Under the pieces are notes generated by a model. That model made no database searches and was not told where the DNA came from. It was given only the letters and a program-made list of their open reading frames with translations. Of a stretch of 64,000 nucleotides of DNA, positions 1 through 64,000 are shown piece after piece. Made by a program: the position numbers and the translations under genes. Within the stretch, counting starts at the first letter, position 1. Each line of letters begins with the position of its first letter. Source of the DNA: Mucinivorans hirudinis. Lineage in GTDB: Bacteria; Bacteroidota; Bacteroidia; Bacteroidales; Rikenellaceae. The stretch covers positions 1-64,000 of the forward strand of contig HG934468.1 of NCBI GenBank assembly GCA_000723505.1, read 5' to 3'.

Positions 1-1382
1 TGGAATACCAAAACGCAAATACACACTATGAAGGTATGTGGCAGCAATGTCTTGTCCAGATTCGCAAGAGTCTGAGCGAGGATGATTTCGTGCGCTGGTT
101 TAAACATATCGAGGCTGTGGCATTTGATGGTGCGGTGCTGAAATTGCAAGTGCCCAATCAGGAGCACTACAAATATATAGAACAAAATTTTATTCCGATA
201 CTGCGTCCTATTGTTCGCAACGTTTTCGGAGTGAAGGCGAGGGTTACCTACTCGATTCCAAAGCCATCAGCCGAGCAGCAAGCGCGCGGCTATGCAACTG
301 AACCTGACCGCCAAACAATTAAAAATCCGTTTGTAATTCCGGGAATAAAAAAGGTACAGTTCGATTCGCAGCTTCAGCCGGAATTGACTTTTCGCAACCA
401 TATTGAGGGAGACTGTAACCGTTTGGCACGCTCGGCAGGTATTTCGATAAGTATTAATCCCGGTACTACTTCGTTTAATCCGCTATTTATATATGGTAAT
501 TCGGGACTCGGAAAAACACACATTGCGCAGGCGGTGGGTAATGCGACCAAGGAGCGTCATCCGGATAGCAAGGTTCTGTATGTGAGTGCCAACCATTTCC
601 AAAGTCAATTTCAGACTGCTGCGTGGCGCGGCGAGTTGAACGACTTTATTCACTTCTATCAGATGATAGATGTGCTAATTATAGATGATATTCAGGAATT
701 CGCGGGTAAGCCCGGTACTCAAAATATATTTTTCAATATCTTTAACCACTTGCGATTGCTGGGCAAGCAGATTATTTTGACGTCTGACCGTCCACCGGTT
801 GAGCTCAAGGACATTGAGGACAGATTGATTACTCGTTTTAAGTGGGGACTTTCCGCCGGACTCACTCCGCCCGACCACCAGACCAAAGTAAGCATCTTGC
901 AGGCGAAATGTTCGAGAATGGGCTTGATACTCGGGGCTGATATTATCGACTTTCTGGCTGAGAACATCAAGGCTAATATACGAGAGTTAGAGGGGGCACT
1001 TACCTCTTTAGAGGCTCATTCTAGCTTGCTTGGCAAGGAGATAAGTTTCGAGTTGGCGCATCGTATTATGCAGGATATCGTAAAGATTTCATCCAAGGAG
1101 GTTAATATTGATTTGATTATGGATTTGGTGTCGGAGCAGATGAAGATTTCGCGTACCCAGTTGCTCTCCAAGGAACGCACGCGAGAGGTTGCTACGGCGC
1201 GCCAGGTGGTTATGTATCTCTGCAAACAACACACCAAGACACCGCTGACGGTAATTGGAGCTGCCATTGGCGGACGAAACCACGCAACGGTTCTCCACGC
1301 CCACAAAAATATTATCAATATGATAGATACCGACCGCTCACTAAGAAAGCATATTGAGGAGATGGAGCGCAAGTTACTCTAA
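1..1382 (+). CDS. dnaA: Chromosomal replication initiator DnaA, start codon at or just before left edge
   Basis: DnaA binds origin DNA as an ATP-dependent filament and opens the replication origin. The AAA+ Walker A motif GNSGLGKTH lies near residue 154 counted from the ATG at 36, and Walker B LIIDDIQ near 214. The C-terminal DNA-binding signature RNHATVLHAHKN lies near 413. The N-terminal DnaB-interaction domain is present (WQQCL..I...L.EDDFVRWF). The frame stays open upstream of 36, and the window begins with TG exactly in frame, so the real start is probably an ATG whose first base is outside the window; that adds MEYQNANTHYEG. Counting from 36 gives 448 aa. No DnaA-box cluster is visible downstream, so the origin is not obviously here. 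Identity is certain; only the start is open. Confidence 0.97.
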   Translation, partial: EYQNANTHYEGMWQQCLVQIRKSLSEDDFVRWFKHIEAVAFDGAVLKLQVPNQEHYKYIEQNFIPILRPIVRNVFGVKARVTYSIPKPSAEQQARGYATEPDRQTIKNPFVIPGIKKVQFDSQLQPELTFRNHIEGDCNRLARSAGISISINPGTTSFNPLFIYGNSGLGKTHIAQAVGNATKERHPDSKVLYVSANHFQSQFQTAAWRGELNDFIHFYQMIDVLIIDDIQEFAGKPGTQNIFFNIFNHLRLLGKQIILTSDRPPVELKDIEDRLITRFKWGLSAGLTPPDHQTKVSILQAKCSRMGLILGADIIDFLAENIKANIRELEGALTSLEAHSSLLGKEISFELAHRIMQDIVKISSKEVNIDLIMDLVSEQMKISRTQLLSKERTREVATARQVVMYLCKQHTKTPLTVIGAAIGGRNHATVLHAHKNIINMIDTDRSLRKHIEEMERKLL

Positions 1383-1460
1383 ACGTTACCGGGTTACTTT
1401 TGTAGAGTTGCCATTCCTTATGAAGGGAAGACCTGTCACGTTAATAACAGAGTTTTATAT

Positions 1461-1538
1461 CGGGGGCTTCTAAAAATTAGCAAATCATATCTTGGGGTTG
1501 TTTACAAGATGTGATTTGCTAATTTTTAGAAGCCCCCG
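1461..1538. repeat. Long near-perfect hairpin 3' of dnaA; copy 1 of the GGGGGCTTCT repeat family
   Basis: Arms 1461-1494 and 1505-1538 pair over 34 bp with one mismatch (compatible with G-U) around a 10-nt loop. The outer part, GGGGGCTTCTAAAAATTAG, recurs at six other places in the window; the inner part is unique to this copy. It lies 79 bp after the dnaA stop and could end or protect the dnaA transcript. The 416-bp gap 1383-1798 otherwise holds only the promoter of the next gene. The open frame across 1492-1710 is half hairpin and is not a gene. Confidence 0.9.
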
Positions 1539-1623
1539 ATGTTACTTTTTGCTTTCTTGCCATCAGTGCAGATACCAAACCCCGCCGGATACAGGACAAA
1601 AAAAATATTTTTACACTTCTGGA

Positions 1624-1655
1624 TTGGGAAGTTTCGCAAAAAAATCCTATATTTG
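1624..1655 (+). promoter_or_regulatory. Bacteroidetes-type promoter upstream of the GH3-family gene
   Basis: The -7 box TATATTTG is at 1648-1655, with a partial -33 box (ATTGG, about 1623-1627) 20-21 bp upstream. A weaker -7-like GATATTTG sits nearer the gene, around 1718-1725. The -7 box matches TAnnTTTG exactly; the -33 box is weak. Confidence 0.5.
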
Positions 1656-1798
1656 TGCGTATGGCATTTCGCTGCCCTTGGCTGTTGCCATTTATCGGGC
1701 TTTTGAATAGGGGGCTTTGATATTTGCTTAGGGTAAAGATTTTAATGTGTTTGTACGTCCGTAATTTTTTCTTTTGTGAAATAAAAAAACCGAAATTT

Positions 1799-3295
1799 AT
1801 GAACTTTTTCTCTTTCCTCATTAAGAAGGTCAGCAGCGGCAGAATCAAGGAGATAGATTTGATGAGAAAAGAACCGCTCTCTATACAACAGAAACAGTTA
1901 CAAAGACTTATAAACAGATCTTCGGAGTGCGACTACCTGAGGAGGTATGCTGTTGCGAGCGAGAACGATTTTCGTAGGGTACTGCCAGTGGTCTGCTACG
2001 AGGATTTTTCGGGTGAGATAGGCAGGATTATGCGAGGCGAGGGTAATGTGGTTGTCAGTGAGCCGGTTCAATGGTTTTCAAAATCTTCGGGCACAACGAA
2101 CGATAAGAGCAAGTACATACCCATCACCCCCTCTTCGCTCCACGGTTGCCACTTCCGCGGGGGGAGGGATGTGATTGGGATTTTCTCGCACAATTATCCC
2201 GCCTCGAAGGCTTTTCACGGAAAGTCTCTGACCCTTGGCGGCAGCCATAGGGTTGTACGCGAAAGGAGCAGTGTTATTGCGGGCGATCTATCGGCGATTC
2301 TTATCCAAAACACTCCGGCGTGGTTTACCATCCGGCGGCTACCTTCGAAAAAAGTTGCGCTTGAGGCTGACTTTCAACGAAAAATAGAGTTGATTTGTCG
2401 TGAGACTGTTTCAAAGAACATTACTAACTTTGCTGGCGTTCCGTCGTGGAATCTGTTGTTGATGGAAAAGGTGCTCGATTATACGGGAAAGAGCAATATC
2501 AGTGAGGTTTGGAAGGATATGAGCCTCTTTGTTCACGGAGGAATCAGTTTTGAGCCCTATCGCGAACAGTACAAAAAACTGTTTCCGGATGAGCAGATGC
2601 GCTATATGGAGACCTATAACGCCTCCGAAGGCTTTTTTGCTATTGCAGATGACCCCTCGGATAGTGCAATGTTGTTGATGTTGGACTACGGAATTTACTA
2701 TGAGTTTATTCCGATGAGTTCGCTCGATGATCACTCGACAATCATACCGTTAGAGGGAGTGAAAACTGGGGTGAACTACGCAATTATTATCACCACGAGC
2801 GGCGGTTTGTGGCGCTATTTGATTGGCGACACGGTGGAGTTCACCTCAGTGAAGCCTTATAAGATACGGATTACGGGGCGAACTAAACAGTATATCAATG
2901 CCTTTGGCGAGGAGTTGATGGTTGATAACGCTGAACGCGCCCTGGCGCGCGCTTGCAAGCAGACGGGGTCGGTGGTGAGCAACTACACAGTTGCTCCGGT
3001 TTTTATGGCCATTGGCGAAAGGGGTTGCCACCAGTGGTTGGTGGAATTTTCGACATTGCCCGATTCTGTCGAGAATTTTGGTGAGGTTATTGATAAAACT
3101 TTACAGGAGCTCAACTCCGATTACGAGGCAAAGCGCAAAGCTAATACTACACTTAGCCAGCCAATTATAACCATCGCTCCGGAAGGAACTTTTTATAAAT
3201 GGATGGAGAGTCGAGGCAAAATAGGCGGGCAAAACAAAGTACCCCGCTTGAGCAACGACCGACAAACGATAGAAAAAATATTATCGACTATGTAG
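1799..3295 (+). CDS. GH3 auxin-responsive promoter family protein (acyl-adenylate enzyme fold)
   Basis: This 498-aa protein resembles the bacterial GH3-like family, relatives of plant GH3 acyl-acid amido synthetases in the ANL adenylating superfamily. Visible signatures are WFSKSSGTTNDKSKYIP near residue 98 (the phosphate-binding SSGTT motif), YNASEGFF, and LWRYLIGDTVEF..VKPYKIRITGRTKQYINAFGEE, the hinge region. The bacterial substrate is unknown. I start at ATG 1799 (MNFFSFL) rather than the ATG at 1724, because the extra 25 residues read like translated leader and the family begins near this methionine. It is convergent with the acyl-CoA dehydrogenase gene, with a shared hairpin between them. 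The family call is firm; function is open. Confidence 0.88.
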   Translation: MNFFSFLIKKVSSGRIKEIDLMRKEPLSIQQKQLQRLINRSSECDYLRRYAVASENDFRRVLPVVCYEDFSGEIGRIMRGEGNVVVSEPVQWFSKSSGTTNDKSKYIPITPSSLHGCHFRGGRDVIGIFSHNYPASKAFHGKSLTLGGSHRVVRERSSVIAGDLSAILIQNTPAWFTIRRLPSKKVALEADFQRKIELICRETVSKNITNFAGVPSWNLLLMEKVLDYTGKSNISEVWKDMSLFVHGGISFEPYREQYKKLFPDEQMRYMETYNASEGFFAIADDPSDSAMLLMLDYGIYYEFIPMSSLDDHSTIIPLEGVKTGVNYAIIITTSGGLWRYLIGDTVEFTSVKPYKIRITGRTKQYINAFGEELMVDNAERALARACKQTGSVVSNYTVAPVFMAIGERGCHQWLVEFSTLPDSVENFGEVIDKTLQELNSDYEAKRKANTTLSQPIITIAPEGTFYKWMESRGKIGGQNKVPRLSNDRQTIEKILSTM

Positions 3296-3341
3296 CCCTC
3301 CGCCTTGTGTGGTGTGGTATTGATGTAGGGCTCAAATAAAA

Positions 3342-3389
3342 AACGGACTTAGTAAATAATTATTTCACTACCTATTTACTAAGTCCGTT
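3342..3389. terminator. Bidirectional hairpin between convergent genes
   Basis: The arms AACGGACTTAGTAAATA (3342-3358) and its exact complement (3373-3389) give a perfect 17-bp stem with a 14-nt loop. It lies between the stops of the GH3 gene (3295) and the acyl-CoA dehydrogenase gene (3396), where a shared terminator is expected. Confidence 0.75.
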
Positions 3390-3395
3390 GATATG

Positions 3396-5105
3396 TTAAT
3401 CAACCTTAAAGAATCCGATTTCGTCTCTATTGAACTCCTTGATATAGGTGTAGTGGTGGGCGCATTTAGCCTCACCATCCTTCACGAAGGCGATTGCCGA
3501 AGTACGGAAGCTGTCACACTGTGCGGCTTGCTGCACAAGTAGGTGTCCCATAACAATATAGCCACCCATCTCCACTAAACGACGAGCGTGGAAATCCAAG
3601 CATTCCGCCGAATCCATCGCCTTGACCAACTCAACCGCATCCTCATACTGAGCACGCATAGCAACAAGTTTGTTGAAAAGCGGCAATAACTCAGTTTTGG
3701 GCTCTATAGCCTGGTACTCATCTATCTGAGCCGAAAGAGTGCCCTTAATCACACCATTGATTGCCGCAACCACCTGCAACTGAGAAGTGCCCTCATAGAT
3801 AGTAGTAATACGTGCATCGCGCGAGATGCGCTCAATCGGATAATCCTTCATAAAGCCCGAGCCGCCGTGAATTTGAAGCGAATCATACGAAACAGAGTTT
3901 GAATACTCCGAAGTAAACAGTTTTAATAGCGGAGTAAAAGCATCTGCTTTACGTTGATATAGTTTCATCTCCTCGCGCTCCTCTTTTTCAAGTTTACGCT
4001 CTTTCTCGATATGGAAATAGTTTTTGTATACGTCCACAAAACGCGTTGTCTCATAGAGCAGTGCGCGCGAAGCCTGCAAACGGGCTTTCATATTGGTCAA
4101 AAGCTCTGCCACAGCAGGGAATTTGATGATAGGTTTGCCAAATTGTTCTCGTTCGTGCGCATATTTCAAACCCTCACGATATGCAGCCTCCATAATACCA
4201 ACCGACTGAGCACCAATACCCAATCGAGCCGAGTTCATCAGTGCCATCACATATTTGATAAGTCCCATCTTTCTGTCGCCCACCAACTTAGCAGGTGCAT
4301 TGGTAAAGACAAGTTCGCAGGTAGGCGAGCCGATAATACCCATCTTGTGTTCAATGCGGCGAACCTTTACACAGTAGTGAGCCTTGTCATAAACAAAGAG
4401 CGACAATCCTCGTGCATCGGTCGTACCCTCTTCCGAGCGCGCCAACACCAGCGAAATATCGCCATCACCATTGGTAATAAAACGTTTAACACCATTCAAG
4501 AGCCACTGTCCCGGATTTTTGGGGTCGGGCGTGGCTCTGAGCATAACAGCCTGTAGGTCAGAACCGGCATCGGGTTCTGTCAAATCCATAGCCGCCGTTG
4601 CCCCTCGGTTAATCATTGGCAGATATTCGTCGTTTATTTGGTCGTTAGCAAATTCGTGCAGAGTCTCGGCACAGTCCTGCAAACCCCAAATATTGCCAAA
4701 ACCGGCATCAGCACGGCAGACCAATTCGCAACTCATCACATAGGGGACAAGCGAAAAGTTTAAGCCGTTATATTTACGTGGCAACGATATTCCGTAGACG
4801 CCCGCTTTGGTCAGTGCCTCGTGGTTGGCAGCAGTACCTGGTGCATAGATAACTCGGTCGTTTTCCACTCTCGGACCCTCAGCATCCACACCTTCAGCAT
4901 TTACAGCCAAGGTGTTGGCACAAACCTCACCGATAATTTCCATAACTTTGTGATACGAATCCATAGCATCCTCGAAATCTACGGGAGCATAGTCGTACGT
5001 TGCCGCATCGCGATAACCCTGCTCTTTGAGAGCAACGATTTTCGTCATCAGCGGGTGATTCAGATGAAACTGAAGGTCTTTATTGTCTAAAAAGAAATTT
5101 GCCAT
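3396..5105 (-). CDS. Acyl-CoA dehydrogenase, long form (569 aa)
   Basis: A flavin-dependent acyl-CoA dehydrogenase, expected to oxidise an acyl-CoA to the enoyl-CoA and pass electrons to EtfAB, encoded directly upstream. Signatures are AAMDLTEPDAGSDLQAV (FAD/substrate contact) near residue 170, GSPTCELVF, and TTIYEGTSQLQV, where the Glu of YEGT is the usual catalytic base. At 569 aa it is longer than the roughly 380-residue core enzymes; the C-terminal extension after IYEGTSQLQ is typical of the long ACAD subgroup found beside etf genes. The chain-length preference cannot be read from sequence. Three bases separate it from etfA, so the two are translationally close and share the promoter at 7121-7152. 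Confidence 0.93.
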   Translation of the reverse strand: MANFFLDNKDLQFHLNHPLMTKIVALKEQGYRDAATYDYAPVDFEDAMDSYHKVMEIIGEVCANTLAVNAEGVDAEGPRVENDRVIYAPGTAANHEALTKAGVYGISLPRKYNGLNFSLVPYVMSCELVCRADAGFGNIWGLQDCAETLHEFANDQINDEYLPMINRGATAAMDLTEPDAGSDLQAVMLRATPDPKNPGQWLLNGVKRFITNGDGDISLVLARSEEGTTDARGLSLFVYDKAHYCVKVRRIEHKMGIIGSPTCELVFTNAPAKLVGDRKMGLIKYVMALMNSARLGIGAQSVGIMEAAYREGLKYAHEREQFGKPIIKFPAVAELLTNMKARLQASRALLYETTRFVDVYKNYFHIEKERKLEKEEREEMKLYQRKADAFTPLLKLFTSEYSNSVSYDSLQIHGGSGFMKDYPIERISRDARITTIYEGTSQLQVVAAINGVIKGTLSAQIDEYQAIEPKTELLPLFNKLVAMRAQYEDAVELVKAMDSAECLDFHARRLVEMGGYIVMGHLLVQQAAQCDSFRTSAIAFVKDGEAKCAHHYTYIKEFNRDEIGFFKVD

Positions 5106-5108
5106 TGT

Positions 5109-6122
5109 TTACTTAGTATTTTCTTTGTAATACTTAATCATTTTCTCAACAACTTCGTTCACATCGCCAACTATTGAATAATCAGCCAATTTATGAATCG
5201 GAGCATCGGCATCGTTGTTGATTGCGATAATCATTGCCGAGCCGTCCATACCGGCTGTGTGTTGAATCTGTCCCGAGATGCCGCAAGCAATATAGAGTTT
5301 TGGACGCACAGTTGTACCTGTTTGCCCCACTTGACGAGCGTGCTCAGCAAAACCCGAATCGACAGCGGCGCGCGATGCACCAACCTCACCACCAAGCACC
5401 TCTGCAAGTTTATGCAGCTGCTCGAAACCCTCCTTGCTACCCATCCCGTAACCACCCGCCACAACAACCGAAGCACCCTTGATGTTGATTTTGCGGTGCT
5501 CAATCTCGCGTGAAATAATCTTCACGGCAAAGTCGCTATCTTTCAAAAACTTTTTGAAGTCAATAATTTTAACCTCAGCTTTTGCGGGCGATGCCACCCT
5601 CTCCATCCTCATCACCCCCTCGCGCACGGTTGCCATCTGTGGACGGCAGTCGGGGTTGATGATTGTGGCAATGATATTACCACCGAAAGCAGGACGGATT
5701 TGATATAGTAAATCTTTGTACTCCTTATCTTTGGTAGTATGGTCTCCGATTTCGAGCGATGTACAGTCGGCGGTAAGACCGCTGTGCAGTGCCGATGATA
5801 CGCGAGGACCTAGGTCGCGCCCAACACTTGACGCTCCAAAGAGCGCAATTTGAGGTTTTTCCTGCTCAAAAACCCCACATACAATAGCCGTGTGTGGAAG
5901 CGTTCGGTAAGGCGCAAGTTCCTTATCATCGGCAATGTGTACAACCTCTGCGCCATATTGCGCCAATGTGGTTTCGATGCCGGCAATGTTGCTGCCGATT
6001 GCAATGGCTTCTACCTTGCAGTTTAATGTCTTAGCCAACGAACGGGCTTTGGTAAGCAGTTCCAATGAGACATCGGCAATCTTACCCTCTTCAATTTCTA
6101 TGTAGACAAAAATATTGTTCAT
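5109..6122 (-). CDS. etfA: Electron transfer flavoprotein alpha subunit
   Basis: EtfA (337 aa) pairs with EtfB to carry electrons between acyl-CoA dehydrogenase and the respiratory or ferredoxin pool in the cytoplasm. The C-terminal FAD domain is clear: VVAGGYGMGS near residue 220, then RQVGQTGTTVRPKLYIACG, GISGQIQHTAGM and IIAINNDADAPI. The N-terminal half (FVYIEIEEGKIADVSLEL) matches the alpha-type ETF domain. It is the middle gene of etfB-etfA-acd. Whether this Etf is bifurcating cannot be settled from what I can see. Confidence 0.97.
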   Translation of the reverse strand: MNNIFVYIEIEEGKIADVSLELLTKARSLAKTLNCKVEAIAIGSNIAGIETTLAQYGAEVVHIADDKELAPYRTLPHTAIVCGVFEQEKPQIALFGASSVGRDLGPRVSSALHSGLTADCTSLEIGDHTTKDKEYKDLLYQIRPAFGGNIIATIINPDCRPQMATVREGVMRMERVASPAKAEVKIIDFKKFLKDSDFAVKIISREIEHRKINIKGASVVVAGGYGMGSKEGFEQLHKLAEVLGGEVGASRAAVDSGFAEHARQVGQTGTTVRPKLYIACGISGQIQHTAGMDGSAMIIAINNDADAPIHKLADYSIVGDVNEVVEKMIKYYKENTK

Positions 6123-6129
6123 TATTTAT

Positions 6130-6210
6130 TGTGATTATGTGATTTGTGATTTGTGATGATTGTGATGTACGATTAAGGAACAAATCACACATCACACATC
6201 AAAATATCAC
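6130..6210. repeat. Inverted array of GTGATT-type microrepeats in the etfB-etfA spacer
   Basis: Left part (6130-6168) repeats TGTGATT/ATGTGATT/TGTGATT/TGTGATG; right part (6182-6210) carries the complement, AAATCACACATCACACATC, around a short unique spacer. The same heptamer forms a larger inverted array at 48654-48800. It touches the etfB stop codon and would fold into an imperfect hairpin in the mRNA. Confidence 0.8.
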
Positions 6211-7088
6211 TAACCAATAGTATGTGAAGAAATTAGCTCCTGCATCAATGCCGAAATATCGGTGTCGGATGCTGTGAGACGTTTGCTCTCTTTGGCGGCG
6301 AAGACGATGTTGTCAATCTTTTTAACTTTAGTGGGCGAGCCGCTAAGTCCAAGTTCTTGTACCTCCACATCAAGGTTTGACACGCCCCATTCAGGTATAT
6401 TAAGGTAGCAGCGCTCCGTGCGAAGATTCATATAGTAGTCTTCGTTAAGATCTTGCAACTCGGTTGTGGTCTTCGCGTGTTTGTATTTCATCACCAAACG
6501 GGCATTGCGCGGGCGGCATTCGGGAGCCGAACCATTCACGGTAACAACCATCGGCATCGAGCAAGTCACAGTCTCAGTCCCGTGCTCCAAGCGGCGTTTG
6601 ATGGTTAGCTCCGTACCCTCTACTTTGAGGATTTGTTCGCAATATGTAACCTGTGGAATGGACATTTTTTCGGCAACCTGAGGGCCTACTTGTGCCGTGT
6701 CGCCATCGATAGCCTGGCGACCTGCCACGATAACATCGGGATTAATTTTGCGAATTGCAGCAGCAAGCGTATAGCTCGTCGCCAAGGTGTCCGCACCGGC
6801 AAATTTACGGTCTGTAACTAGCACCCCGCCGTCAGCTCCGCGAAACATAGATTCACGAATGATGTCGGCGGCACGCGGAGGTCCCATTGTAACTATTTGA
6901 ACAGTAGAGCCCGGTACGGCATCTTTGAGCCACAGAGCCTGCTCCAAAGCGTTCAAATCTTCGGGATTGAAGATTGCCGGGAGTACCGCGCGATTTATCG
7001 TTCCATCCTCTTTCATAGCGTCTTTGCCGACGTTACGCGTATCGGGAACTTGCTTTGCGAGTACCACAATTTTTAGTCCTTGATTCAT
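6210..7088 (-). CDS. etfB: Electron transfer flavoprotein beta subunit
   Basis: EtfB (292 aa) is the AMP/FAD-binding partner of EtfA. Signatures are LKIVVLAKQVPDTRNV at the N-terminus, NPEDLNALEQAL, VIVAGRQAIDGDTAQVGPQVAEKM and the family-typical TVTCSMPMVVTV. I take ATG 7088 (MNQGLKIVV) as the start. A longer in-frame reading reaches 7151, but the promoter's -7 box (7121-7128) falls inside that extension, which would therefore not be transcribed. It is the first gene of etfB-etfA-acd. Confidence 0.96.
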   Translation of the reverse strand: MNQGLKIVVLAKQVPDTRNVGKDAMKEDGTINRAVLPAIFNPEDLNALEQALWLKDAVPGSTVQIVTMGPPRAADIIRESMFRGADGGVLVTDRKFAGADTLATSYTLAAAIRKINPDVIVAGRQAIDGDTAQVGPQVAEKMSIPQVTYCEQILKVEGTELTIKRRLEHGTETVTCSMPMVVTVNGSAPECRPRNARLVMKYKHAKTTTELQDLNEDYYMNLRTERCYLNIPEWGVSNLDVEVQELGLSGSPTKVKKIDNIVFAAKESKRLTASDTDISALMQELISSHTIG

Positions 7089-7120
7089 ACTTATTTCATT
7101 TTTAAGTTTATGCTTAACTA

Positions 7121-7152
7121 CAAATGTATGATTTTTTTTTGAAAGTGCCAAA
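7121..7152 (-). promoter_or_regulatory. Promoter of etfB-etfA-acd
   Basis: On the minus strand, TTTG (complement of 7149-7152), 20 bp, then TACATTTG (complement of 7121-7128): an exact match to the Bacteroidetes TTTG-N19/21-TAnnTTTG promoter. Transcription should start near 7115, leaving a leader of about 25 nt. Confidence 0.85.
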
Positions 7153-7167
7153 AGTACCTTATTTATA

Positions 7168-7195
7168 GGAGGCTTCTAAAAATTAGCGGTTGATT
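7168..7195. repeat. GGGGGCTTCT repeat family, half copy (copy 2)
   Basis: GGAGGCTTCTAAAAATTAG followed by CGGTTGATT equals the inverted right half of the copies at 11451 and 63009. No partner arm lies within 200 bp, so this is a half element. It sits just upstream of the etfB promoter. Confidence 0.8.
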
Positions 7196-7387
7196 ATACT
7201 GATATTTTCAGCGATTAGATTTGGATTTTGATTGACTGGAATACAGCGGACTATATGACTGACAATCAAAATTAAAAGATGTCGATAAAAAACAAAAATC
7301 ACAACGTAATATTACTCTTAATAACCCCAAGATGATGAATCACAAATTGTTCAAAGCCGAGTTAATAATAGATGCTCGATACGAAAA

Positions 7388-7417
7388 GCGGCTCAATCCA
7401 AAATATGGATGAGCCGC
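7388..7417 (-). terminator. Hairpin 3' of the outer-membrane barrel gene
   Basis: GCGGCTCAATCCA and TGGATGAGCCGC pair with one bulged A and a short loop. Read on the minus strand the stem is followed by TTTTCG, fitting a terminator for the gene ending at 7492. Between 7196 and 7387 I see nothing else. Confidence 0.55.
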
Positions 7418-7491
7418 GATATGTTTTTATGTACGCAATGTCACCGAACAATAATATTGAGTCCGGCAAAAATAGCGTAATGTGTTGTTAA

Positions 7492-8046
7492 TTAAAATTT
7501 CCAACCTACAGTCAGAGCGAAAGCCGAATTGTACCCCTTGTCATTTTTTGCAATATTCGATATGCCAATGTTATAGCGCAAATCAGCGACAATATGATTT
7601 CCGAATTGATAAGAGACGCCTACCGGTACTGAGAAATCGAAGTTTTTGTAAACTCCTTTTATATCACTAATTTCACCATCGACCTTCAGTTTAGCCGACA
7701 ACAATAATTTTGGTTGAAAACCTGCCTTGACAGCAAAATTGCCGATGTAGTAGTTAAAAAGAATCGGCATATTGAGGTATTGACTATTGAATACTGCTGT
7801 CTCTTTTTCGTCTTTCACACTTGCACCCTCTCCCGAATAGAGCAAATCTGCAGAGATTCCTATGGATTCGGAGAATCTTACCTCGCCAAAAACGCCGCCT
7901 ACGAACCCAATTTTCGCATCAGCACTACTTCTTGCCCCAGTTATATTTGCAAGATTGATACCTGCTTTTACACCTGCGCCAAACTGTTGTGCGAAAACAT
8001 TTGAAATAGCAAATAATGCTACTAATGAAATAATTAACTTTTTCAT
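7492..8046 (-). CDS. Small outer-membrane beta-barrel protein (porin-like, PorT/OmpW-like size)
   Basis: A 184-aa protein with a signal peptide (MKKLIISLVALFAISNVFA, cleavage before QQFGAGVKAG) and alternating hydrophobic/polar strands ending in Phe (FALTVGWKF), the usual last strand of an outer-membrane barrel. GVKAGINLANITGA is the common opening of Bacteroidetes barrels of the outer membrane beta-barrel/PorT-like family. It stands alone, convergent to etfB across a 400-bp gap. The specific role is unknown. Confidence 0.8.
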   Translation of the reverse strand: MKKLIISLVALFAISNVFAQQFGAGVKAGINLANITGARSSADAKIGFVGGVFGEVRFSESIGISADLLYSGEGASVKDEKETAVFNSQYLNMPILFNYYIGNFAVKAGFQPKLLLSAKLKVDGEISDIKGVYKNFDFSVPVGVSYQFGNHIVADLRYNIGISNIAKNDKGYNSAFALTVGWKF

Positions 8047-8096
8047 ATCTTATCCTTTTTGCCGTCCCAAGCAATTAAATTATTTAAAATTAGACA

Positions 8097-8340
8097 CATA
8101 AAAAACGTGGGACACTTAACCTATGTCAGCTTTTCGATATTTGGGAATACTCCCTAAAAAAATTAATACCAAGACCACCGGTCTTGTGTGATAAAGTAAC
8201 AACATCACCTCAATGGTGAAAAAAATCGATAAAGCAAAAAATAGAGCTGACGTTTTTTAAATCACTCCCTCAATCAAACCGAGGGCATTACAAGTAACAT
8301 CTTCATTTTCTATCCATAGGCACTTCGTTTTAATATTTTT
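8097..8340 (-). other. Long structured leader or small RNA upstream of the barrel gene
   Basis: The 535-bp gap 8047-8581 has no convincing ORF. If the -7 box at 8347-8354 is used, the barrel gene has a leader of about 290 nt. Within it GTCAGCT (8124-8130) and AGCTGAC (8247-8253) can pair, enclosing the hairpins CAAGACC-ACC-GGTCTTG (about 8170-8186) and CACC-TCAAT-GGTG. A CCCTC/GAGGG hairpin lies outside. This could be a regulatory 5' UTR or a separate RNA; no known family was recognised. Confidence 0.35.
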
Positions 8341-8346
8341 ATAGTA

Positions 8347-8377
8347 CAAAGATATAACTTCTAGGATAATTCCCAAC
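8347..8377 (-). promoter_or_regulatory. Promoter for the barrel gene or its leader RNA
   Basis: Minus-strand TATCTTTG (complement of 8347-8354), with GTTG 19 bp upstream (complement of 8374-8377). The -7 box is perfect; the -33 box deviates from TTTG. Confidence 0.5.
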
Positions 8378-8522
8378 GCTTTTTTGCGTTGAACAATCCA
8401 AAATTTCACTTAGGTAATAGCGCAAAACTTTTTGTCTTACAGCAATTTTTAGTAAAAAACTATGCTTTTGGTTGTCGTAAAAATAATTTTGACAAAGTAT
8501 TACAATTTCAAATCTTTTTGAT

Positions 8523-8530
8523 TATATTTG
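8523..8530 (+). promoter_or_regulatory. -7 box upstream of korD
   Basis: TATATTTG lies 51 bp before the ATG of the ferredoxin gene and matches TAnnTTTG. A -33 TTTG at the right distance is missing (the nearest is about 31 bp upstream), so this is a partial call. Confidence 0.4.
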
Positions 8531-8581
8531 TAATCAGAAATAATTGAAGAAGTGTCATAATGTAAATAAAAACACAAAAAA

Positions 8582-8809
8582 ATGGCAAAAATTAAAGGAT
8601 TGATAGAGGTCGAAAAAGAGATATGTAAGGGTTGCGGCGTTTGTGTGTCCATATGCCCTACCAAGGCGATAGACCTCAATGCTAAAGTGAACTCGAAGGG
8701 CTATCACTACTGCTTTATGGTGAACGAAGATGCCTGCATCGGGTGTGCTGCCTGCGGTATGGTTTGCCCCGACAGCGTTATTACGGTATTCAAAGAAAAA
8801 ATTATCTAA
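8582..8809 (+). CDS. korD: 2-oxoacid:ferredoxin oxidoreductase delta subunit (4Fe-4S ferredoxin)
   Basis: A 75-aa ferredoxin with two 4Fe-4S motifs: CKGCGVCVSICPTKA near residue 17 and CIGCAACGMVCPDSV near residue 54. It precedes genes for the alpha, beta and gamma subunits of a 2-oxoacid:acceptor oxidoreductase, so it is most likely the electron-accepting subunit of that complex rather than a free ferredoxin. It is the first gene of korDABC. Substrate choice (2-oxoglutarate or branched 2-oxoacids) is inferred from the four-gene order only. Confidence 0.92.
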   Translation: MAKIKGLIEVEKEICKGCGVCVSICPTKAIDLNAKVNSKGYHYCFMVNEDACIGCAACGMVCPDSVITVFKEKII

Positions 8810-8812
8810 AAA

Positions 8813-8897
8813 TAGGAGTTTGAGAAGTTGAGGAGTGGGTAAAGTCGAATCATAAAATGTTCGGCGGTACAACCTCTCAACTACTCAAATTCTCAAC
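8813..8897. repeat. Inverted microrepeat in the korD-korA spacer
   Basis: GAGTTTGAGAAGTTGAGGAG (8817-8836) and the complement of CTCTCAACTACTCAAATTCTCAAC (8874-8897) are alike over roughly 20 bp, both built from GTTGAG/GAGTTTG units. It fills the 99-bp spacer between two co-transcribed genes and recalls the GTGATT arrays at 6130 and 48654. Confidence 0.65.
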
Positions 8898-8908
8898 ATC
8901 CAATTAGT

Positions 8909-9994
8909 ATGGAAGATATTAAATTGTTGAAGGGTAACGAAGCGTTGGCTATCGGGGCGATTCGCTGCGGTTGCGATGGCTATTTCGGATACCCAATCAC
9001 TCCTCAGAGTGAGGTTATAGAGACCCTGATGGAGGAGCGCCCCTGGGAGACCACAGGGATGGTGGTGCTGCAAGCCGAGAGCGAAACAGCATCTATCAAT
9101 ATGGTGTATGGCGGTGCGGCGAGCGGCAAAAAGGTGATGACAACCTCCTCGAGCCCCGGCATCTCGCTTATGTGCGAGGGCATATCCTATATTGCTGCGG
9201 CTGAGTTGCCTTGTGTTTTGGTGGATGTTGCGCGCGGCGGTCCGGGATTGGGTACGATTCAGGCTTCGCAATCGGATTATTACCAAGTGGTTGTGGGCGG
9301 GGGACACGGCGGTTATAAACTGTTGGTGCTCGCTCCGAACTCCGTTCAAGAGATGTACGATTTCGTAGATTTAGGTTTTGAGTTGGCATTCAAATATTTG
9401 ACCCCTGTGATGATTCTAACCGATGGGGTTATCGGTCAGATGATGGAAAAGGTGAAGTTATCGCCTGTGAAAGCGCGCCTCACCGAAGAGCAGGTGAAGG
9501 CACTTTGCGATTCGTGGGCAGCAACGGGGAAAACACCGGGCAGAAAGCAAAATGTAATTTCGTCCGTATATCTCGACTCGGAAATTCTGGAAAATCACAA
9601 TAAAAAGTTATTGGCGAAATATGAGGCGATAGCTGCAAACGAGGTTCGTTACGAGGCTACCCAAGTGGAGGATGCCGATTATGTGTTGGTGGCTTATGGC
9701 ACTTCGTCGCGTATCTGTGCAAAGGTTGTCGAGGATGCTCGTGCCGACGGTTTGAGGGTTGGGTTGATACGTCCCGTCACCCTCTTCCCGTTCCCCAATG
9801 ACTTTATTTCTCAGACGGCTAAACATTGCAAAGCGATGTTGTGTGTGGAGATGAGCACGGGGCAAATGGTGGATGATGTTCGTCTGGCGGTGAACGGCGT
9901 TACTCGTGTGGAGCACTTCGGACGCTTCGGCGGTATGGTTCACTCTCCCACGGAAGTGTATGGTGCTCTTAAAGAGCTGATTAAGAACTGTTAA
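8909..9994 (+). CDS. korA: 2-oxoglutarate (2-oxoacid):ferredoxin oxidoreductase alpha subunit
   Basis: The 361-aa alpha subunit carries the pyrimidine-binding and transketolase C-terminal domains of an oxidoreductase that converts a 2-oxoacid plus CoA to acyl-CoA, CO2 and reduced ferredoxin. Signatures are GNEALAIGAIRCGCDGYFGYPITPQSE at the N-terminus, TSSSPGISLMCEGISY, ARGGPGLGTIQASQSDY, and a C-terminal domain (RVGLIRPVTLFPFP) near residue 275. There is no gamma domain, which is encoded by korC. It lies 12 bp from korB. 2-oxoglutarate is the likely substrate in a fumarate-reducing anaerobe, but this is inference. Confidence 0.93.
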   Translation: MEDIKLLKGNEALAIGAIRCGCDGYFGYPITPQSEVIETLMEERPWETTGMVVLQAESETASINMVYGGAASGKKVMTTSSSPGISLMCEGISYIAAAELPCVLVDVARGGPGLGTIQASQSDYYQVVVGGGHGGYKLLVLAPNSVQEMYDFVDLGFELAFKYLTPVMILTDGVIGQMMEKVKLSPVKARLTEEQVKALCDSWAATGKTPGRKQNVISSVYLDSEILENHNKKLLAKYEAIAANEVRYEATQVEDADYVLVAYGTSSRICAKVVEDARADGLRVGLIRPVTLFPFPNDFISQTAKHCKAMLCVEMSTGQMVDDVRLAVNGVTRVEHFGRFGGMVHSPTEVYGALKELIKNC

Positions 9995-10006
9995 TTCTCT
10001 GAAAAA

Positions 10007-10768
10007 ATGGGTGAATTTAAGATGGTCGGCACGCCCGACAACAGAGTATATAAAAAACCGCGTCTGATTCTGGACGCTCCAATGCACTATTGCCCCGGCT
10101 GTAGCCACGGTACGGTGCATAAGATTATTGCCGAGCTTGTCGATGAGATGGGCTTGGAGGATAAGACAATCGGTATTTCGCCGGTGGGTTGTTCTGTGTT
10201 GGCATACAACTATTTGGATATAGATTGGGTGCAGGCAGCTCACGGTCGCGCGCCTGCGGTGGCTACGGCTATCAAGAGGCTCAATCCAGACAAGTTGGTA
10301 TTTACATATCAAGGTGATGGCGACTTGGCGGCAATTGGTACGGGTGAGATTATACACACCTGCGTTCGCGGCGAAAATGTAGTTATAGTCTTTATTAACA
10401 ACGCCATATATGGTATGACGGGGGGGCAGATGGCGCCAACAACTCTCATCGGGCAAAAGACTGCAACCACGCCTCAGGGGCGCGATGCGGCTTTGAACGG
10501 TTTTCCCTACAAGATGGCAAATGTGGTGTCTATGTTCGAGGGTGTTGCATATGTAACGCGCCAGAGTGTGGATACGATGATCAATATGCGCAACGCGAAA
10601 AAGGCACTCAAGAAGGCTATTCAGCTGACTATGGAGGGCAAAGGTACGGCTTTCGTAGAGGTTGTTTCGACCTGTAACAGCGGCTGGAAACTCACTCCGG
10701 TGAAGGCAAACGAGTGGATGCGCGAAAATATGGTTCCCGAATACCCCCTAGGAGATATAAAGGGTTAG
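10007..10768 (+). CDS. korB: 2-oxoglutarate (2-oxoacid):ferredoxin oxidoreductase beta subunit, TPP-binding
   Basis: The 253-aa TPP-binding subunit. HYCPGCSHGTVHKI near residue 27 is the conserved Cys-containing opening; PVGCSVLAYNY and GDGDLAAIGTGEIIHT form the thiamine diphosphate/Mg site, followed by NNAIYGMTGGQMAPTT. The full family length is present. It is followed by korC after 53 bp. Confidence 0.95.
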   Translation: MGEFKMVGTPDNRVYKKPRLILDAPMHYCPGCSHGTVHKIIAELVDEMGLEDKTIGISPVGCSVLAYNYLDIDWVQAAHGRAPAVATAIKRLNPDKLVFTYQGDGDLAAIGTGEIIHTCVRGENVVIVFINNAIYGMTGGQMAPTTLIGQKTATTPQGRDAALNGFPYKMANVVSMFEGVAYVTRQSVDTMINMRNAKKALKKAIQLTMEGKGTAFVEVVSTCNSGWKLTPVKANEWMRENMVPEYPLGDIKG

Positions 10769-10821
10769 TAACGACACAAAAGACCTTAAAAGTCCCATAT
10801 GTCCCAAAAACACAAAAATAA

Positions 10822-11388
10822 ATGAAAGAAGAGATAATCATAGCAGGTTTCGGCGGTCAGGGTGTACTTTCGATGGGTAAGATTTTGGCTTACGCCGGGG
10901 TTATGCATAATCAGGAGGTATCTTGGTATCCCTCATACGGACCGGAGATGCGCGGCGGCACGGCAAATGTAACGGTGATTCTTTCCGAAAGAAAGATTAG
11001 TTCACCCGTTATCCACGAGTTCGACACGGCAATAATTCTCAATCAACAATCCTTAGACAAGTTCGAGGAGATGATCAAGAGCGGAGGAGTTCTCCTCTAC
11101 GACCCTAACGGCATCACTCATCCGCCCAAACGCAAAGATATTATTGTATATACTATCGATGCTACGGCTCAGGCAGCCGAAATGGGTAATGTTAAGGTTT
11201 TCAATATGATTGTATTGGGAGCTTATCTGAAAATCAAACCCGTGGTAACGATTGATAATGTAATTGAGGCATTAAGAAAATCGCTACCCGAGCGTGCCCA
11301 CAAACTTATTCCCGACAACGAGCGTGCAATTGTGCGCGGTATGGAGCTTGTGCATCGTACCACTCGCAATGAGTGTGGTTGCGAGTAG
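10822..11388 (+). CDS. korC: 2-oxoglutarate (2-oxoacid):ferredoxin oxidoreductase gamma subunit
   Basis: The 188-aa gamma subunit: IIAGFGGQGVLSMGKILAYA at the N-terminus, SWYPSYGPEMRGGTANVTV near residue 35, and a C-terminal KIKPVVTIDNVIEALRKSLP. It completes the KorDABC complex. The four genes run in one direction, with spacers of 99, 12 and 53 bp. After its stop the strand holds a palindromic repeat, then fmt. Confidence 0.94.
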   Translation: MKEEIIIAGFGGQGVLSMGKILAYAGVMHNQEVSWYPSYGPEMRGGTANVTVILSERKISSPVIHEFDTAIILNQQSLDKFEEMIKSGGVLLYDPNGITHPPKRKDIIVYTIDATAQAAEMGNVKVFNMIVLGAYLKIKPVVTIDNVIEALRKSLPERAHKLIPDNERAIVRGMELVHRTTRNECGCE

Positions 11389-11450
11389 ATTGTTCGGACG
11401 AAAGAGTGGACAGGTCGCTCTATGTCGAATGGAAGGTAAGTTATAGTTGA

Positions 11451-11504
11451 GTGGGCTTCTGAAAATTCCAAAACAACCAACGGTTAATTTTTAGATGCCC
11501 CCTC
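11451..11504. repeat. GGGGGCTTCT repeat family, full palindromic copy (copy 3)
   Basis: The left arm GTGGGCTTCTGAAAATT and right arm AATTTTTAGATGCCCCCT flank CCAAAACAACCAACGGTT. The middle is nearly the same as in the copy at 63009-63064 (CCAAAGTAACCAACGGCT), which shows homology beyond the arms. It lies between korC and fmt. Confidence 0.85.
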
Positions 11505-11523
11505 TAATCAAAACATTGTCTGA

Positions 11524-12426
11524 ATGAAAATAGTTTTTATGGGCACGCCCGAATTTGCGGTTGAGTCACTTAAACGCCTGATTGAGAGTGGATATGAGGT
11601 GGTGGGTGTTGTTACGGTGCCTGACAAACCTGCCGGCAGAGGACTCAAGATGCAGCAAAGCGCCGTGAAGGAATATGCGACGGCAATGGATTTGCGAGTG
11701 CTTCAACCCGTGAAGTTGCGTGATCCGGAGTGGATTGAGGAGTTTCGCGCCCTTGGTGCTGATTTGGCGGTAGTTGTGGCTTTTCGTATGTTGCCCGAGA
11801 TGATATGGGCGATGCCGCCATTGGGAACTTTCAATCTCCACAGTTCGCTACTACCCAAGTATCGCGGGGCGGCACCCATTAATTGGGCGATCATCAACGG
11901 CGAAACCGAAAGTGGCGTTACGACCTTTATGCTCAACCACCAAATCGACTGCGGCGATATTATCGAGCAACGCCGAGTTGAGATTACCTCCGAAATGAAC
12001 GCCGGCGAACTGCACGATAAATTGATGGTCGTGGGTGCTGATTTGGTGGTTGATACCGTAAAGAAAATAGAGCAGGGCAGGGTAGTATTCCACCGTCAAA
12101 ACGGAGAGAGTACACAAGCACCTAAGATTTTTAAGGATGACTGCAAAATTGACTTCTCGATGGGCTCGCGCGAAATATACGACAAAATTCGCGGGTTAAG
12201 CCCCTATCCTACCGCTTGGTGTGAAATAGGCAGTACCACCGCAAAAATTTATGCAGCAAAATATGTAATTGAAAATCATTCAATAACATCCGGATGTTAC
12301 GAAACCGACAATAAAACGTTCCTAAGATTCGCGACTTCCGATGGCTGGATTTACGCAAATAACATCCAGGTTGCCGGGAAAAAAGCTATGCCGATAGAAG
12401 ACTTTTTGAGGGGGTTTAAGTTGTAA
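11524..12426 (+). CDS. fmt: Methionyl-tRNA formyltransferase
   Basis: Fmt (300 aa) formylates initiator Met-tRNA using 10-formyl-THF. Signatures are IVFMGTPEFAVESL at the N-terminus, VTVPDKPAGRGLKMQQS, and NLHSSLLPKYRGAAPINWAI near residue 105, with the catalytic SLLPKYRGAAPI segment. The C-terminal tRNA-binding domain follows from about residue 205. Length is normal. It stands after korC but behind a palindromic repeat, so it may be its own unit. Confidence 0.97.
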   Translation: MKIVFMGTPEFAVESLKRLIESGYEVVGVVTVPDKPAGRGLKMQQSAVKEYATAMDLRVLQPVKLRDPEWIEEFRALGADLAVVVAFRMLPEMIWAMPPLGTFNLHSSLLPKYRGAAPINWAIINGETESGVTTFMLNHQIDCGDIIEQRRVEITSEMNAGELHDKLMVVGADLVVDTVKKIEQGRVVFHRQNGESTQAPKIFKDDCKIDFSMGSREIYDKIRGLSPYPTAWCEIGSTTAKIYAAKYVIENHSITSGCYETDNKTFLRFATSDGWIYANNIQVAGKKAMPIEDFLRGFKL

Positions 12427-12487
12427 ATCAGAACCCCGCGCACTGGAAGCGGATGAGCGAAAGGCGTTTCCGAATTGATATAAATTT

Positions 12488-12580
12488 AGAGCTGTCATTT
12501 CGAATGAATGTAAAGAATCTTTGTAGAAAAAAACTACTCCATTTCAAGATTAATCACATCCTATGTCGGATGACAGCTCT
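12488..12580. repeat. Degenerate palindromic element with GTCATTTCGAATGAA core
   Basis: AGAGCTGTCAT (12488-12498) and ATGACAGCTCT (12570-12580) are exact inverted ends of a 93-bp segment that begins GTCATTTCGAATGAATG and contains AAGAATCTTTG. This resembles the dispersed 'GTCATTTCGAnCGAAG...AGAAATCT' palindromes seen in many Bacteroidetes genomes. It lies between the convergent genes fmt and ribBA. Confidence 0.6.
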
Positions 12581-12631
12581 AAAAAACCAAAAGAACATTC
12601 CGCTCTCAGCAACACACGGGGCAGTAATATT

Positions 12632-13852
12632 TTATATCTTGGCAAAAATCCCAAGCCTGTGCCCCATATCTTTCTCTTTTGATGCCAAATATCTCATATT
12701 ATGAACATTAGGCTCGATTATTATCGGTACATTCTCAACAATTTTCAGTCCGTATCCCTCTAGTCCAACACGCTTTTGCGGATTGTTGGTAAGGAGTTTA
12801 ATATTGCGCACGCCTATATCGTGCAAAATAGACGCGCCTACACCATAATCACGCTCATCCGGCTTAAAACCTAACTTCACATTCGCCTCCACCGTGTTAA
12901 GTCCCTCTTCCTGCAACTTATACGCCTTCATCTTATTGAAAAATCCTATGCCGCGCCCCTCCTGCATAAGGTAAATAACTACGCCGCGCCCCTCACGCTC
13001 AACCATCTCCATCGACTTGTGCAACTGCGCGCCACAATCACACCGGCACGAACCCAGCACATCTCCGGTCAGACAGGAAGAGTGCACCCGCACCAAAACA
13101 TCCTCATCCGGTTCCCACGCCCCTTTTACAAGTGCCAAGTGTTCCAATCCATTACTTTTCTGAATAAACGGAATCAACTCAAAGTCACCCCATTGAGTGG
13201 GCATTTTAACCTTATCGCCACGAATTACTATGCTCTCGCTTTGCAGTCTATAGGCTATCAAATCGGCTATGGAAATAATTTTGAGGTCGAATTTTTGGGC
13301 TATTTCAATTAAGTCCGGCATACGCGCCATAGTGCCATCCTCATTCATAATCTCAATAAGCGCTCCGCCGACTTGCATACCCGCCAATCTAGTCAAATCC
13401 ACAACCGCCTCTGTATGCCCAGGACGGCGAAGAACCCCTTTTTCCTGCGCTCTCAAAGGGAAAATGTGCCCCGGACGCCCCAAGTCGCTTGGCTTGGTGC
13501 CAGGGTTGACTAATGCCCGTATGGTCTTAGCACGGTCGGTAGCCGAAACACCCGTTGTGCATCCGTCTCCAATCAAATCGACAGACACGGTGAAGGGAGT
13601 TCCCAACAACGAGGTGTTATCACCCACCATCATATCTATCTCTAACTCCTTGCAACGACTGGTAGTAAGCGGTGTACACAATACACCGCGTCCGTTGTGG
13701 AGCATAAAATTAACCTGTTCCGGAGTGATTGTCTCTGCCGCACAGACAAAATCCCCCTCGTTTTCGCGATCCTCGTCATCGACGACAATTATTATCTTTC
13801 CGGCTTTGATATCCTCAATAGCCTCAGGAATTGTGCTTAGAATTTTTGTCAT
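12632..13852 (-). CDS. ribBA: Bifunctional 3,4-dihydroxy-2-butanone-4-phosphate synthase / GTP cyclohydrolase II
   Basis: RibBA (406 aa) makes both precursors of riboflavin. The N-terminal RibB half carries [11 protein letters not shown] near residue 26 (acidic metal site) and [16 protein letters not shown]. The C-terminal RibA half carries the zinc site [18 protein letters not shown] near residue 260 and [17 protein letters not shown]. Both halves look intact. Its start overlaps the end of the LptF/G-like permease gene by 29 bp, so no FMN riboswitch fits directly upstream. Confidence 0.96.
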
Positions 13853-15278
13853 AAATTTTTCTAAAAAAAGCCTTTATCTTTTTGATTTTCATTATATATA
13901 CCTCAGCATTGAGCAATGCAGAATCGTTTGCAGACTTGTAGGTCAAAAATATTGCTATCGGAAACAACACCAAACTCGACATCCAAATACCTATGTATGC
14001 GGGAAGCGCACCGTCTCGCACAAGGTTATCACCAGTTATAGAAATTATGTAGTAAAATACAAAAAAAGATACTGATATAACTATCGGCATCCCAAGCCCT
14101 CCCTTACGAATAATTGCGCCGAGAGGTGCGCCAATCAAAAAGAAAATCATAATGGAGAAGGGTAGTGCCAACTTCTTCTGGTAGTTCTCCTGTGCCCTAT
14201 AAAGTTGTGATGAATAGTATTTTACCATCTCCAGCTCGTATGAAAGATAACTCTTTGAATTATTTGCCAAGGTCTTTGCACTGGTAAAAACTTGGCTTCT
14301 GTCATTCACATTCATAGTATCGACGTATCCGGACACGTCCAGTAATTCGAGTTGAGGTAGTGAGTCCAATTTTTCGTACCTCGAAAAGCGCGACAACAAA
14401 TTGTTTTTCACCATATTCTTAGTGAAGTTATTCAGTAACGAATCTTGCATAAACTTCAAAGAGTCAATAGCATACGAAAGTTCATTCATATTTTTAGTTT
14501 CGCTGCTATTCTTAAATAACTCCATATCGCTCCGGCTGAGGGAAAAACCCTCGGTCGGAATCATAGATTCCTGAAAGTCAAAAATATGGTGGCTCAGAAC
14601 ATTTTTGTCGTACCATTCCCAGTTGCGATTTTGCTCATAAATTTGCCCATTATATAGAGTCAGGATTATAAACTTTCTATCCTTCGACATTTTCAAGTAG
14701 CCCGAATCCGCCACAATCGTCCGCATCATTTCGCGGTCTTGATTATCGTATATCAGTACATTTGTAAGTTTGTGACTATTAGGATCTTGGTGGTCTACGC
14801 GAATCGACATATTATCTAATCCGTTGAAAAAAATACCATCTTGCAGTTTCAATTCGTGCTTAGTTTTTCCGAAGTCCGTCAATAGTGTCATCATCTGCTG
14901 CCAGGAGTATGGCGTGAGATTATTTGCAACAAAAAAGCTTCCTATACAAACTGCTATCATCAATACAATCAGCGGTTTAATTATGCGCGGAAGCGATACT
15001 CCGGCAGCCTTAAGAGCCAGCAGTTCATTATATTCGCCCAGGTTTCCGAGCGTCATAATGGAGGCGAGTAGGGTAGCCAGGGGTAGTGCCATAGGGATGG
15101 AGGTGGCACACACATACATCAACAACTCAATGATAACCCCAATGGAGAGTCCTTTGCCGAGAATATGGTCGATTTTCATCCACAAAAACTGGACCAATAG
15201 AATGAACATCACGATAATAAACGTGAGCACCATTGGTCCGACATATGCACGAAGGATGAATTTATATGTTGTTTTCAT
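13824..15278 (-). CDS. LptF/LptG family permease (YjgP/YjgQ)
   Basis: An inner-membrane subunit of the lipopolysaccharide export ABC transporter, which extracts LPS from the inner membrane with LptB. It is 484 aa from ATG 15278 ([13 protein letters not shown]); the 8 residues upstream are not typical. It shows the family layout: TM segments near residues 15-35, 50-75 and 95-120, a large periplasmic middle (about 120-375), then three more TM segments, starting with [23 protein letters not shown], the family signature. Whether it is the F or G paralogue is not decidable here. It is co-transcribed with ribBA (29-bp overlap). Confidence 0.9.
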
Positions 15279-15317
15279 ACGACAGGTTGGCAATTTCGCC
15301 ACAAATAGAACGCAAAT

Positions 15318-15704
15318 TTACAATTTTTTTGCACATCCTATCGCATTTTTTAGTTTTCTCACCTGCAAATTCCAAAGTTCAACAGTTCCGACATAGTCGT
15401 CCGCATCGGCATAATCGGTAACAATCAATGAGACATCGCCTGTGAGTTCTTGTTTAACTATCTTAAATTCAAAGTAATAATCCTCGTGAAAATCCCACTT
15501 AAATCTAATATAGTGATTCGTTTTTTGTTTTACAGCCACTGCGGTTTGCGACTGTTTATTCCAAAAAAAAGTGAAGACATCCCCTGCAACATTCACCTTA
15601 TCCGCAAACCAAGAACACAAACCGCCCTCTGTCGACACTGCACGATAGATAGAGGATGGAGTGCACCAAAACTGGTATTCCAAAACTATTTTAACCTTAG
15701 ACAT
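15318..15704 (-). CDS. START-like domain protein (SRPBCC fold, Bacteroidetes type)
   Basis: A 128-aa protein of the Bacteroidetes START-like / AHSA1-like group. Visible are EYQFWCTPSSIYRAVSTEGGLCSWFADKV at the N-terminus and IRFKWDFHEDYYFEFKI in the middle, a helix-grip pattern with Trp and acidic residues. No signal peptide. It is the first gene of a unit with the LptF/G permease and ribBA, under a strong promoter at 15731-15762. The ligand is unknown. Confidence 0.82.
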   Translation of the reverse strand: MSKVKIVLEYQFWCTPSSIYRAVSTEGGLCSWFADKVNVAGDVFTFFWNKQSQTAVAVKQKTNHYIRFKWDFHEDYYFEFKIVKQELTGDVSLIVTDYADADDYVGTVELWNLQVRKLKNAIGCAKKL

Positions 15705-15730
15705 CTTCTCAAATCCAAAGCATTAATAGC

Positions 15731-15762
15731 CAAATATACGCATTAATTTTTTAATATCCAAA
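15731..15762 (-). promoter_or_regulatory. Promoter of the START-like / lptFG / ribBA unit
   Basis: Minus-strand TTTG (complement of 15759-15762), 20 bp, then TATATTTG (complement of 15731-15738): an exact consensus. Transcription should start near 15725, about 20 nt before the ATG at 15704. Confidence 0.85.
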
Positions 15763-15855
15763 AAGTTTATGACAATTCAAGAAAACTATTTAACATAATA
15801 TATATTATAACATTATTATTGTCGCAATTTTATTTAACATAACATACTGCGCATA

Positions 15856-16296
15856 TTAGTGGTTGTCGAAAACTTCAAAGGATTTATCTGAATAGATGAA
15901 AATTATTTTCACAACATCTTTTGAAGTACTTCCGGCAACTGATGCCGGTAAACAGTCATAGTCACAACGTTGCGGTGTAGAGGTAATGTCAGTATTTGCA
16001 TCAAATTTCTCATCTGAAGATGTAAAATCTAGCAACGGATCAACCGTATTTACATTTGTAAACCCCGTTGATTTTGCATTATTGTTACAAGTGTAAATAT
16101 CACCAATGCCCAGTAAAAGCCATTGAGGATTTACATCTGTAAACCGCTCAAGTAACTTGACAATAAAATCGTAACTCGGCTTGTTTCTCCCCGAGAGTAT
16201 GTGGGAAATGTTCGAGGGCTGAACATCAAGCATCTCGGCAAATTTCATAGCGGTAAGCCCTTTAAGTTTCATTAATTGCTCTAATCTATCATTCAT
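15856..16296 (-). CDS. XRE-family helix-turn-helix regulator
   Basis: A 146-aa protein with an N-terminal HTH (about residues 5-60): LEQLMKLKGLTAMKFAEMLD, then the recognition-helix region VQPSNISHILSGRNKPS. The middle (about 75-125) is Asn/Thr/Ser-rich and low in complexity; the C-terminus KIIFIYSDKSFEVFDNH may be a dimerisation strand. The coding sequence holds three TTACA-N2-TGTAA palindromes (16049-16143), and a fourth lies beside its likely promoter, suggesting self-regulation. It is isolated, with an AT-rich gap upstream. The regulated genes are not known. Confidence 0.88.
   Translation of the reverse strand: MNDRLEQLMKLKGLTAMKFAEMLDVQPSNISHILSGRNKPSYDFIVKLLERFTDVNPQWLLLGIGDIYTCNNNAKSTGFTNVNTVDPLLDFTSSDEKFDANTDITSTPQRCDYDCLPASVAGSTSKDVVKIIFIYSDKSFEVFDNH
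16049..16143. promoter_or_regulatory. Three operator-like palindromes inside the XRE gene
   Basis: TTTACATTTGTAAA (16049-16062), TTACAAGTGTAA (16085-16096) and TTTACATCTGTAAA (16130-16143). On the protein level they encode repeated FTNVN/FTDVN/YTCN segments of the regulator's middle region. Together with sites at 16432, 16487 and 16815 they form a cluster of the same motif. Confidence 0.55.
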
Positions 16297-16431
16297 ATCT
16301 CTAAAATTTATGGTTATTTGACGCTCCTATTGAGTCGGGTTTGTATGTTCAGCATTATTTACATCCTACACCATACTTAAATTGACAGCAGTGCCTAGAT
16401 AAATGCAACAAAATGTTGCAAAAATATTCTG

Positions 16432-16445
16432 TTTACTTTTGTAAA
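16432..16445. promoter_or_regulatory. Operator-like palindrome next to the XRE promoter
   Basis: TTTACTTTTGTAAA, the same half-sites as the three copies inside the XRE gene. It lies just upstream of the possible -7 box at 16419-16426, where a bound repressor would block initiation. A looser copy, TTAACATTTGTAAC, follows at 16487-16500. Confidence 0.5.
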
Positions 16446-16814
16446 TATATTCACAAAGGTAAAAATAAATTTTCAAAATCCAAGTATTAACATTTGTAAC
16501 AACTAATTTATATGGTATACTATTGATATATATAATTGTAATTACACGATAAAATATATCAACGCAAACGCTGTGTTTTATATATGCACTAAATATTGAT
16601 ATAAATATAGTAATAAACTGGTTTTTAGTTTTTTACTATGTGAAATGTTATGGTTTTTATCATTTTATAATGAGTGTAACCGCAAGATAAATATATAGCA
16701 TACATTCAAGATTTATATGAAGTGATATAAAATCCTCATAATTAAATACTTATATGTTATATGCCTATTATATTTTCATATAAATGACTACCGTGGATAA
16801 CCCTCGATTATCCT

Positions 16815-16830
16815 GTTTACATATGTAAAC
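16815..16830. promoter_or_regulatory. Perfect 16-bp palindrome GTTTACATATGTAAAC
   Basis: The most symmetric copy of the TTTACA-N2-TGTAAA motif in the region, about 520 bp upstream of the XRE gene and directly beside the hairpin 3' of the HIT gene. It is the best guess for the consensus operator. Confidence 0.55.
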
Positions 16831-16834
16831 GCAA

Positions 16835-16865
16835 GTAGGGGAGGCACAAAAAGTGCCTCCCCTAC
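16835..16865 (-). terminator. Hairpin at the 3' end of the yggS-to-HIT gene run
   Basis: GTAGGGGAGGCAC and GTGCCTCCCCTAC form a perfect 13-bp, GC-rich stem with an AAAAA loop, 24 bp past the HIT stop codon. On the minus strand no strong T run follows, so it may work as a transcript end by processing or in combination with other factors. Confidence 0.65.
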
Positions 16866-16888
16866 TCTATCCCAAACCGGAAAATATT

Positions 16889-17275
16889 TTAGAACGCTAT
16901 TTTAGCCATTGCCTCCAGAAAATCATCCTGCGTGAGTTTCAATTTCTCTTTTTTGAAATCCACATCAACCATTGAGTTCATTGGAATTAAGTGTATATGG
17001 GCGTGAGGAATGTCCAACCCGAGCACTACAACAGCCACTCGTAAGCATCCCGTAGCATCCTTAATCCGCATCGCAACCTGCTGAGCAAACTGCATAAAAC
17101 GCCCTAAATGATCCGACTCTAAATCAAAGAGGTAATCAACCTCAATTTTAGGCACAACTAAAGTATGCCCCTTTGCCAGTGGATTAATATCTAAAAAAGC
17201 AAAAAACTCCTCGTTCTCCGCTATCTTATAGCAGGGAATATCTCCGTCAATTATTTTTGAGAATATTGTGGACAT
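16889..17275 (-). CDS. HIT-family nucleotide-binding protein
   Basis: A 128-aa histidine-triad hydrolase or nucleotidyl-transferase. The triad HAHIHLIP lies near residue 92, and the N-terminal FSKIIDGDIPCYKIAENEEF is the usual HIT opening. Such Hint-like proteins cleave AMP-lysine or adenylated conjugates; the substrate here is unknown. It is the last gene of the long minus-strand run, 19 bp after the small membrane-protein gene. Confidence 0.94.
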   Translation of the reverse strand: MSTIFSKIIDGDIPCYKIAENEEFFAFLDINPLAKGHTLVVPKIEVDYLFDLESDHLGRFMQFAQQVAMRIKDATGCLRVAVVVLGLDIPHAHIHLIPMNSMVDVDFKKEKLKLTQDDFLEAMAKIAF

Positions 17276-17294
17276 TATGTTATGTTATGTTAAA

Positions 17295-17651
17295 TTAACT
17301 TTGCTCATACTCCCTATATTTAGGCTGTAGAATTTCTGAAAAAATAATTGCTTTTTCCGCATCAAATTCAAAATTACTTTCTTCAATCTCGTTTTTTTGC
17401 TTTGGTTTCTCCACAACCGCCTGTTGTTTGACTTTCGAATATTCCTTACGTGCCACCTCTTCGGCCTTCCTCTCTACCCGCTTTCCCAACCACTCAAATT
17501 TTTCGTCATCGTCAGATGCAATATCTTTCCGTTTGGGAAACGGAAAGTTTTCACCGTGCCCTTGCGGCATATCGGCAGTATGTTTTTGGCGCAATTTTCG
17601 CTCCGCCACTATGGCTACCACAATGGCAATTATGATGATAATCTGAATCAT
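17295..17651 (-). CDS. Small single-span membrane protein of unknown function
   Basis: 118 aa: one N-terminal membrane segment (MIQIIIIIAIVVAIVAERKL), then a charged, Lys/Glu-rich cytoplasmic tail (about residues 20-118) likely helical in the middle (KFEWLGKRVERKAEEVARKE). I do not recognise a family. Its start codon overlaps the stop of the O-methyltransferase gene by one base (TAATG), suggesting translational coupling. It is flanked by O-methyltransferase and HIT genes. Confidence 0.75.
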   Translation of the reverse strand: MIQIIIIIAIVVAIVAERKLRQKHTADMPQGHGENFPFPKRKDIASDDDEKFEWLGKRVERKAEEVARKEYSKVKQQAVVEKPKQKNEIEESNFEFDAEKAIIFSEILQPKYREYEQS

Positions 17652-18292
17652 TACTTTACCCTGATTATAGACAACCCGTCACGTAAAGGTAATATAATTT
17701 TTTCTACTCTGCAATCCTCCACCACCATTTTATTGAAATTCAAAACCCCCTGCGTGTATAAATCGTTCGCCGACACCTCCTCCACAACTTTACCATTCCA
17801 TAAAACATTATCCGCCAGAATTATAGTACCTTTACGCACCGCACCACAGCTCATAATCATTTGATAGTAGGCGGTATATTCCCGCTTATCTGCATCAATA
17901 AATATCACATCAAAGGGTTCGTCACAAATACGCGGTACAACATCAAGTGCCGAGCCAAAATATTGAACTACCTTGTCCCTCACTCCGGCTTTCTCTATAA
18001 ATTCTGTTGCAATACTTTCTAACTCATCATCAATCTCAATAGTGTGTAAATGAGCACCTTCACCCAATCCGCGCGCCATACACACTGCCGAGTAACCAGT
18101 GAAAGTCCCCAGCTCCAATACCCTTTTAGGATTGATTATCTCCACCAACATCTTCAATAGCTCGCCTTGCAAGTGTCCGGATAACATTCTTGGCTGCAAT
18201 ATTTTAAGGTGTGTTGCACGGTCTAACTCTTTCAACACTCCCGCCTCGGGCGAAATGTGGTCGAGTATATATTGTTCAATTGGAGTAACCAT
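17651..18292 (-). CDS. SAM-dependent O-methyltransferase (caffeoyl-CoA O-methyltransferase family)
   Basis: 213 aa with the class I methyltransferase motif VLELGTFTGYSAVCMARGL near residue 58, FDVIFIDADKREY near residue 129 and ILADNVLWNGKV near residue 157, all typical of the metal-dependent O-methyltransferase family 3. Bacterial substrates are usually unknown. It is packed between the M16 peptidase gene (1 bp after its stop) and the small membrane protein. Confidence 0.92.
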   Translation of the reverse strand: MVTPIEQYILDHISPEAGVLKELDRATHLKILQPRMLSGHLQGELLKMLVEIINPKRVLELGTFTGYSAVCMARGLGEGAHLHTIEIDDELESIATEFIEKAGVRDKVVQYFGSALDVVPRICDEPFDVIFIDADKREYTAYYQMIMSCGAVRKGTIILADNVLWNGKVVEEVSANDLYTQGVLNFNKMVVEDCRVEKIILPLRDGLSIIRVK

Positions 18293-19513
18293 TTATTTAT
18301 AGGTTAAAAAGTTTATATTATCACCCCTAAAAATCTCTTTTGCAACATCTTGCAATTCCTCGGCACTGATCGCCTCTATCCTTGCAGCTATCTGCTCATT
18401 AGTGTCGAACGAATTGAAAATCAACATACTTTTGGCTATCGCCATAATAAAGTTCTCATTATTCTCCGATGAGACCATCAACTGTCCGATAAACTGTTTT
18501 TTAGCTTTTTTAAGCTGATTATCAGTTAGTTTAATCTTTATTTTTTCAATCTCTGCCATAACCAACTCCAAAGCCTGCTGATGCTTATCCGCGTCCGAAC
18601 CAAAGTAGATTGCCCAAACTCCACAATCTGTATATGGTGTGTAACTTGCTTCCACATTGTAGGTTATCGCATAACGTTCGCGCAAAGTTTGATTCAAACG
18701 CGAAAGCGACGACTGCCCACCCAATATATTAATTAGCAGCGCGAAAGGCATTCTGCGTTCGTCATACAACGAATAGCAACTTCCGCCAATGACCGTATGC
18801 GTTTGATAGGTCTTTTTATTGCTAACTATATTGAATGCAGGTCGCAACTCTGGCTTACATCTTTCTGACTTTCTGATATTTGAAGTAATGTCATTCAAAT
18901 ATTTCTCACATTTTACCCGAAATTGATTATGGGTTAGTGACGAACTAGAAGAGAATACTATATGGTCTGTATTGTAGTTGCGCCCAACGAAATCCAATAA
19001 GTCATCTCTCTGAATTTTAGTGAGTTGTCGCTGAGTTCCAAGTATATTTCTACCCAGAGTTGAATTTTCAAAGAGTCGCTCTTCAAACTCATCAAAAATT
19101 AGCTCCGACGGGCTATCTTTGTATGAGTTTATCTCGTCTATTATAACCTGCTTCTCCTTCTCGATTTCGCGCCGAACAAAAGCCGAATTGAAAGCCATAT
19201 CGCACAATAAGTCAGCACCTTTACTAAAATCACCAACAAGACACGAGGCGTGCAAAACCGTCTCCTCCTTTGTTGTAAAGGCGTTTAGCTCGCCCCCGAC
19301 ACTCTCCAATCGGTTATTAATCTGAAATGCTGTTCGGCGCGCCGTTCCCTTGAAAAGAAGATGCTCCACCAAGTGCGCAACACCGTGTTGTTCAGGGCTT
19401 TCATCGCGAGTTCCCGCATTTATTGTCAGCGCAATATGTGCAACCGACGAGCGCACGCGCCTATGCACGCAACGAATACCATTTTCGAGTGTTATTGTAG
19501 AAAATTCTTGCAT
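18293..19513 (-). CDS. M16-family zinc peptidase
   Basis: A 406-aa insulinase/processing-peptidase-like protein. The inverted zinc motif HLVEH (in GVAHLVEHLLFKGT) lies near residue 47, and the downstream metal-ligand region NAFTTKEETVLHASC near residue 77. The second, inactive-type domain follows (YAITYNVEASYTPYTDCGVWAIYFG). No signal peptide, so probably cytoplasmic. It lies 1 bp after the ubiD stop. Catalytic residues look intact. Confidence 0.93.
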   Translation of the reverse strand: MQEFSTITLENGIRCVHRRVRSSVAHIALTINAGTRDESPEQHGVAHLVEHLLFKGTARRTAFQINNRLESVGGELNAFTTKEETVLHASCLVGDFSKGADLLCDMAFNSAFVRREIEKEKQVIIDEINSYKDSPSELIFDEFEERLFENSTLGRNILGTQRQLTKIQRDDLLDFVGRNYNTDHIVFSSSSSLTHNQFRVKCEKYLNDITSNIRKSERCKPELRPAFNIVSNKKTYQTHTVIGGSCYSLYDERRMPFALLINILGGQSSLSRLNQTLRERYAITYNVEASYTPYTDCGVWAIYFGSDADKHQQALELVMAEIEKIKIKLTDNQLKKAKKQFIGQLMVSSENNENFIMAIAKSMLIFNSFDTNEQIAARIEAISAEELQDVAKEIFRGDNINFLTYK

Positions 19514-19514
19514 A

Positions 19515-21272
19515 TCAATACTTTACCTCCGCTGAATCCGAAAATATCAAAGAATGATATTTCAGAGATGGCGAAGGGATAAATTCGCCTAATCCTAAAC
19601 TCTCCCATTTGTGGTCAATAGATTTAATAGTCTGAATATCAGCAGAAACAATATTCGGAAAGTCACGTCCAATATCTCGTTTGAAACGCGCATCCACCAC
19701 CACCCTACCCTGCTCCACCCTCACATCCCTAACTGCATCTGCATTTGCAACAGCTAACCACAATAAATCACTGTTTGACAAACCTTTAGCCCTATCGTCA
19801 AACAAGATAATACACTTCGCTCCCTCATAAAATCCGTCTGATTGCCAGCCAAAGAAAAACAAAGTGTGCCACTCTTCTAAAACCCTACAATTATCAGGAA
19901 TGCAACCATTTATGATAAAATCAATCTTCTGCCTCGCACCCTCTTCCACTGTTTTTGCCGTCAAATCAAAGCACATTTTCCCCCCAAAACCAATCGCCGG
20001 ACTCGTATGGTCTAAAACGTCCAAAGTTCCACGCTGTTGCATAATATCTCTCAAAGGGTCAAAAAACTCTAACCTATCCTTAATATTTTGATTTTCAGAA
20101 AGAATAACTATAAACTTATTAAACATCATCTGCCCCGCACCCCACATCGTATTTGCGACCTTAAACCCCTGTCCTGCATAGCTTTTGCGTATTTTGCAAA
20201 TAGCTATATTATGCGCAACTCCCTCCGTAGGCATTTGCATATCAATAAGTTCCGGGATCATTGCAAAACGAATCGGCGAGACAAAAATACGCTCCGTAGC
20301 CGCCGCAATCCAAGCATCCTCCATCGGCGGAATTCCCACAACCGTAGCCGGATAGATAGCATCACGTCGGCAGGTTATGCAAGTTACGTGAAAAAGGGGG
20401 TAATAGTCTGGTAATGAATAAAATCCCGTATGGTCTCCAAAAGCTCCCTCTGTAACCTTCTCCTCTGATGGGTCTACGTAACCCTCTATCACAAAATCGC
20501 AATCTGCCGGCACTTCCAAATTGTTAGTCAAGCACTTAACCATCTTCACAGGCTTATTACGCAAGAAACCGGCAAGTATATATTCATCAATTCCATCAGG
20601 CAGCGGAGCAGTTGCCGCGTAGGTGTAAACAGGGTCTCCACCGACACACACAGTCACCGGCATCCTCTGTTTCAGGGCTTTATATTGCTGATAATGTCTT
20701 TCGCCTGTTTTGTGCTTATGCCAGTGCATTCCCGTGGTCATCTCGTCCATCACCTGCATTCGATACATCCCCACATTGCGCGCACCACTCTGAGGATCAA
20801 CTGTATGCACCATCGGCAAGGTTATAAATCGTTCGGCATCATACTGCCAAGTCTTCAGAATCGGAATATCATTCAATGATGACAACCTAACTTGCTGACA
20901 CTCCCCACGCCCACTCACCGACCGCGGCAACCATTTTCCGAAAGAAGCAAGCAGGGGCAAGACTCCTATTTTCTCTTTCAAACTCTTTTTAGGTGCTGTA
21001 ACCTCTCTGATAAAGTTATTGATTTTCAATTCTATATCCCCAATTTTATCTACTCCAAGCACCATTGCCATACGCCTCTGTGACCCCATCATATTGGTCA
21101 GAACAGGAAACGGCAATGCACTATTCTCAAACAACAAAGCCTTACCACCACCAATACTTTTGCATTGACGGTCAGTAAGTTCCGTAATTTCGAGAATAGG
21201 GTCTACATATTCCGAAACCCGCAAAACCTCTCCTTGATTTTCAAGCTCTTTAATAAACTCTCTTAACCTCAT
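19515..21272 (-). CDS. UbiD-family decarboxylase
   Basis: 585 aa of the UbiD family, prenylated-FMN-dependent decarboxylases. In Bacteroidales such enzymes are often assigned to menaquinone synthesis. Visible are MRLREFIKELENQGEVLRV at the N-terminus, QYDAERFITLPMVHTVDPQSGARNVGMYRMQV near residue 142, and VTEGAFGDHTGFYS near residue 273, with the catalytic Glu region (EGYVDPSEEKVTEGAFGDHTG). No ubiX-type prenyltransferase gene is in the window. Its start overlaps the pyrC stop by one base. Confidence 0.9.
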   Translation of the reverse strand: MRLREFIKELENQGEVLRVSEYVDPILEITELTDRQCKSIGGGKALLFENSALPFPVLTNMMGSQRRMAMVLGVDKIGDIELKINNFIREVTAPKKSLKEKIGVLPLLASFGKWLPRSVSGRGECQQVRLSSLNDIPILKTWQYDAERFITLPMVHTVDPQSGARNVGMYRMQVMDEMTTGMHWHKHKTGERHYQQYKALKQRMPVTVCVGGDPVYTYAATAPLPDGIDEYILAGFLRNKPVKMVKCLTNNLEVPADCDFVIEGYVDPSEEKVTEGAFGDHTGFYSLPDYYPLFHVTCITCRRDAIYPATVVGIPPMEDAWIAAATERIFVSPIRFAMIPELIDMQMPTEGVAHNIAICKIRKSYAGQGFKVANTMWGAGQMMFNKFIVILSENQNIKDRLEFFDPLRDIMQQRGTLDVLDHTSPAIGFGGKMCFDLTAKTVEEGARQKIDFIINGCIPDNCRVLEEWHTLFFFGWQSDGFYEGAKCIILFDDRAKGLSNSDLLWLAVANADAVRDVRVEQGRVVVDARFKRDIGRDFPNIVSADIQTIKSIDHKWESLGLGEFIPSPSLKYHSLIFSDSAEVKY

Positions 21273-22576
21273 TATCTATTGAATAACAATCGTTTACCCC
21301 TCACACTATCATCAAAAACTCCATTACAATATACCATCTCTCCATTAACAAAGGTATACGTAACCCTCGCACGCAATTTCTGCCCCTCAATCGGTGACCA
21401 ACCACACTTATATAAGATATTTTCTTTGGAGACAATCCACTCATCATCAGGCTCTACAATCACCAAATCGGCATAATACCCCTCACGAATAAAGCCGCGC
21501 CTATCAATCTGAAACAACTCAGCAGGGCGGTGACACATCATCTCCACAACTTTCTCTGCCTCAAACATTTCGAGCATCACAGCCAAAGAGTGCTGCACAA
21601 AAGGAGCACCTGAGGGGGCTTGAGTATAAGGCTTTGATTTTTCATCAAGCGTGTGCGGGGCGTGGTCAGTGGCTACAATATCCACTAAACCATTCATAAC
21701 TCCCTCACGCAGAGCTGATTTATCCTCCTCGGTTTTGATTGCTGGATTCCATTTTATCAAATTGCCTTTCGCCGCGTAATCTTCCGAAGCAAACCAAAGG
21801 TGATGCACACACACTTCATTAGTTATTCGCTTTTCAATCAAAGGTTTGCGCTCAAATAAACTCAATTCACGTGCAGTACTAAGGTGCAGAACGTGAAGTT
21901 TTGTATTATATTTGGTTGCAAGCTCCACAGCCCGCGCCGTGGATTTGTAACACGCTTCTGCACTGCGAATTACCGGATGTAAATCAATAGTGGCACTCTC
22001 ACCATATTTCGCGATATTGGCTTTAATTGTTTCCTCATCTTCGCTGTGAACAGCCACTAAAACAGGCGAATTAGAGAAAATTACACCAAGCGTATCTTCC
22101 TTATCCACAAGCATATTGCCTGTTGAAGAACCCATAAATAGCTTAACACCGCAAATGCGCGAAGGGTCGATGCGTTCAATTTCCGCGATATTGTCATTCG
22201 ATGCGCCAAGGTAGAACGAGTAGTTTGCCGCCGAACACTCCGCGGCACGGTCGTAACGCTCCTCTAAGAGCGAAAGTGTTGTAGATGCGGGGTTTACGTT
22301 GGGCATATCCATAAAAGATGTAACCCCACCCGCAACCGCTGCACGCGATTCGGTAGCGATGTCGCCCTTGTGTGTCAATCCCGGTTCACGGAAATGAACT
22401 TGGTCGTCAATGACACCCGGGATTAGGTAACCACCCTGAGCATCAATAAAATCGGCAAAATCTATTTGTGCCGGCATACCTTCACCAACGGCAATAATCC
22501 AACTGCCTTCAACGACAACGTATCCCTTGAAACGCTTTCCTTCGTTGATAATCTGTGCGTTATAAATGATTAGCAT
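21272..22576 (-). CDS. pyrC: Dihydroorotase
   Basis: 434 aa; closes carbamoyl-aspartate to dihydroorotate in pyrimidine synthesis. Amidohydrolase landmarks are GVIDDQVHFREPG near residue 56, GVKLFMGSSTGN near 144 (the Lys that is usually carboxylated), VAVHSEDE near 174, KLHVLHLSTA near 220 and IVATDHAPH near 302. In the first motif the usual HxH metal pair reads QxH (codon CAA), a variant I believe is common in Bacteroidetes. pyrI and a DHODH-like gene are close by in the same run; pyrB is not in the window. Confidence 0.93.
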   Translation of the reverse strand: MLIIYNAQIINEGKRFKGYVVVEGSWIIAVGEGMPAQIDFADFIDAQGGYLIPGVIDDQVHFREPGLTHKGDIATESRAAVAGGVTSFMDMPNVNPASTTLSLLEERYDRAAECSAANYSFYLGASNDNIAEIERIDPSRICGVKLFMGSSTGNMLVDKEDTLGVIFSNSPVLVAVHSEDEETIKANIAKYGESATIDLHPVIRSAEACYKSTARAVELATKYNTKLHVLHLSTARELSLFERKPLIEKRITNEVCVHHLWFASEDYAAKGNLIKWNPAIKTEEDKSALREGVMNGLVDIVATDHAPHTLDEKSKPYTQAPSGAPFVQHSLAVMLEMFEAEKVVEMMCHRPAELFQIDRRGFIREGYYADLVIVEPDDEWIVSKENILYKCGWSPIEGQKLRARVTYTFVNGEMVYCNGVFDDSVRGKRLLFNR

Positions 22577-22660
22577 ATCTTTTCTAACTCTTTCAAAATG
22601 TAATATATCCTCATCAAGAACGGCACGTCGCGTCTGTCCAAATGTGGATGTAGTCTTCCA

Positions 22661-25423
22661 TTATTTCATCTTCTCTTTTAGGTATTTAGCCGTATAACTC
22701 GCCTTACATTTCAACAAATCGCGCGGCGTACCCTCAAAAACAAGGTGCCCGCCCTGTTCACCGCCATCTGCTCCGAGGTCTATTACCCAGTCGGCACACT
22801 TTATCACATCAACATTGTGCTCCACAATGACAATGGTATGACCCTTGGAAACCAGTGCGTTAAATGATTTCAGCAGTTTATTTATATCGTGAAAATGCAG
22901 CCCCGTTGTCGGTTCGTCAAAGATAAATAATATGTGTTCGGAGCTATTCTCTCTCAATAAAAATGTTGCGAGCTTAACACGCTGACTTTCACCACCGCTG
23001 AGAGTCGATGAGGATTGTCCGAGCTTGACATAACCAAGACCCACATCCTGCAAAACCTTTAACTTTTCGACAATTCTATTATTAATGCGTTCTTTTTCAG
23101 TACCAAAAAACTCAACTGCCTCGTCCACACTCATCTCCAAAACATCAAAAATCGTCTTATCGCGATATTTTATCTCCAAAATCTCTTCCTTGAACCGATG
23201 TCCATTACACTGCTCACAAACCATCTCTACATCAGCCATAAACTGCATTGAAACACGTATAATACCCTCACCCTTACACTCTTCGCAACGTCCCCCGGCA
23301 ATATTAAAACTAAATGACGAAGGGTCGTAACCTCGTTGGCGCGCCGGTTTCAAATCTGAGTAGAGGCGGCGAATATCATCGTAAGCCTTAATATAGGTTA
23401 CAGGATTGGAACGCAGCGATTTACCAATCGGATTTTGGTCTACCAACTCCACGTACTTAATCTTGTGTAAATCACCACCGAGAGAATCGAAATCGCCGGG
23501 ACGACTGCCACTCTCCATCAAATGGCGGTGCAAGGCAGGATAGAGAATATCACCAACCAAAGATGACTTTCCGCTACCACTAACTCCTGTAATACAGGTG
23601 ATTACGCCCAACGGAATGGAGACATCAATGTTTTTGAGGTTATTTTGGCGTGCACCTTTTATAGTTATCTTACTCAGAGACTTGCGCGTTCGTGTGGGCA
23701 ACTCGATTTTACGCATACCAAGCAGATATTGCGCCGTGAGACTCTTATCGGCAACGGAGGGCAACTCGGCGATTGTGCCATTGAAAACAACTTCACCGCC
23801 ATAAATCCCCGCCTCTGGTCCAATATCAATTAGCAGATCAGCTGCACGGATAACCTCTTCCTCGTGCTCAACGACGATAACGGTATTTCCCAAATCACGC
23901 AACTGTTTGAGCACCTTGATTAATCGCTCCGTATCGCGCGGGTGGAGTCCTATGCTCGGCTCGTCCAAAATATAGAGCGAACCAACCAACGAACTGCCAA
24001 GCGATGTTGCAAGGTTAATACGCTGACTCTCACCACCACTAAGCGTAGAACTCTGACGGTCGAGCGTTAAATAGCCCAAACCAACATCCGAGAGATATTG
24101 CAGACGATTGGTAATCTCCTTGAAAATCCTGCCACTCAAATTCTTATCATAGTCATCAAGCTTCAACTCCGCAAAAAATCGCTGCAAATCGTCGATAGGC
24201 ATCCGAGCTAACTCCACAATCGTTCGCCCGCCAATCTTAACCCACGTTGCCTCCTTGCGCAAACGTCCGCCATTACACTCCGAACAGACGCTTTTGCCCG
24301 TATAGCGCGAAAGCATCACGCGATACTGGATTTTATATCGCTCACTATCAAGATATTTGAAAAATTGATTTAGCCCCTCGAAGTGGTCGTTGCCTGTCCA
24401 AAGCAGTAGTTTTTGTTCGCGAGTAAGCTCATAATATGGCGTATGAATCGGCAAACCACTCACCAGCGCACCACCAAGCATCGCCTGCTTCCATTCGCGC
24501 ATAGTCTCGCCGCGCCACGCCACAATTGCATCATCGTACAAAGATTTACTCTTATCGGGGATAACTAACTCTTCATCAATGCCAACTACCTTTCCGTAGC
24601 CCTCACAAACAGGGCAAGCACCGAGCGGATTATTGAAGCTGAAAAGGTGCTCGAAGGGGCGTTCAAAAGTTATGCCGTCTAACTCAAAACGATTTGAAAA
24701 TGAACGTTTTTCATTATTCAAAACGTCAATAATCTCACACACTCCCTCTCCCAAATTAAATGCTTTTTGAGCCGAGTCGAACAAACGCGCCTCTGCACCC
24801 TCTTCAATAACTAATCTATCTATAAGAATATCAATCTGCTTACCCTCAACAGAGGCAATCGCATCTTCTATTTCGCTCAACACACCATCAACCAAAATTC
24901 GTTGATATCCATCTCTTAATAGCAGCGTCAGTTTTTCGATAACACCCTGTCCCTGAGCCAGTACCAATGGAGCGACAACCATCACACGGCTACCCTCTAC
25001 CAGAGTCATCGCAAAAGCAACTACGTCATCCGTAGAATGCGCCTTAACCTCTGTTCCGCTCACGGGCGAGAAAGTATGCCCTATACGTGCAAAAAGCAGG
25101 CGTAGATATTCGTAAATCTCTGTTGATGTGCCAACTGTCGAACGAGGATTACGCGTATTAACCTTTTGCTCTACTGCAATAGCAGGCGCTATACCAGTGA
25201 TAATATCTACGTCCGGCTTCTCGATTCGTCCCAAAAACTGACGTGCATAAGCAGAAAGGCTCTCGACATAACGCCGCTGCCCCTCTGCAAAAATCGTATC
25301 GAAAGCTAGAGTCGATTTACCCGAACCGGATAGCCCTGTAATCACCACTAACTTGTTATGCGGAATTCGTAGTTCAATATTTTTGAGATTATGAACGCGT
25401 GCACCCTTAATATAAATTTCCAT
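22661..25423 (-). CDS. uvrA: Excinuclease ABC subunit A
   Basis: UvrA (920 aa) is the damage-sensing ATPase of nucleotide excision repair. Both ABC cassettes are complete: Walker [21 protein letters not shown] near residue 33 and [13 protein letters not shown] near 620; signatures [18 protein letters not shown] and [18 protein letters not shown]. Zinc-module cysteines appear at [20 protein letters not shown] and [31 protein letters not shown]. Length is normal. Its start codon lies right at the stop of pyrI (0-bp gap). Confidence 0.98.
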
Positions 25424-25888
25424 CTATCTAATTATCTCTATCTGCTCCTGCGAAGTAATTTTTTCGCAGTAACGACAACGTAGCGCCAGTTCACCATTGC
25501 GCTCACTGACAGTGAAATGTGTAATAACAGGCTCGTGATTGGTTATGCACATAGGATTGGCACAACGCACCAAACCATCCACCTCTTGGGGCGCCTCAAT
25601 CTGACGCTTGCCTACCACCTCATAATCCCGTATGATATTAATGCGTGCCATAGGAGCAACTAACGCAAGGTAGCTAATTTCCTTGTCGGCACAATACATA
25701 TCTGAGATTTTTATTATAGCCTTCTTATTCAACCTCTTGCTATTCAAGTTCATACCGAAGGTAATTTGATTTTCAGCATTCTCAAGATTGAGCAATTTGA
25801 TAACCTTAAAAAGGCTCGACGATGGTATATGGTCAATGACCGTGCCATTCTCAATAGCACGTACTTCCAAATATTTATTGTTCTCCAT
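25424..25888 (-). CDS. pyrI: Aspartate carbamoyltransferase regulatory subunit
   Basis: PyrI (154 aa) binds nucleotides and regulates the PyrB catalytic trimers. The N-terminal nucleotide domain has LEVRAIENGTVIDHIP; the C-terminal zinc domain has the four cysteines in CANPMCITNHEP and LRCRYCEKI. Odd context: pyrI is usually fused or adjacent to pyrB, yet its neighbours here are a DHODH-like gene and uvrA, so pyrB must lie elsewhere or be absent. Confidence 0.96.
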   Translation of the reverse strand: MENNKYLEVRAIENGTVIDHIPSSSLFKVIKLLNLENAENQITFGMNLNSKRLNKKAIIKISDMYCADKEISYLALVAPMARINIIRDYEVVGKRQIEAPQEVDGLVRCANPMCITNHEPVITHFTVSERNGELALRCRYCEKITSQEQIEIIR

Positions 25889-25897
25889 TCTTTTTAT

Positions 25898-25980
25898 TGA
25901 AGTTGAGAGGGTTGCGAGGTCGAGCAGTCTAATTATATAACCATCTTGTAGTACAAGTACTCAGCTGCTCAACATCAACT
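25898..25980. repeat. Imperfect inverted repeat in the spacer between the DHODH-like gene and pyrI
   Basis: AGTTGAGAGGGTTGCGAGGTCGAGCAG (from 25900) is partly complementary to CTGCTCAACATCAACT (25965-25980), both made of GTTGAG/GAGCAG words. Weaker than the arrays at 48654 and 8813 but the same kind of spacer filling. Confidence 0.4.
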
Positions 25981-26950
25981 AATTATGATTAGAGAAATAA
26001 CGCATAAATTGTGTGCGCTCGTATGCAACAGCCTCATTTACATTGCCATAATTGAGTTTACCCACAAAATCGCTAAGTTCACGGAAACCTTGCTCTTTCA
26101 TCCAACTTTCTATGAAAGCCAACATCGGCTCAACCATCTCTAAGCCATTCTTATAGACAGTTGAACAGATTTGCACCGCCTTTGCCCCCGCTAACATCAC
26201 CTTCACAGCATCGTCACCGGTATAAACACCCGAAGAAGCCGCAATGTCCACCAAAGGAACCGCAGCCGAAGCAAGCCCGCTCCAACGAATCACCCCGGAA
26301 ATCTCCGATGGAGAACTATATACATTGGAAGAGTGCACCTTGAGAGTTTTAATATCAATGTCTGGTGCATAAAAGCGATTAAAGAGCACAACTCCCTGAA
26401 CATTACGATAATACAGCTCTTTGATAATACTTAGCGGGTTTGTGAAATTATGCGACAGTTTCACGGAAAGAGGCACCGAAATAGCATCTTTTACTGCTCC
26501 GACAATATCCAGATACTCTTTCTCGATTTTCTCACTATCAACATCCTTGTCTGTCGGTAGTTTGAAAATATTCAACTCGATGGCATCCGCACCTGCATTC
26601 TCGATAATGCGCGCAAAATTGACCCATTCGCCCCTGTCTGAGCAGTTTATGCTGGCAATAATCGGAATTTCGCACTGCTGTTTGCAATCCTGAATCAGCT
26701 TCAGGTAGACACCCAAAGTGTTGTGAGTGAGGTAACCACGGAGATAATCAGATGCTTCGGGATAGTCGCTATATTTATCCACCGCAGCAACCTCGCTAAG
26801 AATCTGCTCCTCGAAGATTGACTTCAGTACAACGGCACCAATGCCTGCCTTCTCGGCAGCCTTAACCTTCTCAACAGTGGAGGTCAATCCCGAACTGCTA
26901 AGTATAATCGGGTTTTTGAGCTTCAAGCCCAAGTATTTGGTTTCTAGCAT
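25979..26950 (-). CDS. Dihydroorotate dehydrogenase-like protein
   Basis: A 323-aa TIM-barrel flavoprotein of the DHODH-like family: LGLKLKNPIILSSSGLT at the N-terminus, PIIASINCSDRGEWVNFARI near residue 97, NAGADAIELNIF near 117, and PLSVKLSHNFTNPL near 162 (flavin/substrate Lys). The classic DHODH catalytic loop is not clearly present, so this may be the DHODH-like paralogue common in Bacteroidetes, not PyrD. It lies in the same strand run as pyrI and pyrC. The N-terminus overlaps the end of yggS by 7 bp. Confidence 0.82.
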   Translation of the reverse strand: MLETKYLGLKLKNPIILSSSGLTSTVEKVKAAEKAGIGAVVLKSIFEEQILSEVAAVDKYSDYPEASDYLRGYLTHNTLGVYLKLIQDCKQQCEIPIIASINCSDRGEWVNFARIIENAGADAIELNIFKLPTDKDVDSEKIEKEYLDIVGAVKDAISVPLSVKLSHNFTNPLSIIKELYYRNVQGVVLFNRFYAPDIDIKTLKVHSSNVYSSPSEISGVIRWSGLASAAVPLVDIAASSGVYTGDDAVKVMLAGAKAVQICSTVYKNGLEMVEPMLAFIESWMKEQGFRELSDFVGKLNYGNVNEAVAYERTQFMRYFSNHN

Positions 26951-27606
26951 TTTATTTGATTATTTCTGTTTCCGAAAATTTTGCTCCCCATCCGTACCAT
27001 ATTCGAGCCGCAATCCATTGCAATCTCGTAATCGTCCGACATTCCCATAGATAAGATAGGGAAGTTATAAACATCATAAATTCGTTTCAAAGTCATAAAT
27101 TCACTCCTAACTAAAGTCATATCCTCAGTAGAAGTCGCCATACCCATAAATCCTGCAATTTTTATGCCATTCAGCCCGCCGCAATAATCCACCACTTGCG
27201 AAATCTCATCATCCCCAAAGCCCTGTTTGCTATCTTCTCGCGCAATATGTACCTGCAAAAGTACATCCACCACCCTGCCAGCTCTCAATGCCTGTTCATT
27301 TACAGCATCAGCAAGTCTCAGTGAATCAATGGAATGAATTAGAGACACGAATGGTATGATATACTTTATTTTGTTGGTTTGAAGGTGTCCAATGAAGTGC
27401 CACTTGATATCGTGCGGCAGAGCCTTATACTTTGCAAGCAACTCCTGTGGACGACTTTCTGCAAAGAGACGCTGTCCCGCCGCATAAGCCTCCTCTATTG
27501 CCTGTGCAGGATGAAATTTAGACACCGCAACCAACTCTACACCAGTTGGTAATACGCTTTTAAGAGCTAGTATATTATCTGCAATCATATTCACAAATGT
27601 AGCCAT
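26944..27606 (-). CDS. YggS-family pyridoxal phosphate homeostasis protein
   Basis: 220 aa of the PLPBP/YggS family, a PLP-binding TIM-barrel protein affecting vitamin B6 and amino-acid pools. ELVAVSKFHPAQAIEEAYAAGQ near residue 24 carries the PLP lysine, with IKWHFIGHLQTNKIKYI near 68 and LSMGMSDDYEIAMDCGSNMVRMGSKIFG near the C-terminus. It is the first gene of the minus-strand run 27606-16889. Confidence 0.95.
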   Translation of the reverse strand: MATFVNMIADNILALKSVLPTGVELVAVSKFHPAQAIEEAYAAGQRLFAESRPQELLAKYKALPHDIKWHFIGHLQTNKIKYIIPFVSLIHSIDSLRLADAVNEQALRAGRVVDVLLQVHIAREDSKQGFGDDEISQVVDYCGGLNGIKIAGFMGMATSTEDMTLVRSEFMTLKRIYDVYNFPILSMGMSDDYEIAMDCGSNMVRMGSKIFGNRNNQIKC

Positions 27607-27662
27607 TTTTTCTCAATACAACAATAGGTGGCATCAATAGTTGTCAATAAAATTATAGAAAT

Positions 27663-27695
27663 ATTGCGCAGTAGTAATAAAAAATATTAATTTTG
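27663..27695 (+). promoter_or_regulatory. Promoter of the lipid kinase / serine hydrolase pair
   Basis: -7 box TAATTTTG (27688-27695); a partial -33 box, ATTG, lies 21 bp upstream (27663-27666). The box ends 9 bp before the ATG at 27705, so the leader is very short and the TTG at 27693 cannot be the start. Confidence 0.5.
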
Positions 27696-27704
27696 CTCTG
27701 TCAA

Positions 27705-28709
27705 ATGGATAGTCAAATTAATATTTCCAAGCGTTGGTTTGCCATAGTCAATCCTGTTGCCGGCAAGGGCAAAGGGCTGACAGATTGGCCTGTAATCAGC
27801 ACTCTGCTTCACGAAGCCGGAATTGAGGTGGATGCACTATTTACCCAGCGCAAGCATCACGCCACCGAATTGGCAGTATATGCCGTGGGTAAGGGCTACC
27901 GTAAAATCATAATTATCGGAGGAGACGGCACAATCCACGAAACTGTTCACGGACTCTTCCTCCAACAGCGAGTCGCCACTGCCGATGTGCTATTGGCTGT
28001 GATTGCCGTTGGTACGGGTAATGATTGGATGCGTATGTACGGCATTCCTAACACCTATTCCGATGCTGTACGCTCGATAGTTCAGGGTCACACATTTTTG
28101 CAGGATGTGGGGCGGGTTACTTATTGGGAAAGCAAGGTCTGTCAGAGGCGATATTTGGCTAATGTGGGTGGGATTGCCTATGATGCGGCGGTTTGTCGCG
28201 GGTTCAACAAGCTCAAAGATAATGGTTATCGCGGCAAGTGGCTATATATATGGAGTGCGGCGAGGGAGGCGTGCCGGTTTCGCTCGCGGCAGGCGCGTAT
28301 AGTTGCGGACGGGAAAGAGGTGTTTAATGGAAAACTCTTTACAGCCACAATCGGTATATGTAAGTATACCGGAGGCGGTATGTCGCAAACACCTTATGCT
28401 GTGGCAGATGATGGACTCTTTGATATGACGGTGATTCCGAGTATGAACCGCGTAAGGCTCTTTTCGCGCTTCAGAACATTATACACCAACAATATATATA
28501 ATATCACAGGCGTTAATCTTATCCGAGCCGGACGCATAGTCGTTGAGTGCGACCACCCCATTCAGGTGGAGTTGGACGGAGAGATATTGGGAGAGGCTGA
28601 TTTTACATTCGAGATTGTGCCACGCGCCGTGCGGGCGATTGTAAGCAAAAATTTTGTTAAATTAAACGAATATGGTACCACGCAGGCGGCGACTCAAAAA
28701 AAAGGTTAG
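27705..28709 (+). CDS. Diacylglycerol/lipid kinase family protein (YegS-like)
   Basis: 334 aa with the DAGK catalytic pattern: RWFAIVNPVAGKGKGLTDWP near the N-terminus, IIIIGGDGTIHETVHGL near residue 69 (GGDGT loop), VIAVGTGNDWMRMYGIP near 99 and a C-terminal domain with DDGLFDMTVIP and VELDGEI. It would phosphorylate a lipid such as diacylglycerol or a related lipid. I start at ATG 27705; a TTG four codons upstream lies inside the promoter. The end overlaps the following gene by 38 bp. Confidence 0.92.
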   Translation: MDSQINISKRWFAIVNPVAGKGKGLTDWPVISTLLHEAGIEVDALFTQRKHHATELAVYAVGKGYRKIIIIGGDGTIHETVHGLFLQQRVATADVLLAVIAVGTGNDWMRMYGIPNTYSDAVRSIVQGHTFLQDVGRVTYWESKVCQRRYLANVGGIAYDAAVCRGFNKLKDNGYRGKWLYIWSAAREACRFRSRQARIVADGKEVFNGKLFTATIGICKYTGGGMSQTPYAVADDGLFDMTVIPSMNRVRLFSRFRTLYTNNIYNITGVNLIRAGRIVVECDHPIQVELDGEILGEADFTFEIVPRAVRAIVSKNFVKLNEYGTTQAATQKKG

Positions 28710-29985
28710 ATACACACTATTTTTCATTGTCATCTTCGCTCTGTTTATATCATTGCGGGGGTGGCGTGTCTTTGCATCCGACACGAAGGACAACATTGAG
28801 ATTCAAGTAGAAGAGCGCGCACCTGTGCCTATTAATCAGATAGTTGAAAATGCTGATAGCGACATTCCCGAGGCTGCCAAGTTCGACAAGGTGGTTAATA
28901 ATTTTATGCACCAATGGAGCATTGCGGGGGCTTCGGTGGCAATTATGAAGGATGGTAACCTCATTTACAGCAAAGGATATGGTTATGCCGACGTTGAGAA
29001 TGGAGTACCGACAGAGGTAAAACATATTTTCAGAGTTGCATCCGTAAGTAAACTAATTACTGCCGTGGGTATTATGAAGTTAGTAGAACAGGGGCGGTTG
29101 AGATTGGATGACAAGGTCTTCTCTGCGAGCGGACTTCTGCCCGAATATGATGACTACCGCGACAAACGGATTGAATCCATCACGGTTGAACATCTGCTTC
29201 GACATCAGGCGGGCTTTGGTGTGGGCGCGGGAGATGCTATGTTTGATGGGCACAAGATGGGGTTGGAGCTTCCGATGAGTGTCTCTTCACTTGTTCGGTA
29301 CTCCCTCAAACGTGGTTTGCGCTATTCTCCCGGAAAGAGCACAATATATTCCAATATTGGTTATTTGGTGCTCGAGAGCATTATCGAAAAGGTTACTAAT
29401 CAACCATATCAAACTTTTATAAAGGATGAAATTTTGGCGCCCGCCGAATGTTTCGATATGCACATCGGGCAAAACCTAAGTAGTCAGAGGCACGAAAACG
29501 AGGTAAGATATTACGAGCAGAGTGATGCGGAGCCTATTCCCTCTGCCGATGGCAGTGGACGACTGCTGCCCAAGAGCAACGGGGGTAACAACGTGGAGCT
29601 CTTTGGCGGAGCCGGCGGATGGGTAGCCTCGCCCGTGGAGTTGGTGAGGTTTGTTGCTTCCATAGACCCGAATAATCCACACTCGAACGTCCTCTCCAGA
29701 GAGAGTATAAAGAGTATGACCATATGCGAGAAATCCAGATTACCTATTGGTTGGATGGGCGTTACTGCAAATGACGATTGGTGGCGCAGTGGCAGTATGG
29801 CAGGTACAAGCGCTATGGTCAGACGGCAGAGTAATGGTTACACGTGGGCTTTCATCACCAATACAAGCAACTGGAAAGGGTATGTATTCTCACGGATGAT
29901 AAACGATATGATGCGCAAGGCTTTTGACAAGGTTGCCGAGTGGCCCGAAAAGGATTTATTTAGCAAAGGGGCGGTTCAGGAGTGA
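28672..29985 (+). CDS. Beta-lactamase-family serine hydrolase, membrane anchored
   Basis: 437 aa. An N-terminal basic stretch plus one membrane segment (KVRYTLFFIVIFALFISLRG) gives an exported, anchored protein. The class C beta-lactamase/DD-peptidase motifs are present: SVSK (in VASVSKLITAVG, near residue 125), the YSN motif of the second catalytic Tyr (IYSNIGYLVLE, near 223) and the C-terminal RSGSMAGTSAMV in the KTG position. Probably an esterase or peptidoglycan peptidase rather than a resistance enzyme. It overlaps the lipid kinase gene by 38 bp. Confidence 0.88.
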   Translation: MVPRRRRLKKKVRYTLFFIVIFALFISLRGWRVFASDTKDNIEIQVEERAPVPINQIVENADSDIPEAAKFDKVVNNFMHQWSIAGASVAIMKDGNLIYSKGYGYADVENGVPTEVKHIFRVASVSKLITAVGIMKLVEQGRLRLDDKVFSASGLLPEYDDYRDKRIESITVEHLLRHQAGFGVGAGDAMFDGHKMGLELPMSVSSLVRYSLKRGLRYSPGKSTIYSNIGYLVLESIIEKVTNQPYQTFIKDEILAPAECFDMHIGQNLSSQRHENEVRYYEQSDAEPIPSADGSGRLLPKSNGGNNVELFGGAGGWVASPVELVRFVASIDPNNPHSNVLSRESIKSMTICEKSRLPIGWMGVTANDDWWRSGSMAGTSAMVRRQSNGYTWAFITNTSNWKGYVFSRMINDMMRKAFDKVAEWPEKDLFSKGAVQE

Positions 29986-30024
29986 GGCTCACACCCGAAT
30001 ATTATATGCTCAACTTTGAACAAC

Positions 30025-30050
30025 ATTTACTAATTTTCAGAAGTCCCCTT
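30025..30050. repeat. GGGGGCTTCT repeat family, half copy (copy 4)
   Basis: ATTTACTAATTTTCAGAAGTCCCCTT matches 53931-53956 with one mismatch. Only one arm is present. It lies between the serine hydrolase gene and the IS110-type transposase. Confidence 0.75.
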
Positions 30051-30144
30051 TTGCTTATTAATTTATACAACATAAAATACACATAGTAAAATTGAAAATC
30101 GTTTTTCAGACCAATTAATTTATGAAATTGTCATAATCTCAAAT

Positions 30145-30176
30145 TTTGAGCATACCAACAGAGATGAGTATCTTTG
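30145..30176 (+). promoter_or_regulatory. Promoter of the IS110-type transposase
   Basis: TTTG (30145-30148), 20 bp, then TATCTTTG (30169-30176): an exact consensus, 27 bp before the ATG at 30204. The -33 box lies in a CTCAAATTTTGAG palindrome. The upstream part (29986-30144) is AT-rich with no other feature besides the half repeat. Confidence 0.85.
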
Positions 30177-30203
30177 CCTATTGATTAACTAACACTATGT
30201 TCA

Positions 30204-31133
30204 ATGGAAGAGATACTATTTACCCCCTACATTGGGGTTGGTTGCGGGATTGATGTCCATAAGGATTTGATAGTTGCAACCATTCAACGAGGCAACGAAG
30301 TTGTCGGCACAAAGGAGTTTGACGGTTTTACCGTTTCCTTGGAATCTTTGCGTGATTGGTGCAAAGATGCGGGTGTCACTCATATTGCGATGGAGAGCAC
30401 CGGTATTTATTGGAAGCCTGTGTTCAATATTTTGGAGGATGATTTTGAGGTTATTTTGGTTAATGCTCGGCACGTAAAGAATGTGCCTGGTCATAAGACC
30501 GACAAGAAGGATAGCAAATGGTTGAGCAAATTATTGGTAAGCGGACTACTCAAAGGTAGCTTTATCCCTCCACGCGACATAAGAGATTTACGAGATTTAG
30601 TTCGCTACAAGAAGAAGTTAGTAGCTCATAGTGCATCAGAGAAGAATCGTATAATCAAGATATTGGAGGATTGCAATATCAAGTTATCAAGTGTATTGAG
30701 TGATGTTGATGGAGCCGTTGGTCGCAATATCATCAGTGCATTGATAGATGGAGAGAGTGATGTAAATCAATTAATGCGGTTTTATCACGGCAAGATAAAG
30801 ACACCTCGTAGTGAGTTTGTCAAAGCTTTGCAGGGTAAGGTTAGCGATCATCATCGTTTTATGTTGCAGTTTCATCGAGATGTGATAGCTAATGATGATG
30901 CTATGTTGGAGCGGTTGGATGCAGAAATAGCCAAGGCTGTTTCTGATTATGAAGTTGAATTGGAGCTATTGGAGACCATACCGGGTGTTGGGCGAGATAG
31001 TGCCATTGGTATTATAAGCGAGATAGGTGTTGATATGGAACGATTTCCTGATGAGAACCATTTAAGTTCTTATTGTGGTGTAAGTCCGGGCAATAATGAG
31101 AGTGCCGGTAAAAAAAAAGTACAAAGACCATAA
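30204..31133 (+). CDS. IS110 transposase, first frame (DEDD domain through catalytic Ser region)
   Basis: 309 aa: an N-terminal RuvC-like DEDD domain (GCGIDVHKD near residue 12, MESTGIYWKPV near 63, NVPGHKTDKKDSKWLSKLL near 94) and a C-terminal Transposase_20 domain (ETIPGVGRDSAIGIISEIG near 251, LSSYCGVSPGNNESAGKKK near 286). The frame stops soon after, just past a run of nine A (31110-31118). In the -1 frame the missing family-typical segment follows at once. The site is either a programmed slippage or a one-base indel that disabled the gene. Confidence 0.88.
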   Translation: MEEILFTPYIGVGCGIDVHKDLIVATIQRGNEVVGTKEFDGFTVSLESLRDWCKDAGVTHIAMESTGIYWKPVFNILEDDFEVILVNARHVKNVPGHKTDKKDSKWLSKLLVSGLLKGSFIPPRDIRDLRDLVRYKKKLVAHSASEKNRIIKILEDCNIKLSSVLSDVDGAVGRNIISALIDGESDVNQLMRFYHGKIKTPRSEFVKALQGKVSDHHRFMLQFHRDVIANDDAMLERLDAEIAKAVSDYEVELELLETIPGVGRDSAIGIISEIGVDMERFPDENHLSSYCGVSPGNNESAGKKKVQRP

Positions 31134-31159
31134 AGGGTAATAGCCATATTACTTCGATA

Positions 31160-31429
31160 TTGGTAGAGTGTGGGTGGGGGGCGACACGTAAGAAGGATTG
31201 CTATTTGAAGCGAAAGTATGAGAGTTTGGTAGGCAGACGAGGTAAGAAGCGAGCACTTGTAGCCATTGGGCATAAAATTATTGTAGCCGCATACTTCATT
31301 TTGTTGAACAAACAACCATATCGTGAGCCTGAGTTACACGACAAAAATCCTCGCAAGCAGAAGAAGCAGATACGGAACTATTTGAATCGTTTATCGGCAT
31401 TAGGTGTTGATGTTAGTGTATTTTTATGA
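31160..31429 (+). CDS. IS110 transposase, C-terminal part in the -1 frame
   Basis: 89 aa from the first available start; the homologous reading itself resumes at the A9 run (about 31119) as STKTIKGNSHITSILVECGW, the GNxxLRxxLVEAAW-type helix of IS110 transposases. It then reads through RRGKKRALVAIGHKIIVAAY to a normal end. Alone it is unlikely to be a protein; it belongs to the 30204 frame. Confidence 0.7.
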   Translation: MVECGWGATRKKDCYLKRKYESLVGRRGKKRALVAIGHKIIVAAYFILLNKQPYREPELHDKNPRKQKKQIRNYLNRLSALGVDVSVFL

Positions 31430-31497
31430 AATGGGCTGCATCTCACCAAGCTACATTTTTTATTTCGTTTTAAGCAAGCATTATATTTAAGGCAACA

Positions 31498-31560
31498 ACA
31501 TAGGTCGCATTTTTTCTGAGACTTCCCTTAGAAGAGCTTGAGTATGAAATTGACCTATGT
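31498..31560. other. Small inverted repeat 3' of the IS110 transposase; bridge-RNA candidate region
   Basis: ACATAGGTC (31498-31506) and GACCTATGT (31552-31560) enclose 45 bp. The 271-bp gap to thiM otherwise holds a small hairpin TGCCTTTATAGGCA (about 31608-31621). I searched for a TPP riboswitch core and saw none. A bridge RNA is an inference from the IS family only. Confidence 0.25.
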
Positions 31561-31700
31561 CCAAAGAGATTTGGGCACAAAATTAAGAACCAACAGGTGT
31601 TACCACTGCCTTTATAGGCACGGAGTACGAAGATGAAAATTTAATCTCTTAATTATACCTTAAATAGCTATTATACAAATTAATACAAAAATATACACAG

Positions 31701-32468
31701 ATGAAAGAGCTTTTATTGAAAATTTCAGAGAAGTCGCCTCTAGTTCACAATATCACCAACTTTGTGGTAATGAATAACACAGCAAACGCCCTTCTGGCAA
31801 TAGGTGCTTCGCCCGTAATGGCACACGCCACAGAAGAGGTGGAGGAGATGGTGGCAATATCTTCGGCGTTGGTAATCAACGTTGGAACGCTAAGTCCTCG
31901 GTGGGTAGATGCTATGGAGGTGGCAATGGTCAGGGCTAAGAAGTTAGGAGTGCCCATTGTTTATGACCCTGTTGGAGCAGGGGCAACCTCGTATCGCAAT
32001 CAGGTAAACGCGCGACTTTTGCAGGCTGCTGCCCCCGATGTTATCCGTGGCAACGGTTCGGAAATTATGGCTCTCGCCCAAAGTGGCGGCATCAAAACCA
32101 AAGGCGTGGACTCGACTGCATCATCTGATTCGGCGATTAATGCTGCCCGAATACTATCCGAACAACTTGGTTCAGTGGTGGTTATTAGCGGGCAGACGGA
32201 CTACATTGTAAGCGGAGGCTGCACGCTCGAAAATAAATTTGGCACACCTCTGATGACCGCCGTCACCGGTATGGGATGTACTGCGACTGCCATATGCGGT
32301 GCTTTTGCTGCCGTAGAGAGGGATTTTGCCCGAGCGGCACAAGCAGCTATGGAACTTATGGGACGAGCCGGCGAAGCGGCTCTTGCAAAGACCAACTCTC
32401 CGGCTTCGTTCCAGATAGCATTTATAGATTCACTTTATGAATTACGAACAGAGAAAGATGATTTTTAA
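31701..32468 (+). CDS. thiM: Hydroxyethylthiazole kinase
   Basis: ThiM (255 aa) phosphorylates 4-methyl-5-hydroxyethylthiazole in thiamine salvage. Signatures are SPLVHNITNFVVMNNTANALLAIGASPVM at the N-terminus, PIVYDPVGAGAT near residue 90, DVIRGNGSEI near 112, and MTAVTGMGCTATAICGAF near 190, with the catalytic Cys of GMGC. It is alone; no thiD or thiE partner lies nearby. Its end overlaps the start of the next gene by 11 bp. Confidence 0.96.
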   Translation: MKELLLKISEKSPLVHNITNFVVMNNTANALLAIGASPVMAHATEEVEEMVAISSALVINVGTLSPRWVDAMEVAMVRAKKLGVPIVYDPVGAGATSYRNQVNARLLQAAAPDVIRGNGSEIMALAQSGGIKTKGVDSTASSDSAINAARILSEQLGSVVVISGQTDYIVSGGCTLENKFGTPLMTAVTGMGCTATAICGAFAAVERDFARAAQAAMELMGRAGEAALAKTNSPASFQIAFIDSLYELRTEKDDF

Positions 32469-33405
32469 TAGGTTCATATTCTTGTTTTTAACTATTGGTT
32501 CTTCACTAATCGCACCCGGGCAGACGCGTGAGGAGCCAATAATGCTAAGAACCCAAAATTGCGATATTCAAGGCTCGTTGCTCATTCCCTTAGGGATTGA
32601 GAAGATGGAGGTTGTTTTGATTGTCGGAGATTCCGGACCGACAGACCGAAATGGTAATCAAAACTTTATGGTCAATAATGCCCTGAAAATGTATGCTGTT
32701 GCACTAGCCGAGGAAGGCATCGCATCTCTGCGTTTCGATAAGCGCGGAGTTGCTGCAAGTCGAATAAAGGGAGGTGCGGAGGTAACTTTCAGAGAGTATG
32801 TGGACGACATAAAGGATTGGATAGCAATGCTTCGCAACGATAGGCGTTTCTCTAAAGTCGTTATTGCCGGTCATACAGAGGGGGCACTTGCCGCCCTAGT
32901 TGCCATCTCGGAAAATTGCGCTGTTGATGGTTACATTTCCATAAACGGGATGGGAAATAGTGCTGATTGTGTAATAAAAGAACAACTCTCCCGCAACCAA
33001 ACTTCCCAAGTAAAGCAAGTAATCAGTTCAATAATAGATAAACTAAACGAAGGTGAAATCACCGAAAATCCTCCGGTTTATCTACGAAACAGCCTTTCTG
33101 TTCCGATGCAGAAGTATCTTATTCCCCTCTTCGCCTACCATCCCCGGGAGATGATTAAATCCATCCGCACCCCAATTTTGTTGATGCACGGAGATAAGGA
33201 TATTCAAATTAGTCCCGAAGAATCAAAAGTTCTACACACAGGCAATAATCGAGCTAAATTGGTGATAGTAAATAATATGAATCACATTTTGAAGGAGTGT
33301 GAAACGATGGATCGCGACCAACAATTAGAGACCTTTACCGACCCCTCCATTCCCCTTGCGGACAAATTGGTGGACGAGAGCGTGCGCTTTATTAAGAGTT
33401 TATAG
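32458..33405 (+). CDS. Alpha/beta hydrolase (exported)
   Basis: 315 aa with a signal peptide (MIFNRFIFLFLTIGSSLIAPGQ). The alpha/beta-hydrolase fold is visible: VVLIVGDSGPTDRNGNQN near residue 54 (oxyanion-hole region), SLRFDKRGVAAS near 91, VVIAGHTEGALAAL near 134 (nucleophile elbow GHTEG, with Thr in place of the usual Ser), LLMHGDKDIQIS near 240 and NNMNHILK near 270 (His). The Thr nucleophile position is unusual. I start at 32458, where the ATG overlaps the thiM stop; an ATG at 32437 is possible. Confidence 0.85.
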   Translation: MIFNRFIFLFLTIGSSLIAPGQTREEPIMLRTQNCDIQGSLLIPLGIEKMEVVLIVGDSGPTDRNGNQNFMVNNALKMYAVALAEEGIASLRFDKRGVAASRIKGGAEVTFREYVDDIKDWIAMLRNDRRFSKVVIAGHTEGALAALVAISENCAVDGYISINGMGNSADCVIKEQLSRNQTSQVKQVISSIIDKLNEGEITENPPVYLRNSLSVPMQKYLIPLFAYHPREMIKSIRTPILLMHGDKDIQISPEESKVLHTGNNRAKLVIVNNMNHILKECETMDRDQQLETFTDPSIPLADKLVDESVRFIKSL

Positions 33406-33408
33406 GGT

Positions 33409-34737
33409 TCACCTACCAAAATATACCTTGGCTGCCTTTTTCACCTTGGGGGCGAGCAGTAGTAGAGTGACCATTGAGGGAATAGCCATCAGCGCAAAAG
33501 CAGAATCTACAATGCCAATCATCACCCTTAGAGGCATCACGGCACCCACTATCAACATCAAGAGATAAAAATAGTTATAGTACTTTATTGCCCGAGCACC
33601 AAATAGGAAATTGGTGCACTTCGCCCCGTAGTACGAGTAGGTGAACATTGTGGAAAAGGCGAATACAACCACCATTACCATAAGCAGATAGTGCCCTAGA
33701 ATCGGGATAGAGTTCTGGAAAGATTGCAGAGCTATTTGAATACCCTTTACATCGGTGGCATTGTAACCGCCAATAAGGATTGCCAGGGCAGTGAGTGTGC
33801 ATACCAATCCCGAATCTATCGATGGTCCAATCATCGCCACCAGACCTTCACGTATAGGTTCGCTATTTTTTGATGCCCCGTGCATCATCGACGCTGTACC
33901 AACGCCCGCCTCATTCACAAAAATGGCACGTCGCGCACCGATAATCATTGCCGACCCTGCCAATCCACCAATACCTGCACTGAAAGTAAACGCCTCGCTA
34001 AAAATTTGTGCAAAGACCGCGGGGACAACCGATAGGTTTGTTATTATAATATATCCGACCAATAGAAAGTATGCAGACACCATTGCCGGCACAAGGCGTG
34101 ATGCAACCTTCGAAATACGCACGATGCCACCGAGAATAACAACCGACACCAAAACACAAATCACGATTCCGACAAGAACACGAAACATCGTGCTGTCCTC
34201 TTCAATAAAGATTGTTGTGACAGCCTCGGCGAGCTGATTTGCCTGCATCAGAGAGAGTGTACCAACCAACCCGAAGAGGGAGAAAAATACCGCCATCGGC
34301 TTCCACCGCCTCCCTAAACCTTGAGTAATCATATACATAGTCCCTCCCTGTACTTCGCCCGAGGAGTCTCGCCCTTTGTACATCACGGCAAGCGTTCCTT
34401 CGAAAAACTTTGTCGCCATCCCTACAACAGCACTCACCCACATCCAAAAAATCGCCCCCGCCCCTCCCATAGAGAGTGCAATAGCCACACCCGATATACT
34501 TCCCATACCCACCGTCGAGGCAATGGCTGAGGTCAGCGCTTCGAACGAAGAGATTTGCCCCGCACCCGTGTCGTCTTTCCTGCCAAGCACTTCAAGTGCT
34601 TTTCCATAATACCTAAACGGAACAAAGCCTGAGTAGACCAAAAAGAAAAGTCCGCCACCCATCAGCAGCAAAAATAGGGGCATACCCCATATCCAGTCCC
34701 CAAAAGAGACTATAGTCCGAGAAATTATTTCCAACAT
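33409..34737 (-). CDS. AGCS-family alanine/sodium symporter
   Basis: 442 aa, about 10-11 membrane segments, of the alanine or glycine:cation symporter family. Signatures are the SSFEALTSAIASTVGMGSISGVAIAL region near residue 63, GAIFWMWVSAVVGMATKFFEGTLAVMYKG near 94, and ARRAIFVNEAGVGTASMMHGASK near 270. It imports Ala or Gly with Na+ at the inner membrane. Convergent with the hydrolase gene, only 3 bp between stops, so no terminator separates them. Confidence 0.93.
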   Translation of the reverse strand: MLEIISRTIVSFGDWIWGMPLFLLLMGGGLFFLVYSGFVPFRYYGKALEVLGRKDDTGAGQISSFEALTSAIASTVGMGSISGVAIALSMGGAGAIFWMWVSAVVGMATKFFEGTLAVMYKGRDSSGEVQGGTMYMITQGLGRRWKPMAVFFSLFGLVGTLSLMQANQLAEAVTTIFIEEDSTMFRVLVGIVICVLVSVVILGGIVRISKVASRLVPAMVSAYFLLVGYIIITNLSVVPAVFAQIFSEAFTFSAGIGGLAGSAMIIGARRAIFVNEAGVGTASMMHGASKNSEPIREGLVAMIGPSIDSGLVCTLTALAILIGGYNATDVKGIQIALQSFQNSIPILGHYLLMVMVVVFAFSTMFTYSYYGAKCTNFLFGARAIKYYNYFYLLMLIVGAVMPLRVMIGIVDSAFALMAIPSMVTLLLLAPKVKKAAKVYFGR

Positions 34738-34816
34738 ATTGCATTAAAAACTCTTAAATGGTTTTTACAAGCCTATACGGTGCCACAACTTTTCACACAA
34801 AACCGGGCAGAAACTA

Positions 34817-35767
34817 TCAGAAAATTGCCCGTGCTATCTGCTCCACATTGTCAGCCTTACCCATTGTGTAGAAGTGAAGTGCGGGAACGCCGGCATCCTT
34901 CAGCTGGCGACACTGCGCGATTGCCCACTCAATACCAACTTCCCGAACGGAGCCGTTATTCTTGCACTTCTCCACTTCACGCACCAAATCCTCGGGTAGA
35001 TCAACGTGAAAAATTTGGGGTAACAGCGAGAGCTGTTTGAAAGTGGTAAAAGGTTTCAATCCCGCCACTATCGGCACGTTGATGCCCGCCTCGCGGCATA
35101 GCCGCACGAACTCAAAATACTTACTGTTATCATAAAACAGCTGAGTGACAATATACTCCGCTCCTGCATCAATCTTTGCTTTGAGGTGTTGAATGTCGGA
35201 AGCGAGGTTTGCCGCCTCCGAATGTTTTTCGGGATAGCCCGCCACGCCTATCGAAAAATTAGTAGGTTTAGTAATCTCCATTTCGCTATCCAAAAACTCC
35301 CCGCGATTCATTGCCGCAATCTGCCTCACCAATTCAATGGCATTTGAGTGCCCATTTTGGGAGGGGTTAAAAGAGCGTTCTCCGTGGATATTGTCACCGC
35401 GCAGAGCAAGCACATTGTTGATTCCGAGAAAGTTCAAATCTATGAGTGCATCCTCGGTATCGAACTTGGAAAAACCTCCGCAAATAAGGTGAGGTACAAC
35501 TTCGATGTTGTATTTACTCGCAATGGCAGCAGCAATGCCGACTGTTCCGGGGCGTTTTCTTATGGTACGCCTCTCCAACAGGCCATCGCCACGCTCGATA
35601 AACTTAATCTCCTCGCGGTGGTAGGTGACGTTTATATATGAGGGGTCGAATGGTGATAAACGGTTGATAGTATCGAATATAGTATCAATATTGTCTCCTT
35701 TGAGCGGCGGTAAGAGCTCGAAAGCAAAAAGGGTTTTGCTGGATTGAAAGTTTTCGGTAATTTTCAC
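34817..35767 (-). CDS. metF: Methylenetetrahydrofolate reductase, GTG start
   Basis: MetF reduces 5,10-methylene-THF to 5-methyl-THF for methionine synthesis. Signatures are KTLFAFELLPPLKGDN near the N-terminus, PSYINVTYHR, VPHLICGG and VAGYPEKHSEA, then GAEYIVTQLFYDNSKYFEF. I start at GTG 35767 (V/MKITENF, giving 316 aa). The frame stays open to an ATG at 35866, but that stretch contains the -7 box 35825-35832 and the upstream gene's terminator and would not be transcribed. The family usually begins at this point. Confidence 0.92.
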   Translation of the reverse strand: MKITENFQSSKTLFAFELLPPLKGDNIDTIFDTINRLSPFDPSYINVTYHREEIKFIERGDGLLERRTIRKRPGTVGIAAAIASKYNIEVVPHLICGGFSKFDTEDALIDLNFLGINNVLALRGDNIHGERSFNPSQNGHSNAIELVRQIAAMNRGEFLDSEMEITKPTNFSIGVAGYPEKHSEAANLASDIQHLKAKIDAGAEYIVTQLFYDNSKYFEFVRLCREAGINVPIVAGLKPFTTFKQLSLLPQIFHVDLPEDLVREVEKCKNNGSVREVGIEWAIAQCRQLKDAGVPALHFYTMGKADNVEQIARAIF

Positions 35768-35824
35768 TTTGCAATAAATTTTGTTTGAAGTCGTGACATT
35801 CAATAAAAATCGACGTATTCGGCA

Positions 35825-35832
35825 CAAAGATA
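35825..35832 (-). promoter_or_regulatory. -7 box of metF, overlapping the upstream terminator
   Basis: Minus-strand TATCTTTG (complement of 35825-35832). A -33 box at 20 bp is only weakly matched (TTTA). The T run of the terminator 35838-35864 falls between the two boxes. Confidence 0.55.
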
Positions 35833-35837
35833 CAAAA

Positions 35838-35864
35838 AGAGAGGCACTTTGTAAAATGCCTCTC
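35838..35864 (-). terminator. Rho-independent terminator of the winged-helix/membrane pair
   Basis: Minus strand: GAGAGGCA, loop TTTTACAAAG, TGCCTCTC, then TTTTTG. It starts 6 bp past the stop of the regulator gene. A textbook stem plus T run. Confidence 0.85.
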
Positions 35865-35869
35865 AAATT

Positions 35870-36154
35870 TTATAAATTAATGTAGCTCCTGAGCGCCTCC
35901 ACATACCGCTCGAAGGCATCCACCCCCGCGGGGGTTATTAGGCAGGTGGTCTGAGGCATCTTACCTCGATAACCCTTCTCCACTTGGATATATCCTGCAG
36001 TTCGTAACTTCTCGATCTGGACGCTCAGGTTGCCCGAGGTTGCTCCCGTCTTCTCGCGTATGTAGGTGAAGTCGGCACTCTCCACCGAAACCAACAACGA
36101 GACCACCGCCAGACGAAGCTCCGAGTGAAGCAAGGGGTCTAACTCTTTGAACAT
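35870..36154 (-). CDS. Winged-helix transcriptional regulator (MarR/ArsR-like)
   Basis: 94 aa, a single winged-helix domain: HSELRLAVVSLLVSVESADFTYIREKTGATSGNLSVQIEKLRTAGYIQVEKGYRGKMP, the pattern of the short transcriptional regulators that pair with membrane proteins in Bacteroidetes. It overlaps its upstream partner (36139-36747) by 16 bp, so the two are coupled. It probably represses its own unit. Confidence 0.85.
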   Translation of the reverse strand: MFKELDPLLHSELRLAVVSLLVSVESADFTYIREKTGATSGNLSVQIEKLRTAGYIQVEKGYRGKMPQTTCLITPAGVDAFERYVEALRSYINL

Positions 36155-36747
36155 TTCGCACGACAGTTTAGAATATGACCCGGAATTATCATCGAAACTA
36201 TGAACATCAACATAAAGACGTAGATGTAGTACTGGGTAAAGAACATTCCGAAACTCAGTACTATTGCCGCAAAGCCGCCAATAATCAAAGGACGAAAACG
36301 AAGTACCAAGCCCGAGAGAGTAACCCCAATGCAGAGTATTGTGGAGAGGATAGGAATCATAACAAAACCGATGATATGTTTGGTCAGGTCACCCATAATC
36401 GTTGTAGAAATCAGCACGATAGGGAATAGCATTGCGACAATGCCGATTGTTATCCATATGTAGCCTATAAAGCGGTCAATATAGGTGCTAACCTGCTTGG
36501 GTCGTTTGCGCAGAACGTTCCACGTGCCGCCCCATCCGATAATCGGTATCGCCCACCACGCCCAGTTGGAAATGTCGCCATAGCCTAAGTAGACCAAGGC
36601 GACAACTACTGCCGAGACCAAGAGCGATGTGTAGCCCCAAATCAAAAAGATTGTTCCGCCGCCACGCTCAAGTTTTCGTTGGCTTTGGCGAATCATTGCA
36701 GCGATTAGTTCTAAACTCTGCTGCGAATTTAGTGTTTTTTCTTCCAT
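36139..36747 (-). CDS. Polytopic membrane protein, regulator partner
   Basis: 202 aa from ATG 36747 (MEEKTLNSQQSLELIAAMI). A soluble N-terminal helix region (about 1-35) is followed by about five membrane segments (IFLIWGYTSLLVSAVVVALVYLG, NWAWWAIPIIGW, IWITIGIVAMLFPIVLIS, HIIGFVMIPILSTILCIGVTLSG, IIGGFAAIVLSFGMFFTQYYIYV). The reading start at 36774 is excluded by the promoter's -7 box at 36772-36779. The family is unnamed; it is usually linked to a small winged-helix regulator as here. Confidence 0.82.
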   Translation of the reverse strand: MEEKTLNSQQSLELIAAMIRQSQRKLERGGGTIFLIWGYTSLLVSAVVVALVYLGYGDISNWAWWAIPIIGWGGTWNVLRKRPKQVSTYIDRFIGYIWITIGIVAMLFPIVLISTTIMGDLTKHIIGFVMIPILSTILCIGVTLSGLVLRFRPLIIGGFAAIVLSFGMFFTQYYIYVFMLMFIVSMIIPGHILNCRAKCSKS

Positions 36748-36771
36748 TAGTTTATTTGTTAAATTACGCTG

Positions 36772-36803
36772 CAAAGATAAACTAGTTTATAATATAAACC
36801 AAA
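36772..36803 (-). promoter_or_regulatory. Promoter of the membrane protein / winged-helix pair
   Basis: Minus-strand TTTG (complement of 36800-36803), 20 bp, TATCTTTG (complement of 36772-36779): an exact consensus. An imperfect palindrome (TTTATAATATAAA) lies between the boxes and could be the regulator's operator. Confidence 0.85.
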
Positions 36804-36999
36804 TCTTTTTTCAAAAAAGTTATCTGAACAACCTCAATTTATTAATTTCAACAACTTCGGATGAATAATAGCAATTTTTATGACAGCTAAAGCGCTATCC
36901 ACTAGAATATGCCATCATAGGTAACATAAACACCTTCACCTTAATGAGTAAATAAGACGATAAAAAAGGTAGCTTTGTATCCTAAATACCTATCTATTT

Positions 37000-38175
37000 A
37001 TGATATCCATTCGTGTAAAACACAGACCATCAACCATCCCCAACAAGGAGGGAGTTATCTATTATCAACTTATTCATAATCGGGTAAGTAAACTCATAAA
37101 CACCTCATACAGGTTATACACTAATGAGTGGGATAAGGAAAATTCGATAATCAACATAGCCAAGGCGGGATACCACCGTCGGGCATATTTGCACAATATC
37201 GAAAATCAGATTCTTCGAGATATCAACAACCTCCAGAGAATCGCCACCCAAGGTGGCGACATCGCATCCGTAATAAAGGATTACTCCAGACTTGGTAAAG
37301 AAAATTTGCTATTTTGTTTTGCCGAGCGTATTGCCGGTGAATTAACGTCCCAAGGGCGGACAAAGAGTTCAATTTCGTACAAAACGGCATTGAGAAGTTT
37401 TTCGACATTTCGCAATGGAAATGACATAGCCCTTAGTGAAATAAAGCCCCCTATAATTAAGCAATACGAACAATATCTGCGTGCAAAACAGGTATGTAAC
37501 AACTCGGTTTCCTTCTATATGAGGATTCTGAGGGCTATCTATAATCGCGCCGTTGAAGAGGGTTTTTGCGAGCAATGTTTCCCATTCAAGGGCGTATATG
37601 TGGGCATAGATAAGACTATCAAACGAGCCGTCGAAGAAGATGTCATATCACGGCTCAAGGCGGCAGACTTATCCGATAGACGCAGAATAGAATTTGCGCG
37701 CGATATGTTTATGTTCAGTTTTTACACTCGCGGAATGGCGTTTGTGGATATAGCGCACCTGACACACGCCAATATCAAAGATGACTACATTGTCTATCAG
37801 CGACACAAGACCGGTCAGGAATTGATTATCAAAATAGAACCTTGCCTGAGGCATATTATTGCAAAATATAGCGATGCAGAGAGTAAATATTTGCTTCCAA
37901 TACTTACGGGAGAGAATCCGAATTATGAAAGCGCGCTACGACTACAAAATATACGCCTGAAAAAATTATCGGAATTACTGGGCTTGACCCCTCACTTAAC
38001 CTCTTATGTGGCACGACATAGCTGGGCTACTCTTGCCAAACGCAAGGGTGTCTCCACACAAATAATAAGCGAATGTATGGGACACAGCAACGAAAAAACC
38101 ACACTCATATATCTATCATCATTAGATCGCTCGGTCATCGACCAAGCTAATGCCAAACTACTCGCCGAAATATGA
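37000..38175 (+). CDS. Tyrosine recombinase (phage-integrase family)
   Basis: 391 aa of the Bacteroidetes integrase type. N-terminal arm-binding region (MISIRVKHRPS, YRLYTNEWDKE), SAM-like core-binding domain (about 105-205), catalytic domain (about 215-385). Catalytic residues: Arg in YTRGMAFVDIAHLTHA near 247, Lys in HKTGQE near 269, Arg of VARHSWATLAKRKG near 348, His of CMGHSNEKTT near 367, and Tyr of LIYLSS near 377. The segment before the second Arg reads SYVAR, not HxxR, which is common in this lineage. Upstream -7 box TAGCTTTG at 36970-36977. No att duplication or long invertible segment was found around it. Confidence 0.9.
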   Translation: MISIRVKHRPSTIPNKEGVIYYQLIHNRVSKLINTSYRLYTNEWDKENSIINIAKAGYHRRAYLHNIENQILRDINNLQRIATQGGDIASVIKDYSRLGKENLLFCFAERIAGELTSQGRTKSSISYKTALRSFSTFRNGNDIALSEIKPPIIKQYEQYLRAKQVCNNSVSFYMRILRAIYNRAVEEGFCEQCFPFKGVYVGIDKTIKRAVEEDVISRLKAADLSDRRRIEFARDMFMFSFYTRGMAFVDIAHLTHANIKDDYIVYQRHKTGQELIIKIEPCLRHIIAKYSDAESKYLLPILTGENPNYESALRLQNIRLKKLSELLGLTPHLTSYVARHSWATLAKRKGVSTQIISECMGHSNEKTTLIYLSSLDRSVIDQANAKLLAEI

Positions 38176-38190
38176 TTTCTCCACATTATT

Positions 38191-38258
38191 AACTCTTGGG
38201 CAATTTACTTCGTGAATTTTATGACTATAAAGTTCACGAAGTAAATTGCCCAAGTGTT
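38191..38258. terminator. Long perfect hairpin 3' of the tyrosine recombinase
   Basis: CTTGGGCAATTTACTTCGTGAA (38195-38216) and its exact complement (38233-38254) give a 22-bp stem with a 16-nt loop, extendable by three pairs beyond one mismatch. It lies 15 bp past the recombinase stop and before the convergent pabC. The length is more than a terminator needs and it could also be a recombination or repeat element. Confidence 0.7.
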
Positions 38259-38372
38259 AGTAAGACACGCCAAATATACCTCACTCGTGAATCTATGCCA
38301 ATGCTAAGATTCAATAAACAATGATCCATTCATTTTTAACAATTTGCCAATAATTACATAGCAGGAAACCAA

Positions 38373-38960
38373 TCACACAATGGTTATATTATTGACTCCT
38401 ATGCAGTTCGGATTAAATCCAATCATTGCATTGATAAGCGATATTTTAGCATACTTAGTGAGCGAGTCGGGCGTGATGTCGGCTGTGGTGATTGTGCCCT
38501 CCTCTATCAGTCGGGCGCGGCAAGTTCCCGCAAGCAGTGGTTTTGCAGGGGTTACCCACCTGCTGCCGTCGAACAACACGATATTGGCAATGCCGGTATC
38601 AGTCAGTATGCCGTCACGAACAATCAGAATATCATCGCACTCCCCGCGTGTTTCGCGAAGTTTATCTATCGCTGAACGGTCTAGATACTTTTTATCGTAA
38701 CGAATCGAACCCCCGTCTACCAATTTAAGCGTCTCAAATAGCCGCACGGTATAGGGCGTAAGCTGATGCTCCACAATGCCTTCCGAGCTATATACAATTC
38801 GCAATTTGAAACACCCAGACTGCGGCAAACGTATGTTTTTTAAGTAGTTATCAAGATTAATACGGTTGCCGAGCACGCTCCGCGCAACGCGCTGTTGGTG
38901 GTAGTCAAGGTGGTGCACCCTACCCTGCTCCACTCGTATGGTCTCAAATAATAGGCACAT
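38373..38960 (-). CDS. pabC: Aminotransferase class IV, probable aminodeoxychorismate lyase
   Basis: 195 aa of the PLP class IV aminotransferase family: LFETIRVEQGRVHHLDYHQQRV at the N-terminus, YDKKYLDRSAIDKL near residue 100 with the PLP Lys, and LIVRDGILTDTGIANIVLFDG near 127. It is shorter than typical class IV enzymes (about 270 aa), as PabC-like proteins often are in Bacteroidetes. It is in operon order pabA-pabB-pabC, so it most likely releases 4-aminobenzoate from aminodeoxychorismate. It overlaps pabB by 17 bp. Confidence 0.85.
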   Translation of the reverse strand: MCLLFETIRVEQGRVHHLDYHQQRVARSVLGNRINLDNYLKNIRLPQSGCFKLRIVYSSEGIVEHQLTPYTVRLFETLKLVDGGSIRYDKKYLDRSAIDKLRETRGECDDILIVRDGILTDTGIANIVLFDGSRWVTPAKPLLAGTCRARLIEEGTITTADITPDSLTKYAKISLINAMIGFNPNCIGVNNITIV

Positions 38961-39912
38961 ATATTTTTGCTAATAATTCGGCATATTCCTCCTCAGCATT
39001 ACTCTGTGCAGTTATCCCGCCTCCGCTCCGAAAGTAATAATCACCCTGCGCACACTTCTCTATGTAGCGGATAATCACGCAACTATCCAACCCGATACCG
39101 TCATACACACCCATCACTCCGGTGTAGAACCCTCTCTTTGTCGGCTCCACCTCCTCGATAATCTCCATCGTCCGCACTTTGGGTGCACCACTGATGCTAC
39201 CCGCCGGCAAAACCCTCAAAATAATATCTCCGAGCCTCTCGCGCCAACGGTCATCCAACTTTCCGCTAATCTTTGAGCTCGTCTGAAACACTTTCCCATT
39301 TGCCGTTGTAATTGCTTCGGTATAACGAAACTTTTCGACCTCCACATCTCGCGAAATCATAGACAGGTCGTTACGAATAAGGTCTACTATGGTATGGTGC
39401 TCGCAAAGCTCCTTACAGCTCTCTATCAACGCTTTTTCATCTTTTGACGTACCCTTCATCGGGCAGCAACTAACAACATCATTTTCTATTCTCAAAAATG
39501 GTTCGGGAGAGTAAAATAGAAATTCATCCTCTATCATAAATTTATATCCGGCTCTCGAATTGAGATATATGCTACTCATATCCAAATCATTAACCAGACG
39601 TGATGCAAACGTCAGATTGAGCAGATAGCTATCTCCGTGGTGGATATGTTCCATCACGCGGTCGAAATATTTTTTGTAGTCATCAAACAAAATCGGCTCA
39701 ACTCTAAGATCAGTTTCGTGCGGGTCTGCCACCACTCTTCGTCCAATCTCCACACCATCAATCGCGCACGCAATTCCGTTGCTCGCCAACTCTGTGAGTT
39801 TTATCACCGCGCCTTTTTCCGCCTTATAATCAACAAGAAAAAGAAATGGTATCCGTGCAGCAGCGAGGTGATTTACCTGCTCACGAATCTGTTCACGGCT
39901 AATGTACTCCAT
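38944..39912 (-). CDS. pabB: Aminodeoxychorismate synthase component I
   Basis: 322 aa chorismate-binding enzyme: DSYLLNLTFASRL near residue 95, EDEFLFYSPEPFLRI, CCPMKGTSKDEKALIESCKE near 150, LRVLPAGSISGAPKVRTMEIIEEVE near 240 and GFYTGVMGVYDG. The KGT motif is the Thr-type seen in PabB enzymes. Overlaps with pabA (14 bp) and pabC (17 bp) indicate a compact operon for 4-aminobenzoate, the folate precursor. Confidence 0.93.
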   Translation of the reverse strand: MEYISREQIREQVNHLAAARIPFLFLVDYKAEKGAVIKLTELASNGIACAIDGVEIGRRVVADPHETDLRVEPILFDDYKKYFDRVMEHIHHGDSYLLNLTFASRLVNDLDMSSIYLNSRAGYKFMIEDEFLFYSPEPFLRIENDVVSCCPMKGTSKDEKALIESCKELCEHHTIVDLIRNDLSMISRDVEVEKFRYTEAITTANGKVFQTSSKISGKLDDRWRERLGDIILRVLPAGSISGAPKVRTMEIIEEVEPTKRGFYTGVMGVYDGIGLDSCVIIRYIEKCAQGDYYFRSGGGITAQSNAEEEYAELLAKIYVPII

Positions 39913-40459
39913 ACAAAAAATTGTTGATGATGCTCAATCCGTTTTCGGTAATATAAGATTCGGGGTGAAATTGCACGCCGCAAACCCGCTTGGTGATATG
40001 TTCTACGCCCATTATCAACCCCTTGTCATCCACCGCCGTCGCCCTAAGCTCCGCCGGCAGCAACTCCGCCACCCAAGAGTGGTATCTTCCGACAATCATT
40101 TCGTCTATACCATTAAATAGCAGCGAGTCAGGCTCGCATTTTATCTTTGTACCCACTCCGTGTGCGACAACAAGAAGGTTTCTTAGTTGCGCTCCATAGT
40201 ACTGACAAATAGCCTGATAACCAAGACATATACCCAAAATAGGTTTGGTGTGCTCATACCGTTTCAAAATCTGCTCCATAACCGGAAAATCCTGAGGAAC
40301 TCCCGCGCCGGGCGAAAAAATAACACGACTATAACACTCAACACACTCAATATCAAGGCTCTTACTATCTCTCACTTCAATCTCCTCACACGTTGCCCTG
40401 CCAATGAGCGCAACAAGGTTATAGGTAAATGAATCGTTGTTATCAACTAATAAAATCAT
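39899..40459 (-). CDS. pabA: Aminodeoxychorismate/anthranilate synthase component II (glutamine amidotransferase)
   Basis: 186 aa class I glutamine amidotransferase: ILLVDNNDSFTYNLVALIGR, SPGAGVPQDF, nucleophile Cys in LGICLGYQAICQYYGAQL near residue 77, and the His/Glu pair in CGVQFHPESYITENG near 165. With pabB and pabC adjacent it is PabA; use also as TrpG cannot be excluded. Confidence 0.93.
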   Translation of the reverse strand: MILLVDNNDSFTYNLVALIGRATCEEIEVRDSKSLDIECVECYSRVIFSPGAGVPQDFPVMEQILKRYEHTKPILGICLGYQAICQYYGAQLRNLLVVAHGVGTKIKCEPDSLLFNGIDEMIVGRYHSWVAELLPAELRATAVDDKGLIMGVEHITKRVCGVQFHPESYITENGLSIINNFLYGVH

Positions 40460-40487
40460 AGGGCAAATAAATGTGGTTTGAATAAAA

Positions 40488-40565
40488 CGGGGTTGTGCAA
40501 TAGATAAGTATTGAAAAATAATTAATTAATAACCCTTTTTCAATACTTACTTATGCACAACCCCG
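40488..40565 (-). terminator. Long hairpin 3' of the 1325-aa gene
   Basis: CGGGGTTGTGCAA plus TAGATAAGTATTGAAAAA (40488-40518) pairs almost fully with 40536-40565 (two to three differences), with an AT-rich 17-nt loop. On the minus strand the stem ends in CCCCGTTTTATT. It separates the large 40.6-53.7 kb cluster from pabA. Confidence 0.7.
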
Positions 40566-40585
40566 CGAAATAGTTTGTTCGCCGA

Positions 40586-43500
40586 CTATTCTTCGATTAT
40601 CAATCGCAAGCCCACGTTCCAAACCTTTTGGTAGGGAACAAAGCCGCGACGCGATGCGACGGTCGCTTTCTTTGTGCGGTCATACCAAGAGCCACCCTTG
40701 ACAACCTTGCGCGTAGCATCAAAATCAGACTTAGTCCACTCAGCAACATTGCCGTTGATGTCATACAATCCCCAAGGACTCGGCTTATATGTGCCGCTTT
40801 CGCCCATCAACATTTTGCCATCATTAACAGACTCATCCTTAGGAATATAATTCAAATATGGATATATCGGGTCTGTCTTTTTCATCGGTTGTGGGTCTAC
40901 GCCCGACACTGCCATTTTGGTGAGATTCCAATCCGCAAGATTTTCATAAGGACTGAAATCCGTGTTTTTATTACCAAACCAGAAGTCCGAATCCGAACCT
41001 GCGCGTGCCGCCCATTCCCATTGAGCCTCAGTAGGTAATGTCGCTTTCAAGCCTGTCTTTTTACTCAAAAGGTCGGCATACTTCATTGCCTCGTCATAGC
41101 TGATTTTTGTTGCAGCATATTCGTCGTAGTTTACGTAGTAGCCGGGCGTTGTGTGGTCTTTCCAGAACTGACCGATATATCGGCTGTCGTGGTCGGCAAT
41201 CAATGCGCGCATTTGGGCATTGCTCACCTCTTTATCACTCATCCAGAAGCCTTTGGCAATCTTAACTTTTGCCGGCACTAACGTGCCGTTCTTGCCATTT
41301 CCGCCCATTACGTACTCGCCCGCAGGAATCCACACAAAGGTCATTGTCTGACCATTGCCCAGCTCCACAACCTTGGGAGCTTTGCCCGCGACCATTGCCT
41401 TAGCTTGTTCGGCATTAAATGGGAAGCCTTTTACCTTCACCTCCTTATACTTAACATCCGTTTTCGCAGGCATCACAGGCTCTATTTTAGGCTGAGTTGC
41501 AAGGTAAGCGGCATAATCGGCAATCTCTTTTTCCCAATCAATAGGCGCATTTGCATACTTGCGAGCCAACTCCAAGCGGCGCTCCTTTTGGTCGATAGTC
41601 TCGCCATTGAGAACCTTGTAAGGCGTTGCATCGAATGCCGAGCGATAAGGTACGTTGAAGTCTACCCAAGTTGTCAAACGCTCCCACTCCTTGGGTGTAA
41701 GCTCTACGCCGTGGTGTCCGTTGCGTAACATCTGAACCATCTCGCTATTGTCCACGTGGTATTCCATCGGGTTTAGCACAGCCATTTCAGCTTCCGGACC
41801 TTGGCGATAGAAGTATGGGTGGAACTGCAAGTAGCTCTTGCTAAAGAAGCGCGAACCAGCCCAGTCTGTAATAGTATCAATACGTCCGCCGGTGTAGTCG
41901 ATTCCTCCGGCTTTGCGTTCGCCATTATGGCAAGCAACACAAGCACGGTCGAGTATAGGCTGCACCTCCATCTCGAAGGTAAAGGGGCGAATGCCACCCT
42001 CGGGAACTGTTATCGCATGAGGCTTTTTCGTCGAAGCCAATGTACGCCTTGGAATTGGGATTTGGCTTTGGTCCTCGTGGCAACCTACGCAAGATACAGT
42101 CTCGCCGGGCTGTCCGGTAATCCAACTACGCATCCACTGAATCGCCGCCCCGTTTTCGTCCAACGGCTGTAGCGAAATGGGAGTGTTGGCAGGAATCTTG
42201 AATATAGCCGAGCCATCCTCTTCGACCTTCACGCGCCCCAACTCGCGCTTAATATCCCAACCGGCTTGAATACCCTGAGCAAGATGGTCGGAAAGTGTGC
42301 GTAAATATGCAAATTCATAAGCAAATACGCGCAACTCTTTAACCTTACCACGAGGCACACCCTTCAAACCTTCACCCTCATAAATATCTTGAATAAAGAC
42401 AGTTGCCTCCTTGTCAGCCTTACTCAAGTCCATAGGAACACGCTCGGGGATAATGGGGGGTGTTTGGCGCTTAACCAAAGGTATGGCATTTATCAGACCT
42501 TCGCCCTCATATTCGGCAATAAGTTGCATATTATCAAATACATCGACAAGATATATACCCCAAAGCGACTTGGGCGACAACTTAGCCGTAACCAAGAAAT
42601 ATTTGTCATTAATCGGCTGAGGCTTTATAAATTGAGGCCACACATCGTCCACGAGTCCGTCTTTCACCAAGGGCACTATTTCGCGCTTGCCGAAAGGAAT
42701 CTCCTGCACCATACCATCCACACCCTTGCGTCCTTTGTTTATGTCGAAGAGAATCAAGCGCCCCGAACGCACAACACCGTGGTGACCGGTAATAATTCCA
42801 AGGAAAGCACTACTGCTACCCGGAATTGGTGCAAGGTCATAGGTTGAGTTTGGGAAAAGCGAACCGCTACCATAAAACGCCTTATTCTCAGTGCCGTCAG
42901 GGTTCATATTCATAACGATACGTGAGTAGTAGTGCATCAGGTCGGTGTATTCCCAGCGGGTATAGAGCACTCTACCATTAGCCATTACCGTTGGATGCCA
43001 GTTGTTCTCTTGGTCGAAACATATGCGGCGCATATCGCTGGTCTTAGGGTCGAACAGAGCGAAGTTACCCACAGCATCAGAGCCATTTACGCACGGTACG
43101 CCGTGATAACCTAGGTTTGTATTTACGATAAGTTTACCGCTGGGCAGATAGCCGGCATCAAAAAATTCGAGGTCGCTATCCTTGAAAACGGTGAGTTGTT
43201 TCGCTTTTCCGCCTTTTGTGGGTACTTCAAAAACTTGGAAGTGTCTGAGCGAGTCTTGCGAGGTGAAAATCATACGGTCGCCGTCCCAGTGAAGTTGAAC
43301 ATCGGTAACAACATAGTCTTTCTCGGGCTTATATATTTGGCGTTTTTGGAGCTCATTTCCTCGTAGATTCGATAACTCCACAATCTCGCCATCGAATCCG
43401 CTACGCGCTGCCGATAACTGACAAGACCAGTTATTAGGTTGGGTACCAAGCGAGTGAGGATTTACGCTACGCGCCCTATTTCCAAGTTGATAACGCGTAA

Positions 43501-44563
43501 CAATGATTTTGTCGAAGTCCAACACCGGATTCGCCAACAGAATCTCTTTTTTAAGAGCCAAAGCGCGTTGTGCATTCGCTATAGACTTGGCATCTATCTT
43601 ATTAACTCCCTCAAATCCGGCTTTAGCCAACGCCTGCAATTCTGCATATTTCTCTTGATACTCCTTGCCAAGTTTTGCATCCTTTAGTGCTGCGCCAATA
43701 GCATCGACATTGAGCCACGACAACTGCTCTTGCAGAGCAACAACCTCGTTAGCCTGCTTGATAAGAGCCACAAACCCTTCTAACTGAGCAGCTTTATCTG
43801 TCAATTTATCCAACGCGGCAGCTTTTTCAGTAAAGTATGATTTGTTTGAAATAGAGGCTATTGCCTTTTTCAAGGCTCCATTTTCGATAATAGTTCCGGG
43901 CGTAGTGAGCCAATCTTCCAGAGGCACACCAAAGTTTGCCAATATTATTTGCACACTCTCCGGCGCCGACTTTCTGAGCATAGCAGCCTCCTCTTGTCCA
44001 CTGGTAGGCAGCACTTTGAATACAGCTGAACCGCCCGACGAACCTTCGTCAATACCGATTGAAGCCTCGAAGCGGTCGTAGTCACCGTTTGTTAAATCTA
44101 CAATCAGAGTGCTATTTGCGTGCGCCAATACCCCGCGATTAAAAGTCTCATCACGCAGGCGGAATTTTTTGCCCGAAAAGTTTTTATTAAGGCTAAACCA
44201 ATCACTTTCAACTCGTTTGTACTTAAACTTTGTCTCATCAAGCCACTTAACAGTTCCATCTTTTTTTATAATTTTGGCATCTGCCCAAACAGCGTGGTCA
44301 TAATCCACACCATCTTCGGTAGCCCAAGTCACGAGCACCAACTCTTTTAGCCCTTTTAGGTTGATATTAACTTTTCCCGGAGCTTTGCCTCGTTTGTAAA
44401 CATCCGACACAAAAGGAAGTCCCGCAACCGAAGTTGCCATCGTCTTCTCTTTGGCAGACAGAGCCTTATCAGCCCAACTTTGCGCAGGAGGCGGTGAACC
44501 CTTCTTTTGTGCCGCACTCGCAAGTGTTGCCACCGCAAGCATTGCAATTAATAGTCTTTTCAT
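40586..44563 (-). CDS. Exported multidomain protein: NPCBM, HzsA-like propeller, two c-heme motifs, SUMF1-like
   Basis: 1325 aa with a signal peptide (MKRLLIAMLAVATLASAAQ). Domains: an NPCBM-like carbohydrate-binding region (about 50-195; FSLNKNFSGKKFRL, GVLAHANSTLIVDL); a coiled region (200-340); a beta-propeller of the HzsA-related type (about 350-760; NWHPTVMANGRVLYTRWEY, MNPDGTENKAFYGSGSLFPN); two heme c motifs, CVGCHEDQ near 825 and CVACHNGERK near 874; and a formylglycine-generating-enzyme/SUMF1-like domain (about 1080-1325; FVWIPAGEYVMGGNG, LPTEAQWEWAARAG, DINGNVAEWTKSD, VVKGGSWYD, NVGLRLI). Proteins of this layout are known from Planctomycetes and Bacteroidetes but not characterised as far as I know. 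It ends a minus-strand cluster with DhaK/DhaL. Confidence 0.85.
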   Translation of the reverse strand: MKRLLIAMLAVATLASAAQKKGSPPPAQSWADKALSAKEKTMATSVAGLPFVSDVYKRGKAPGKVNINLKGLKELVLVTWATEDGVDYDHAVWADAKIIKKDGTVKWLDETKFKYKRVESDWFSLNKNFSGKKFRLRDETFNRGVLAHANSTLIVDLTNGDYDRFEASIGIDEGSSGGSAVFKVLPTSGQEEAAMLRKSAPESVQIILANFGVPLEDWLTTPGTIIENGALKKAIASISNKSYFTEKAAALDKLTDKAAQLEGFVALIKQANEVVALQEQLSWLNVDAIGAALKDAKLGKEYQEKYAELQALAKAGFEGVNKIDAKSIANAQRALALKKEILLANPVLDFDKIIVTRYQLGNRARSVNPHSLGTQPNNWSCQLSAARSGFDGEIVELSNLRGNELQKRQIYKPEKDYVVTDVQLHWDGDRMIFTSQDSLRHFQVFEVPTKGGKAKQLTVFKDSDLEFFDAGYLPSGKLIVNTNLGYHGVPCVNGSDAVGNFALFDPKTSDMRRICFDQENNWHPTVMANGRVLYTRWEYTDLMHYYSRIVMNMNPDGTENKAFYGSGSLFPNSTYDLAPIPGSSSAFLGIITGHHGVVRSGRLILFDINKGRKGVDGMVQEIPFGKREIVPLVKDGLVDDVWPQFIKPQPINDKYFLVTAKLSPKSLWGIYLVDVFDNMQLIAEYEGEGLINAIPLVKRQTPPIIPERVPMDLSKADKEATVFIQDIYEGEGLKGVPRGKVKELRVFAYEFAYLRTLSDHLAQGIQAGWDIKRELGRVKVEEDGSAIFKIPANTPISLQPLDENGAAIQWMRSWITGQPGETVSCVGCHEDQSQIPIPRRTLASTKKPHAITVPEGGIRPFTFEMEVQPILDRACVACHNGERKAGGIDYTGGRIDTITDWAGSRFFSKSYLQFHPYFYRQGPEAEMAVLNPMEYHVDNSEMVQMLRNGHHGVELTPKEWERLTTWVDFNVPYRSAFDATPYKVLNGETIDQKERRLELARKYANAPIDWEKEIADYAAYLATQPKIEPVMPAKTDVKYKEVKVKGFPFNAEQAKAMVAGKAPKVVELGNGQTMTFVWIPAGEYVMGGNGKNGTLVPAKVKIAKGFWMSDKEVSNAQMRALIADHDSRYIGQFWKDHTTPGYYVNYDEYAATKISYDEAMKYADLLSKKTGLKATLPTEAQWEWAARAGSDSDFWFGNKNTDFSPYENLADWNLTKMAVSGVDPQPMKKTDPIYPYLNYIPKDESVNDGKMLMGESGTYKPSPWGLYDINGNVAEWTKSDFDATRKVVKGGSWYDRTKKATVASRRGFVPYQKVWNVGLRLIIEE

Positions 44564-44581
44564 TGTTTTTATTGTTTTAGG

Positions 44582-45481
44582 TTATTCGGCAAATGGATAG
44601 ACCGCAGAAACGTTCACCGAGAATGGGCGGTTTCGATAGCTCCACACCAAATTTTTCGCTGCATCGAACTCAACAATCTGTAAATCAGCGCAATCAGGCG
44701 CAACGTGTCCGAGCCAGTTGGTCGCAATAATATTACCATTAGGCAACATCGCCGCACCAGCCACAAATTGGAACTTGGCACCGTCTACATCATTTTGCGC
44801 CAATTTCGTTGTTGCTTCGCCCGTGGCACGGTCAATCTCCACCAAGGAGTGAGAATCACCACACGAAACCAATAAGTTGCCATTATCCAACTCAATCAAT
44901 GAGAATGGCACAGTACCCTCTCCACAAGCGTACTCTTTGACCAATTCGCCCGCATCGTTAATCTCGATAACTTTGCTCTGAGTGATTACCGGAATGAGAT
45001 AGTTGCCGTTTTTTGCCTTACTGACAACGCGAAACTGAGCGTGAGGATTAGGAATATTAATCTCATATTTCACCTCTTTCACAGGTATTCCGTTCATATC
45101 CAACTCTTCAATCAACAGAGGGTTGTCACAGGTTGCCACCATAAAGTTACCGTTTGCCAACTGCACAGCCGTTTGCATCTCAGCACTATCGTTTTTGGTT
45201 TTGTAGTCCCATATCATCAACCCATTTCTATCAATCAATCGCGCGCCTTTCTTATAAGAGAAAAGTATGTCTCCATTTTTCGTAAGACTGATTGTGTTAC
45301 ATTCCGGTCTGCCGCTCTCGGTTGGTAGCGCCATAGCCCACTCAACATTTTGGGTGGCTTTGTCGATGATTGCTATCGAATCCCAATAGGAACCGGCGAT
45401 TAACAGTTTTTCGGTAGGTTTGGGAGCAGTCGAGCAGCCAATCATCGTCACTGCCGCCGCCGCAAGTATAATTTTTTTCAT
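44582..45481 (-). CDS. Beta-propeller lipoprotein
   Basis: 299 aa with a lipobox (MKKIILAAAAVTMIGCSTAPK). Repeating WD/PQQ-like blades: LLIAGSYWDSIAIIDKATQNVEWAM, GDILFSYKKGARLIDRNGLMIWDYK, GNYLIPVITQSKVIEINDAGELVKEY, GNLLVSCGDSHSLVEIDRATGEATTK, GNIIATNWLGHVAPDCADLQIVEFDAAKNLVWSY. It is probably surface- or periplasm-facing. 18 bp upstream of the 1325-aa gene, so they are likely co-expressed. Confidence 0.8.
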   Translation of the reverse strand: MKKIILAAAAVTMIGCSTAPKPTEKLLIAGSYWDSIAIIDKATQNVEWAMALPTESGRPECNTISLTKNGDILFSYKKGARLIDRNGLMIWDYKTKNDSAEMQTAVQLANGNFMVATCDNPLLIEELDMNGIPVKEVKYEINIPNPHAQFRVVSKAKNGNYLIPVITQSKVIEINDAGELVKEYACGEGTVPFSLIELDNGNLLVSCGDSHSLVEIDRATGEATTKLAQNDVDGAKFQFVAGAAMLPNGNIIATNWLGHVAPDCADLQIVEFDAAKNLVWSYRNRPFSVNVSAVYPFAE

Positions 45482-45556
45482 TTTCTATAGGTGTTATTAG
45501 TTGGTCGCCGGTGGTTCAAGTTTATTGTTTGCAACCGACGACCAAGCACTAACTAT

Positions 45557-46426
45557 TTACAAATCATTAAACATCTCAAACGCTTGCGCAGGGGTCAGTC
45601 CATCGTGCACCACTGCCGACACAGCTTGAATCATCGCCTCGGGTTTGCTGCTTTGGAAAACGTTGCGCCCCATATCAACGCCTGCAGCACCCTCATTGAT
45701 AGCCTTGTAGCACAAATCAAGCGCCTCCAACTCTTCGAGTTTTTTTCCGCCGGCAATCACAATGGGTACGGGACAGGCATTAACAACCTTTTCAAAGCCG
45801 TCACAGTAGTAGGTCTTTACAATGTTAGCACCATTCTCTGCCGCAACGCGCGAAGCCAAACCGAAATACTTAGCATCGCGTGCCATCTCCTTACCCACAG
45901 CCGTAACTCCCATCGTGGGAATACCATACTTGTAGCCATAATCGGCAGCCTGCACCAAGTTTTTGATGGTTAGAGCCTCGTATGTTCCTCCCATAGAAAT
46001 CATTACAGCCATCGCCGAAGCGTTCAGTCGTACCGCATCCACAATATCAATCAGGCACTCGTTATTGAGTTCCGTAAGAATCGACGAGCCTGCCGAGTAT
46101 CGCAAACATATCGCCTTGTTCGAGTCGGCAGGTACTACCGAGCGTAACGAACCGCGTGTACACATCAGCGAGTCGGCATATTTTATAAGCGGTACAATGC
46201 CAAGGTCTAAGCGTTCCAAACCCGAAGTCGGACCCATAATATAGCCGTGGTCAAACGCCAACATTACAGTACGACCGGTTGCGGGGCGGAAAATGCGTGC
46301 CATCCTATCGCGCAAACCCCAGTCCGTACCATCCAACCCTTTCAAAAAGTATGATTTAGTTTCAACGGGTATACCAATTCCGTAATCTTTATCCTTGTTT
46401 TCAAGGATTCCATCCATATCTGCCAT
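45557..46426 (-). CDS. LsrF/DhnA-family class I aldolase
   Basis: 289 aa from ATG 46426 (MADMDGILENKDKDYGIGIP). It is strongly similar to E. coli LsrF, the AI-2 thiolase: KGLDGTDWGLRDRMARIFRPATGRTVMLAFDHGY near residue 30, LMCTRGSLRSVVP near 87, GANIVKTYYCDGFEKV near 203 with the Schiff-base Lys region, VPIVIAGGKK near 222 and GAAGVDMGRNVFQS near 250. No Lsr transporter or LsrK kinase is here; the neighbours are DhaK and DhaL, so a phospho-triose or phospho-tetrulose substrate is more likely. A reading start at 46486 would add an atypical N-terminus. Confidence 0.88.
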   Translation of the reverse strand: MADMDGILENKDKDYGIGIPVETKSYFLKGLDGTDWGLRDRMARIFRPATGRTVMLAFDHGYIMGPTSGLERLDLGIVPLIKYADSLMCTRGSLRSVVPADSNKAICLRYSAGSSILTELNNECLIDIVDAVRLNASAMAVMISMGGTYEALTIKNLVQAADYGYKYGIPTMGVTAVGKEMARDAKYFGLASRVAAENGANIVKTYYCDGFEKVVNACPVPIVIAGGKKLEELEALDLCYKAINEGAAGVDMGRNVFQSSKPEAMIQAVSAVVHDGLTPAQAFEMFNDL

Positions 46427-46431
46427 TATAT

Positions 46432-46672
46432 TTAGTTTTTTCGTTAATCTTTTTGTGTTCTCTGTAAGCTTGATACTTAGATGCAAACCCTATGGTTATG
46501 GACATTACTATCCAATAGATAAGTTTTGAAATAAATACTTTAAATTAAATTTAAGATTATCTTTCATAAAATAATCGAACACTATAGTAAAAAATGTAGT
46601 TAAAGACCCGAATATCAATCCATCAAGCCACTAGAACTTTCTTTGGATTTGATAGTCTTTTTCAGTTTTCAT
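46432..46672 (-). pseudogene. Decayed small membrane-protein gene, copy B
   Basis: Conceptual pieces: MKTEKDYQIQRKF, stop, frameshift, GLIDGLIFGSLTTFFTIVFDYF, NLKFNLKYLFQNLSIG, stop, IVMSITIGFASKYQAYREHKKINEKTKY. It is a diverged duplicate of the copy directly upstream (46662-46929), with at least two frame breaks. The ATG overlaps the end of that copy. Confidence 0.7.
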
Positions 46673-46929
46673 TCTTTTCTCTGTTATTGTTAATCTTTTT
46701 GATATGTTCTTGGGCACTATACTTATAGTAAAGCCCCATACTAAAAGCCATAATTATCCCATAGAGAAACTTTGAGATGAATAGCTTTGAACTAATCTCA
46801 AAATTCTCTGTAAAGTAAGTATTCAAATATCAGTGAAGTAAATGATACTATAAAGCCAAAAATCAATCCGTCAAACCACCATTTTTTTTGGCGCTGATAA
46901 TCTTTTTCGGGAGGTTTCCGACACCACAT
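46662..46929 (-). pseudogene. Decayed small membrane-protein gene, copy A
   Basis: It reads MWCRKPPEKDYQRQKKWWFD, GLIFGFIVSFTSLIFEYLLY, then needs a one-base shift (near 46812-46820) to continue ENFEISSKLFISKF, LYGIIMAFSMGLYYKYSAQEHIKKINNNREKNEN and a stop. Two membrane segments are predicted. Copy B follows in tandem. Both lie in the 511-bp gap between dhaL and the aldolase gene. Confidence 0.7.
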
Positions 46930-46937
46930 ATCTCGTA

Positions 46938-47555
46938 CTATAAAGCACCTGCGAAACTCTCAAACATTGAAGCCCAAGAGGTTGCACCTGCATCTGGGTG
47001 TCCAATAGTCTTGTCACCAAGGTTGCGAGCACGTCCGAAGTTTGCCTTCATATTAACGGTAGCCTCCACACCCTTCAATGCAGCATCTGCGCCGACTCTC
47101 AAAACCTCATTAATATCATTTGATTGACAAGTCTCGATGGCTTCAACTGCCGGAATCAGAGCATCCATCATCGTTTTGTCTCCAATCGCAGCCTTGGTGT
47201 TTTTTTGGACTCCCAACAACCCACCCGCAAACATTTTTTTCAACTCGTCAGCGTCAATCTCCTCAGCAGCAGGCACATTATCCGACATTCCGAGCAGGAA
47301 TCCGCCAAGCAGCGTAGAGGTTGAACCACTTGTTTCCAGCATCACGGCGAAACCCATATCTCCCAATAACCCTTTGAAGTTTCCACCCTTTTCAGATGCC
47401 CTTGCAATTACCTTGAAAGCTGTTTCGATAGCCTCGCCGTGGTCGCCGTCACCCAGAGCCGCATCAAGTTTTGAAAACTCTTCGGCACGACTCTTAATAT
47501 TAGTATAGGCCGCCCCAATCATTCGCTGGAAGTCGGCAATCGTTATTTTTTCCAT
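46938..47555 (-). CDS. dhaL: Dihydroxyacetone kinase L subunit (ATP-binding domain)
   Basis: 205 aa from ATG 47555 (MEKITIADFQRMI). DhaL motifs: LGDGDHGEAIETAFKVI near residue 34 (Mg/nucleotide Asp residues), GGFLLGMS, and AAIGDKTMMDALIPAVEA near 110. It transfers phosphate to a triose bound in DhaK. No PTS phosphotransferase (DhaM) is in the window, so ATP is the likely donor. An earlier start at 47603 adds 16 atypical residues. Confidence 0.93.
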   Translation of the reverse strand: MEKITIADFQRMIGAAYTNIKSRAEEFSKLDAALGDGDHGEAIETAFKVIARASEKGGNFKGLLGDMGFAVMLETSGSTSTLLGGFLLGMSDNVPAAEEIDADELKKMFAGGLLGVQKNTKAAIGDKTMMDALIPAVEAIETCQSNDINEVLRVGADAALKGVEATVNMKANFGRARNLGDKTIGHPDAGATSWASMFESFAGAL

Positions 47556-47639
47556 ATTAGTGGTGTGAGTAATAAGGTGATATGGGCGGATTCCGGAAGG
47601 CAAACAGAAGCTTCAAATCCACCCATATCACTCTAAAAT

Positions 47640-48644
47640 TTATTTCCGTGTCCAATAAGGTGCGTTTGAAGGATAATTTTTGAGATAATCTACGTGGTCG
47701 TCATCCAACTTAGCAAGAATCATTTGGAAGCCGGCCTGTTCCTGTACTGTAAGCAACTCACCGGCATAACCATCAACAATAACCGCACCCGCCGACTCTA
47801 GGTACTTAGCTGCCGCACGATATACGATTAGCTGCTCCATAAGTGTCGAAGAACCAACGCCATTGATGTAAAGCACAACCTTTTCACCCGCTTTTACATC
47901 GAGTTTTTTCATCAACATCGACACCATAAATTCCGCAGTAGCGTCAGCCGAGACCAATGGTTGAGCACCACCCGAACCAGCCTCACCGTGCTGACCCATA
48001 CCAACTTCCATCATACCATCGGGTAGTTCAGTAATGGTTGCGCCATTTTGTGGGTGGGTGCAAGCACGCATCGCCACAGCCAGCGTGGCAATGTTTTTGT
48101 TCAGACGCTCGCCAATCTCCATAAGCTCATCGAGAGACTTACCCTCTTCGGCAGCCGCACCCAGAACTTTATACATAACAACTGCTCCGGCAAGTCCACG
48201 ACGGTCGTCGTCCGCAGCATCCAGACCTGCCGAAATGTCATCGTGCGTCATAATAGAGGCAACTTTAATACCCATACGCTCAGCGAGTTGCTTCGCCATA
48301 TTACCGCTCATCACATCGCCTGAGTGGTTGAGAATCAGCAATAGAATACCCGCAGGGCGTTGCATCATTTGAATACCTTGGAAGAGACGTTGCGCACCCG
48401 GTGCAGCAAAAATATCACCCACGACCGAACAGTCCAACATACCTTCGCCAACAAAGCCGCTCACGGCAGGTTCGTGTCCCGAGCCGCCGAAAGCCACGAT
48501 AGCAACCTTATCTTGAGACTTTGGATTAGCGCGTACCACGATATTTTCCGCACCAAGTTTTACTTGGTCTTTGAATGCCATCACATACCCTTCCAAAAGT
48601 TCAGCGGTGATGTTATTAGTTTCGTTTATGAATTTTGTTTTCAT
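47640..48644 (-). CDS. dhaK: Dihydroxyacetone kinase K subunit (substrate-binding)
   Basis: 334 aa: KVAIVAFGGSGHEPAVSGFVGEGMLD near residue 47, LLILNHSGDVMSGNMAKQLAERMG near 100, HDDISAGLDAADDDRRGLAGAVVMYKVLGAAAE near 130, and GMMEVGMGQHGEAGSGG near 205 with the His that covalently holds dihydroxyacetone-like substrates. Paired with dhaL 84 bp downstream. The true substrate may be dihydroxyacetone or a tetrulose; sequence does not say. Confidence 0.94.
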   Translation of the reverse strand: MKTKFINETNNITAELLEGYVMAFKDQVKLGAENIVVRANPKSQDKVAIVAFGGSGHEPAVSGFVGEGMLDCSVVGDIFAAPGAQRLFQGIQMMQRPAGILLLILNHSGDVMSGNMAKQLAERMGIKVASIMTHDDISAGLDAADDDRRGLAGAVVMYKVLGAAAEEGKSLDELMEIGERLNKNIATLAVAMRACTHPQNGATITELPDGMMEVGMGQHGEAGSGGAQPLVSADATAEFMVSMLMKKLDVKAGEKVVLYINGVGSSTLMEQLIVYRAAAKYLESAGAVIVDGYAGELLTVQEQAGFQMILAKLDDDHVDYLKNYPSNAPYWTRK

Positions 48645-48653
48645 TACTTTTAT

Positions 48654-48800
48654 TGTGATTTGTGATTTGTGATTTGTGATTTGTGATTTGTGATTTGTGA
48701 TAATGTGATTTGTGATTTGTGATAATGTGATTTGTGATGCTTAATTATCTTAGAAAAAATCACAAATCACAAATCACAAATCACATTATCACAATTTCAC
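48654..48800. repeat. Inverted TGTGATT heptamer array
   Basis: Left: six tandem perfect TGTGATT units from 48654, then five more with single-base variations up to 48739. Right: four AATCACA units plus degenerate ones (48758-48800). The 18-bp centre is unique. The transcript would form a long hairpin in register at many offsets. It fills the spacer between dhaK and the VOC gene, and its unit equals that at 6130-6210. Confidence 0.9.
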
Positions 48801-48807
48801 ATATTAA

Positions 48808-49125
48808 TTATTTTGTAAATTGCATCAACTCAATTGCAATGCCTTCTTCCTCGATAAAGGCAATGGTCAGTTCGTCAGAAAGTTTTGTGATTGGCAGCAC
48901 AATGGTTTGCCCCTCAGTTGCCGCCACAATATCCTCTACCTCATAGGCAATATGGGCGTGAGTTTTCAGAAGTTCGGGCATTGTACTTTCGGGTTCAAAG
49001 CGGAGAAATTCAATGCGATTTGGACTTTTTGAATAGTCTGTGAGGAAAAGACGCATATCGGGCGAGTAGTTTTCGCCCTCTTTAACTACTTGCGTGGGAA
49101 CGCCAAAGTGATTTAACTTTCTCAT
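48808..49125 (-). CDS. VOC-superfamily (glyoxalase-like) small protein
   Basis: 105 aa: KLNHFGVPTQVVKEGENYSPDMRLFLTDYSKSPNRIEFLRFEPES, HAHIAYEVEDIVAATEGQT, then IAFIEEEGIAIELMQFTK. The split beta-alpha-beta-beta-beta pattern and C-terminal EIELMQF fit the vicinal oxygen chelate fold, with possible metal ligands His and Glu. It starts 3 bp after the cupin gene's stop, so it may act in the same pathway. Confidence 0.72.
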   Translation of the reverse strand: MRKLNHFGVPTQVVKEGENYSPDMRLFLTDYSKSPNRIEFLRFEPESTMPELLKTHAHIAYEVEDIVAATEGQTIVLPITKLSDELTIAFIEEEGIAIELMQFTK

Positions 49126-49128
49126 TAG

Positions 49129-49824
49129 TTATAATTTAGCTTTAGGATTAGTAAATCTCAGACCCGCACCGTCGTGGTAGTTTGCCCATTCGTGAACAAT
49201 AGCACCATTTTCGCCCGCAAGCAGGAAGTGCCAGCTGCCAATTTTACCCAAGTGGATAATGTCGCCAACATTCTGAACCACATAGTTTTTAGACTTTGTA
49301 GTAGCAAGTTGTGACGCAGGAATGATTTTCTCAGCGTCGGCTTTAGGCTCACCCAACTCAGTAAAATTGTAGCACGAACCATTGCGTACCATCCAAGTTT
49401 CCATCTTTGCGGGGAATTTCGTGGCAACGTGCGAATGTTCAGGAATCATCTGACCGGGAAGCAGATAGATGTCGTGAGCAAAATATCCTGCTTCGGGGTC
49501 ATTCACAAAAAAGATACCTCCCATACCGCAATTTTCGAAATCACCCATACCAAAGTCGGTATACCACGCCTCTTTTTCAACAAAGTCGGTTACAGGATAA
49601 CCATAATACTCAAACATTTCATAGAACGCTTTCTTTGCTACTTCAGGTTGAAAAACGCCATCCTTATAGAAATCGGCGTTGGTGTACTTTTTGGTGTAGG
49701 GAGCTTTCATCTCTTTTTCACATTTGGTTTGATTCTCTTTTTCGCAGCAATCCTTCTCTTTTTTGCTCTCACAGGCGAAGAGCATCGTTGATGCAACACA
49801 CAATAGAACTAGGTTTTTTTTCAT
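49129..49824 (-). CDS. Cupin lipoprotein, D-lyxose isomerase-like
   Basis: 231 aa; lipobox in MKKNLVLLCVASTMLFACESKKE, then a Lys/Glu/Cys-rich linker. The cupin core has LLPGQMIPEHSHVATKFPAKMETWMVRNGS (HxH and Glu ligands) and GDIIHLGKIGSWHFLLAGENGAIVHEW (second His). This pattern resembles D-lyxose isomerase-like cupins, so a sugar-isomerase role at the cell envelope is possible. The lipid anchor is unusual for such an enzyme. Confidence 0.75.
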   Translation of the reverse strand: MKKNLVLLCVASTMLFACESKKEKDCCEKENQTKCEKEMKAPYTKKYTNADFYKDGVFQPEVAKKAFYEMFEYYGYPVTDFVEKEAWYTDFGMGDFENCGMGGIFFVNDPEAGYFAHDIYLLPGQMIPEHSHVATKFPAKMETWMVRNGSCYNFTELGEPKADAEKIIPASQLATTKSKNYVVQNVGDIIHLGKIGSWHFLLAGENGAIVHEWANYHDGAGLRFTNPKAKL

Positions 49825-49894
49825 TTTTTTATCTGTTTTTTTTATTGATGTTTCTTATCCCGATTGGACAAATCGTTTCTCATTTTTCGTTCAA

Positions 49895-51028
49895 TCAACA
49901 TTGCGCCACACCCTCAATCTCTATCAAAAGCTCATCTCGACAAACATCCGTAACAACGTATATTGCAGGCAAATGCGGGTAACGCTCTTCGATAATTCGC
50001 CGTGCCGCTTCCATATCGCCGTCACACTTCAAATATACGCGGAACACCTGGATCTGAGGCTCGTTACGCACCGTAATCCCGTGGTTAGCAAAGTTTTTCT
50101 TGCTTATCAGATACTCTATATTTTCTAGGGTTATCACCGTCTGCCGTTCGATGCCTACACCCGTTAGGCTCTCCTCACCTCTGATTGCCGCCGTACCCGA
50201 TATATAGACCTTGGCGCAATCATAAATAGCCACCGCCTTTGCCCTCTCAAACTTTGGCGTTGTCCGCTGTTTGAAAACCTCATCCGGAGCACCAATCAAC
50301 ACACCCTGCGAATACTTATGTGCAGCCACCTGCAGCGGATTATCAATCGGCACAATCTTTGCCGGCGATTTTTTTAAAACTTCAGCATCAATCTCCACCA
50401 TCACACCTCCCACGTCCGTGCCTATCCCCGTAGCTGCCGGGTAACCTCCCCTCCACTCCGTTTTTGCATAAAAGTGTGAACGAGCATCGTTAAAATCCTG
50501 ATAATGTTGGGTGTCGCCTGACATAGCCGTAATCTGCTCAATATAGTTCCACTGACGAATTATCGAATCAATGGGCATTTTTTCTTGTTCCAAAATAGCC
50601 TCCAATTTGGCAAGAACATCAACAGATTGCTTGCGAATTGAATCGCTCAGAAAATCTGCAACAATTCCCTCCGTAAAAAGTTGCTTACTGCTACTGCTAT
50701 TGCTCACCACATACCTAACACCACCTAACTCTTTATATTGCAATGTCTTTGCAAAATCCCGACCAACCATCTGAACCTCTAACGCAAGTGTTAGCTGCGT
50801 TGGGTGTTGCGCGACATAGCTAATGAGTGGAGTAAATTCTCCTGTGCAGTTTTTTATAATTTCTTCGCGTTGCTCGCCATACTCCTTGTTCGAGTGTGGT
50901 TTTCCATAAAAGACCCAGCGCAGAGGCACTAACTCCGTGCTCTTGGCGGCAGCCACCAATTCAGCCAACGCTCCACTGAAAGTGGGCTTTGTACTCCTAT
51001 ATATATTGTATAGTATGTTGTGAGCCAT
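49895..51028 (-). CDS. RidA/chorismatase-like protein
   Basis: 377 aa. The C-terminal quarter (about 285-375) resembles RidA/YjgF (VFRVYLKCDGDMEAARRIIEERYPHLPAIYVVTDVCRDELLIEIEGVA). The upstream half has FNDARSHFYAKTEWRGGYPAATGIGTDVGGVMVEIDA, as in chorismatases of the FkbO/Hyg5 type, which share the RidA-like fold. The usual active-site residues cannot be confirmed by eye, so a reaction is not assigned. 81 bp separate it from the upstream cytochrome gene. Confidence 0.7.
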   Translation of the reverse strand: MAHNILYNIYRSTKPTFSGALAELVAAAKSTELVPLRWVFYGKPHSNKEYGEQREEIIKNCTGEFTPLISYVAQHPTQLTLALEVQMVGRDFAKTLQYKELGGVRYVVSNSSSSKQLFTEGIVADFLSDSIRKQSVDVLAKLEAILEQEKMPIDSIIRQWNYIEQITAMSGDTQHYQDFNDARSHFYAKTEWRGGYPAATGIGTDVGGVMVEIDAEVLKKSPAKIVPIDNPLQVAAHKYSQGVLIGAPDEVFKQRTTPKFERAKAVAIYDCAKVYISGTAAIRGEESLTGVGIERQTVITLENIEYLISKKNFANHGITVRNEPQIQVFRVYLKCDGDMEAARRIIEERYPHLPAIYVVTDVCRDELLIEIEGVAQC

Positions 51029-51033
51029 ATTTT

Positions 51034-51093
51034 AGGGAATTGGGAATTTGGGAATCGTTTATGTTCCCATTCCGAGAACCGATTCACGATTCC
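51034..51093. repeat. GGGAATT-type inverted microrepeat in an operon spacer
   Basis: AGGGAATTGGGAATTTGGGAATCG (51034-51057) faces CGATTCACGATTCC and TTCCCATTCCGAGAACC (51063-51093), a hairpin of short GGAAT words. It fills the spacer between the cytochrome-propeller and RidA-like genes. Confidence 0.6.
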
Positions 51094-51109
51094 TTGTTTA
51101 TCAAAGAAA

Positions 51110-52876
51110 TTATAAGCTGTTTACGTATTCCACCAATTCGTCTATCTCTTTCGAGGTAATTTTCTTAGTTATGCCGTGTCTGTGCACCTCGAAAACATCG
51201 CGCATCGTAGCCGCTCTGCCATCGAAAAGATAAGGAGCAGTGCGCCAAACCTCTCTCAGAGTAGGAGTGTCCCAACCAGCCTCAAACTCAATATCTTCGC
51301 CAATTCTATACATCTTCATATCCGTATAGTAGATGCCCGAGTGGCAGTTGTCGCACTCGAATTTTTCAAACACTTTGCGTCCGCGCTCTGCCTTTTCCGA
51401 CAGCTTGCCATTGACCAAATAGGGACTCGGTACAGGTTGCAAACCCTTCGTATACTCATCCACCCACGTTGCCCACTCCTCGGGAATTTCGTAGAACTGT
51501 ATATGTGTAAACCCCTTACGATTTGCAATTTCCGCCGAAGCACGAATTCCTGAAATCATCGAGGGGGGGGTCTGTATAGAGAATAGCAGACTTTTGCAGT
51601 TTTTGGGATTGCCAATGCCGTCATTCATCAAATCCCAGTTCATACCATCCGTGCGCCCGTCGCCGGGGTGACAACCATTGCACGACTGCCAATTTTGGAA
51701 ACAGTACTGCGCATCATTAAAAATACGCTCACCGCGCTGCGCAAGGGTCTCAGTTCTATTCGCATTGAGATTAACGGAACTCAATTCATCACCTCCCAAA
51801 TCATAAATATTGAGTATATCTGCAAAATATGTAGGAATATAGGCTTTGTTATCGATTATCGAAAAGTTACGAGGCCCGTTTCCCTTCAGCGGAATGCGTT
51901 TGCGAAGTCCGTACATAAATCGCAAGTCATACGCCAATGTCTCTACTGAACCTTTGTAGTTGGTCAGTTTTTCGATAAATTTGGGGTAGTTAATAACGCT
52001 AATATCGTGTGTACCACTGTGAGTTACAATTATATTTTCGGGCGTTGTTTGTATTCCCCAAATTCCTGCTGCGCCACGATCAGGGTCATCAAGCACCACA
52101 GCACCTATGTAATTATGTGTTGCAACATCGATTACACTCATTGCAGAGGTATTCATCCACCCCTGCTGCAACTGTGAGGTGGGAACCGTAAAGCGCCCAA
52201 GATTATGAGAAACAAGAACATACTTTCCATCGGCAGTAAGAGCCATTCCTCGCAAGGCGTTGCTGCCGTTGGCTAGTTTTATGTTTTTTTCTACCGTGAA
52301 GTTTGAAAGGTTTATTATTGACACCTCCGCTGCAACATATTCTAAATTAGCCTGTCCGGCAGGAAGGAAGTTTGCCACAAAGAGATATTTGCCATCCGCA
52401 CTGGCTACCGCGGCTTTGGGTTCGCGGGTTACAATCACCCTGCGAAGCACCTTGCCCTGTTTAGGGTCAATTTCGCTCACTGCATTTTCAAACTGATTCA
52501 TTAGCAGTATTTTACCCCCAAGCACGATAGGAGCGATAGGATAGTGCCCCACAGGAATAGATTTTTCTATCGTTCCATCGGCAGAAATTACAATAAGTTG
52601 TCCGTCAGCATCTGCTGTGGTTACAAATATCTTTTTACCATCGGTGGTTATGCCCGAGGGAGTCTGTTGCAGAGAAACTCTTTTTTTTATTGTTTTGCAG
52701 TCAGATGAAACAAAATCCACACTCTTTGCACCCGCTTGAGCGAGGGCAAAGCCTCCATTTGAAGAAACCATACCTACGTTATAGAGTGGAGGATGCGCTA
52801 TATTTTGCGCTCCGGAATAGCTGTAAACAGCAATTAGGCAGACCGTTACCGCCAATCTAGGTAGTAGTTTTATCAT
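51110..52876 (-). CDS. Exported beta-propeller / di-heme cytochrome protein
   Basis: 588 aa from ATG 52876, which begins a signal peptide (MIKLLPRLAVTVCLIAVYSYSGAQ). The N-terminal half is a YncE-like propeller (IFVTTADADGQLIVISADGTIEKSI, AAVASADGKYLFVANFLPAGQ, LTADGKYVLVSHNLGRFTVP). The C-terminal half has heme motifs CNGCHPGDGRTDGMNWD near 400 and CDNCHSG near 510, plus a C-terminal Met/His region, as in di-heme cytochrome c peroxidase (MauG-like) proteins. An ATG at 52909 would lengthen it by 11 residues. Likely periplasmic electron transfer or peroxidase-like oxidation. Confidence 0.85.
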   Translation of the reverse strand: MIKLLPRLAVTVCLIAVYSYSGAQNIAHPPLYNVGMVSSNGGFALAQAGAKSVDFVSSDCKTIKKRVSLQQTPSGITTDGKKIFVTTADADGQLIVISADGTIEKSIPVGHYPIAPIVLGGKILLMNQFENAVSEIDPKQGKVLRRVIVTREPKAAVASADGKYLFVANFLPAGQANLEYVAAEVSIINLSNFTVEKNIKLANGSNALRGMALTADGKYVLVSHNLGRFTVPTSQLQQGWMNTSAMSVIDVATHNYIGAVVLDDPDRGAAGIWGIQTTPENIIVTHSGTHDISVINYPKFIEKLTNYKGSVETLAYDLRFMYGLRKRIPLKGNGPRNFSIIDNKAYIPTYFADILNIYDLGGDELSSVNLNANRTETLAQRGERIFNDAQYCFQNWQSCNGCHPGDGRTDGMNWDLMNDGIGNPKNCKSLLFSIQTPPSMISGIRASAEIANRKGFTHIQFYEIPEEWATWVDEYTKGLQPVPSPYLVNGKLSEKAERGRKVFEKFECDNCHSGIYYTDMKMYRIGEDIEFEAGWDTPTLREVWRTAPYLFDGRAATMRDVFEVHRHGITKKITSKEIDELVEYVNSL

Positions 52877-53042
52877 AATAGCGTGGGTTAGTTTACTACT
52901 AAAAAACACTACAATTTTACAAAAAATTGGCGAAATACCAAAATTTTTTAATAATATTCTTTTTATAAAGAGAACTTAGCGGACAAATAGGGCTGCTTTT
53001 ATTCCCTTAAATCCTCTAAGTTCTCAAGTAGGTAGATGGTAA

Positions 53043-53702
53043 CTACATAAACCTCATTCTGCCGAAATATTGTGGCTGGTGGAAGTTAGGTTTATCTGTT
53101 TTAATGGGGCTCCACGATAGGTAGTGCGGCTTGCTCAGTCCATCCCCACATTTATAGACGTTTGCCATAACAAACAGCCCCTCAAGAGTATTAAAGTTGT
53201 GGGCAAAGAAAGCCTCTTTTGGAATTGCCACAGTAAGTTCCCACTCCACGTCGCCCAACCGTTCTGCAAAGCACTCGTTGGGCAGGGTAGAGAGGCTCTT
53301 TATTTTGTCCAAAATCTCCGTTGGGGCGTGGGTAGCTAAATCACGACTCTGGCGAAAGCCAAGCAACTTTTTGCCGATACAGGAGAATTCAAAATTGTAG
53401 TAGCCGGTATCGTCAAAACTTATAAAGAACTCTACACAAGAGTCTTTCCATACCTCACCACCATCCTTATCTACTTCAGCCTTAATATCATCCTCCTTGA
53501 CCTGAAACTTCAAAAAGAGGGTGGCATCGTTGTGAACAGCCCAAAATTTTGCGGATGGGGCATAGGGGTATTCCCCCGCCCAGTTGTTGTTGAAAATGCC
53601 GCCCCATTCAATCTTCAAATAGTCATCTTCGACCATAGAAGAGATGGCTTCCAAGGGAGGCTCAATCGCATATATGCGTTTGATATTTAGATGATTTGCC
53701 AT
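53043..53702 (-). CDS. CBM9-like (carbohydrate-binding family 9) domain protein
   Basis: 219 aa, no signal peptide. DYLKIEWGGIFNNNWAGEYPYAPSAKFWAVHNDATLFLKFQVKEDDIKAEV and WKDSCVEFFISFDDTGYYNFEFSCIGKKLLGFRQSRD fit the CBM9-like domain that often stands alone in Bacteroidetes; WELTVAIPKEAFF and YLSWSPIKTDKPNFHQPQYFGRMRF complete it. It is the first gene of the minus-strand cluster. Ligand unknown. Confidence 0.8.
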   Translation of the reverse strand: MANHLNIKRIYAIEPPLEAISSMVEDDYLKIEWGGIFNNNWAGEYPYAPSAKFWAVHNDATLFLKFQVKEDDIKAEVDKDGGEVWKDSCVEFFISFDDTGYYNFEFSCIGKKLLGFRQSRDLATHAPTEILDKIKSLSTLPNECFAERLGDVEWELTVAIPKEAFFAHNFNTLEGLFVMANVYKCGDGLSKPHYLSWSPIKTDKPNFHQPQYFGRMRFM

Positions 53703-53728
53703 TTTATTAAGTGAAAAATGAAAAGTAA

Positions 53729-53775
53729 AAAATGAGTAATGAAACGTAAAAAATCATTTGCCGATTACTCATTTT
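53729..53775. repeat. Inverted repeat AAAATGAGTAAT upstream of the CBM9-like gene
   Basis: Perfect 12-bp arms (53729-53740 and 53764-53775) within a tract of AAAATGA/GTAAAAA microrepeats. The 233-bp gap 53703-53935 holds nothing else apart from the palindromic half repeat at its right end. Confidence 0.65.
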
Positions 53776-53930
53776 GAGAAACTGTTAGAATTTTCAATTT
53801 TGCTTTTATTACTCCCCATTCAAGTCATATTTCCCCTTTTGATATAGGAGTAGGGGGTAGTCAAGCTCGCTCGAAATATCCGAACCAAGTGAGAGCAGAG
53901 ACCGCTTAAGGGATGTTCCCGACAATGATG

Positions 53931-53956
53931 ATTTACTAATTTTCAGAAGACCCCTT
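53931..53956. repeat. GGGGGCTTCT repeat family, half copy (copy 5), inside a gene end
   Basis: ATTTACTAATTTTCAGAAGACCCCTT. Read on the minus strand it encodes the last residues KGSSEN and the TAG stop of the sugar-kinase gene. The same arm occurs at 30025. Confidence 0.8.
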
Positions 53957-55039
53957 AAGTGCTTCCTTCACAATTTCCTTCATTTTGTCATACTGCTCTT
54001 CCATACTTTGCAGCAACTTGTACTGAGCTTTGGTACGTACCAAGTTGTGGTCTGGGGATTTGATTTTGTAGTAGTTATCTCCATCAATGTAGTCCATCAA
54101 AAAGCGCAACACCTGCTCGAAGGTGATATACTTAGCCGAGAAGGCAAGATTCTCTATTTCAGCCTCATTCAAAAAGACCTTTGTCTCGGAGAGATACCCC
54201 TCCGTGTAACCCTTGAAAATGTCGAGGCTCATCGAAACATTATCCAAATTCGGGTCATCTTCCGCTCCGGTATTTGTGTATGAACGCATTGCATCTCCGT
54301 AGTCATTCAGACAGGTGCTGCTAAGGACAGTATCCAAATCAATAACACATAGCACATTACCTTGCTTATCGAAGAGTATATTGTTGATTTTGGTGTCGTT
54401 GTGCGTAACGCGCATCGGAATAATACCGTTTTCGACCTTTTCCCAGAAAGCCAACATCTCATCGCGGCGACTTTCAATCCAATCAATCTGCTCCTCACAC
54501 TGAGCTTTGCGCCCTACCGGGTCCTTTGCCAGAACTTCGTCCCACTGTTTCAAACGGTAGCGCATATTGTGGAAACCCGGCAAAATATCTGCCAACGGCT
54601 CGGTGAAGTCGGCAAGCATAGCTTGAAATTTACCAATGCCCTTACCCCCCTGATAAGCCAACTCGGGAGTTTTTGCAGCCTGATATGCAATAGTATCATC
54701 AATAAAAAGGCACACCGCCCAATATTCACACTCCTCATCCTTGTAGTACAGCTGTCCGTTCTTGGTAGGGGTAATTGTCATTGCCTCGCGCATTGGGTCA
54801 CCCTCGGCACAAAGTATTTTATTTTTGAGATGGGTGGTTACACGCAAGATGTTATCCATCATTGCAGGTATATTGGTAAAGATTTTTTTGTTCTTACGCT
54901 GGAGAATATAATTAGGATTATTGCCCTCGGTTTCGATAATGAAAGTGTCATTAATAAAACCTTCGCCAAGGGGTTTTACGCGTACAACTTCACCCTCGAT
55001 GGCGAATTTGCCTGCTATTTGATTCAAATTTTGTTCCAT
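53936..55039 (-). CDS. Sugar kinase, NahK/aminoglycoside-phosphotransferase fold
   Basis: 367 aa: FINDTFIIETEGNNPNYILQRKNKKIF at the N-terminus, VTHNDTKINNILFDKQGNVLCVIDLDTVL near residue 214 (catalytic HND and metal-binding DLD), and DYGDAMRSYTNTGAEDD. This matches N-acetylhexosamine 1-kinases (NahK-like) of the choline/aminoglycoside kinase fold. The C-terminal six codons and stop are formed by a dispersed repeat (53931-53956), a recent-looking change of the end. Cytoplasmic; its operon is uncertain since it has its own promoter. Confidence 0.85.
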   Translation of the reverse strand: MEQNLNQIAGKFAIEGEVVRVKPLGEGFINDTFIIETEGNNPNYILQRKNKKIFTNIPAMMDNILRVTTHLKNKILCAEGDPMREAMTITPTKNGQLYYKDEECEYWAVCLFIDDTIAYQAAKTPELAYQGGKGIGKFQAMLADFTEPLADILPGFHNMRYRLKQWDEVLAKDPVGRKAQCEEQIDWIESRRDEMLAFWEKVENGIIPMRVTHNDTKINNILFDKQGNVLCVIDLDTVLSSTCLNDYGDAMRSYTNTGAEDDPNLDNVSMSLDIFKGYTEGYLSETKVFLNEAEIENLAFSAKYITFEQVLRFLMDYIDGDNYYKIKSPDHNLVRTKAQYKLLQSMEEQYDKMKEIVKEALKGSSEN

Positions 55040-55070
55040 AATTTTTTTATTGATTGATATTTGGTCACAA

Positions 55071-55101
55071 CAAAGATATTATTTTTTTGTAAAGATTCAA
55101 A
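55071..55101 (-). promoter_or_regulatory. Promoter of the NahK-like kinase gene
   Basis: Minus-strand TTTG (complement of 55098-55101), 19 bp, TATCTTTG (complement of 55071-55078): exact consensus, about 30 bp before the ATG at 55039. Confidence 0.85.
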
Positions 55102-55119
55102 TATTTTTTTCAAAAAATA

Positions 55120-56370
55120 CTACTTTGTAGCATATATTTGCTCCAGTCGAGCCGCCACTTTCGACTCGTCGTAGCGAGCCAGAGCAAGAATCTTAGCAGC
55201 TTGACTACACTCTTTATAGAGGGCGGAATCGCTCAGAATTCGCTCTAATGCGCGAGCCAACTCACCCTCAGCGTAGAGCACTCCCCCAGCTCCGACAATC
55301 TCCTCAAATGAGCCACGAGCCGGCTGAACCACGGGCTTCCCCCCTGCCATAGCCTCAATAAGGTATATACTTGCAGCCTCGTTGTATCTAATTGGCACAC
55401 AGAGCACAGTTATAGTATTCATAAAATCCTCGTGGCGAGCAAGCTCATACCCCTCGACAAACTCCACGCAGCAAGCGTAGGGCTTGAGCTGTTTTCGCAA
55501 CTCCTTTATAAATCTATCATCTTCACCGGAATAACCGCCTGCCAATTTAAGTTTGAGATTGGGTATCGTGCCTTTCTTCTTCAAAGAGATAAAAGCATCG
55601 ACCAAATCGCCAAGCCCGTTTGCACGACTCATACGGTTGAAAAACCCTATTGTGGGATTGTCGGGATATTGCACGCCGGCAAAGGCGGGGAGTTCCACCC
55701 CCGGATAGACCACCTCAACATCCTTTATAAGAGGTACTTTAGTGGCTATATACCTCCTATAATAGTTGCTCGTTGTGACGAAGGTATCAACAAAACGGGC
55801 ATTCTCACCTATTTTCTGCCAAGCGAGTTTATCCCACGGTTTTTTGAGCTCATCAATCCAAATCTCCTCGTCTTGAATAGAACATACCATCTTGGCTTTA
55901 ATCATATTTTTCAGATACTTGGCTATACCTATCAGGAGCGAAGAGGATATATGCACCACGTGCGGTTGGTAGTGGTTGGTTATCCAATCAACAAGCAGTT
56001 CGGCTTGTTCATTGAAAGCCTCATTTTCACCGTCAATCATAGCCAGCGTCATCCGTTCCATTCCGCTTGATGAGGTGGTACCACTCATCGAGGCAGCTAT
56101 TTTGAGCATTGGGCGCGAGTTTAGAATCTCCTCTAAGAGACGAGGAATCCGCCTGCCTCGAAAGATTTTGCAGGCGACATAAAACGCTGTTGCCGAGAAG
56201 AATATCGGAGACTGCCGTTTGCTGACAAATTCACCTACAGGCAAGTAGAGTGGCATTAAAACAACATCATTGCCCGCTCTCTCCAGAGAGCGGGCATAGA
56301 GTGCATCGCGGTAACAATTTCCGCAATATGATTTGTCTCCCGAACCGGGAGTAATAAAAAGTATCCTCAT
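55120..56370 (-). CDS. Glycosyltransferase, GT4-like
   Basis: 416 aa from ATG 56370 (MRILFITPGSGDKSYCGNCY). GT-B fold: N-terminal SAM/acceptor domain with ITPGSGDKSYCGNCYRDALYARSLERAGNDV, C-terminal nucleotide-sugar domain with PTIGFFNRMSRANGLGDLVDAFISL near 228, KLAGGYSG, and the GT4 Glu motif VPIRYNEAASIYLIEAMAGGKPVVQPARGSFEEIVG near 328. Substrate unknown. The reading start at 56418 overlaps the promoter box and is rejected. Confidence 0.86.
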   Translation of the reverse strand: MRILFITPGSGDKSYCGNCYRDALYARSLERAGNDVVLMPLYLPVGEFVSKRQSPIFFSATAFYVACKIFRGRRIPRLLEEILNSRPMLKIAASMSGTTSSSGMERMTLAMIDGENEAFNEQAELLVDWITNHYQPHVVHISSSLLIGIAKYLKNMIKAKMVCSIQDEEIWIDELKKPWDKLAWQKIGENARFVDTFVTTSNYYRRYIATKVPLIKDVEVVYPGVELPAFAGVQYPDNPTIGFFNRMSRANGLGDLVDAFISLKKKGTIPNLKLKLAGGYSGEDDRFIKELRKQLKPYACCVEFVEGYELARHEDFMNTITVLCVPIRYNEAASIYLIEAMAGGKPVVQPARGSFEEIVGAGGVLYAEGELARALERILSDSALYKECSQAAKILALARYDESKVAARLEQIYATK

Positions 56371-56415
56371 AGCTATTGGGCAGAGCAACAACAGCGGTTC
56401 GACTCGCACCCAATG

Positions 56416-56423
56416 CAAAGATA
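56416..56423 (-). promoter_or_regulatory. -7 box of the glycosyltransferase gene
   Basis: Minus-strand TATCTTTG (complement of 56416-56423). No clear -33 TTTG at 19-21 bp. It lies just downstream of the next gene's stop. Confidence 0.5.
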
Positions 56424-56426
56424 CGA

Positions 56427-57044
56427 TTATTTATCAAATAATTTATATCCGAATGAGACTCCGAGTTTATATGGCATCCACTCACCTGAGGCGTTCCAGG
56501 GGTCGGGGTACTTGGGTTGGACGGGGCGAATGGGGTTCATATCTATCTGTCCTTCCATACTGTAACCGTTATAGTAACTCAACATCCACCCAAAAGCAGC
56601 ATAAATATCCATTTTCCAACGTCCACCGATTGAGGTTTGATAACCACCGCCGAAACCCATCATCAGACTCCACCCCTTACAATATCGGTTATCGAACTCG
56701 AATTTACCTGTCTCGAATATCTCCGGTTTCGACATATTGAAAATCCCTAGCCCGAAGTTGCCGGCTACATACCATCCATTCTGCTTTTCGCGAAAGTAGT
56801 ACCGAAACTCGTTGATGAGGAATCCGAATGACATAGGGTGCTGTTTTCCTTTCCAACTAATGGATTTCCAAGGTGAAATAACGAGTTCGCTCTGAAGGGA
56901 AACTCTGCTCGAGATGGGTACTTCTATGGCGGGATTAATCACTCCGATAAGGGCGTATAACCCGTTCATTTTTACGGTTGTTTGCGAGGACGCAATTAGA
57001 GGCAGCATTGCAAGAGCCAGAATCAATAATAAATTTCTCATCAT
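56427..57044 (-). CDS. Outer-membrane beta-barrel protein (DUF3575-like size)
   Basis: 205 aa, signal peptide MMRNLLLILALAMLPLIASSQ. Barrel strands alternate: GLYALIGVINPAIEVPISSRVSLQSELVISPWKS, FLINEFRYYFREKQNGWYVAGNFGLGIFNM, GWSLMMGFGGGYQTSIGGRWKMDIYAAFGWM, ending MPYKLGVSFGYKLFDK. Fits the DUF3575-type barrels of Bacteroidetes. Role unknown. Confidence 0.78.
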   Translation of the reverse strand: MMRNLLLILALAMLPLIASSQTTVKMNGLYALIGVINPAIEVPISSRVSLQSELVISPWKSISWKGKQHPMSFGFLINEFRYYFREKQNGWYVAGNFGLGIFNMSKPEIFETGKFEFDNRYCKGWSLMMGFGGGYQTSIGGRWKMDIYAAFGWMLSYYNGYSMEGQIDMNPIRPVQPKYPDPWNASGEWMPYKLGVSFGYKLFDK

Positions 57045-57203
57045 TAAAAATTAATTTTATTTCGGCAACAAAGGTATATAGAATGCGTCCAAAATTCATT
57101 AGAGAACCCTTAGATAGCCCTTAGAATATCATTAGAGGGGGTTATAACGGTTTTCTAATTGATTTATAAGCGTTCTCTAACCCCGCAATTCATTGATTCT
57201 ATC

Positions 57204-57211
57204 TACTTTTG
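57204..57211 (+). promoter_or_regulatory. -7 box of the metal-efflux operon
   Basis: TACTTTTG, 23 bp before the ATG at 57235; no -33 TTTG at the right distance. Upstream (57090-57184) are repeated words CATTAGAG, CCCTTAGA and TTCTCTAAC that could bind a metal-responsive regulator; none was recognised. Confidence 0.4.
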
Positions 57212-57234
57212 CAGTCGAAAAAAAAAGGATTGTT

Positions 57235-58491
57235 ATGAAGTATTGTTTTTTGTTTTTTTTATCGACTCTGTCCCTTTTTGTTACCGCACAACAACTCAAA
57301 CTCACCAACGCTCAGGTGGAGGCAATGTTTTTGGAGCAAAATTTGGAGCTCATTGCTGAGCGTATGAACGTCCCGATTGCCGATGCTGCCATAGCTCAGG
57401 CTAAGGTTTGGGATAACCCCGAATTATCAATAGACGACATCAACTTCTGGGGAGGTAGTGAGCACCCTAAGCAGTTCGCGGTGGAGCTAAAGCAGATGAT
57501 TTCACTGTCGGCGCGCAGAGCAAAATTGGCAGGTGTGGAGAAAATCGGCAGAGAGATAGCTATCGCAGAGTTCGAGGAGCTATTGCGCGCACTAAGAGTC
57601 GAATTGCGAAGCACCCTTGCCTCGATTCGGTACAACGCCGATGTTATCATCTTTATGGATAGACAGAAAGAACTTCTCAATCGGGTAGTCTCCGGCTATA
57701 TGTTGCAATACGAGCAAGGAAATGTTACTCGTGGGGAGTTGGTGAGGCTGCAAACGGCACTCCTTGTCCTGGAAGGAGAGATGAACGATACGCGGGTGGA
57801 ACTCAATGGGGATATAAAGACTATCAAAAACCTGCTATCTATCGATTCGGAATTGGAGATTATCACTTCCGAGGCTCAGGCAACCCTGCCGGATCCATCG
57901 AGTCTGAACCTAGAGGAGCTTATCCAGTTAGCCCTTGATGTGCGCCCAAGCCTTCAGAAAGCAAAGTTGCGGAGCGAACAAAATCGCAGGGAGATAACCT
58001 ACCAAAAGGCGCTTGTGATTCCTGACCTGTCTGTGGGTGTCAAGTACGACCGTCGCGCCGGGCTATGGAACGACTATATAAGTATGGGCGTGGGTTTCAA
58101 CGTACCTATCTTCAACCACAACAAAGGCGAGATAACCAAGTCGCGGATGCAACTGCGGCAAAACGAAATACTGATGAGGCAGGAACAGAATGCTGTTAGA
58201 AACGAAATAATCGAAAATTTCGATAACTACTGCCGCACATACTCACTTTTGGAGGGCAATCTCTCGATCGCTACCTTTAATGAACTCGATATACTATTGG
58301 ATGTCTATGCAAAAAACCTTCTTGGTAAAAACATAACTATGGTTGAGTATATGGATTTTATGGATAGTTACCGCTCGACTAAACAGATGATTTTGCGCAG
58401 CCGAAAAGAACTTGTGCTTCAATTTGAGCAGCTTCAATTCGCTGTAGGACAGTGGAAAACGACAAGCAAAGAGTCCAATGCTCCGATATAA
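57235..58491 (+). CDS. TolC-family outer-membrane efflux protein (CzcC-like)
   Basis: 418 aa from ATG 57235, which starts the signal peptide MKYCFLFFLSTLSLFVTAQ; the frame open to 57193 precedes it. TolC/CzcC-like: NPELSIDDINFWGGSEHPKQFAVELKQMISLSARRAKLAG near residue 60, long alpha-helical coiled regions, YEQGNVTRGELVRLQTALLVLEGEM near 155, repeated again in the second half (IPIFNHNKGEITKSRMQ, NLLGKNITMVEYMDFMDSYR). It exports metals across the outer membrane together with the next two genes. Confidence 0.92.
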   Translation: MKYCFLFFLSTLSLFVTAQQLKLTNAQVEAMFLEQNLELIAERMNVPIADAAIAQAKVWDNPELSIDDINFWGGSEHPKQFAVELKQMISLSARRAKLAGVEKIGREIAIAEFEELLRALRVELRSTLASIRYNADVIIFMDRQKELLNRVVSGYMLQYEQGNVTRGELVRLQTALLVLEGEMNDTRVELNGDIKTIKNLLSIDSELEIITSEAQATLPDPSSLNLEELIQLALDVRPSLQKAKLRSEQNRREITYQKALVIPDLSVGVKYDRRAGLWNDYISMGVGFNVPIFNHNKGEITKSRMQLRQNEILMRQEQNAVRNEIIENFDNYCRTYSLLEGNLSIATFNELDILLDVYAKNLLGKNITMVEYMDFMDSYRSTKQMILRSRKELVLQFEQLQFAVGQWKTTSKESNAPI

Positions 58492-58521
58492 GCCAAGCGA
58501 GCGTAAAGATAACGAACCATT

Positions 58522-58599
58522 GGGTGGACTTCTGATAATTAATTTTTGTCGGAACGACAACCCTCCCTATAATAATTTTATGAATTTTTAGAAGTATAC
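58522..58599. repeat. GGGGGCTTCT repeat family, degenerate copy (copy 6)
   Basis: GGGTGGACTTCTGATAATTA (58522-58541) and TGAATTTTTAGAAGTATAC (58581-58599) are the diverged arms. A TTGTC/GACAA hairpin lies between. It is in the spacer between the outer-membrane and adaptor genes of the efflux operon. Confidence 0.6.
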
Positions 58600-58623
58600 A
58601 TAACTCAAAAAAAACTACTTATA

Positions 58624-59646
58624 ATGAAGAAAATAGCATTCTCTTTTGTATTGTTGCTCTTTGCGTGCAGCGACAAAAAACCAACATATCAACAACTTGA
58701 AAAGGAGAGTTTCTCGCAGCAAGCTACAACCACTAAAGCCTCACTAAGACAGTTGCAGAAGGAGTATACCCTCACGGGCAAAGTCATAGCTAACCCTGAG
58801 GTCACCATTGACCACTCCCCATTGGTAAGCGGTGTGATTATTCGGAGCTACTACTCCATTGGCGACCACGTGAGAAAGGGGCAGGCTATGGTTGATATTC
58901 GCTCGACAGAGTTGAGCGGTTTGCAATCCGAATTGACAATAGCCAAGCGTAACTTAGTGAGCACGGAGGCACTGTATCAGAGTGGAATGGCGACCGAACG
59001 TGAGCTTGTCGAGGCACGCTCTACCCTCTCGAAAAAGGAGGCAGACCTTTCACTTTATGGAGAAAACATAGGTGGAGGAATATTTTCGATAAAAGCTCCC
59101 GCAAGCGGTTACGTTACTCAAAAAGCGGGGAGCGCGGGAAGTACGGTGTCTGCCGGTGGCGAATCGCTCTTTTCGATTTCAGACCTAAGCTCGGTCTGGG
59201 TTGTGGCAAATGTTTATGCTACAAATCTACAACACGTATACCAGGGACAGAGTGCCCAAATCACCACAATTGCCTATCCGGGAAAAGTTTTCAATGGAAA
59301 GATAGACTTTCTGTCACCTGTTTTCGACCCTGAGGACAAAGCACTCAAAGCACGCATAATACTACCCAATAGCGACTTGAAACTCAAGCCCGAAATGCCG
59401 GTCACAGTGAAGTTGATATTTGGGGCAACACGGGAGTTGGTCGCAATTCGTAGCGACGCCGTGATTTTCGACAACAACAACTACTTTGTTGTCGTTAAGG
59501 GCAAAGATTTTGAAATTCGTCAAATCACCCTCCACGATCATCACGACGGCTTCACCTACATCTCGAACGGATTACAACCCGAAGAGGAGGTTGTTATGGA
59601 AAATCAGTTGCTTATTTTCAGCGAGTTGAAGCGAGAGTTGGAGTAG
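58624..59646 (+). CDS. Periplasmic adaptor (membrane fusion) lipoprotein of a heavy-metal RND pump
   Basis: 340 aa; lipobox MKKIAFSFVLLLFACSDKK. HlyD/CusB-like: VTIDHSPLVSGVIIRSYYSIGDHVRKGQAMVDIRS (lipoyl hairpin), a short alpha-hairpin (ELTIAKRNLVSTEALYQSGMATERELVEARSTLSK), GGGIFSIKAPASGYVTQKAGSAGS, then beta-barrel LSSVWVVANVYATNLQHVYQGQSAQITT. It joins the RND pump to the TolC-like channel. Confidence 0.92.
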   Translation: MKKIAFSFVLLLFACSDKKPTYQQLEKESFSQQATTTKASLRQLQKEYTLTGKVIANPEVTIDHSPLVSGVIIRSYYSIGDHVRKGQAMVDIRSTELSGLQSELTIAKRNLVSTEALYQSGMATERELVEARSTLSKKEADLSLYGENIGGGIFSIKAPASGYVTQKAGSAGSTVSAGGESLFSISDLSSVWVVANVYATNLQHVYQGQSAQITTIAYPGKVFNGKIDFLSPVFDPEDKALKARIILPNSDLKLKPEMPVTVKLIFGATRELVAIRSDAVIFDNNNYFVVVKGKDFEIRQITLHDHHDGFTYISNGLQPEEEVVMENQLLIFSELKRELE

Positions 59647-59650
59647 TAAA

Positions 59651-59759
59651 GGAGTGGGTCGAATGGTAAGGTGGTAAGGGGGTATGTTCGAGACCCGTTT
59701 TTGGAGCACTCAAAAAGAAAACAGAATTCACTCCCTACCACCCCACAACGTCTTATCAC
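59651..59759. repeat. GGTAAGG-type inverted microrepeat in the adaptor-pump spacer
   Basis: GGAGTGGGTCGAATGGTAAGG plus TGGTAAGGGGGT (59651-59682) faces ATTCACTCCCTACCACCCCA plus CAACGTCTTATCAC (59726-59759). Partly complementary short units fill the 131-bp spacer. Confidence 0.5.
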
Positions 59760-59777
59760 AAAAAACACTTAAAAAAT

Positions 59778-62700
59778 ATGCATAAATTCATAGAAAATAT
59801 AATTGGTTTTTCGCTCAGAAACCACATTTTCATACTTTTCCTCACTGCCGTAATGTTGGCAATCGGAATAGTGTGTTACAATAACACACCCGTTGAGGCA
59901 TATCCTGATGTTACTAATACTCGAGCGCGAATAATTGCTCAATGGCCCGGGCGAAGTGCCGAAGAGATGGAGAAGTTTGTTACTCTTCCCATTATGCAGC
60001 AGTTCAGCACTATTCCCCGTAAGACAGATGTACGCTCCGTGTCGCTCTTTGGTTTGTCGGCGGTGACGGTGCTTTTCGAGGATGGGGTAGATGACTTCTT
60101 CGCTCAACAATACGCACACAACAGCGCAATGGGGCTGAATCTGCCGGATGGCGTGGAGTTCTCCGTTGAGCCCCCTAGTGGTGCTACGGGCGAGATTTTC
60201 AGATACGTAATCAGAGGTGATATGCCCATAAGTGAGATTTCGGCTATCAATGATTGGGTTGTACAGCGAGAGCTACTCGCAGTTGCGGGAGTGGCAAGCG
60301 TAACCACATTCGGGGGTGAGGAGAAAACCTACGAAATACGAGTGGACGCCACCAAACTGGCTGCGTATGACGTAACTCCCCTTGACGTATACCAAGCCGT
60401 GGGGCAGAGCAATATTAACGTAGGTGGCGATGTGATTCAGAAGGGTTCGCAGGCTTATGTGGTGCGCGGTTTGGGGCTATTGGGGAGTGTGAGTGACATT
60501 GAAAACATATTTATAACCTCCAAGGGCAACTCCCCCATTCGTGTCGGAGATGTTGCCGATGTGCTACTCTCGGCAAAGCCGCGTATGGGGCAGGTAGGAT
60601 TCAACGATGAGGATGACGTTGTGCAAGGTGTTGTGAGAATGTTGCGGGGCGAAAACCCCAGCGAAGTCATTGCCCGCATAAAAGAAAAAATTGCGGAGCT
60701 CAACGAGAGAATTCTGCCTAGGGGTGTCAGCATAGAGATATTTATGGATAGAACGAAACTTGTGGATGCAACTCTGAATACTGTTTTGAAGAATATGATA
60801 GAGGGTATTTTGCTCGTTGCCCTTATCGTTTTCCTATTCCTCTTCAACTGGCGCACCACTTTAATCGTTGCTTCGGTCATTCCCCTTTCATTCCTCTTTG
60901 CCGTAATAATGCTTCGGATACAGGGCTTACCGGCAAACCTTATTTCTATGGGAGCTCTCGACTTCGGACTGCTACTCGAGGGGACACTTGTCATCACGGA
61001 AGTTGTCTTCGTTGCCCTGCTACAGAAATCTCAACAGATGGGCGACCGCTTCGATAAATACTCCAAGGTGGGAGTCATAAAAAAAGGTGCTAGTTCGGTA
61101 GCCTCACATATATTCTTTGCACAGATAATTTTGGTGGTGGCTCTCTTTCCGATTTTTTCGTTCCAAAAGGTGGAGGGTAAGATGTTTTCGCCGCTCGCCT
61201 TCACGCTTGCTTACGCCCTGCTGGGGTCATTGTTGCTTGCACTTACGTACGTGCCTGTAATGTGTAAAATACTATTAGTGAAGCAAATAAAAGAGAAGCG
61301 TAATAAATTCACCTCTGCATTGACCGGTTCCATAATTTGGATGTACAAGTTGTCGAGTCGCTATCGCAAAACCACAATCGCACTATCTCTGTTGCTCTTT
61401 GTAACTTGTGTTGTGAGGTTTCTCTTTTGGGGCACGGAGTTTGTGCCGAATATGAACGAAGGTGCAATTTACATACGTGCCACTCTGCCCAACAGCGTCA
61501 ATTTGGATGAGGCGGTGAGAGTCACTAAGCAGATGAAAGAATCTTTGCAAAAATTCGATGAGGTCGATTTCATATTAACTCAGACCGGTCGCCCCAACGA
61601 TGGAACAGACCCTACCGGTTTCTTCAATATCGAACTCCACGTCGAACTTAAACCGGAGAAAGAGTGGGTGCAAAAACAGAGTAAGGAGGTGCTAATCAGC
61701 CGTATGCAATCCACTCTCGCTCAATATCCGGGCGTAGTTATTGCCTTTTCGCAACCGATTCAGGACGAAGTGGAGGAGTATGTGGCAGGGGTGAAGAGTG
61801 CGTCGGTAATCAAAATTTTCGGCAGTGATCTACACGCATTAGAGGCTACTGCCCACAAAACGGCAGAGGCAATAAGGGGTGTGCGCGGAATTGAGGATGT
61901 CAATGTATTTAGTTCTATTGGTCTACCCGAGTTGCAAATTAAGCCTCAGGAGGCAAAGATGGCTCAATATTCGGTGACGGTGGCTGATGTTCAGGCTGTC
62001 ATAGAGATGGCCATCGGCGGCAAGGCGGCAACTACCTTCTACGAAAACGAACGCACATTCGATGTGATGCTTCGCTATCAAAGGCGGTTCCGCGATAACG
62101 AGCAGGCAATAGGCAACATCCTCATACCCACGATGGATGGCAAAGAGGTGCCTCTGAAAGAGATTGCTGATATTGAATTTGTTACCGGTACGGCATTTAT
62201 CTATCGCGAGGGGAATAGTCGTTATGTGGGCATAGGTTTCTCTGTGCGTAATAGGGACTTAGGCTCCACAATAGAGGAGGCGCAAAAACTGGTAGGTGAA
62301 AATATCACTCTCGACCCCGGCACAAAAATGGAGTGGGCTGGTGAGTTCGAGAGCCAACAGAGGGCAACTCGACGCCTTGCCGTGATAGTGCCTGCCGTAT
62401 TGTGCCTGATAATAATGCTGCTCTATATGAGTTTCGGCACCGTCAAAGACACCCTCATTGCAGCCGGAACTATGCCCTACGCCTTTATCGGTGGCTTTAT
62501 TTCGCTTTGGGCTACCGACACAATCTTTGGAATCTCTGCCGGAATAGGATTTATCATCCTCTTCGGAATAGTCTCCATAGACAGTATCTTGCTCATTGCC
62601 AATATGAAAAGAATACTAAGGCAGACCCGCGACCTCGATGCTGCAATAAGCGGTGGTGTCTACCAGCGTGTCAGACCAGTGCTGATGATTGCCCTGATGG

Positions 62701-62864
62701 GCGCAATGGGTTTATTGCCCGCTGCCCTATCCACTGGGATGGGGTCAGAGGTGCAGAAGCCATTGGCTGTTATGATTGTGGGGGGTATAATTATTTGTAT
62801 GTTACTATCCTTCACCATCACACCACAACTATTCTATTATGCCTATCGCCGCAAAAAAATATAA
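59778..62864 (+). CDS. Heavy-metal efflux RND transporter (CzcA/CusA family)
   Basis: 1028 aa inner-membrane proton-driven pump, 12 membrane segments, two large periplasmic loops. It belongs to the HME group: VEAYPDVTNTRARIIAQWPGRSAEEMEKFVTLPI near residue 33, FNMRATLP-like FVPNMNEGAIYIRATLPNSVN near 563, and a TM4 sequence GALDFGLLLEGTLVITEVVF near 395, where the second acidic residue of the common DFGxxxDG motif is Glu. Metal specificity (divalent or monovalent) cannot be assigned. It completes the three-gene efflux operon. Confidence 0.94.
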   Translation: MHKFIENIIGFSLRNHIFILFLTAVMLAIGIVCYNNTPVEAYPDVTNTRARIIAQWPGRSAEEMEKFVTLPIMQQFSTIPRKTDVRSVSLFGLSAVTVLFEDGVDDFFAQQYAHNSAMGLNLPDGVEFSVEPPSGATGEIFRYVIRGDMPISEISAINDWVVQRELLAVAGVASVTTFGGEEKTYEIRVDATKLAAYDVTPLDVYQAVGQSNINVGGDVIQKGSQAYVVRGLGLLGSVSDIENIFITSKGNSPIRVGDVADVLLSAKPRMGQVGFNDEDDVVQGVVRMLRGENPSEVIARIKEKIAELNERILPRGVSIEIFMDRTKLVDATLNTVLKNMIEGILLVALIVFLFLFNWRTTLIVASVIPLSFLFAVIMLRIQGLPANLISMGALDFGLLLEGTLVITEVVFVALLQKSQQMGDRFDKYSKVGVIKKGASSVASHIFFAQIILVVALFPIFSFQKVEGKMFSPLAFTLAYALLGSLLLALTYVPVMCKILLVKQIKEKRNKFTSALTGSIIWMYKLSSRYRKTTIALSLLLFVTCVVRFLFWGTEFVPNMNEGAIYIRATLPNSVNLDEAVRVTKQMKESLQKFDEVDFILTQTGRPNDGTDPTGFFNIELHVELKPEKEWVQKQSKEVLISRMQSTLAQYPGVVIAFSQPIQDEVEEYVAGVKSASVIKIFGSDLHALEATAHKTAEAIRGVRGIEDVNVFSSIGLPELQIKPQEAKMAQYSVTVADVQAVIEMAIGGKAATTFYENERTFDVMLRYQRRFRDNEQAIGNILIPTMDGKEVPLKEIADIEFVTGTAFIYREGNSRYVGIGFSVRNRDLGSTIEEAQKLVGENITLDPGTKMEWAGEFESQQRATRRLAVIVPAVLCLIIMLLYMSFGTVKDTLIAAGTMPYAFIGGFISLWATDTIFGISAGIGFIILFGIVSIDSILLIANMKRILRQTRDLDAAISGGVYQRVRPVLMIALMGAMGLLPAALSTGMGSEVQKPLAVMIVGGIIICMLLSFTITPQLFYYAYRRKKI

Positions 62865-62893
62865 GTATAATAACTAAACCATTGATAATTAAA

Positions 62894-62930
62894 ACTCTCA
62901 CATAGGTCAGCTACGCTGCGCTTTTGAGAG
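62894..62930 (+). terminator. Weak hairpin after the RND pump gene
   Basis: CTCTCA (62895-62900) and TGAGAG (62924-62929) enclose a G+C-rich loop, followed by the palindromic repeat copy. Only six pairs; a candidate at best. Confidence 0.3.
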
Positions 62931-63008
62931 GGTGATAAAATTCAATCTTGCAAATACTACTGACAAATAATTCCCTGTATAGGGGAGAACTTTGTGCTCG
63001 AACTTCCC

Positions 63009-63064
63009 AAGGGGGCTTCTAAAAATTCCAAAGTAACCAACGGCTAATTTTTAGAAGCTCCCTT
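63009..63064. repeat. GGGGGCTTCT repeat family, full palindromic copy (copy 7)
   Basis: Arms AAGGGGGCTTCTAAAAATT (63009-63027) and AATTTTTAGAAGCTCCCTT (63046-63064) pair with one mismatch; the middle is CCAAAGTAACCAACGGCT, as at 11451. It lies past the pump gene. Confidence 0.9.
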
Positions 63065-63157
63065 AATTTGCATAATCATAGCGGTCGCCGTTTTGATGGG
63101 CGATGTCTATTTTATCGAAAAAAGTATTAACTTTGGGAAATATTTTTGAAAAACTGT

Positions 63158-63502
63158 ATGCAGAGATTTTTCGCCTTTTTCCTCTCTATGGTCATTGCGG
63201 CGGGAGCATCGTATTTGCTTTCACTGCTAGGTGTCAATAAGATAGTAGCATGGTTGGTGCTGCTCAATATGACTACGATGGTCTGTTTTGCAATCTATCG
63301 CAAAACCCTCAAACCGGCAATCGTGCTACTTGGTGCACTGCTTGGGATTATTGTGGTACACGCCTTCTGGCACTTCCACGGAGGCGGAAGTTTTGATGGC
63401 TTTTTGACGAAATTTACGCACGAAACAGCCCTACTATACTCTATTATCGGTAGCATCACGGGATATGCAACCTATAAAATTCAGTTGCTCCTCAAGGCAT
63501 AG
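63158..63502 (+). CDS. Small polytopic membrane protein
   Basis: 114 aa from ATG 63158; a TTG at 63146 is the alternative. Three to four membrane segments: FFAFFLSMVIAAGASYLLSLLG, IVAWLVLLNMTTMVCFAIY, PAIVLLGALLGIIVVHAFW, ETALLYSIIGSITGYATYKI. No family recognised. A -7-like TAACTTTG lies at 63128-63135 but no -33 box fits. Its stop overlaps the hydE end by 22 bp on the opposite strand. Confidence 0.65.
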   Translation: MQRFFAFFLSMVIAAGASYLLSLLGVNKIVAWLVLLNMTTMVCFAIYRKTLKPAIVLLGALLGIIVVHAFWHFHGGGSFDGFLTKFTHETALLYSIIGSITGYATYKIQLLLKA

Positions 63503-64000
63503 TGGCGCGAGTCGCCCCATTCGTTGTAGGCAACATCGAAACCGCTGAGGTCAATATCCGAAAGGGGCTTATTGTTGTACAGCTTATAATTAGCACGCAG
63601 AAATGAGGGGGTAATGTTGGGCATAATAATATTCGCGCCCGCGGCGATGCCCATTTCGCGCCCAAGCGGATTGATGGCTTGCAGGGCGGTTGTGGAGGCA
63701 ATATTAATGGTGGGCATCAGTAATCTCAATAGAGATATCATCCTAAGGGCTAGACGAAACCGCTCCTCTAACGGAGTTTGTGATTTACCCAATGGCGCAT
63801 CCGGATGCTCGATATATGGACCCATTCCGCACATATCAACATCAAAGTTTTTGAGAAATAGCAAATCATCTGCTAAACTTTCCGTAGTTTGTTCGGGTAG
63901 ACCTATCATTACACCCGTTCCTACCTGATAACCAATCTCTTTTAAGCTACTCAAGCACCCCAACCTCGTAGCAAAACTATGGTCTTCCGGATGAATCCGT
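63481..64000 (-). CDS. hydE: [FeFe]-hydrogenase maturation radical SAM enzyme HydE, C-terminal part
   Basis: Cut by the right edge: the frame continues without stop beyond 63963 (residues RIHPEDHSFATRLG precede the TTG at 63963). The segment is HydE-like: GYQVGTGVMIGLPEQTTESLADDLLFLKNFDVDMCGMGPYIEHPDAPL, then NIASTTALQAINPLGREMGIAAGANIIMPNITP. HydE takes part in building the dithiomethylamine-bridged H-cluster; a [FeFe] hydrogenase should be encoded elsewhere. The N-terminal radical-SAM CxxxCxxC motif is outside the window. Confidence 0.9.
   Translation of the reverse strand, partial: RIHPEDHSFATRLGCLSSLKEIGYQVGTGVMIGLPEQTTESLADDLLFLKNFDVDMCGMGPYIEHPDAPLGKSQTPLEERFRLALRMISLLRLLMPTINIASTTALQAINPLGREMGIAAGANIIMPNITPSFLRANYKLYNNKPLSDIDLSGFDVAYNEWGDSRHYALRSN

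Follow-up and report, generated by a model that had tools for sequence, protein, structure and literature searches.

The window analyzed here, a stretch of 64,000 nucleotides from Mucinivorans hirudinis, very probably encodes a periplasmic c-type heme complex related to hydrazine synthase (HZS), composed of an HzsA-like alpha subunit and a fused HzsB-HzsC-like partner, so that the locus contains relatives of all three hydrazine synthase subunits. Hydrazine synthase, whose evolutionary origin is under debate, is best known from anammox bacteria and has been regarded as almost exclusive to them. Both proteins are homologous to their anammox counterparts, are linked across phyla and are co-inherited with further genes; the hydrazine-forming residues are lost, and the four c-heme sites and the bis-His electron-transfer heme gamma-II are conserved. 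The two genes belong to a conserved nine-gene operon (table 1) that seems to degrade a sugar-like compound, and no prior report was found of an HZS-related complex joined to such an operon of gut and environmental bacteria.

Table 1. Features of the conserved nine-gene operon (window positions; residues refer to the encoded protein).
Feature	Location	Strand	Basis or remark
HzsA-like alpha subunit, 1325 aa	40586..44563	minus	Pfam, AlphaFold2 model, alignment
Alpha subunit: signal peptide, MKRLLIAMLAVATLASA	residues 1-18		inspection only
Alpha subunit: NPCBM	residues ~30-200		outer limits by inspection
Alpha subunit: helical linker	residues 200-345
Alpha subunit: HzsA core	residues 350-980		propeller, heme-I middle domain, cytochrome domain
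Alpha subunit: CVGCH	residues 825-829		heme-I middle domain, inside the HZS_alpha Pfam match
Alpha subunit: CVACH	residues 875-879		cytochrome domain; candidate distal His950 in the same domain
Alpha subunit: SUMF1-like domain	residues 1060-1325		without Cys
Lipoprotein beta-propeller, Mala_s_1-like (PF22701)	44582..45481	minus	E 7.4e-66; syntenic
LsrF-like class I aldolase/thiolase	45557..46426	minus	NF006081, 3glc
DhaL-like kinase subunit (Dak2)	46938..47603	minus	E 1.5e-39; family conservation
DhaK-like kinase subunit (Dak1)	47640..48644	minus	E 1.9e-93
VOC-like small protein, 105 aa	48808..49125	minus	call by inspection
Exported lipoprotein cupin, D-lyxose/D-mannose isomerase kind	49129..49824	minus	7nzo E 5.4e-10, 2y0o E 2.2e-8
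FkbO/Hyg5-type chorismatase-like protein	49895..51028	minus	catalytic Glu and type-II Cys present
Fused HzsB-HzsC-like subunit	51110..52909	minus	seven-bladed propeller and di-heme domain
HzsBC-like subunit: CNGCH, CDNCH, His578	residues 410-414, 519-523, 578

The open reading frame of the alpha subunit is real, and the four domains assigned to it in an initial annotation (NPCBM, HzsA-like propeller, di-heme and SUMF1-like) were all recovered by HMM searches and, except for the NPCBM, by AlphaFold2 as well. Pfam matches to the NPCBM (residues 106-185, E = 2.9e-22, 79.6 bits against a cut-off of 23.9), the HZS_alpha middle domain (residues 739-830, E = 1.6e-37) and the FGE-sulfatase/SUMF1-like domain (PF03781, residues 1075-1322, E = 7.5e-28) all exceed the curated cut-offs. 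The AlphaFold2 model covers residues 350-1325 (pLDDT 92.0, pTM 0.90), with the NPCBM outside the model, and its residues 350-980 match the hydrazine synthase alpha subunit 5c2v_A (Z = 33.2, 564 of its 768 residues aligned, rmsd 3.0). The description as an HzsA-like propeller was correct in kind but too narrow, as the likeness spans the propeller, the middle domain and the cytochrome domain. Both heme-binding motifs (CVGCH and CVACH) are invariant across 57 aligned relatives. The fusion of HZS_alpha with SUMF1 is phylum-wide and present in 66 of 66 relatives tested, on which count a one-off unique fusion was rejected. The NPCBM, a putative sugar-binding module, was found in 22 of the 32 Bacteroidota relatives tested and is mainly an addition made in the Bacteroidales.

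The C-terminal part of the model shares the fold of the SUMF1 family members FGE, PvdO and GldK (PvdO 5hha, Z = 27.4; FGE, Z = 23.5). Cysteines occur in the alpha subunit at positions 381, 491, 515, 825, 828, 875 and 878 only; inspection of the whole chain revealed none beyond residue 878 and none in the SUMF1-like domain. The copper-site cysteine pair, marked for checking in the initial annotation, is absent, and formylglycine-type copper chemistry of the FGE kind is excluded because the domain contains no cysteine. Unlike FGE, the domain is nearer to the cysteine-less PvdO/GldK/SUMF2 type, and the suggested oxidation of a peptide by SUMF1-type chemistry is unsupported since the copper-binding pair is missing.

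The initial annotation had overlooked both the conserved operon and, 6.5 kb upstream, the HzsBC-like partner; both change the interpretation. The partner matches profiles of HzsB (3.8e-33) and HzsC (1.4e-31) as well as NF052342 (E = 1.1e-31), and its model aligns with 5c2v_B (Z = 38.9); the structure matches are mostly propellers and the di-heme part was therefore judged by profile and not by fold. The family profiles also recover authentic anammox HzsA, HzsB and HzsC (1e-38 to 1e-30, 7e-50 to 1e-36). In common with HzsABC (5c2v) are the whole alpha fold, the beta propeller, the di-heme gamma domain, four invariant CxxCH sites, the bis-His gamma-II heme and the co-location of the genes for alpha and beta-gamma within a single operon. 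The ligands of heme gamma-II (His229 and His332 equivalents) are conserved in 36 of 36 relatives (H523 and H578 in the window protein), and the Trp117 and Asp118 equivalents are largely or wholly kept. Unlike in HzsABC, beta and gamma form one fused chain, NPCBM and SUMF1-like domains have been added to alpha, and the operon carries DhaKL, LsrF and cupin genes in place of anammox genes.

The catalytic residues differ as well. Tyr591, the proximal ligand of heme alpha-I, is present in 9/9 anammox sequences but in 0/57 relatives (Ser in the window protein), Cys303 is absent, gammaGlu122 is replaced by Asp, and gammaCys165 (third thioether) and gammaAsp168 fall into gaps in 36/36 relatives but are present in all anammox sequences compared. 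Heme I is accordingly predicted to be ligated by His instead of Tyr. The representation of all three subunits and the four conserved c-heme sites could suggest a true hydrazine synthase and an unrecognized anammox-like nitrogen chemistry in gut Bacteroidota. However, the absence of Tyr591, gammaCys165 and gammaAsp168 from all relatives compared indicates that the locus does not encode a hydrazine synthase, and both subunits score below the NCBIfam hydrazine synthase equivalog cut-offs (alpha, 40.1 against 800 bits; beta-gamma, 109.8 against 1250 bits). Anammox HzsA also forms a separate deep clade in the tree. A true hydrazine synthase was rejected on these residues and scores and is extremely improbable. 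A search for HAO/HDH-type octaheme proteins (PF13447) gave 0 matches in the M. hirudinis genome and was equally silent in control genomes.

The gamma-like part resembles MauG and bacterial di-heme cytochrome c peroxidase (CCP), with which it shares the di-heme arrangement. Unlike in MauG, the histidine at the gamma-II distal ligand position is conserved, as in HZS, and the domain is fused to an HzsB-like propeller; the MauG equivalog model gives the subunit 26.7 bits, below its cut-off of 443.85. According to the main text of Hagglund et al. (2025, PMC12758564), HZS homologs with co-located alpha and beta-gamma genes occur in Planctomycetota, Desulfobacterota and others and fall into clades I-IV, of which clades I-III have FG-GAP/CRTAC1 or ABC-transporter neighbors and clade IV has none of these. 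Those homologs share the fused beta-gamma chain, the co-location and the loss of Tyr591 with the proteins described here. The same text reports co-location outside the PVC group in a few species only (Syntrophobacter, Paludibaculum), gives the Bacteroidota beta-gamma homologs with no co-located alpha and, unlike the present operon, contains no link to NPCBM, SUMF1, DhaKL or LsrF.

Among the remaining operon genes, the beta-propeller lipoprotein gene lies 18 nt upstream of the alpha subunit gene. The LsrF-like protein scores 436.7 bits with NF006081 (equivalog cut-off 297) and aligns with E. coli LsrF (3glc, E = 8.9e-103) from residue 21 of the listed reading frame, where translation probably starts (MADMDG); its Schiff-base Lys region (VKTYY) aligns with IKTYY of LsrF. 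LsrF is the 3-hydroxy-5-phosphonooxypentane-2,4-dione thiolase of AI-2 catabolism, and unlike in that system the kinase partner is DhaKL and a periplasmic heme complex and a cupin are present. The GMGQHGE motif of the DhaK-like subunit includes the substrate-binding His. The VOC-like protein has no Pfam match and has 30 homologs in synteny, and the cupin homologs have lipoprotein-like or Tat-like N-termini. The chorismatase-like protein, aligned to 5ag3, is predicted from its sequence to be a 3-hydroxybenzoate synthase: DvCR and LLiEiEg are conserved in 26 homologs, the key residues of type-II (Hyg5) chorismatases being the catalytic Glu334 and the type-specific Cys327 (PMC7170507), and its score of 128 lies below the NCBIfam cut-off of 325. 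Two flanking groups are not conserved in relatives and were rejected as operon members: the CBM9, NahK-like and GT4 genes that lie upstream (53043-56418) and the pabABC-like genes directly downstream. No known structured RNA reached threshold in the region.

The operon recurs in Rikenella, Bacteroides, Parabacteroides (including P. distasonis), Hydrogenedentes, Verrucomicrobia and Planctomycetes. The gene order is the same in the Rikenellaceae, Bacteroides and Parabacteroides; in Hydrogenedentes, Verrucomicrobia and one planctomycete the arrangements are related. Control of the operon is ascribed to an IclR regulator. LsrF is present in 14/15 genomes with a long HzsA and 0/46 without (61 genomes, Fisher p = 6.7e-13), the cupin tracks long HzsA likewise (61 genomes, Fisher p = 6.7e-13), and a fused CcsBA (heme supply) is encoded in 12/14 genomes of the family that carry HzsA and in 2/23 of the others (p = 3.8e-6), all p values ignoring the phylogenetic relatedness of the genomes. 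CcsBA adjoins HzsA in many loci. A scan of 88 neighbors identified GH130 (3), GH88, GH3, SusD, sulfatase and PCMD families, among others; carbohydrate families are few and scattered and no single glycosidase recurs. Some sets of short HzsA and HzsBC relatives (e.g., locus L074) lack DhaKL and LsrF, indicating that the complex also operates in another setting. An FkbO-like gene accompanies the short set at L074, the chorismatase is missing from the operons at L087, L095, L107 and L138, and DAHP synthase adjoins HzsA in two loci. A Puteibacter member carries an FGGY kinase, DeoC and dehydrogenases instead.

The complex may catalyze an oxidoreduction within a catabolic route that runs through DhaKL and LsrF, a proposal of about even probability for which we infer the chemistry and the substrate. 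It would act as a substrate oxidoreductase, likeliest an oxidase or dehydrogenase with electrons leaving via heme gamma-II, and would take the first step in degrading a carbohydrate-derived substrate that the NPCBM and SUMF1-like binding modules hold. The exported cupin would isomerize the product, which would then enter the cell; there DhaK-DhaL would phosphorylate it on a hydroxyketone and the LsrF-type enzyme would cleave the phosphorylated product into DHAP and an aldehyde or acyl-CoA. The known LsrF substrate is a 2,4-diulose 1-phosphate (ketose numbering), and in one version of the pathway, itself rather unlikely, C4 oxidation of an aldose, C1-C2 isomerization and C1 phosphorylation would generate a longer homolog of it. 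Only tentatively could the operon represent an undescribed heme-dependent periplasmic oxidative sugar degradation, in which the HZS-like alpha/beta-gamma complex would turn a sugar into a keto-sugar destined for LsrF-type cleavage to DHAP and acyl-CoA, in human-gut Bacteroides and Parabacteroides, Verrucomicrobia, Hydrogenedentes and Planctomycetes. Of the initially suggested oxidase acting on a glycan or peptide, the carbohydrate part is plausible, if unproven, given the NPCBM, the SusD, GH130 and GH88 neighbors, the cupin and DhaKL/LsrF. The scattered carbohydrate neighbors, the relatives without DhaKL/LsrF and the differing Puteibacter gene set speak against the sugar model. The chorismatase-like gene, whose role the model leaves unexplained, and the HzsA-adjacent DAHP synthase fit poorly with a pure sugar catabolism.

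The strong LsrF equivalog match could alternatively reflect a module scavenging AI-2/DPD-like compounds or dicarbonyls, in which DhaKL, the VOC-like protein and LsrF would stand in for LsrK, LsrG and LsrF, respectively, while the heme complex would be an associated periplasmic detoxifying redox enzyme. The Puteibacter FGGY kinase, which occupies the kinase slot and scores 196 bits with the AI-2 kinase model (below its cut-off), is in agreement with this. Such a module is nevertheless unlikely: these operons contain no match to an LsrB/LsrACD transporter or the LsrG family, the kinase is not LsrK, and the exported cupin and the tight HZS-like linkage are without parallel in AI-2 catabolism. A protective periplasmic complex, either a peroxidase or a reductase of NO or hydroxylamine, has a similarly low probability; its heme gamma-I would reduce a small toxic compound, and the sugar genes would be incidental. 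This reading would agree with the CCP/MauG-like gamma part, with the reduction of NO by gamma-I of HZS (PMC12607021) and with the short HzsA-HzsBC operons that have no sugar genes, but not with the strictly joint inheritance of the complex, LsrF and the cupin, the absence of gammaCys165 and gammaAsp168, or the NPCBM and SUMF1-like domains, which indicate a large ligand.

A biosynthetic role is distinctly unlikely. Here chorismate would become 3-hydroxybenzoate, which the heme complex would join or oxidize with a fragment derived from DHAP, and the product would be secreted as a small molecule or redox mediator. The type-II chorismatase residues conserved in the homologs, the FkbO-like gene beside the short HzsA set, the adjacent DAHP synthases and the pabABC-like genes all point in this direction; the conserved core, however, has no ligase, NRPS/PKS or export genes, several operons have no chorismatase, and the SusD and GH neighbors favor catabolism.

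The operon suggests that obligate gut anaerobes employ a c-type heme redox step when using carbohydrates, and it opens the question of what the HZS-type heme scaffold did before, or besides, hydrazine formation. Its distribution over several phyla, including the common gut commensal P. distasonis, offers a genetically approachable system for this scaffold. Literature searches returned no relevant link of LsrF and DhaK to Bacteroides or of HZS to the gut. In the annotated records examined the proteins are named "SUMF1/EgtB/PvdO family nonheme iron enzyme", "YncE family protein", "c-type cytochrome" or "hypothetical", labels under which the genes have likely been overlooked or mislabeled.

The domains that the initial annotation had read in the alpha chain, the HzsA-like protein, were correct. 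Pfam matches over the cut-off place an NPCBM at residues 106-185 (E = 2.9e-22), a hydrazine synthase alpha middle domain at 739-830 (1.6e-37) and a SUMF1-like domain at 1075-1322 (7.5e-28), and CxxCH occurs twice, at 825-829 and at 875-879. Residues 350-1325 were modelled with AlphaFold2 from 57 relatives (mean pLDDT 92.0), and the model agrees with this reading; the NPCBM lies outside the modelled span and is called by HMM. The first 631 residues of the model match hydrazine synthase alpha (5c2v_A; Z 33.2 and rmsd 3.0 over 564 aligned residues), and its C-terminal part matches PvdO (Z 27.4) and FGE (Z 23.5). The SUMF1 cysteine pair, which the initial annotation had left as a question, is absent: the SUMF1-like domain contains no cysteine. 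In one relative (L065 12539-16594, genome G059) the gene is broken by an in-frame stop near residues 711/718, within the HzsA core and ahead of the HZS_alpha middle domain, which leaves ORFs of 708 and 638 aa.

The fused HzsB-HzsC-like product has the hydrazine synthase beta-gamma fusion as its top-scoring NCBIfam match (1.1e-31), its family profile matches HzsB (3.8e-33) and HzsC (1.4e-31) in the PDB, and its model is closest to HzsB among solved structures (Z 38.9, next 30.3). In reverse, the alpha and beta-gamma family profiles recover the authentic anammox HzsA, HzsB and HzsC genes; all three subunits therefore have relatives at this locus. Two further cysteines, C403 and C438, sit on either side of the gamma-I heme motif. 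The latter (in KNCKSL) occurs in the long-HzsA operon clade and is absent from the short sets, so it could provide a clade-specific heme or disulfide link.

A true hydrazine synthase would share this scaffold, and on the gamma side 36/36 relatives indeed keep both CxxCH motifs and the two heme gamma-II histidines, together with Asp at the position of Glu122. However, all 9 anammox proteins compared have Tyr591, the ligand of active-site heme alpha-I in hydrazine synthase (PMC12607021), and none of 57 in this alpha family does (Ser in the window); gamma Cys165 and Asp168 are absent from 36/36 relatives. No reading rests on the region near gammaHis144, where the alignment is uncertain. Both window proteins score far below the NCBIfam hydrazine synthase cut-offs, and a quick tree, whose branches are long, sets anammox HzsA apart as a deep clade of its own. 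The loss of Tyr591, Cys165 and Asp168, the low scores and the separate clade led to rejection of a true hydrazine synthase; judged from the alignments, the scaffold and the electron-transfer heme are kept and the residues tied to hydrazine formation are lost.

Distant alpha and fused beta-gamma homologues are co-located in Planctomycetota, Syntrophobacter and a few others, where Tyr591 is not conserved, and Bacteroidota carry beta-gamma homologues (Hagglund et al. 2025, PMC12758564). The main text of that study does not mention SUMF1 or NPCBM, and the neighbours it describes differ from those seen here. Set against that text, three things appear to be new: the SUMF1-fused alpha lineage across several phyla, its NPCBM-bearing version in Bacteroidota, and the conserved operon with DhaKL, LsrF and the cupin, which gut commensals also carry.

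Features of the operon in the window
Feature	Position	Strand	Remarks
HzsA-like alpha ORF	40586..44563	minus	1325 aa
Lipoprotein propeller			last before alpha gene; alpha start 18 nt later
LsrF			between alpha and beta-gamma genes; E. coli LsrF, E 8.9e-103
DhaL			between alpha and beta-gamma genes
DhaK			between alpha and beta-gamma genes
VOC-like protein			between alpha and beta-gamma genes; 105 aa
Exported cupin, D-lyxose/mannose isomerase kind	49129-49824		between alpha and beta-gamma genes; 7nzo, E 5.4e-10
Chorismatase-like protein	49895-51028		between alpha and beta-gamma genes
Fused HzsB-HzsC-like	51110-52909	same as alpha gene	NCBIfam, PDB profile, model

The operon is otherwise tight, with a 511-nt dhaL-lsrF gap (46427-46937) that holds at least two diverged ~246-nt repeats resembling remnants of a duplicated small-protein gene. 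By inspection, an IS110-like transposase ORF and a tyrosine recombinase/integrase ORF (30204-31133 and 37000-38175) lie within about 10 kb of its 3' end.

The block recurs in other Rikenellaceae, Rikenella microfusus, Millionella, Bacteroides cellulosilyticus and clarus, and Parabacteroides, and in shuffled order in Hydrogenedentes, Verrucomicrobia, Akkermansiaceae and one planctomycete. A P. distasonis record labelled plasmid reads IclR–HzsBC–chorismatase–cupin–HzsA–CcsBA–VOC–DhaK–DhaL–LsrF–propeller–MFS–GH130, and HzsA, HzsBC, DhaKL and LsrF also occur together on an Aureibacter plasmid. The alpha chain was SUMF1-fused in all 66 relatives tested, from several phyla, and carried NPCBM in 22/32 in Bacteroidota. 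Across 61 genomes, LsrF and the cupin were each present in 14 of 15 with this long HzsA versus none of 46 others (Fisher p 6.7e-13 each, ignoring relatedness); within the family, fused CcsBA (heme attachment) was found in 12/14 HzsA-bearing genomes versus 2/23 others. IclR regulators (14) and CcsBA (12-13) were commonest among 88 neighbouring proteins, which also included PCMD (4), GH130 (3), sulfatase (2), DAHP synthase (2), GH88, GH3 and SusD.

The alpha chain has binding modules at both ends, the cupin is exported and resembles sugar isomerases, and a kinase and an aldolase act in the cytoplasm. In the simplest model for this set, the heme complex would convert a carbohydrate-derived compound by redox chemistry in the periplasm, the product would be isomerised and taken up, and cytoplasmic phosphorylation and cleavage would yield DHAP. 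Kinases and aldolases of this kind act on hydroxyketones and ketose-phosphate-like diketones, and the known LsrF substrate is, in ketose numbering, a 2,4-diulose 1-phosphate; one concrete version would therefore be oxidation at C4, then isomerisation and phosphorylation.

The chorismatase-like protein has the catalytic Glu and the type-II Cys and is predicted to form 3-hydroxybenzoate. Genes resembling pabA/pabB/pabC (38373-40459, by inspection) directly follow the alpha gene on the same strand, a position not conserved in relatives, and DAHP synthase adjoins HzsA in two loci (L089 and L098); together these genes hint at a chorismate link.

In Puteibacter (L122 1117-13201) an HzsA-like gene stands with an FGGY kinase, a DeoC aldolase, SDRs, a zinc ADH, a nucleoside/MFS symporter and a cupin instead of DhaKL/LsrF; this variant of the pathway could show what class of substrate is used. 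A shorter HzsA-like form of about 742-893 aa, without coverage of the SUMF1 or NPCBM parts, adjoins HzsBC in four loci (L074 7955-14946, L077, L078, L079); the L074 pair is accompanied by a chorismatase-like gene and an iron alcohol dehydrogenase, without DhaKL/LsrF. Large paralogue expansions occur in the genomes of L131, L138 and L114 (G062, G061, G064): an Akkermansiaceae bin has 33 HZS_alpha matches, Planctomycetes CA13 has 14 and a Hydrogenedentes bin has 12.
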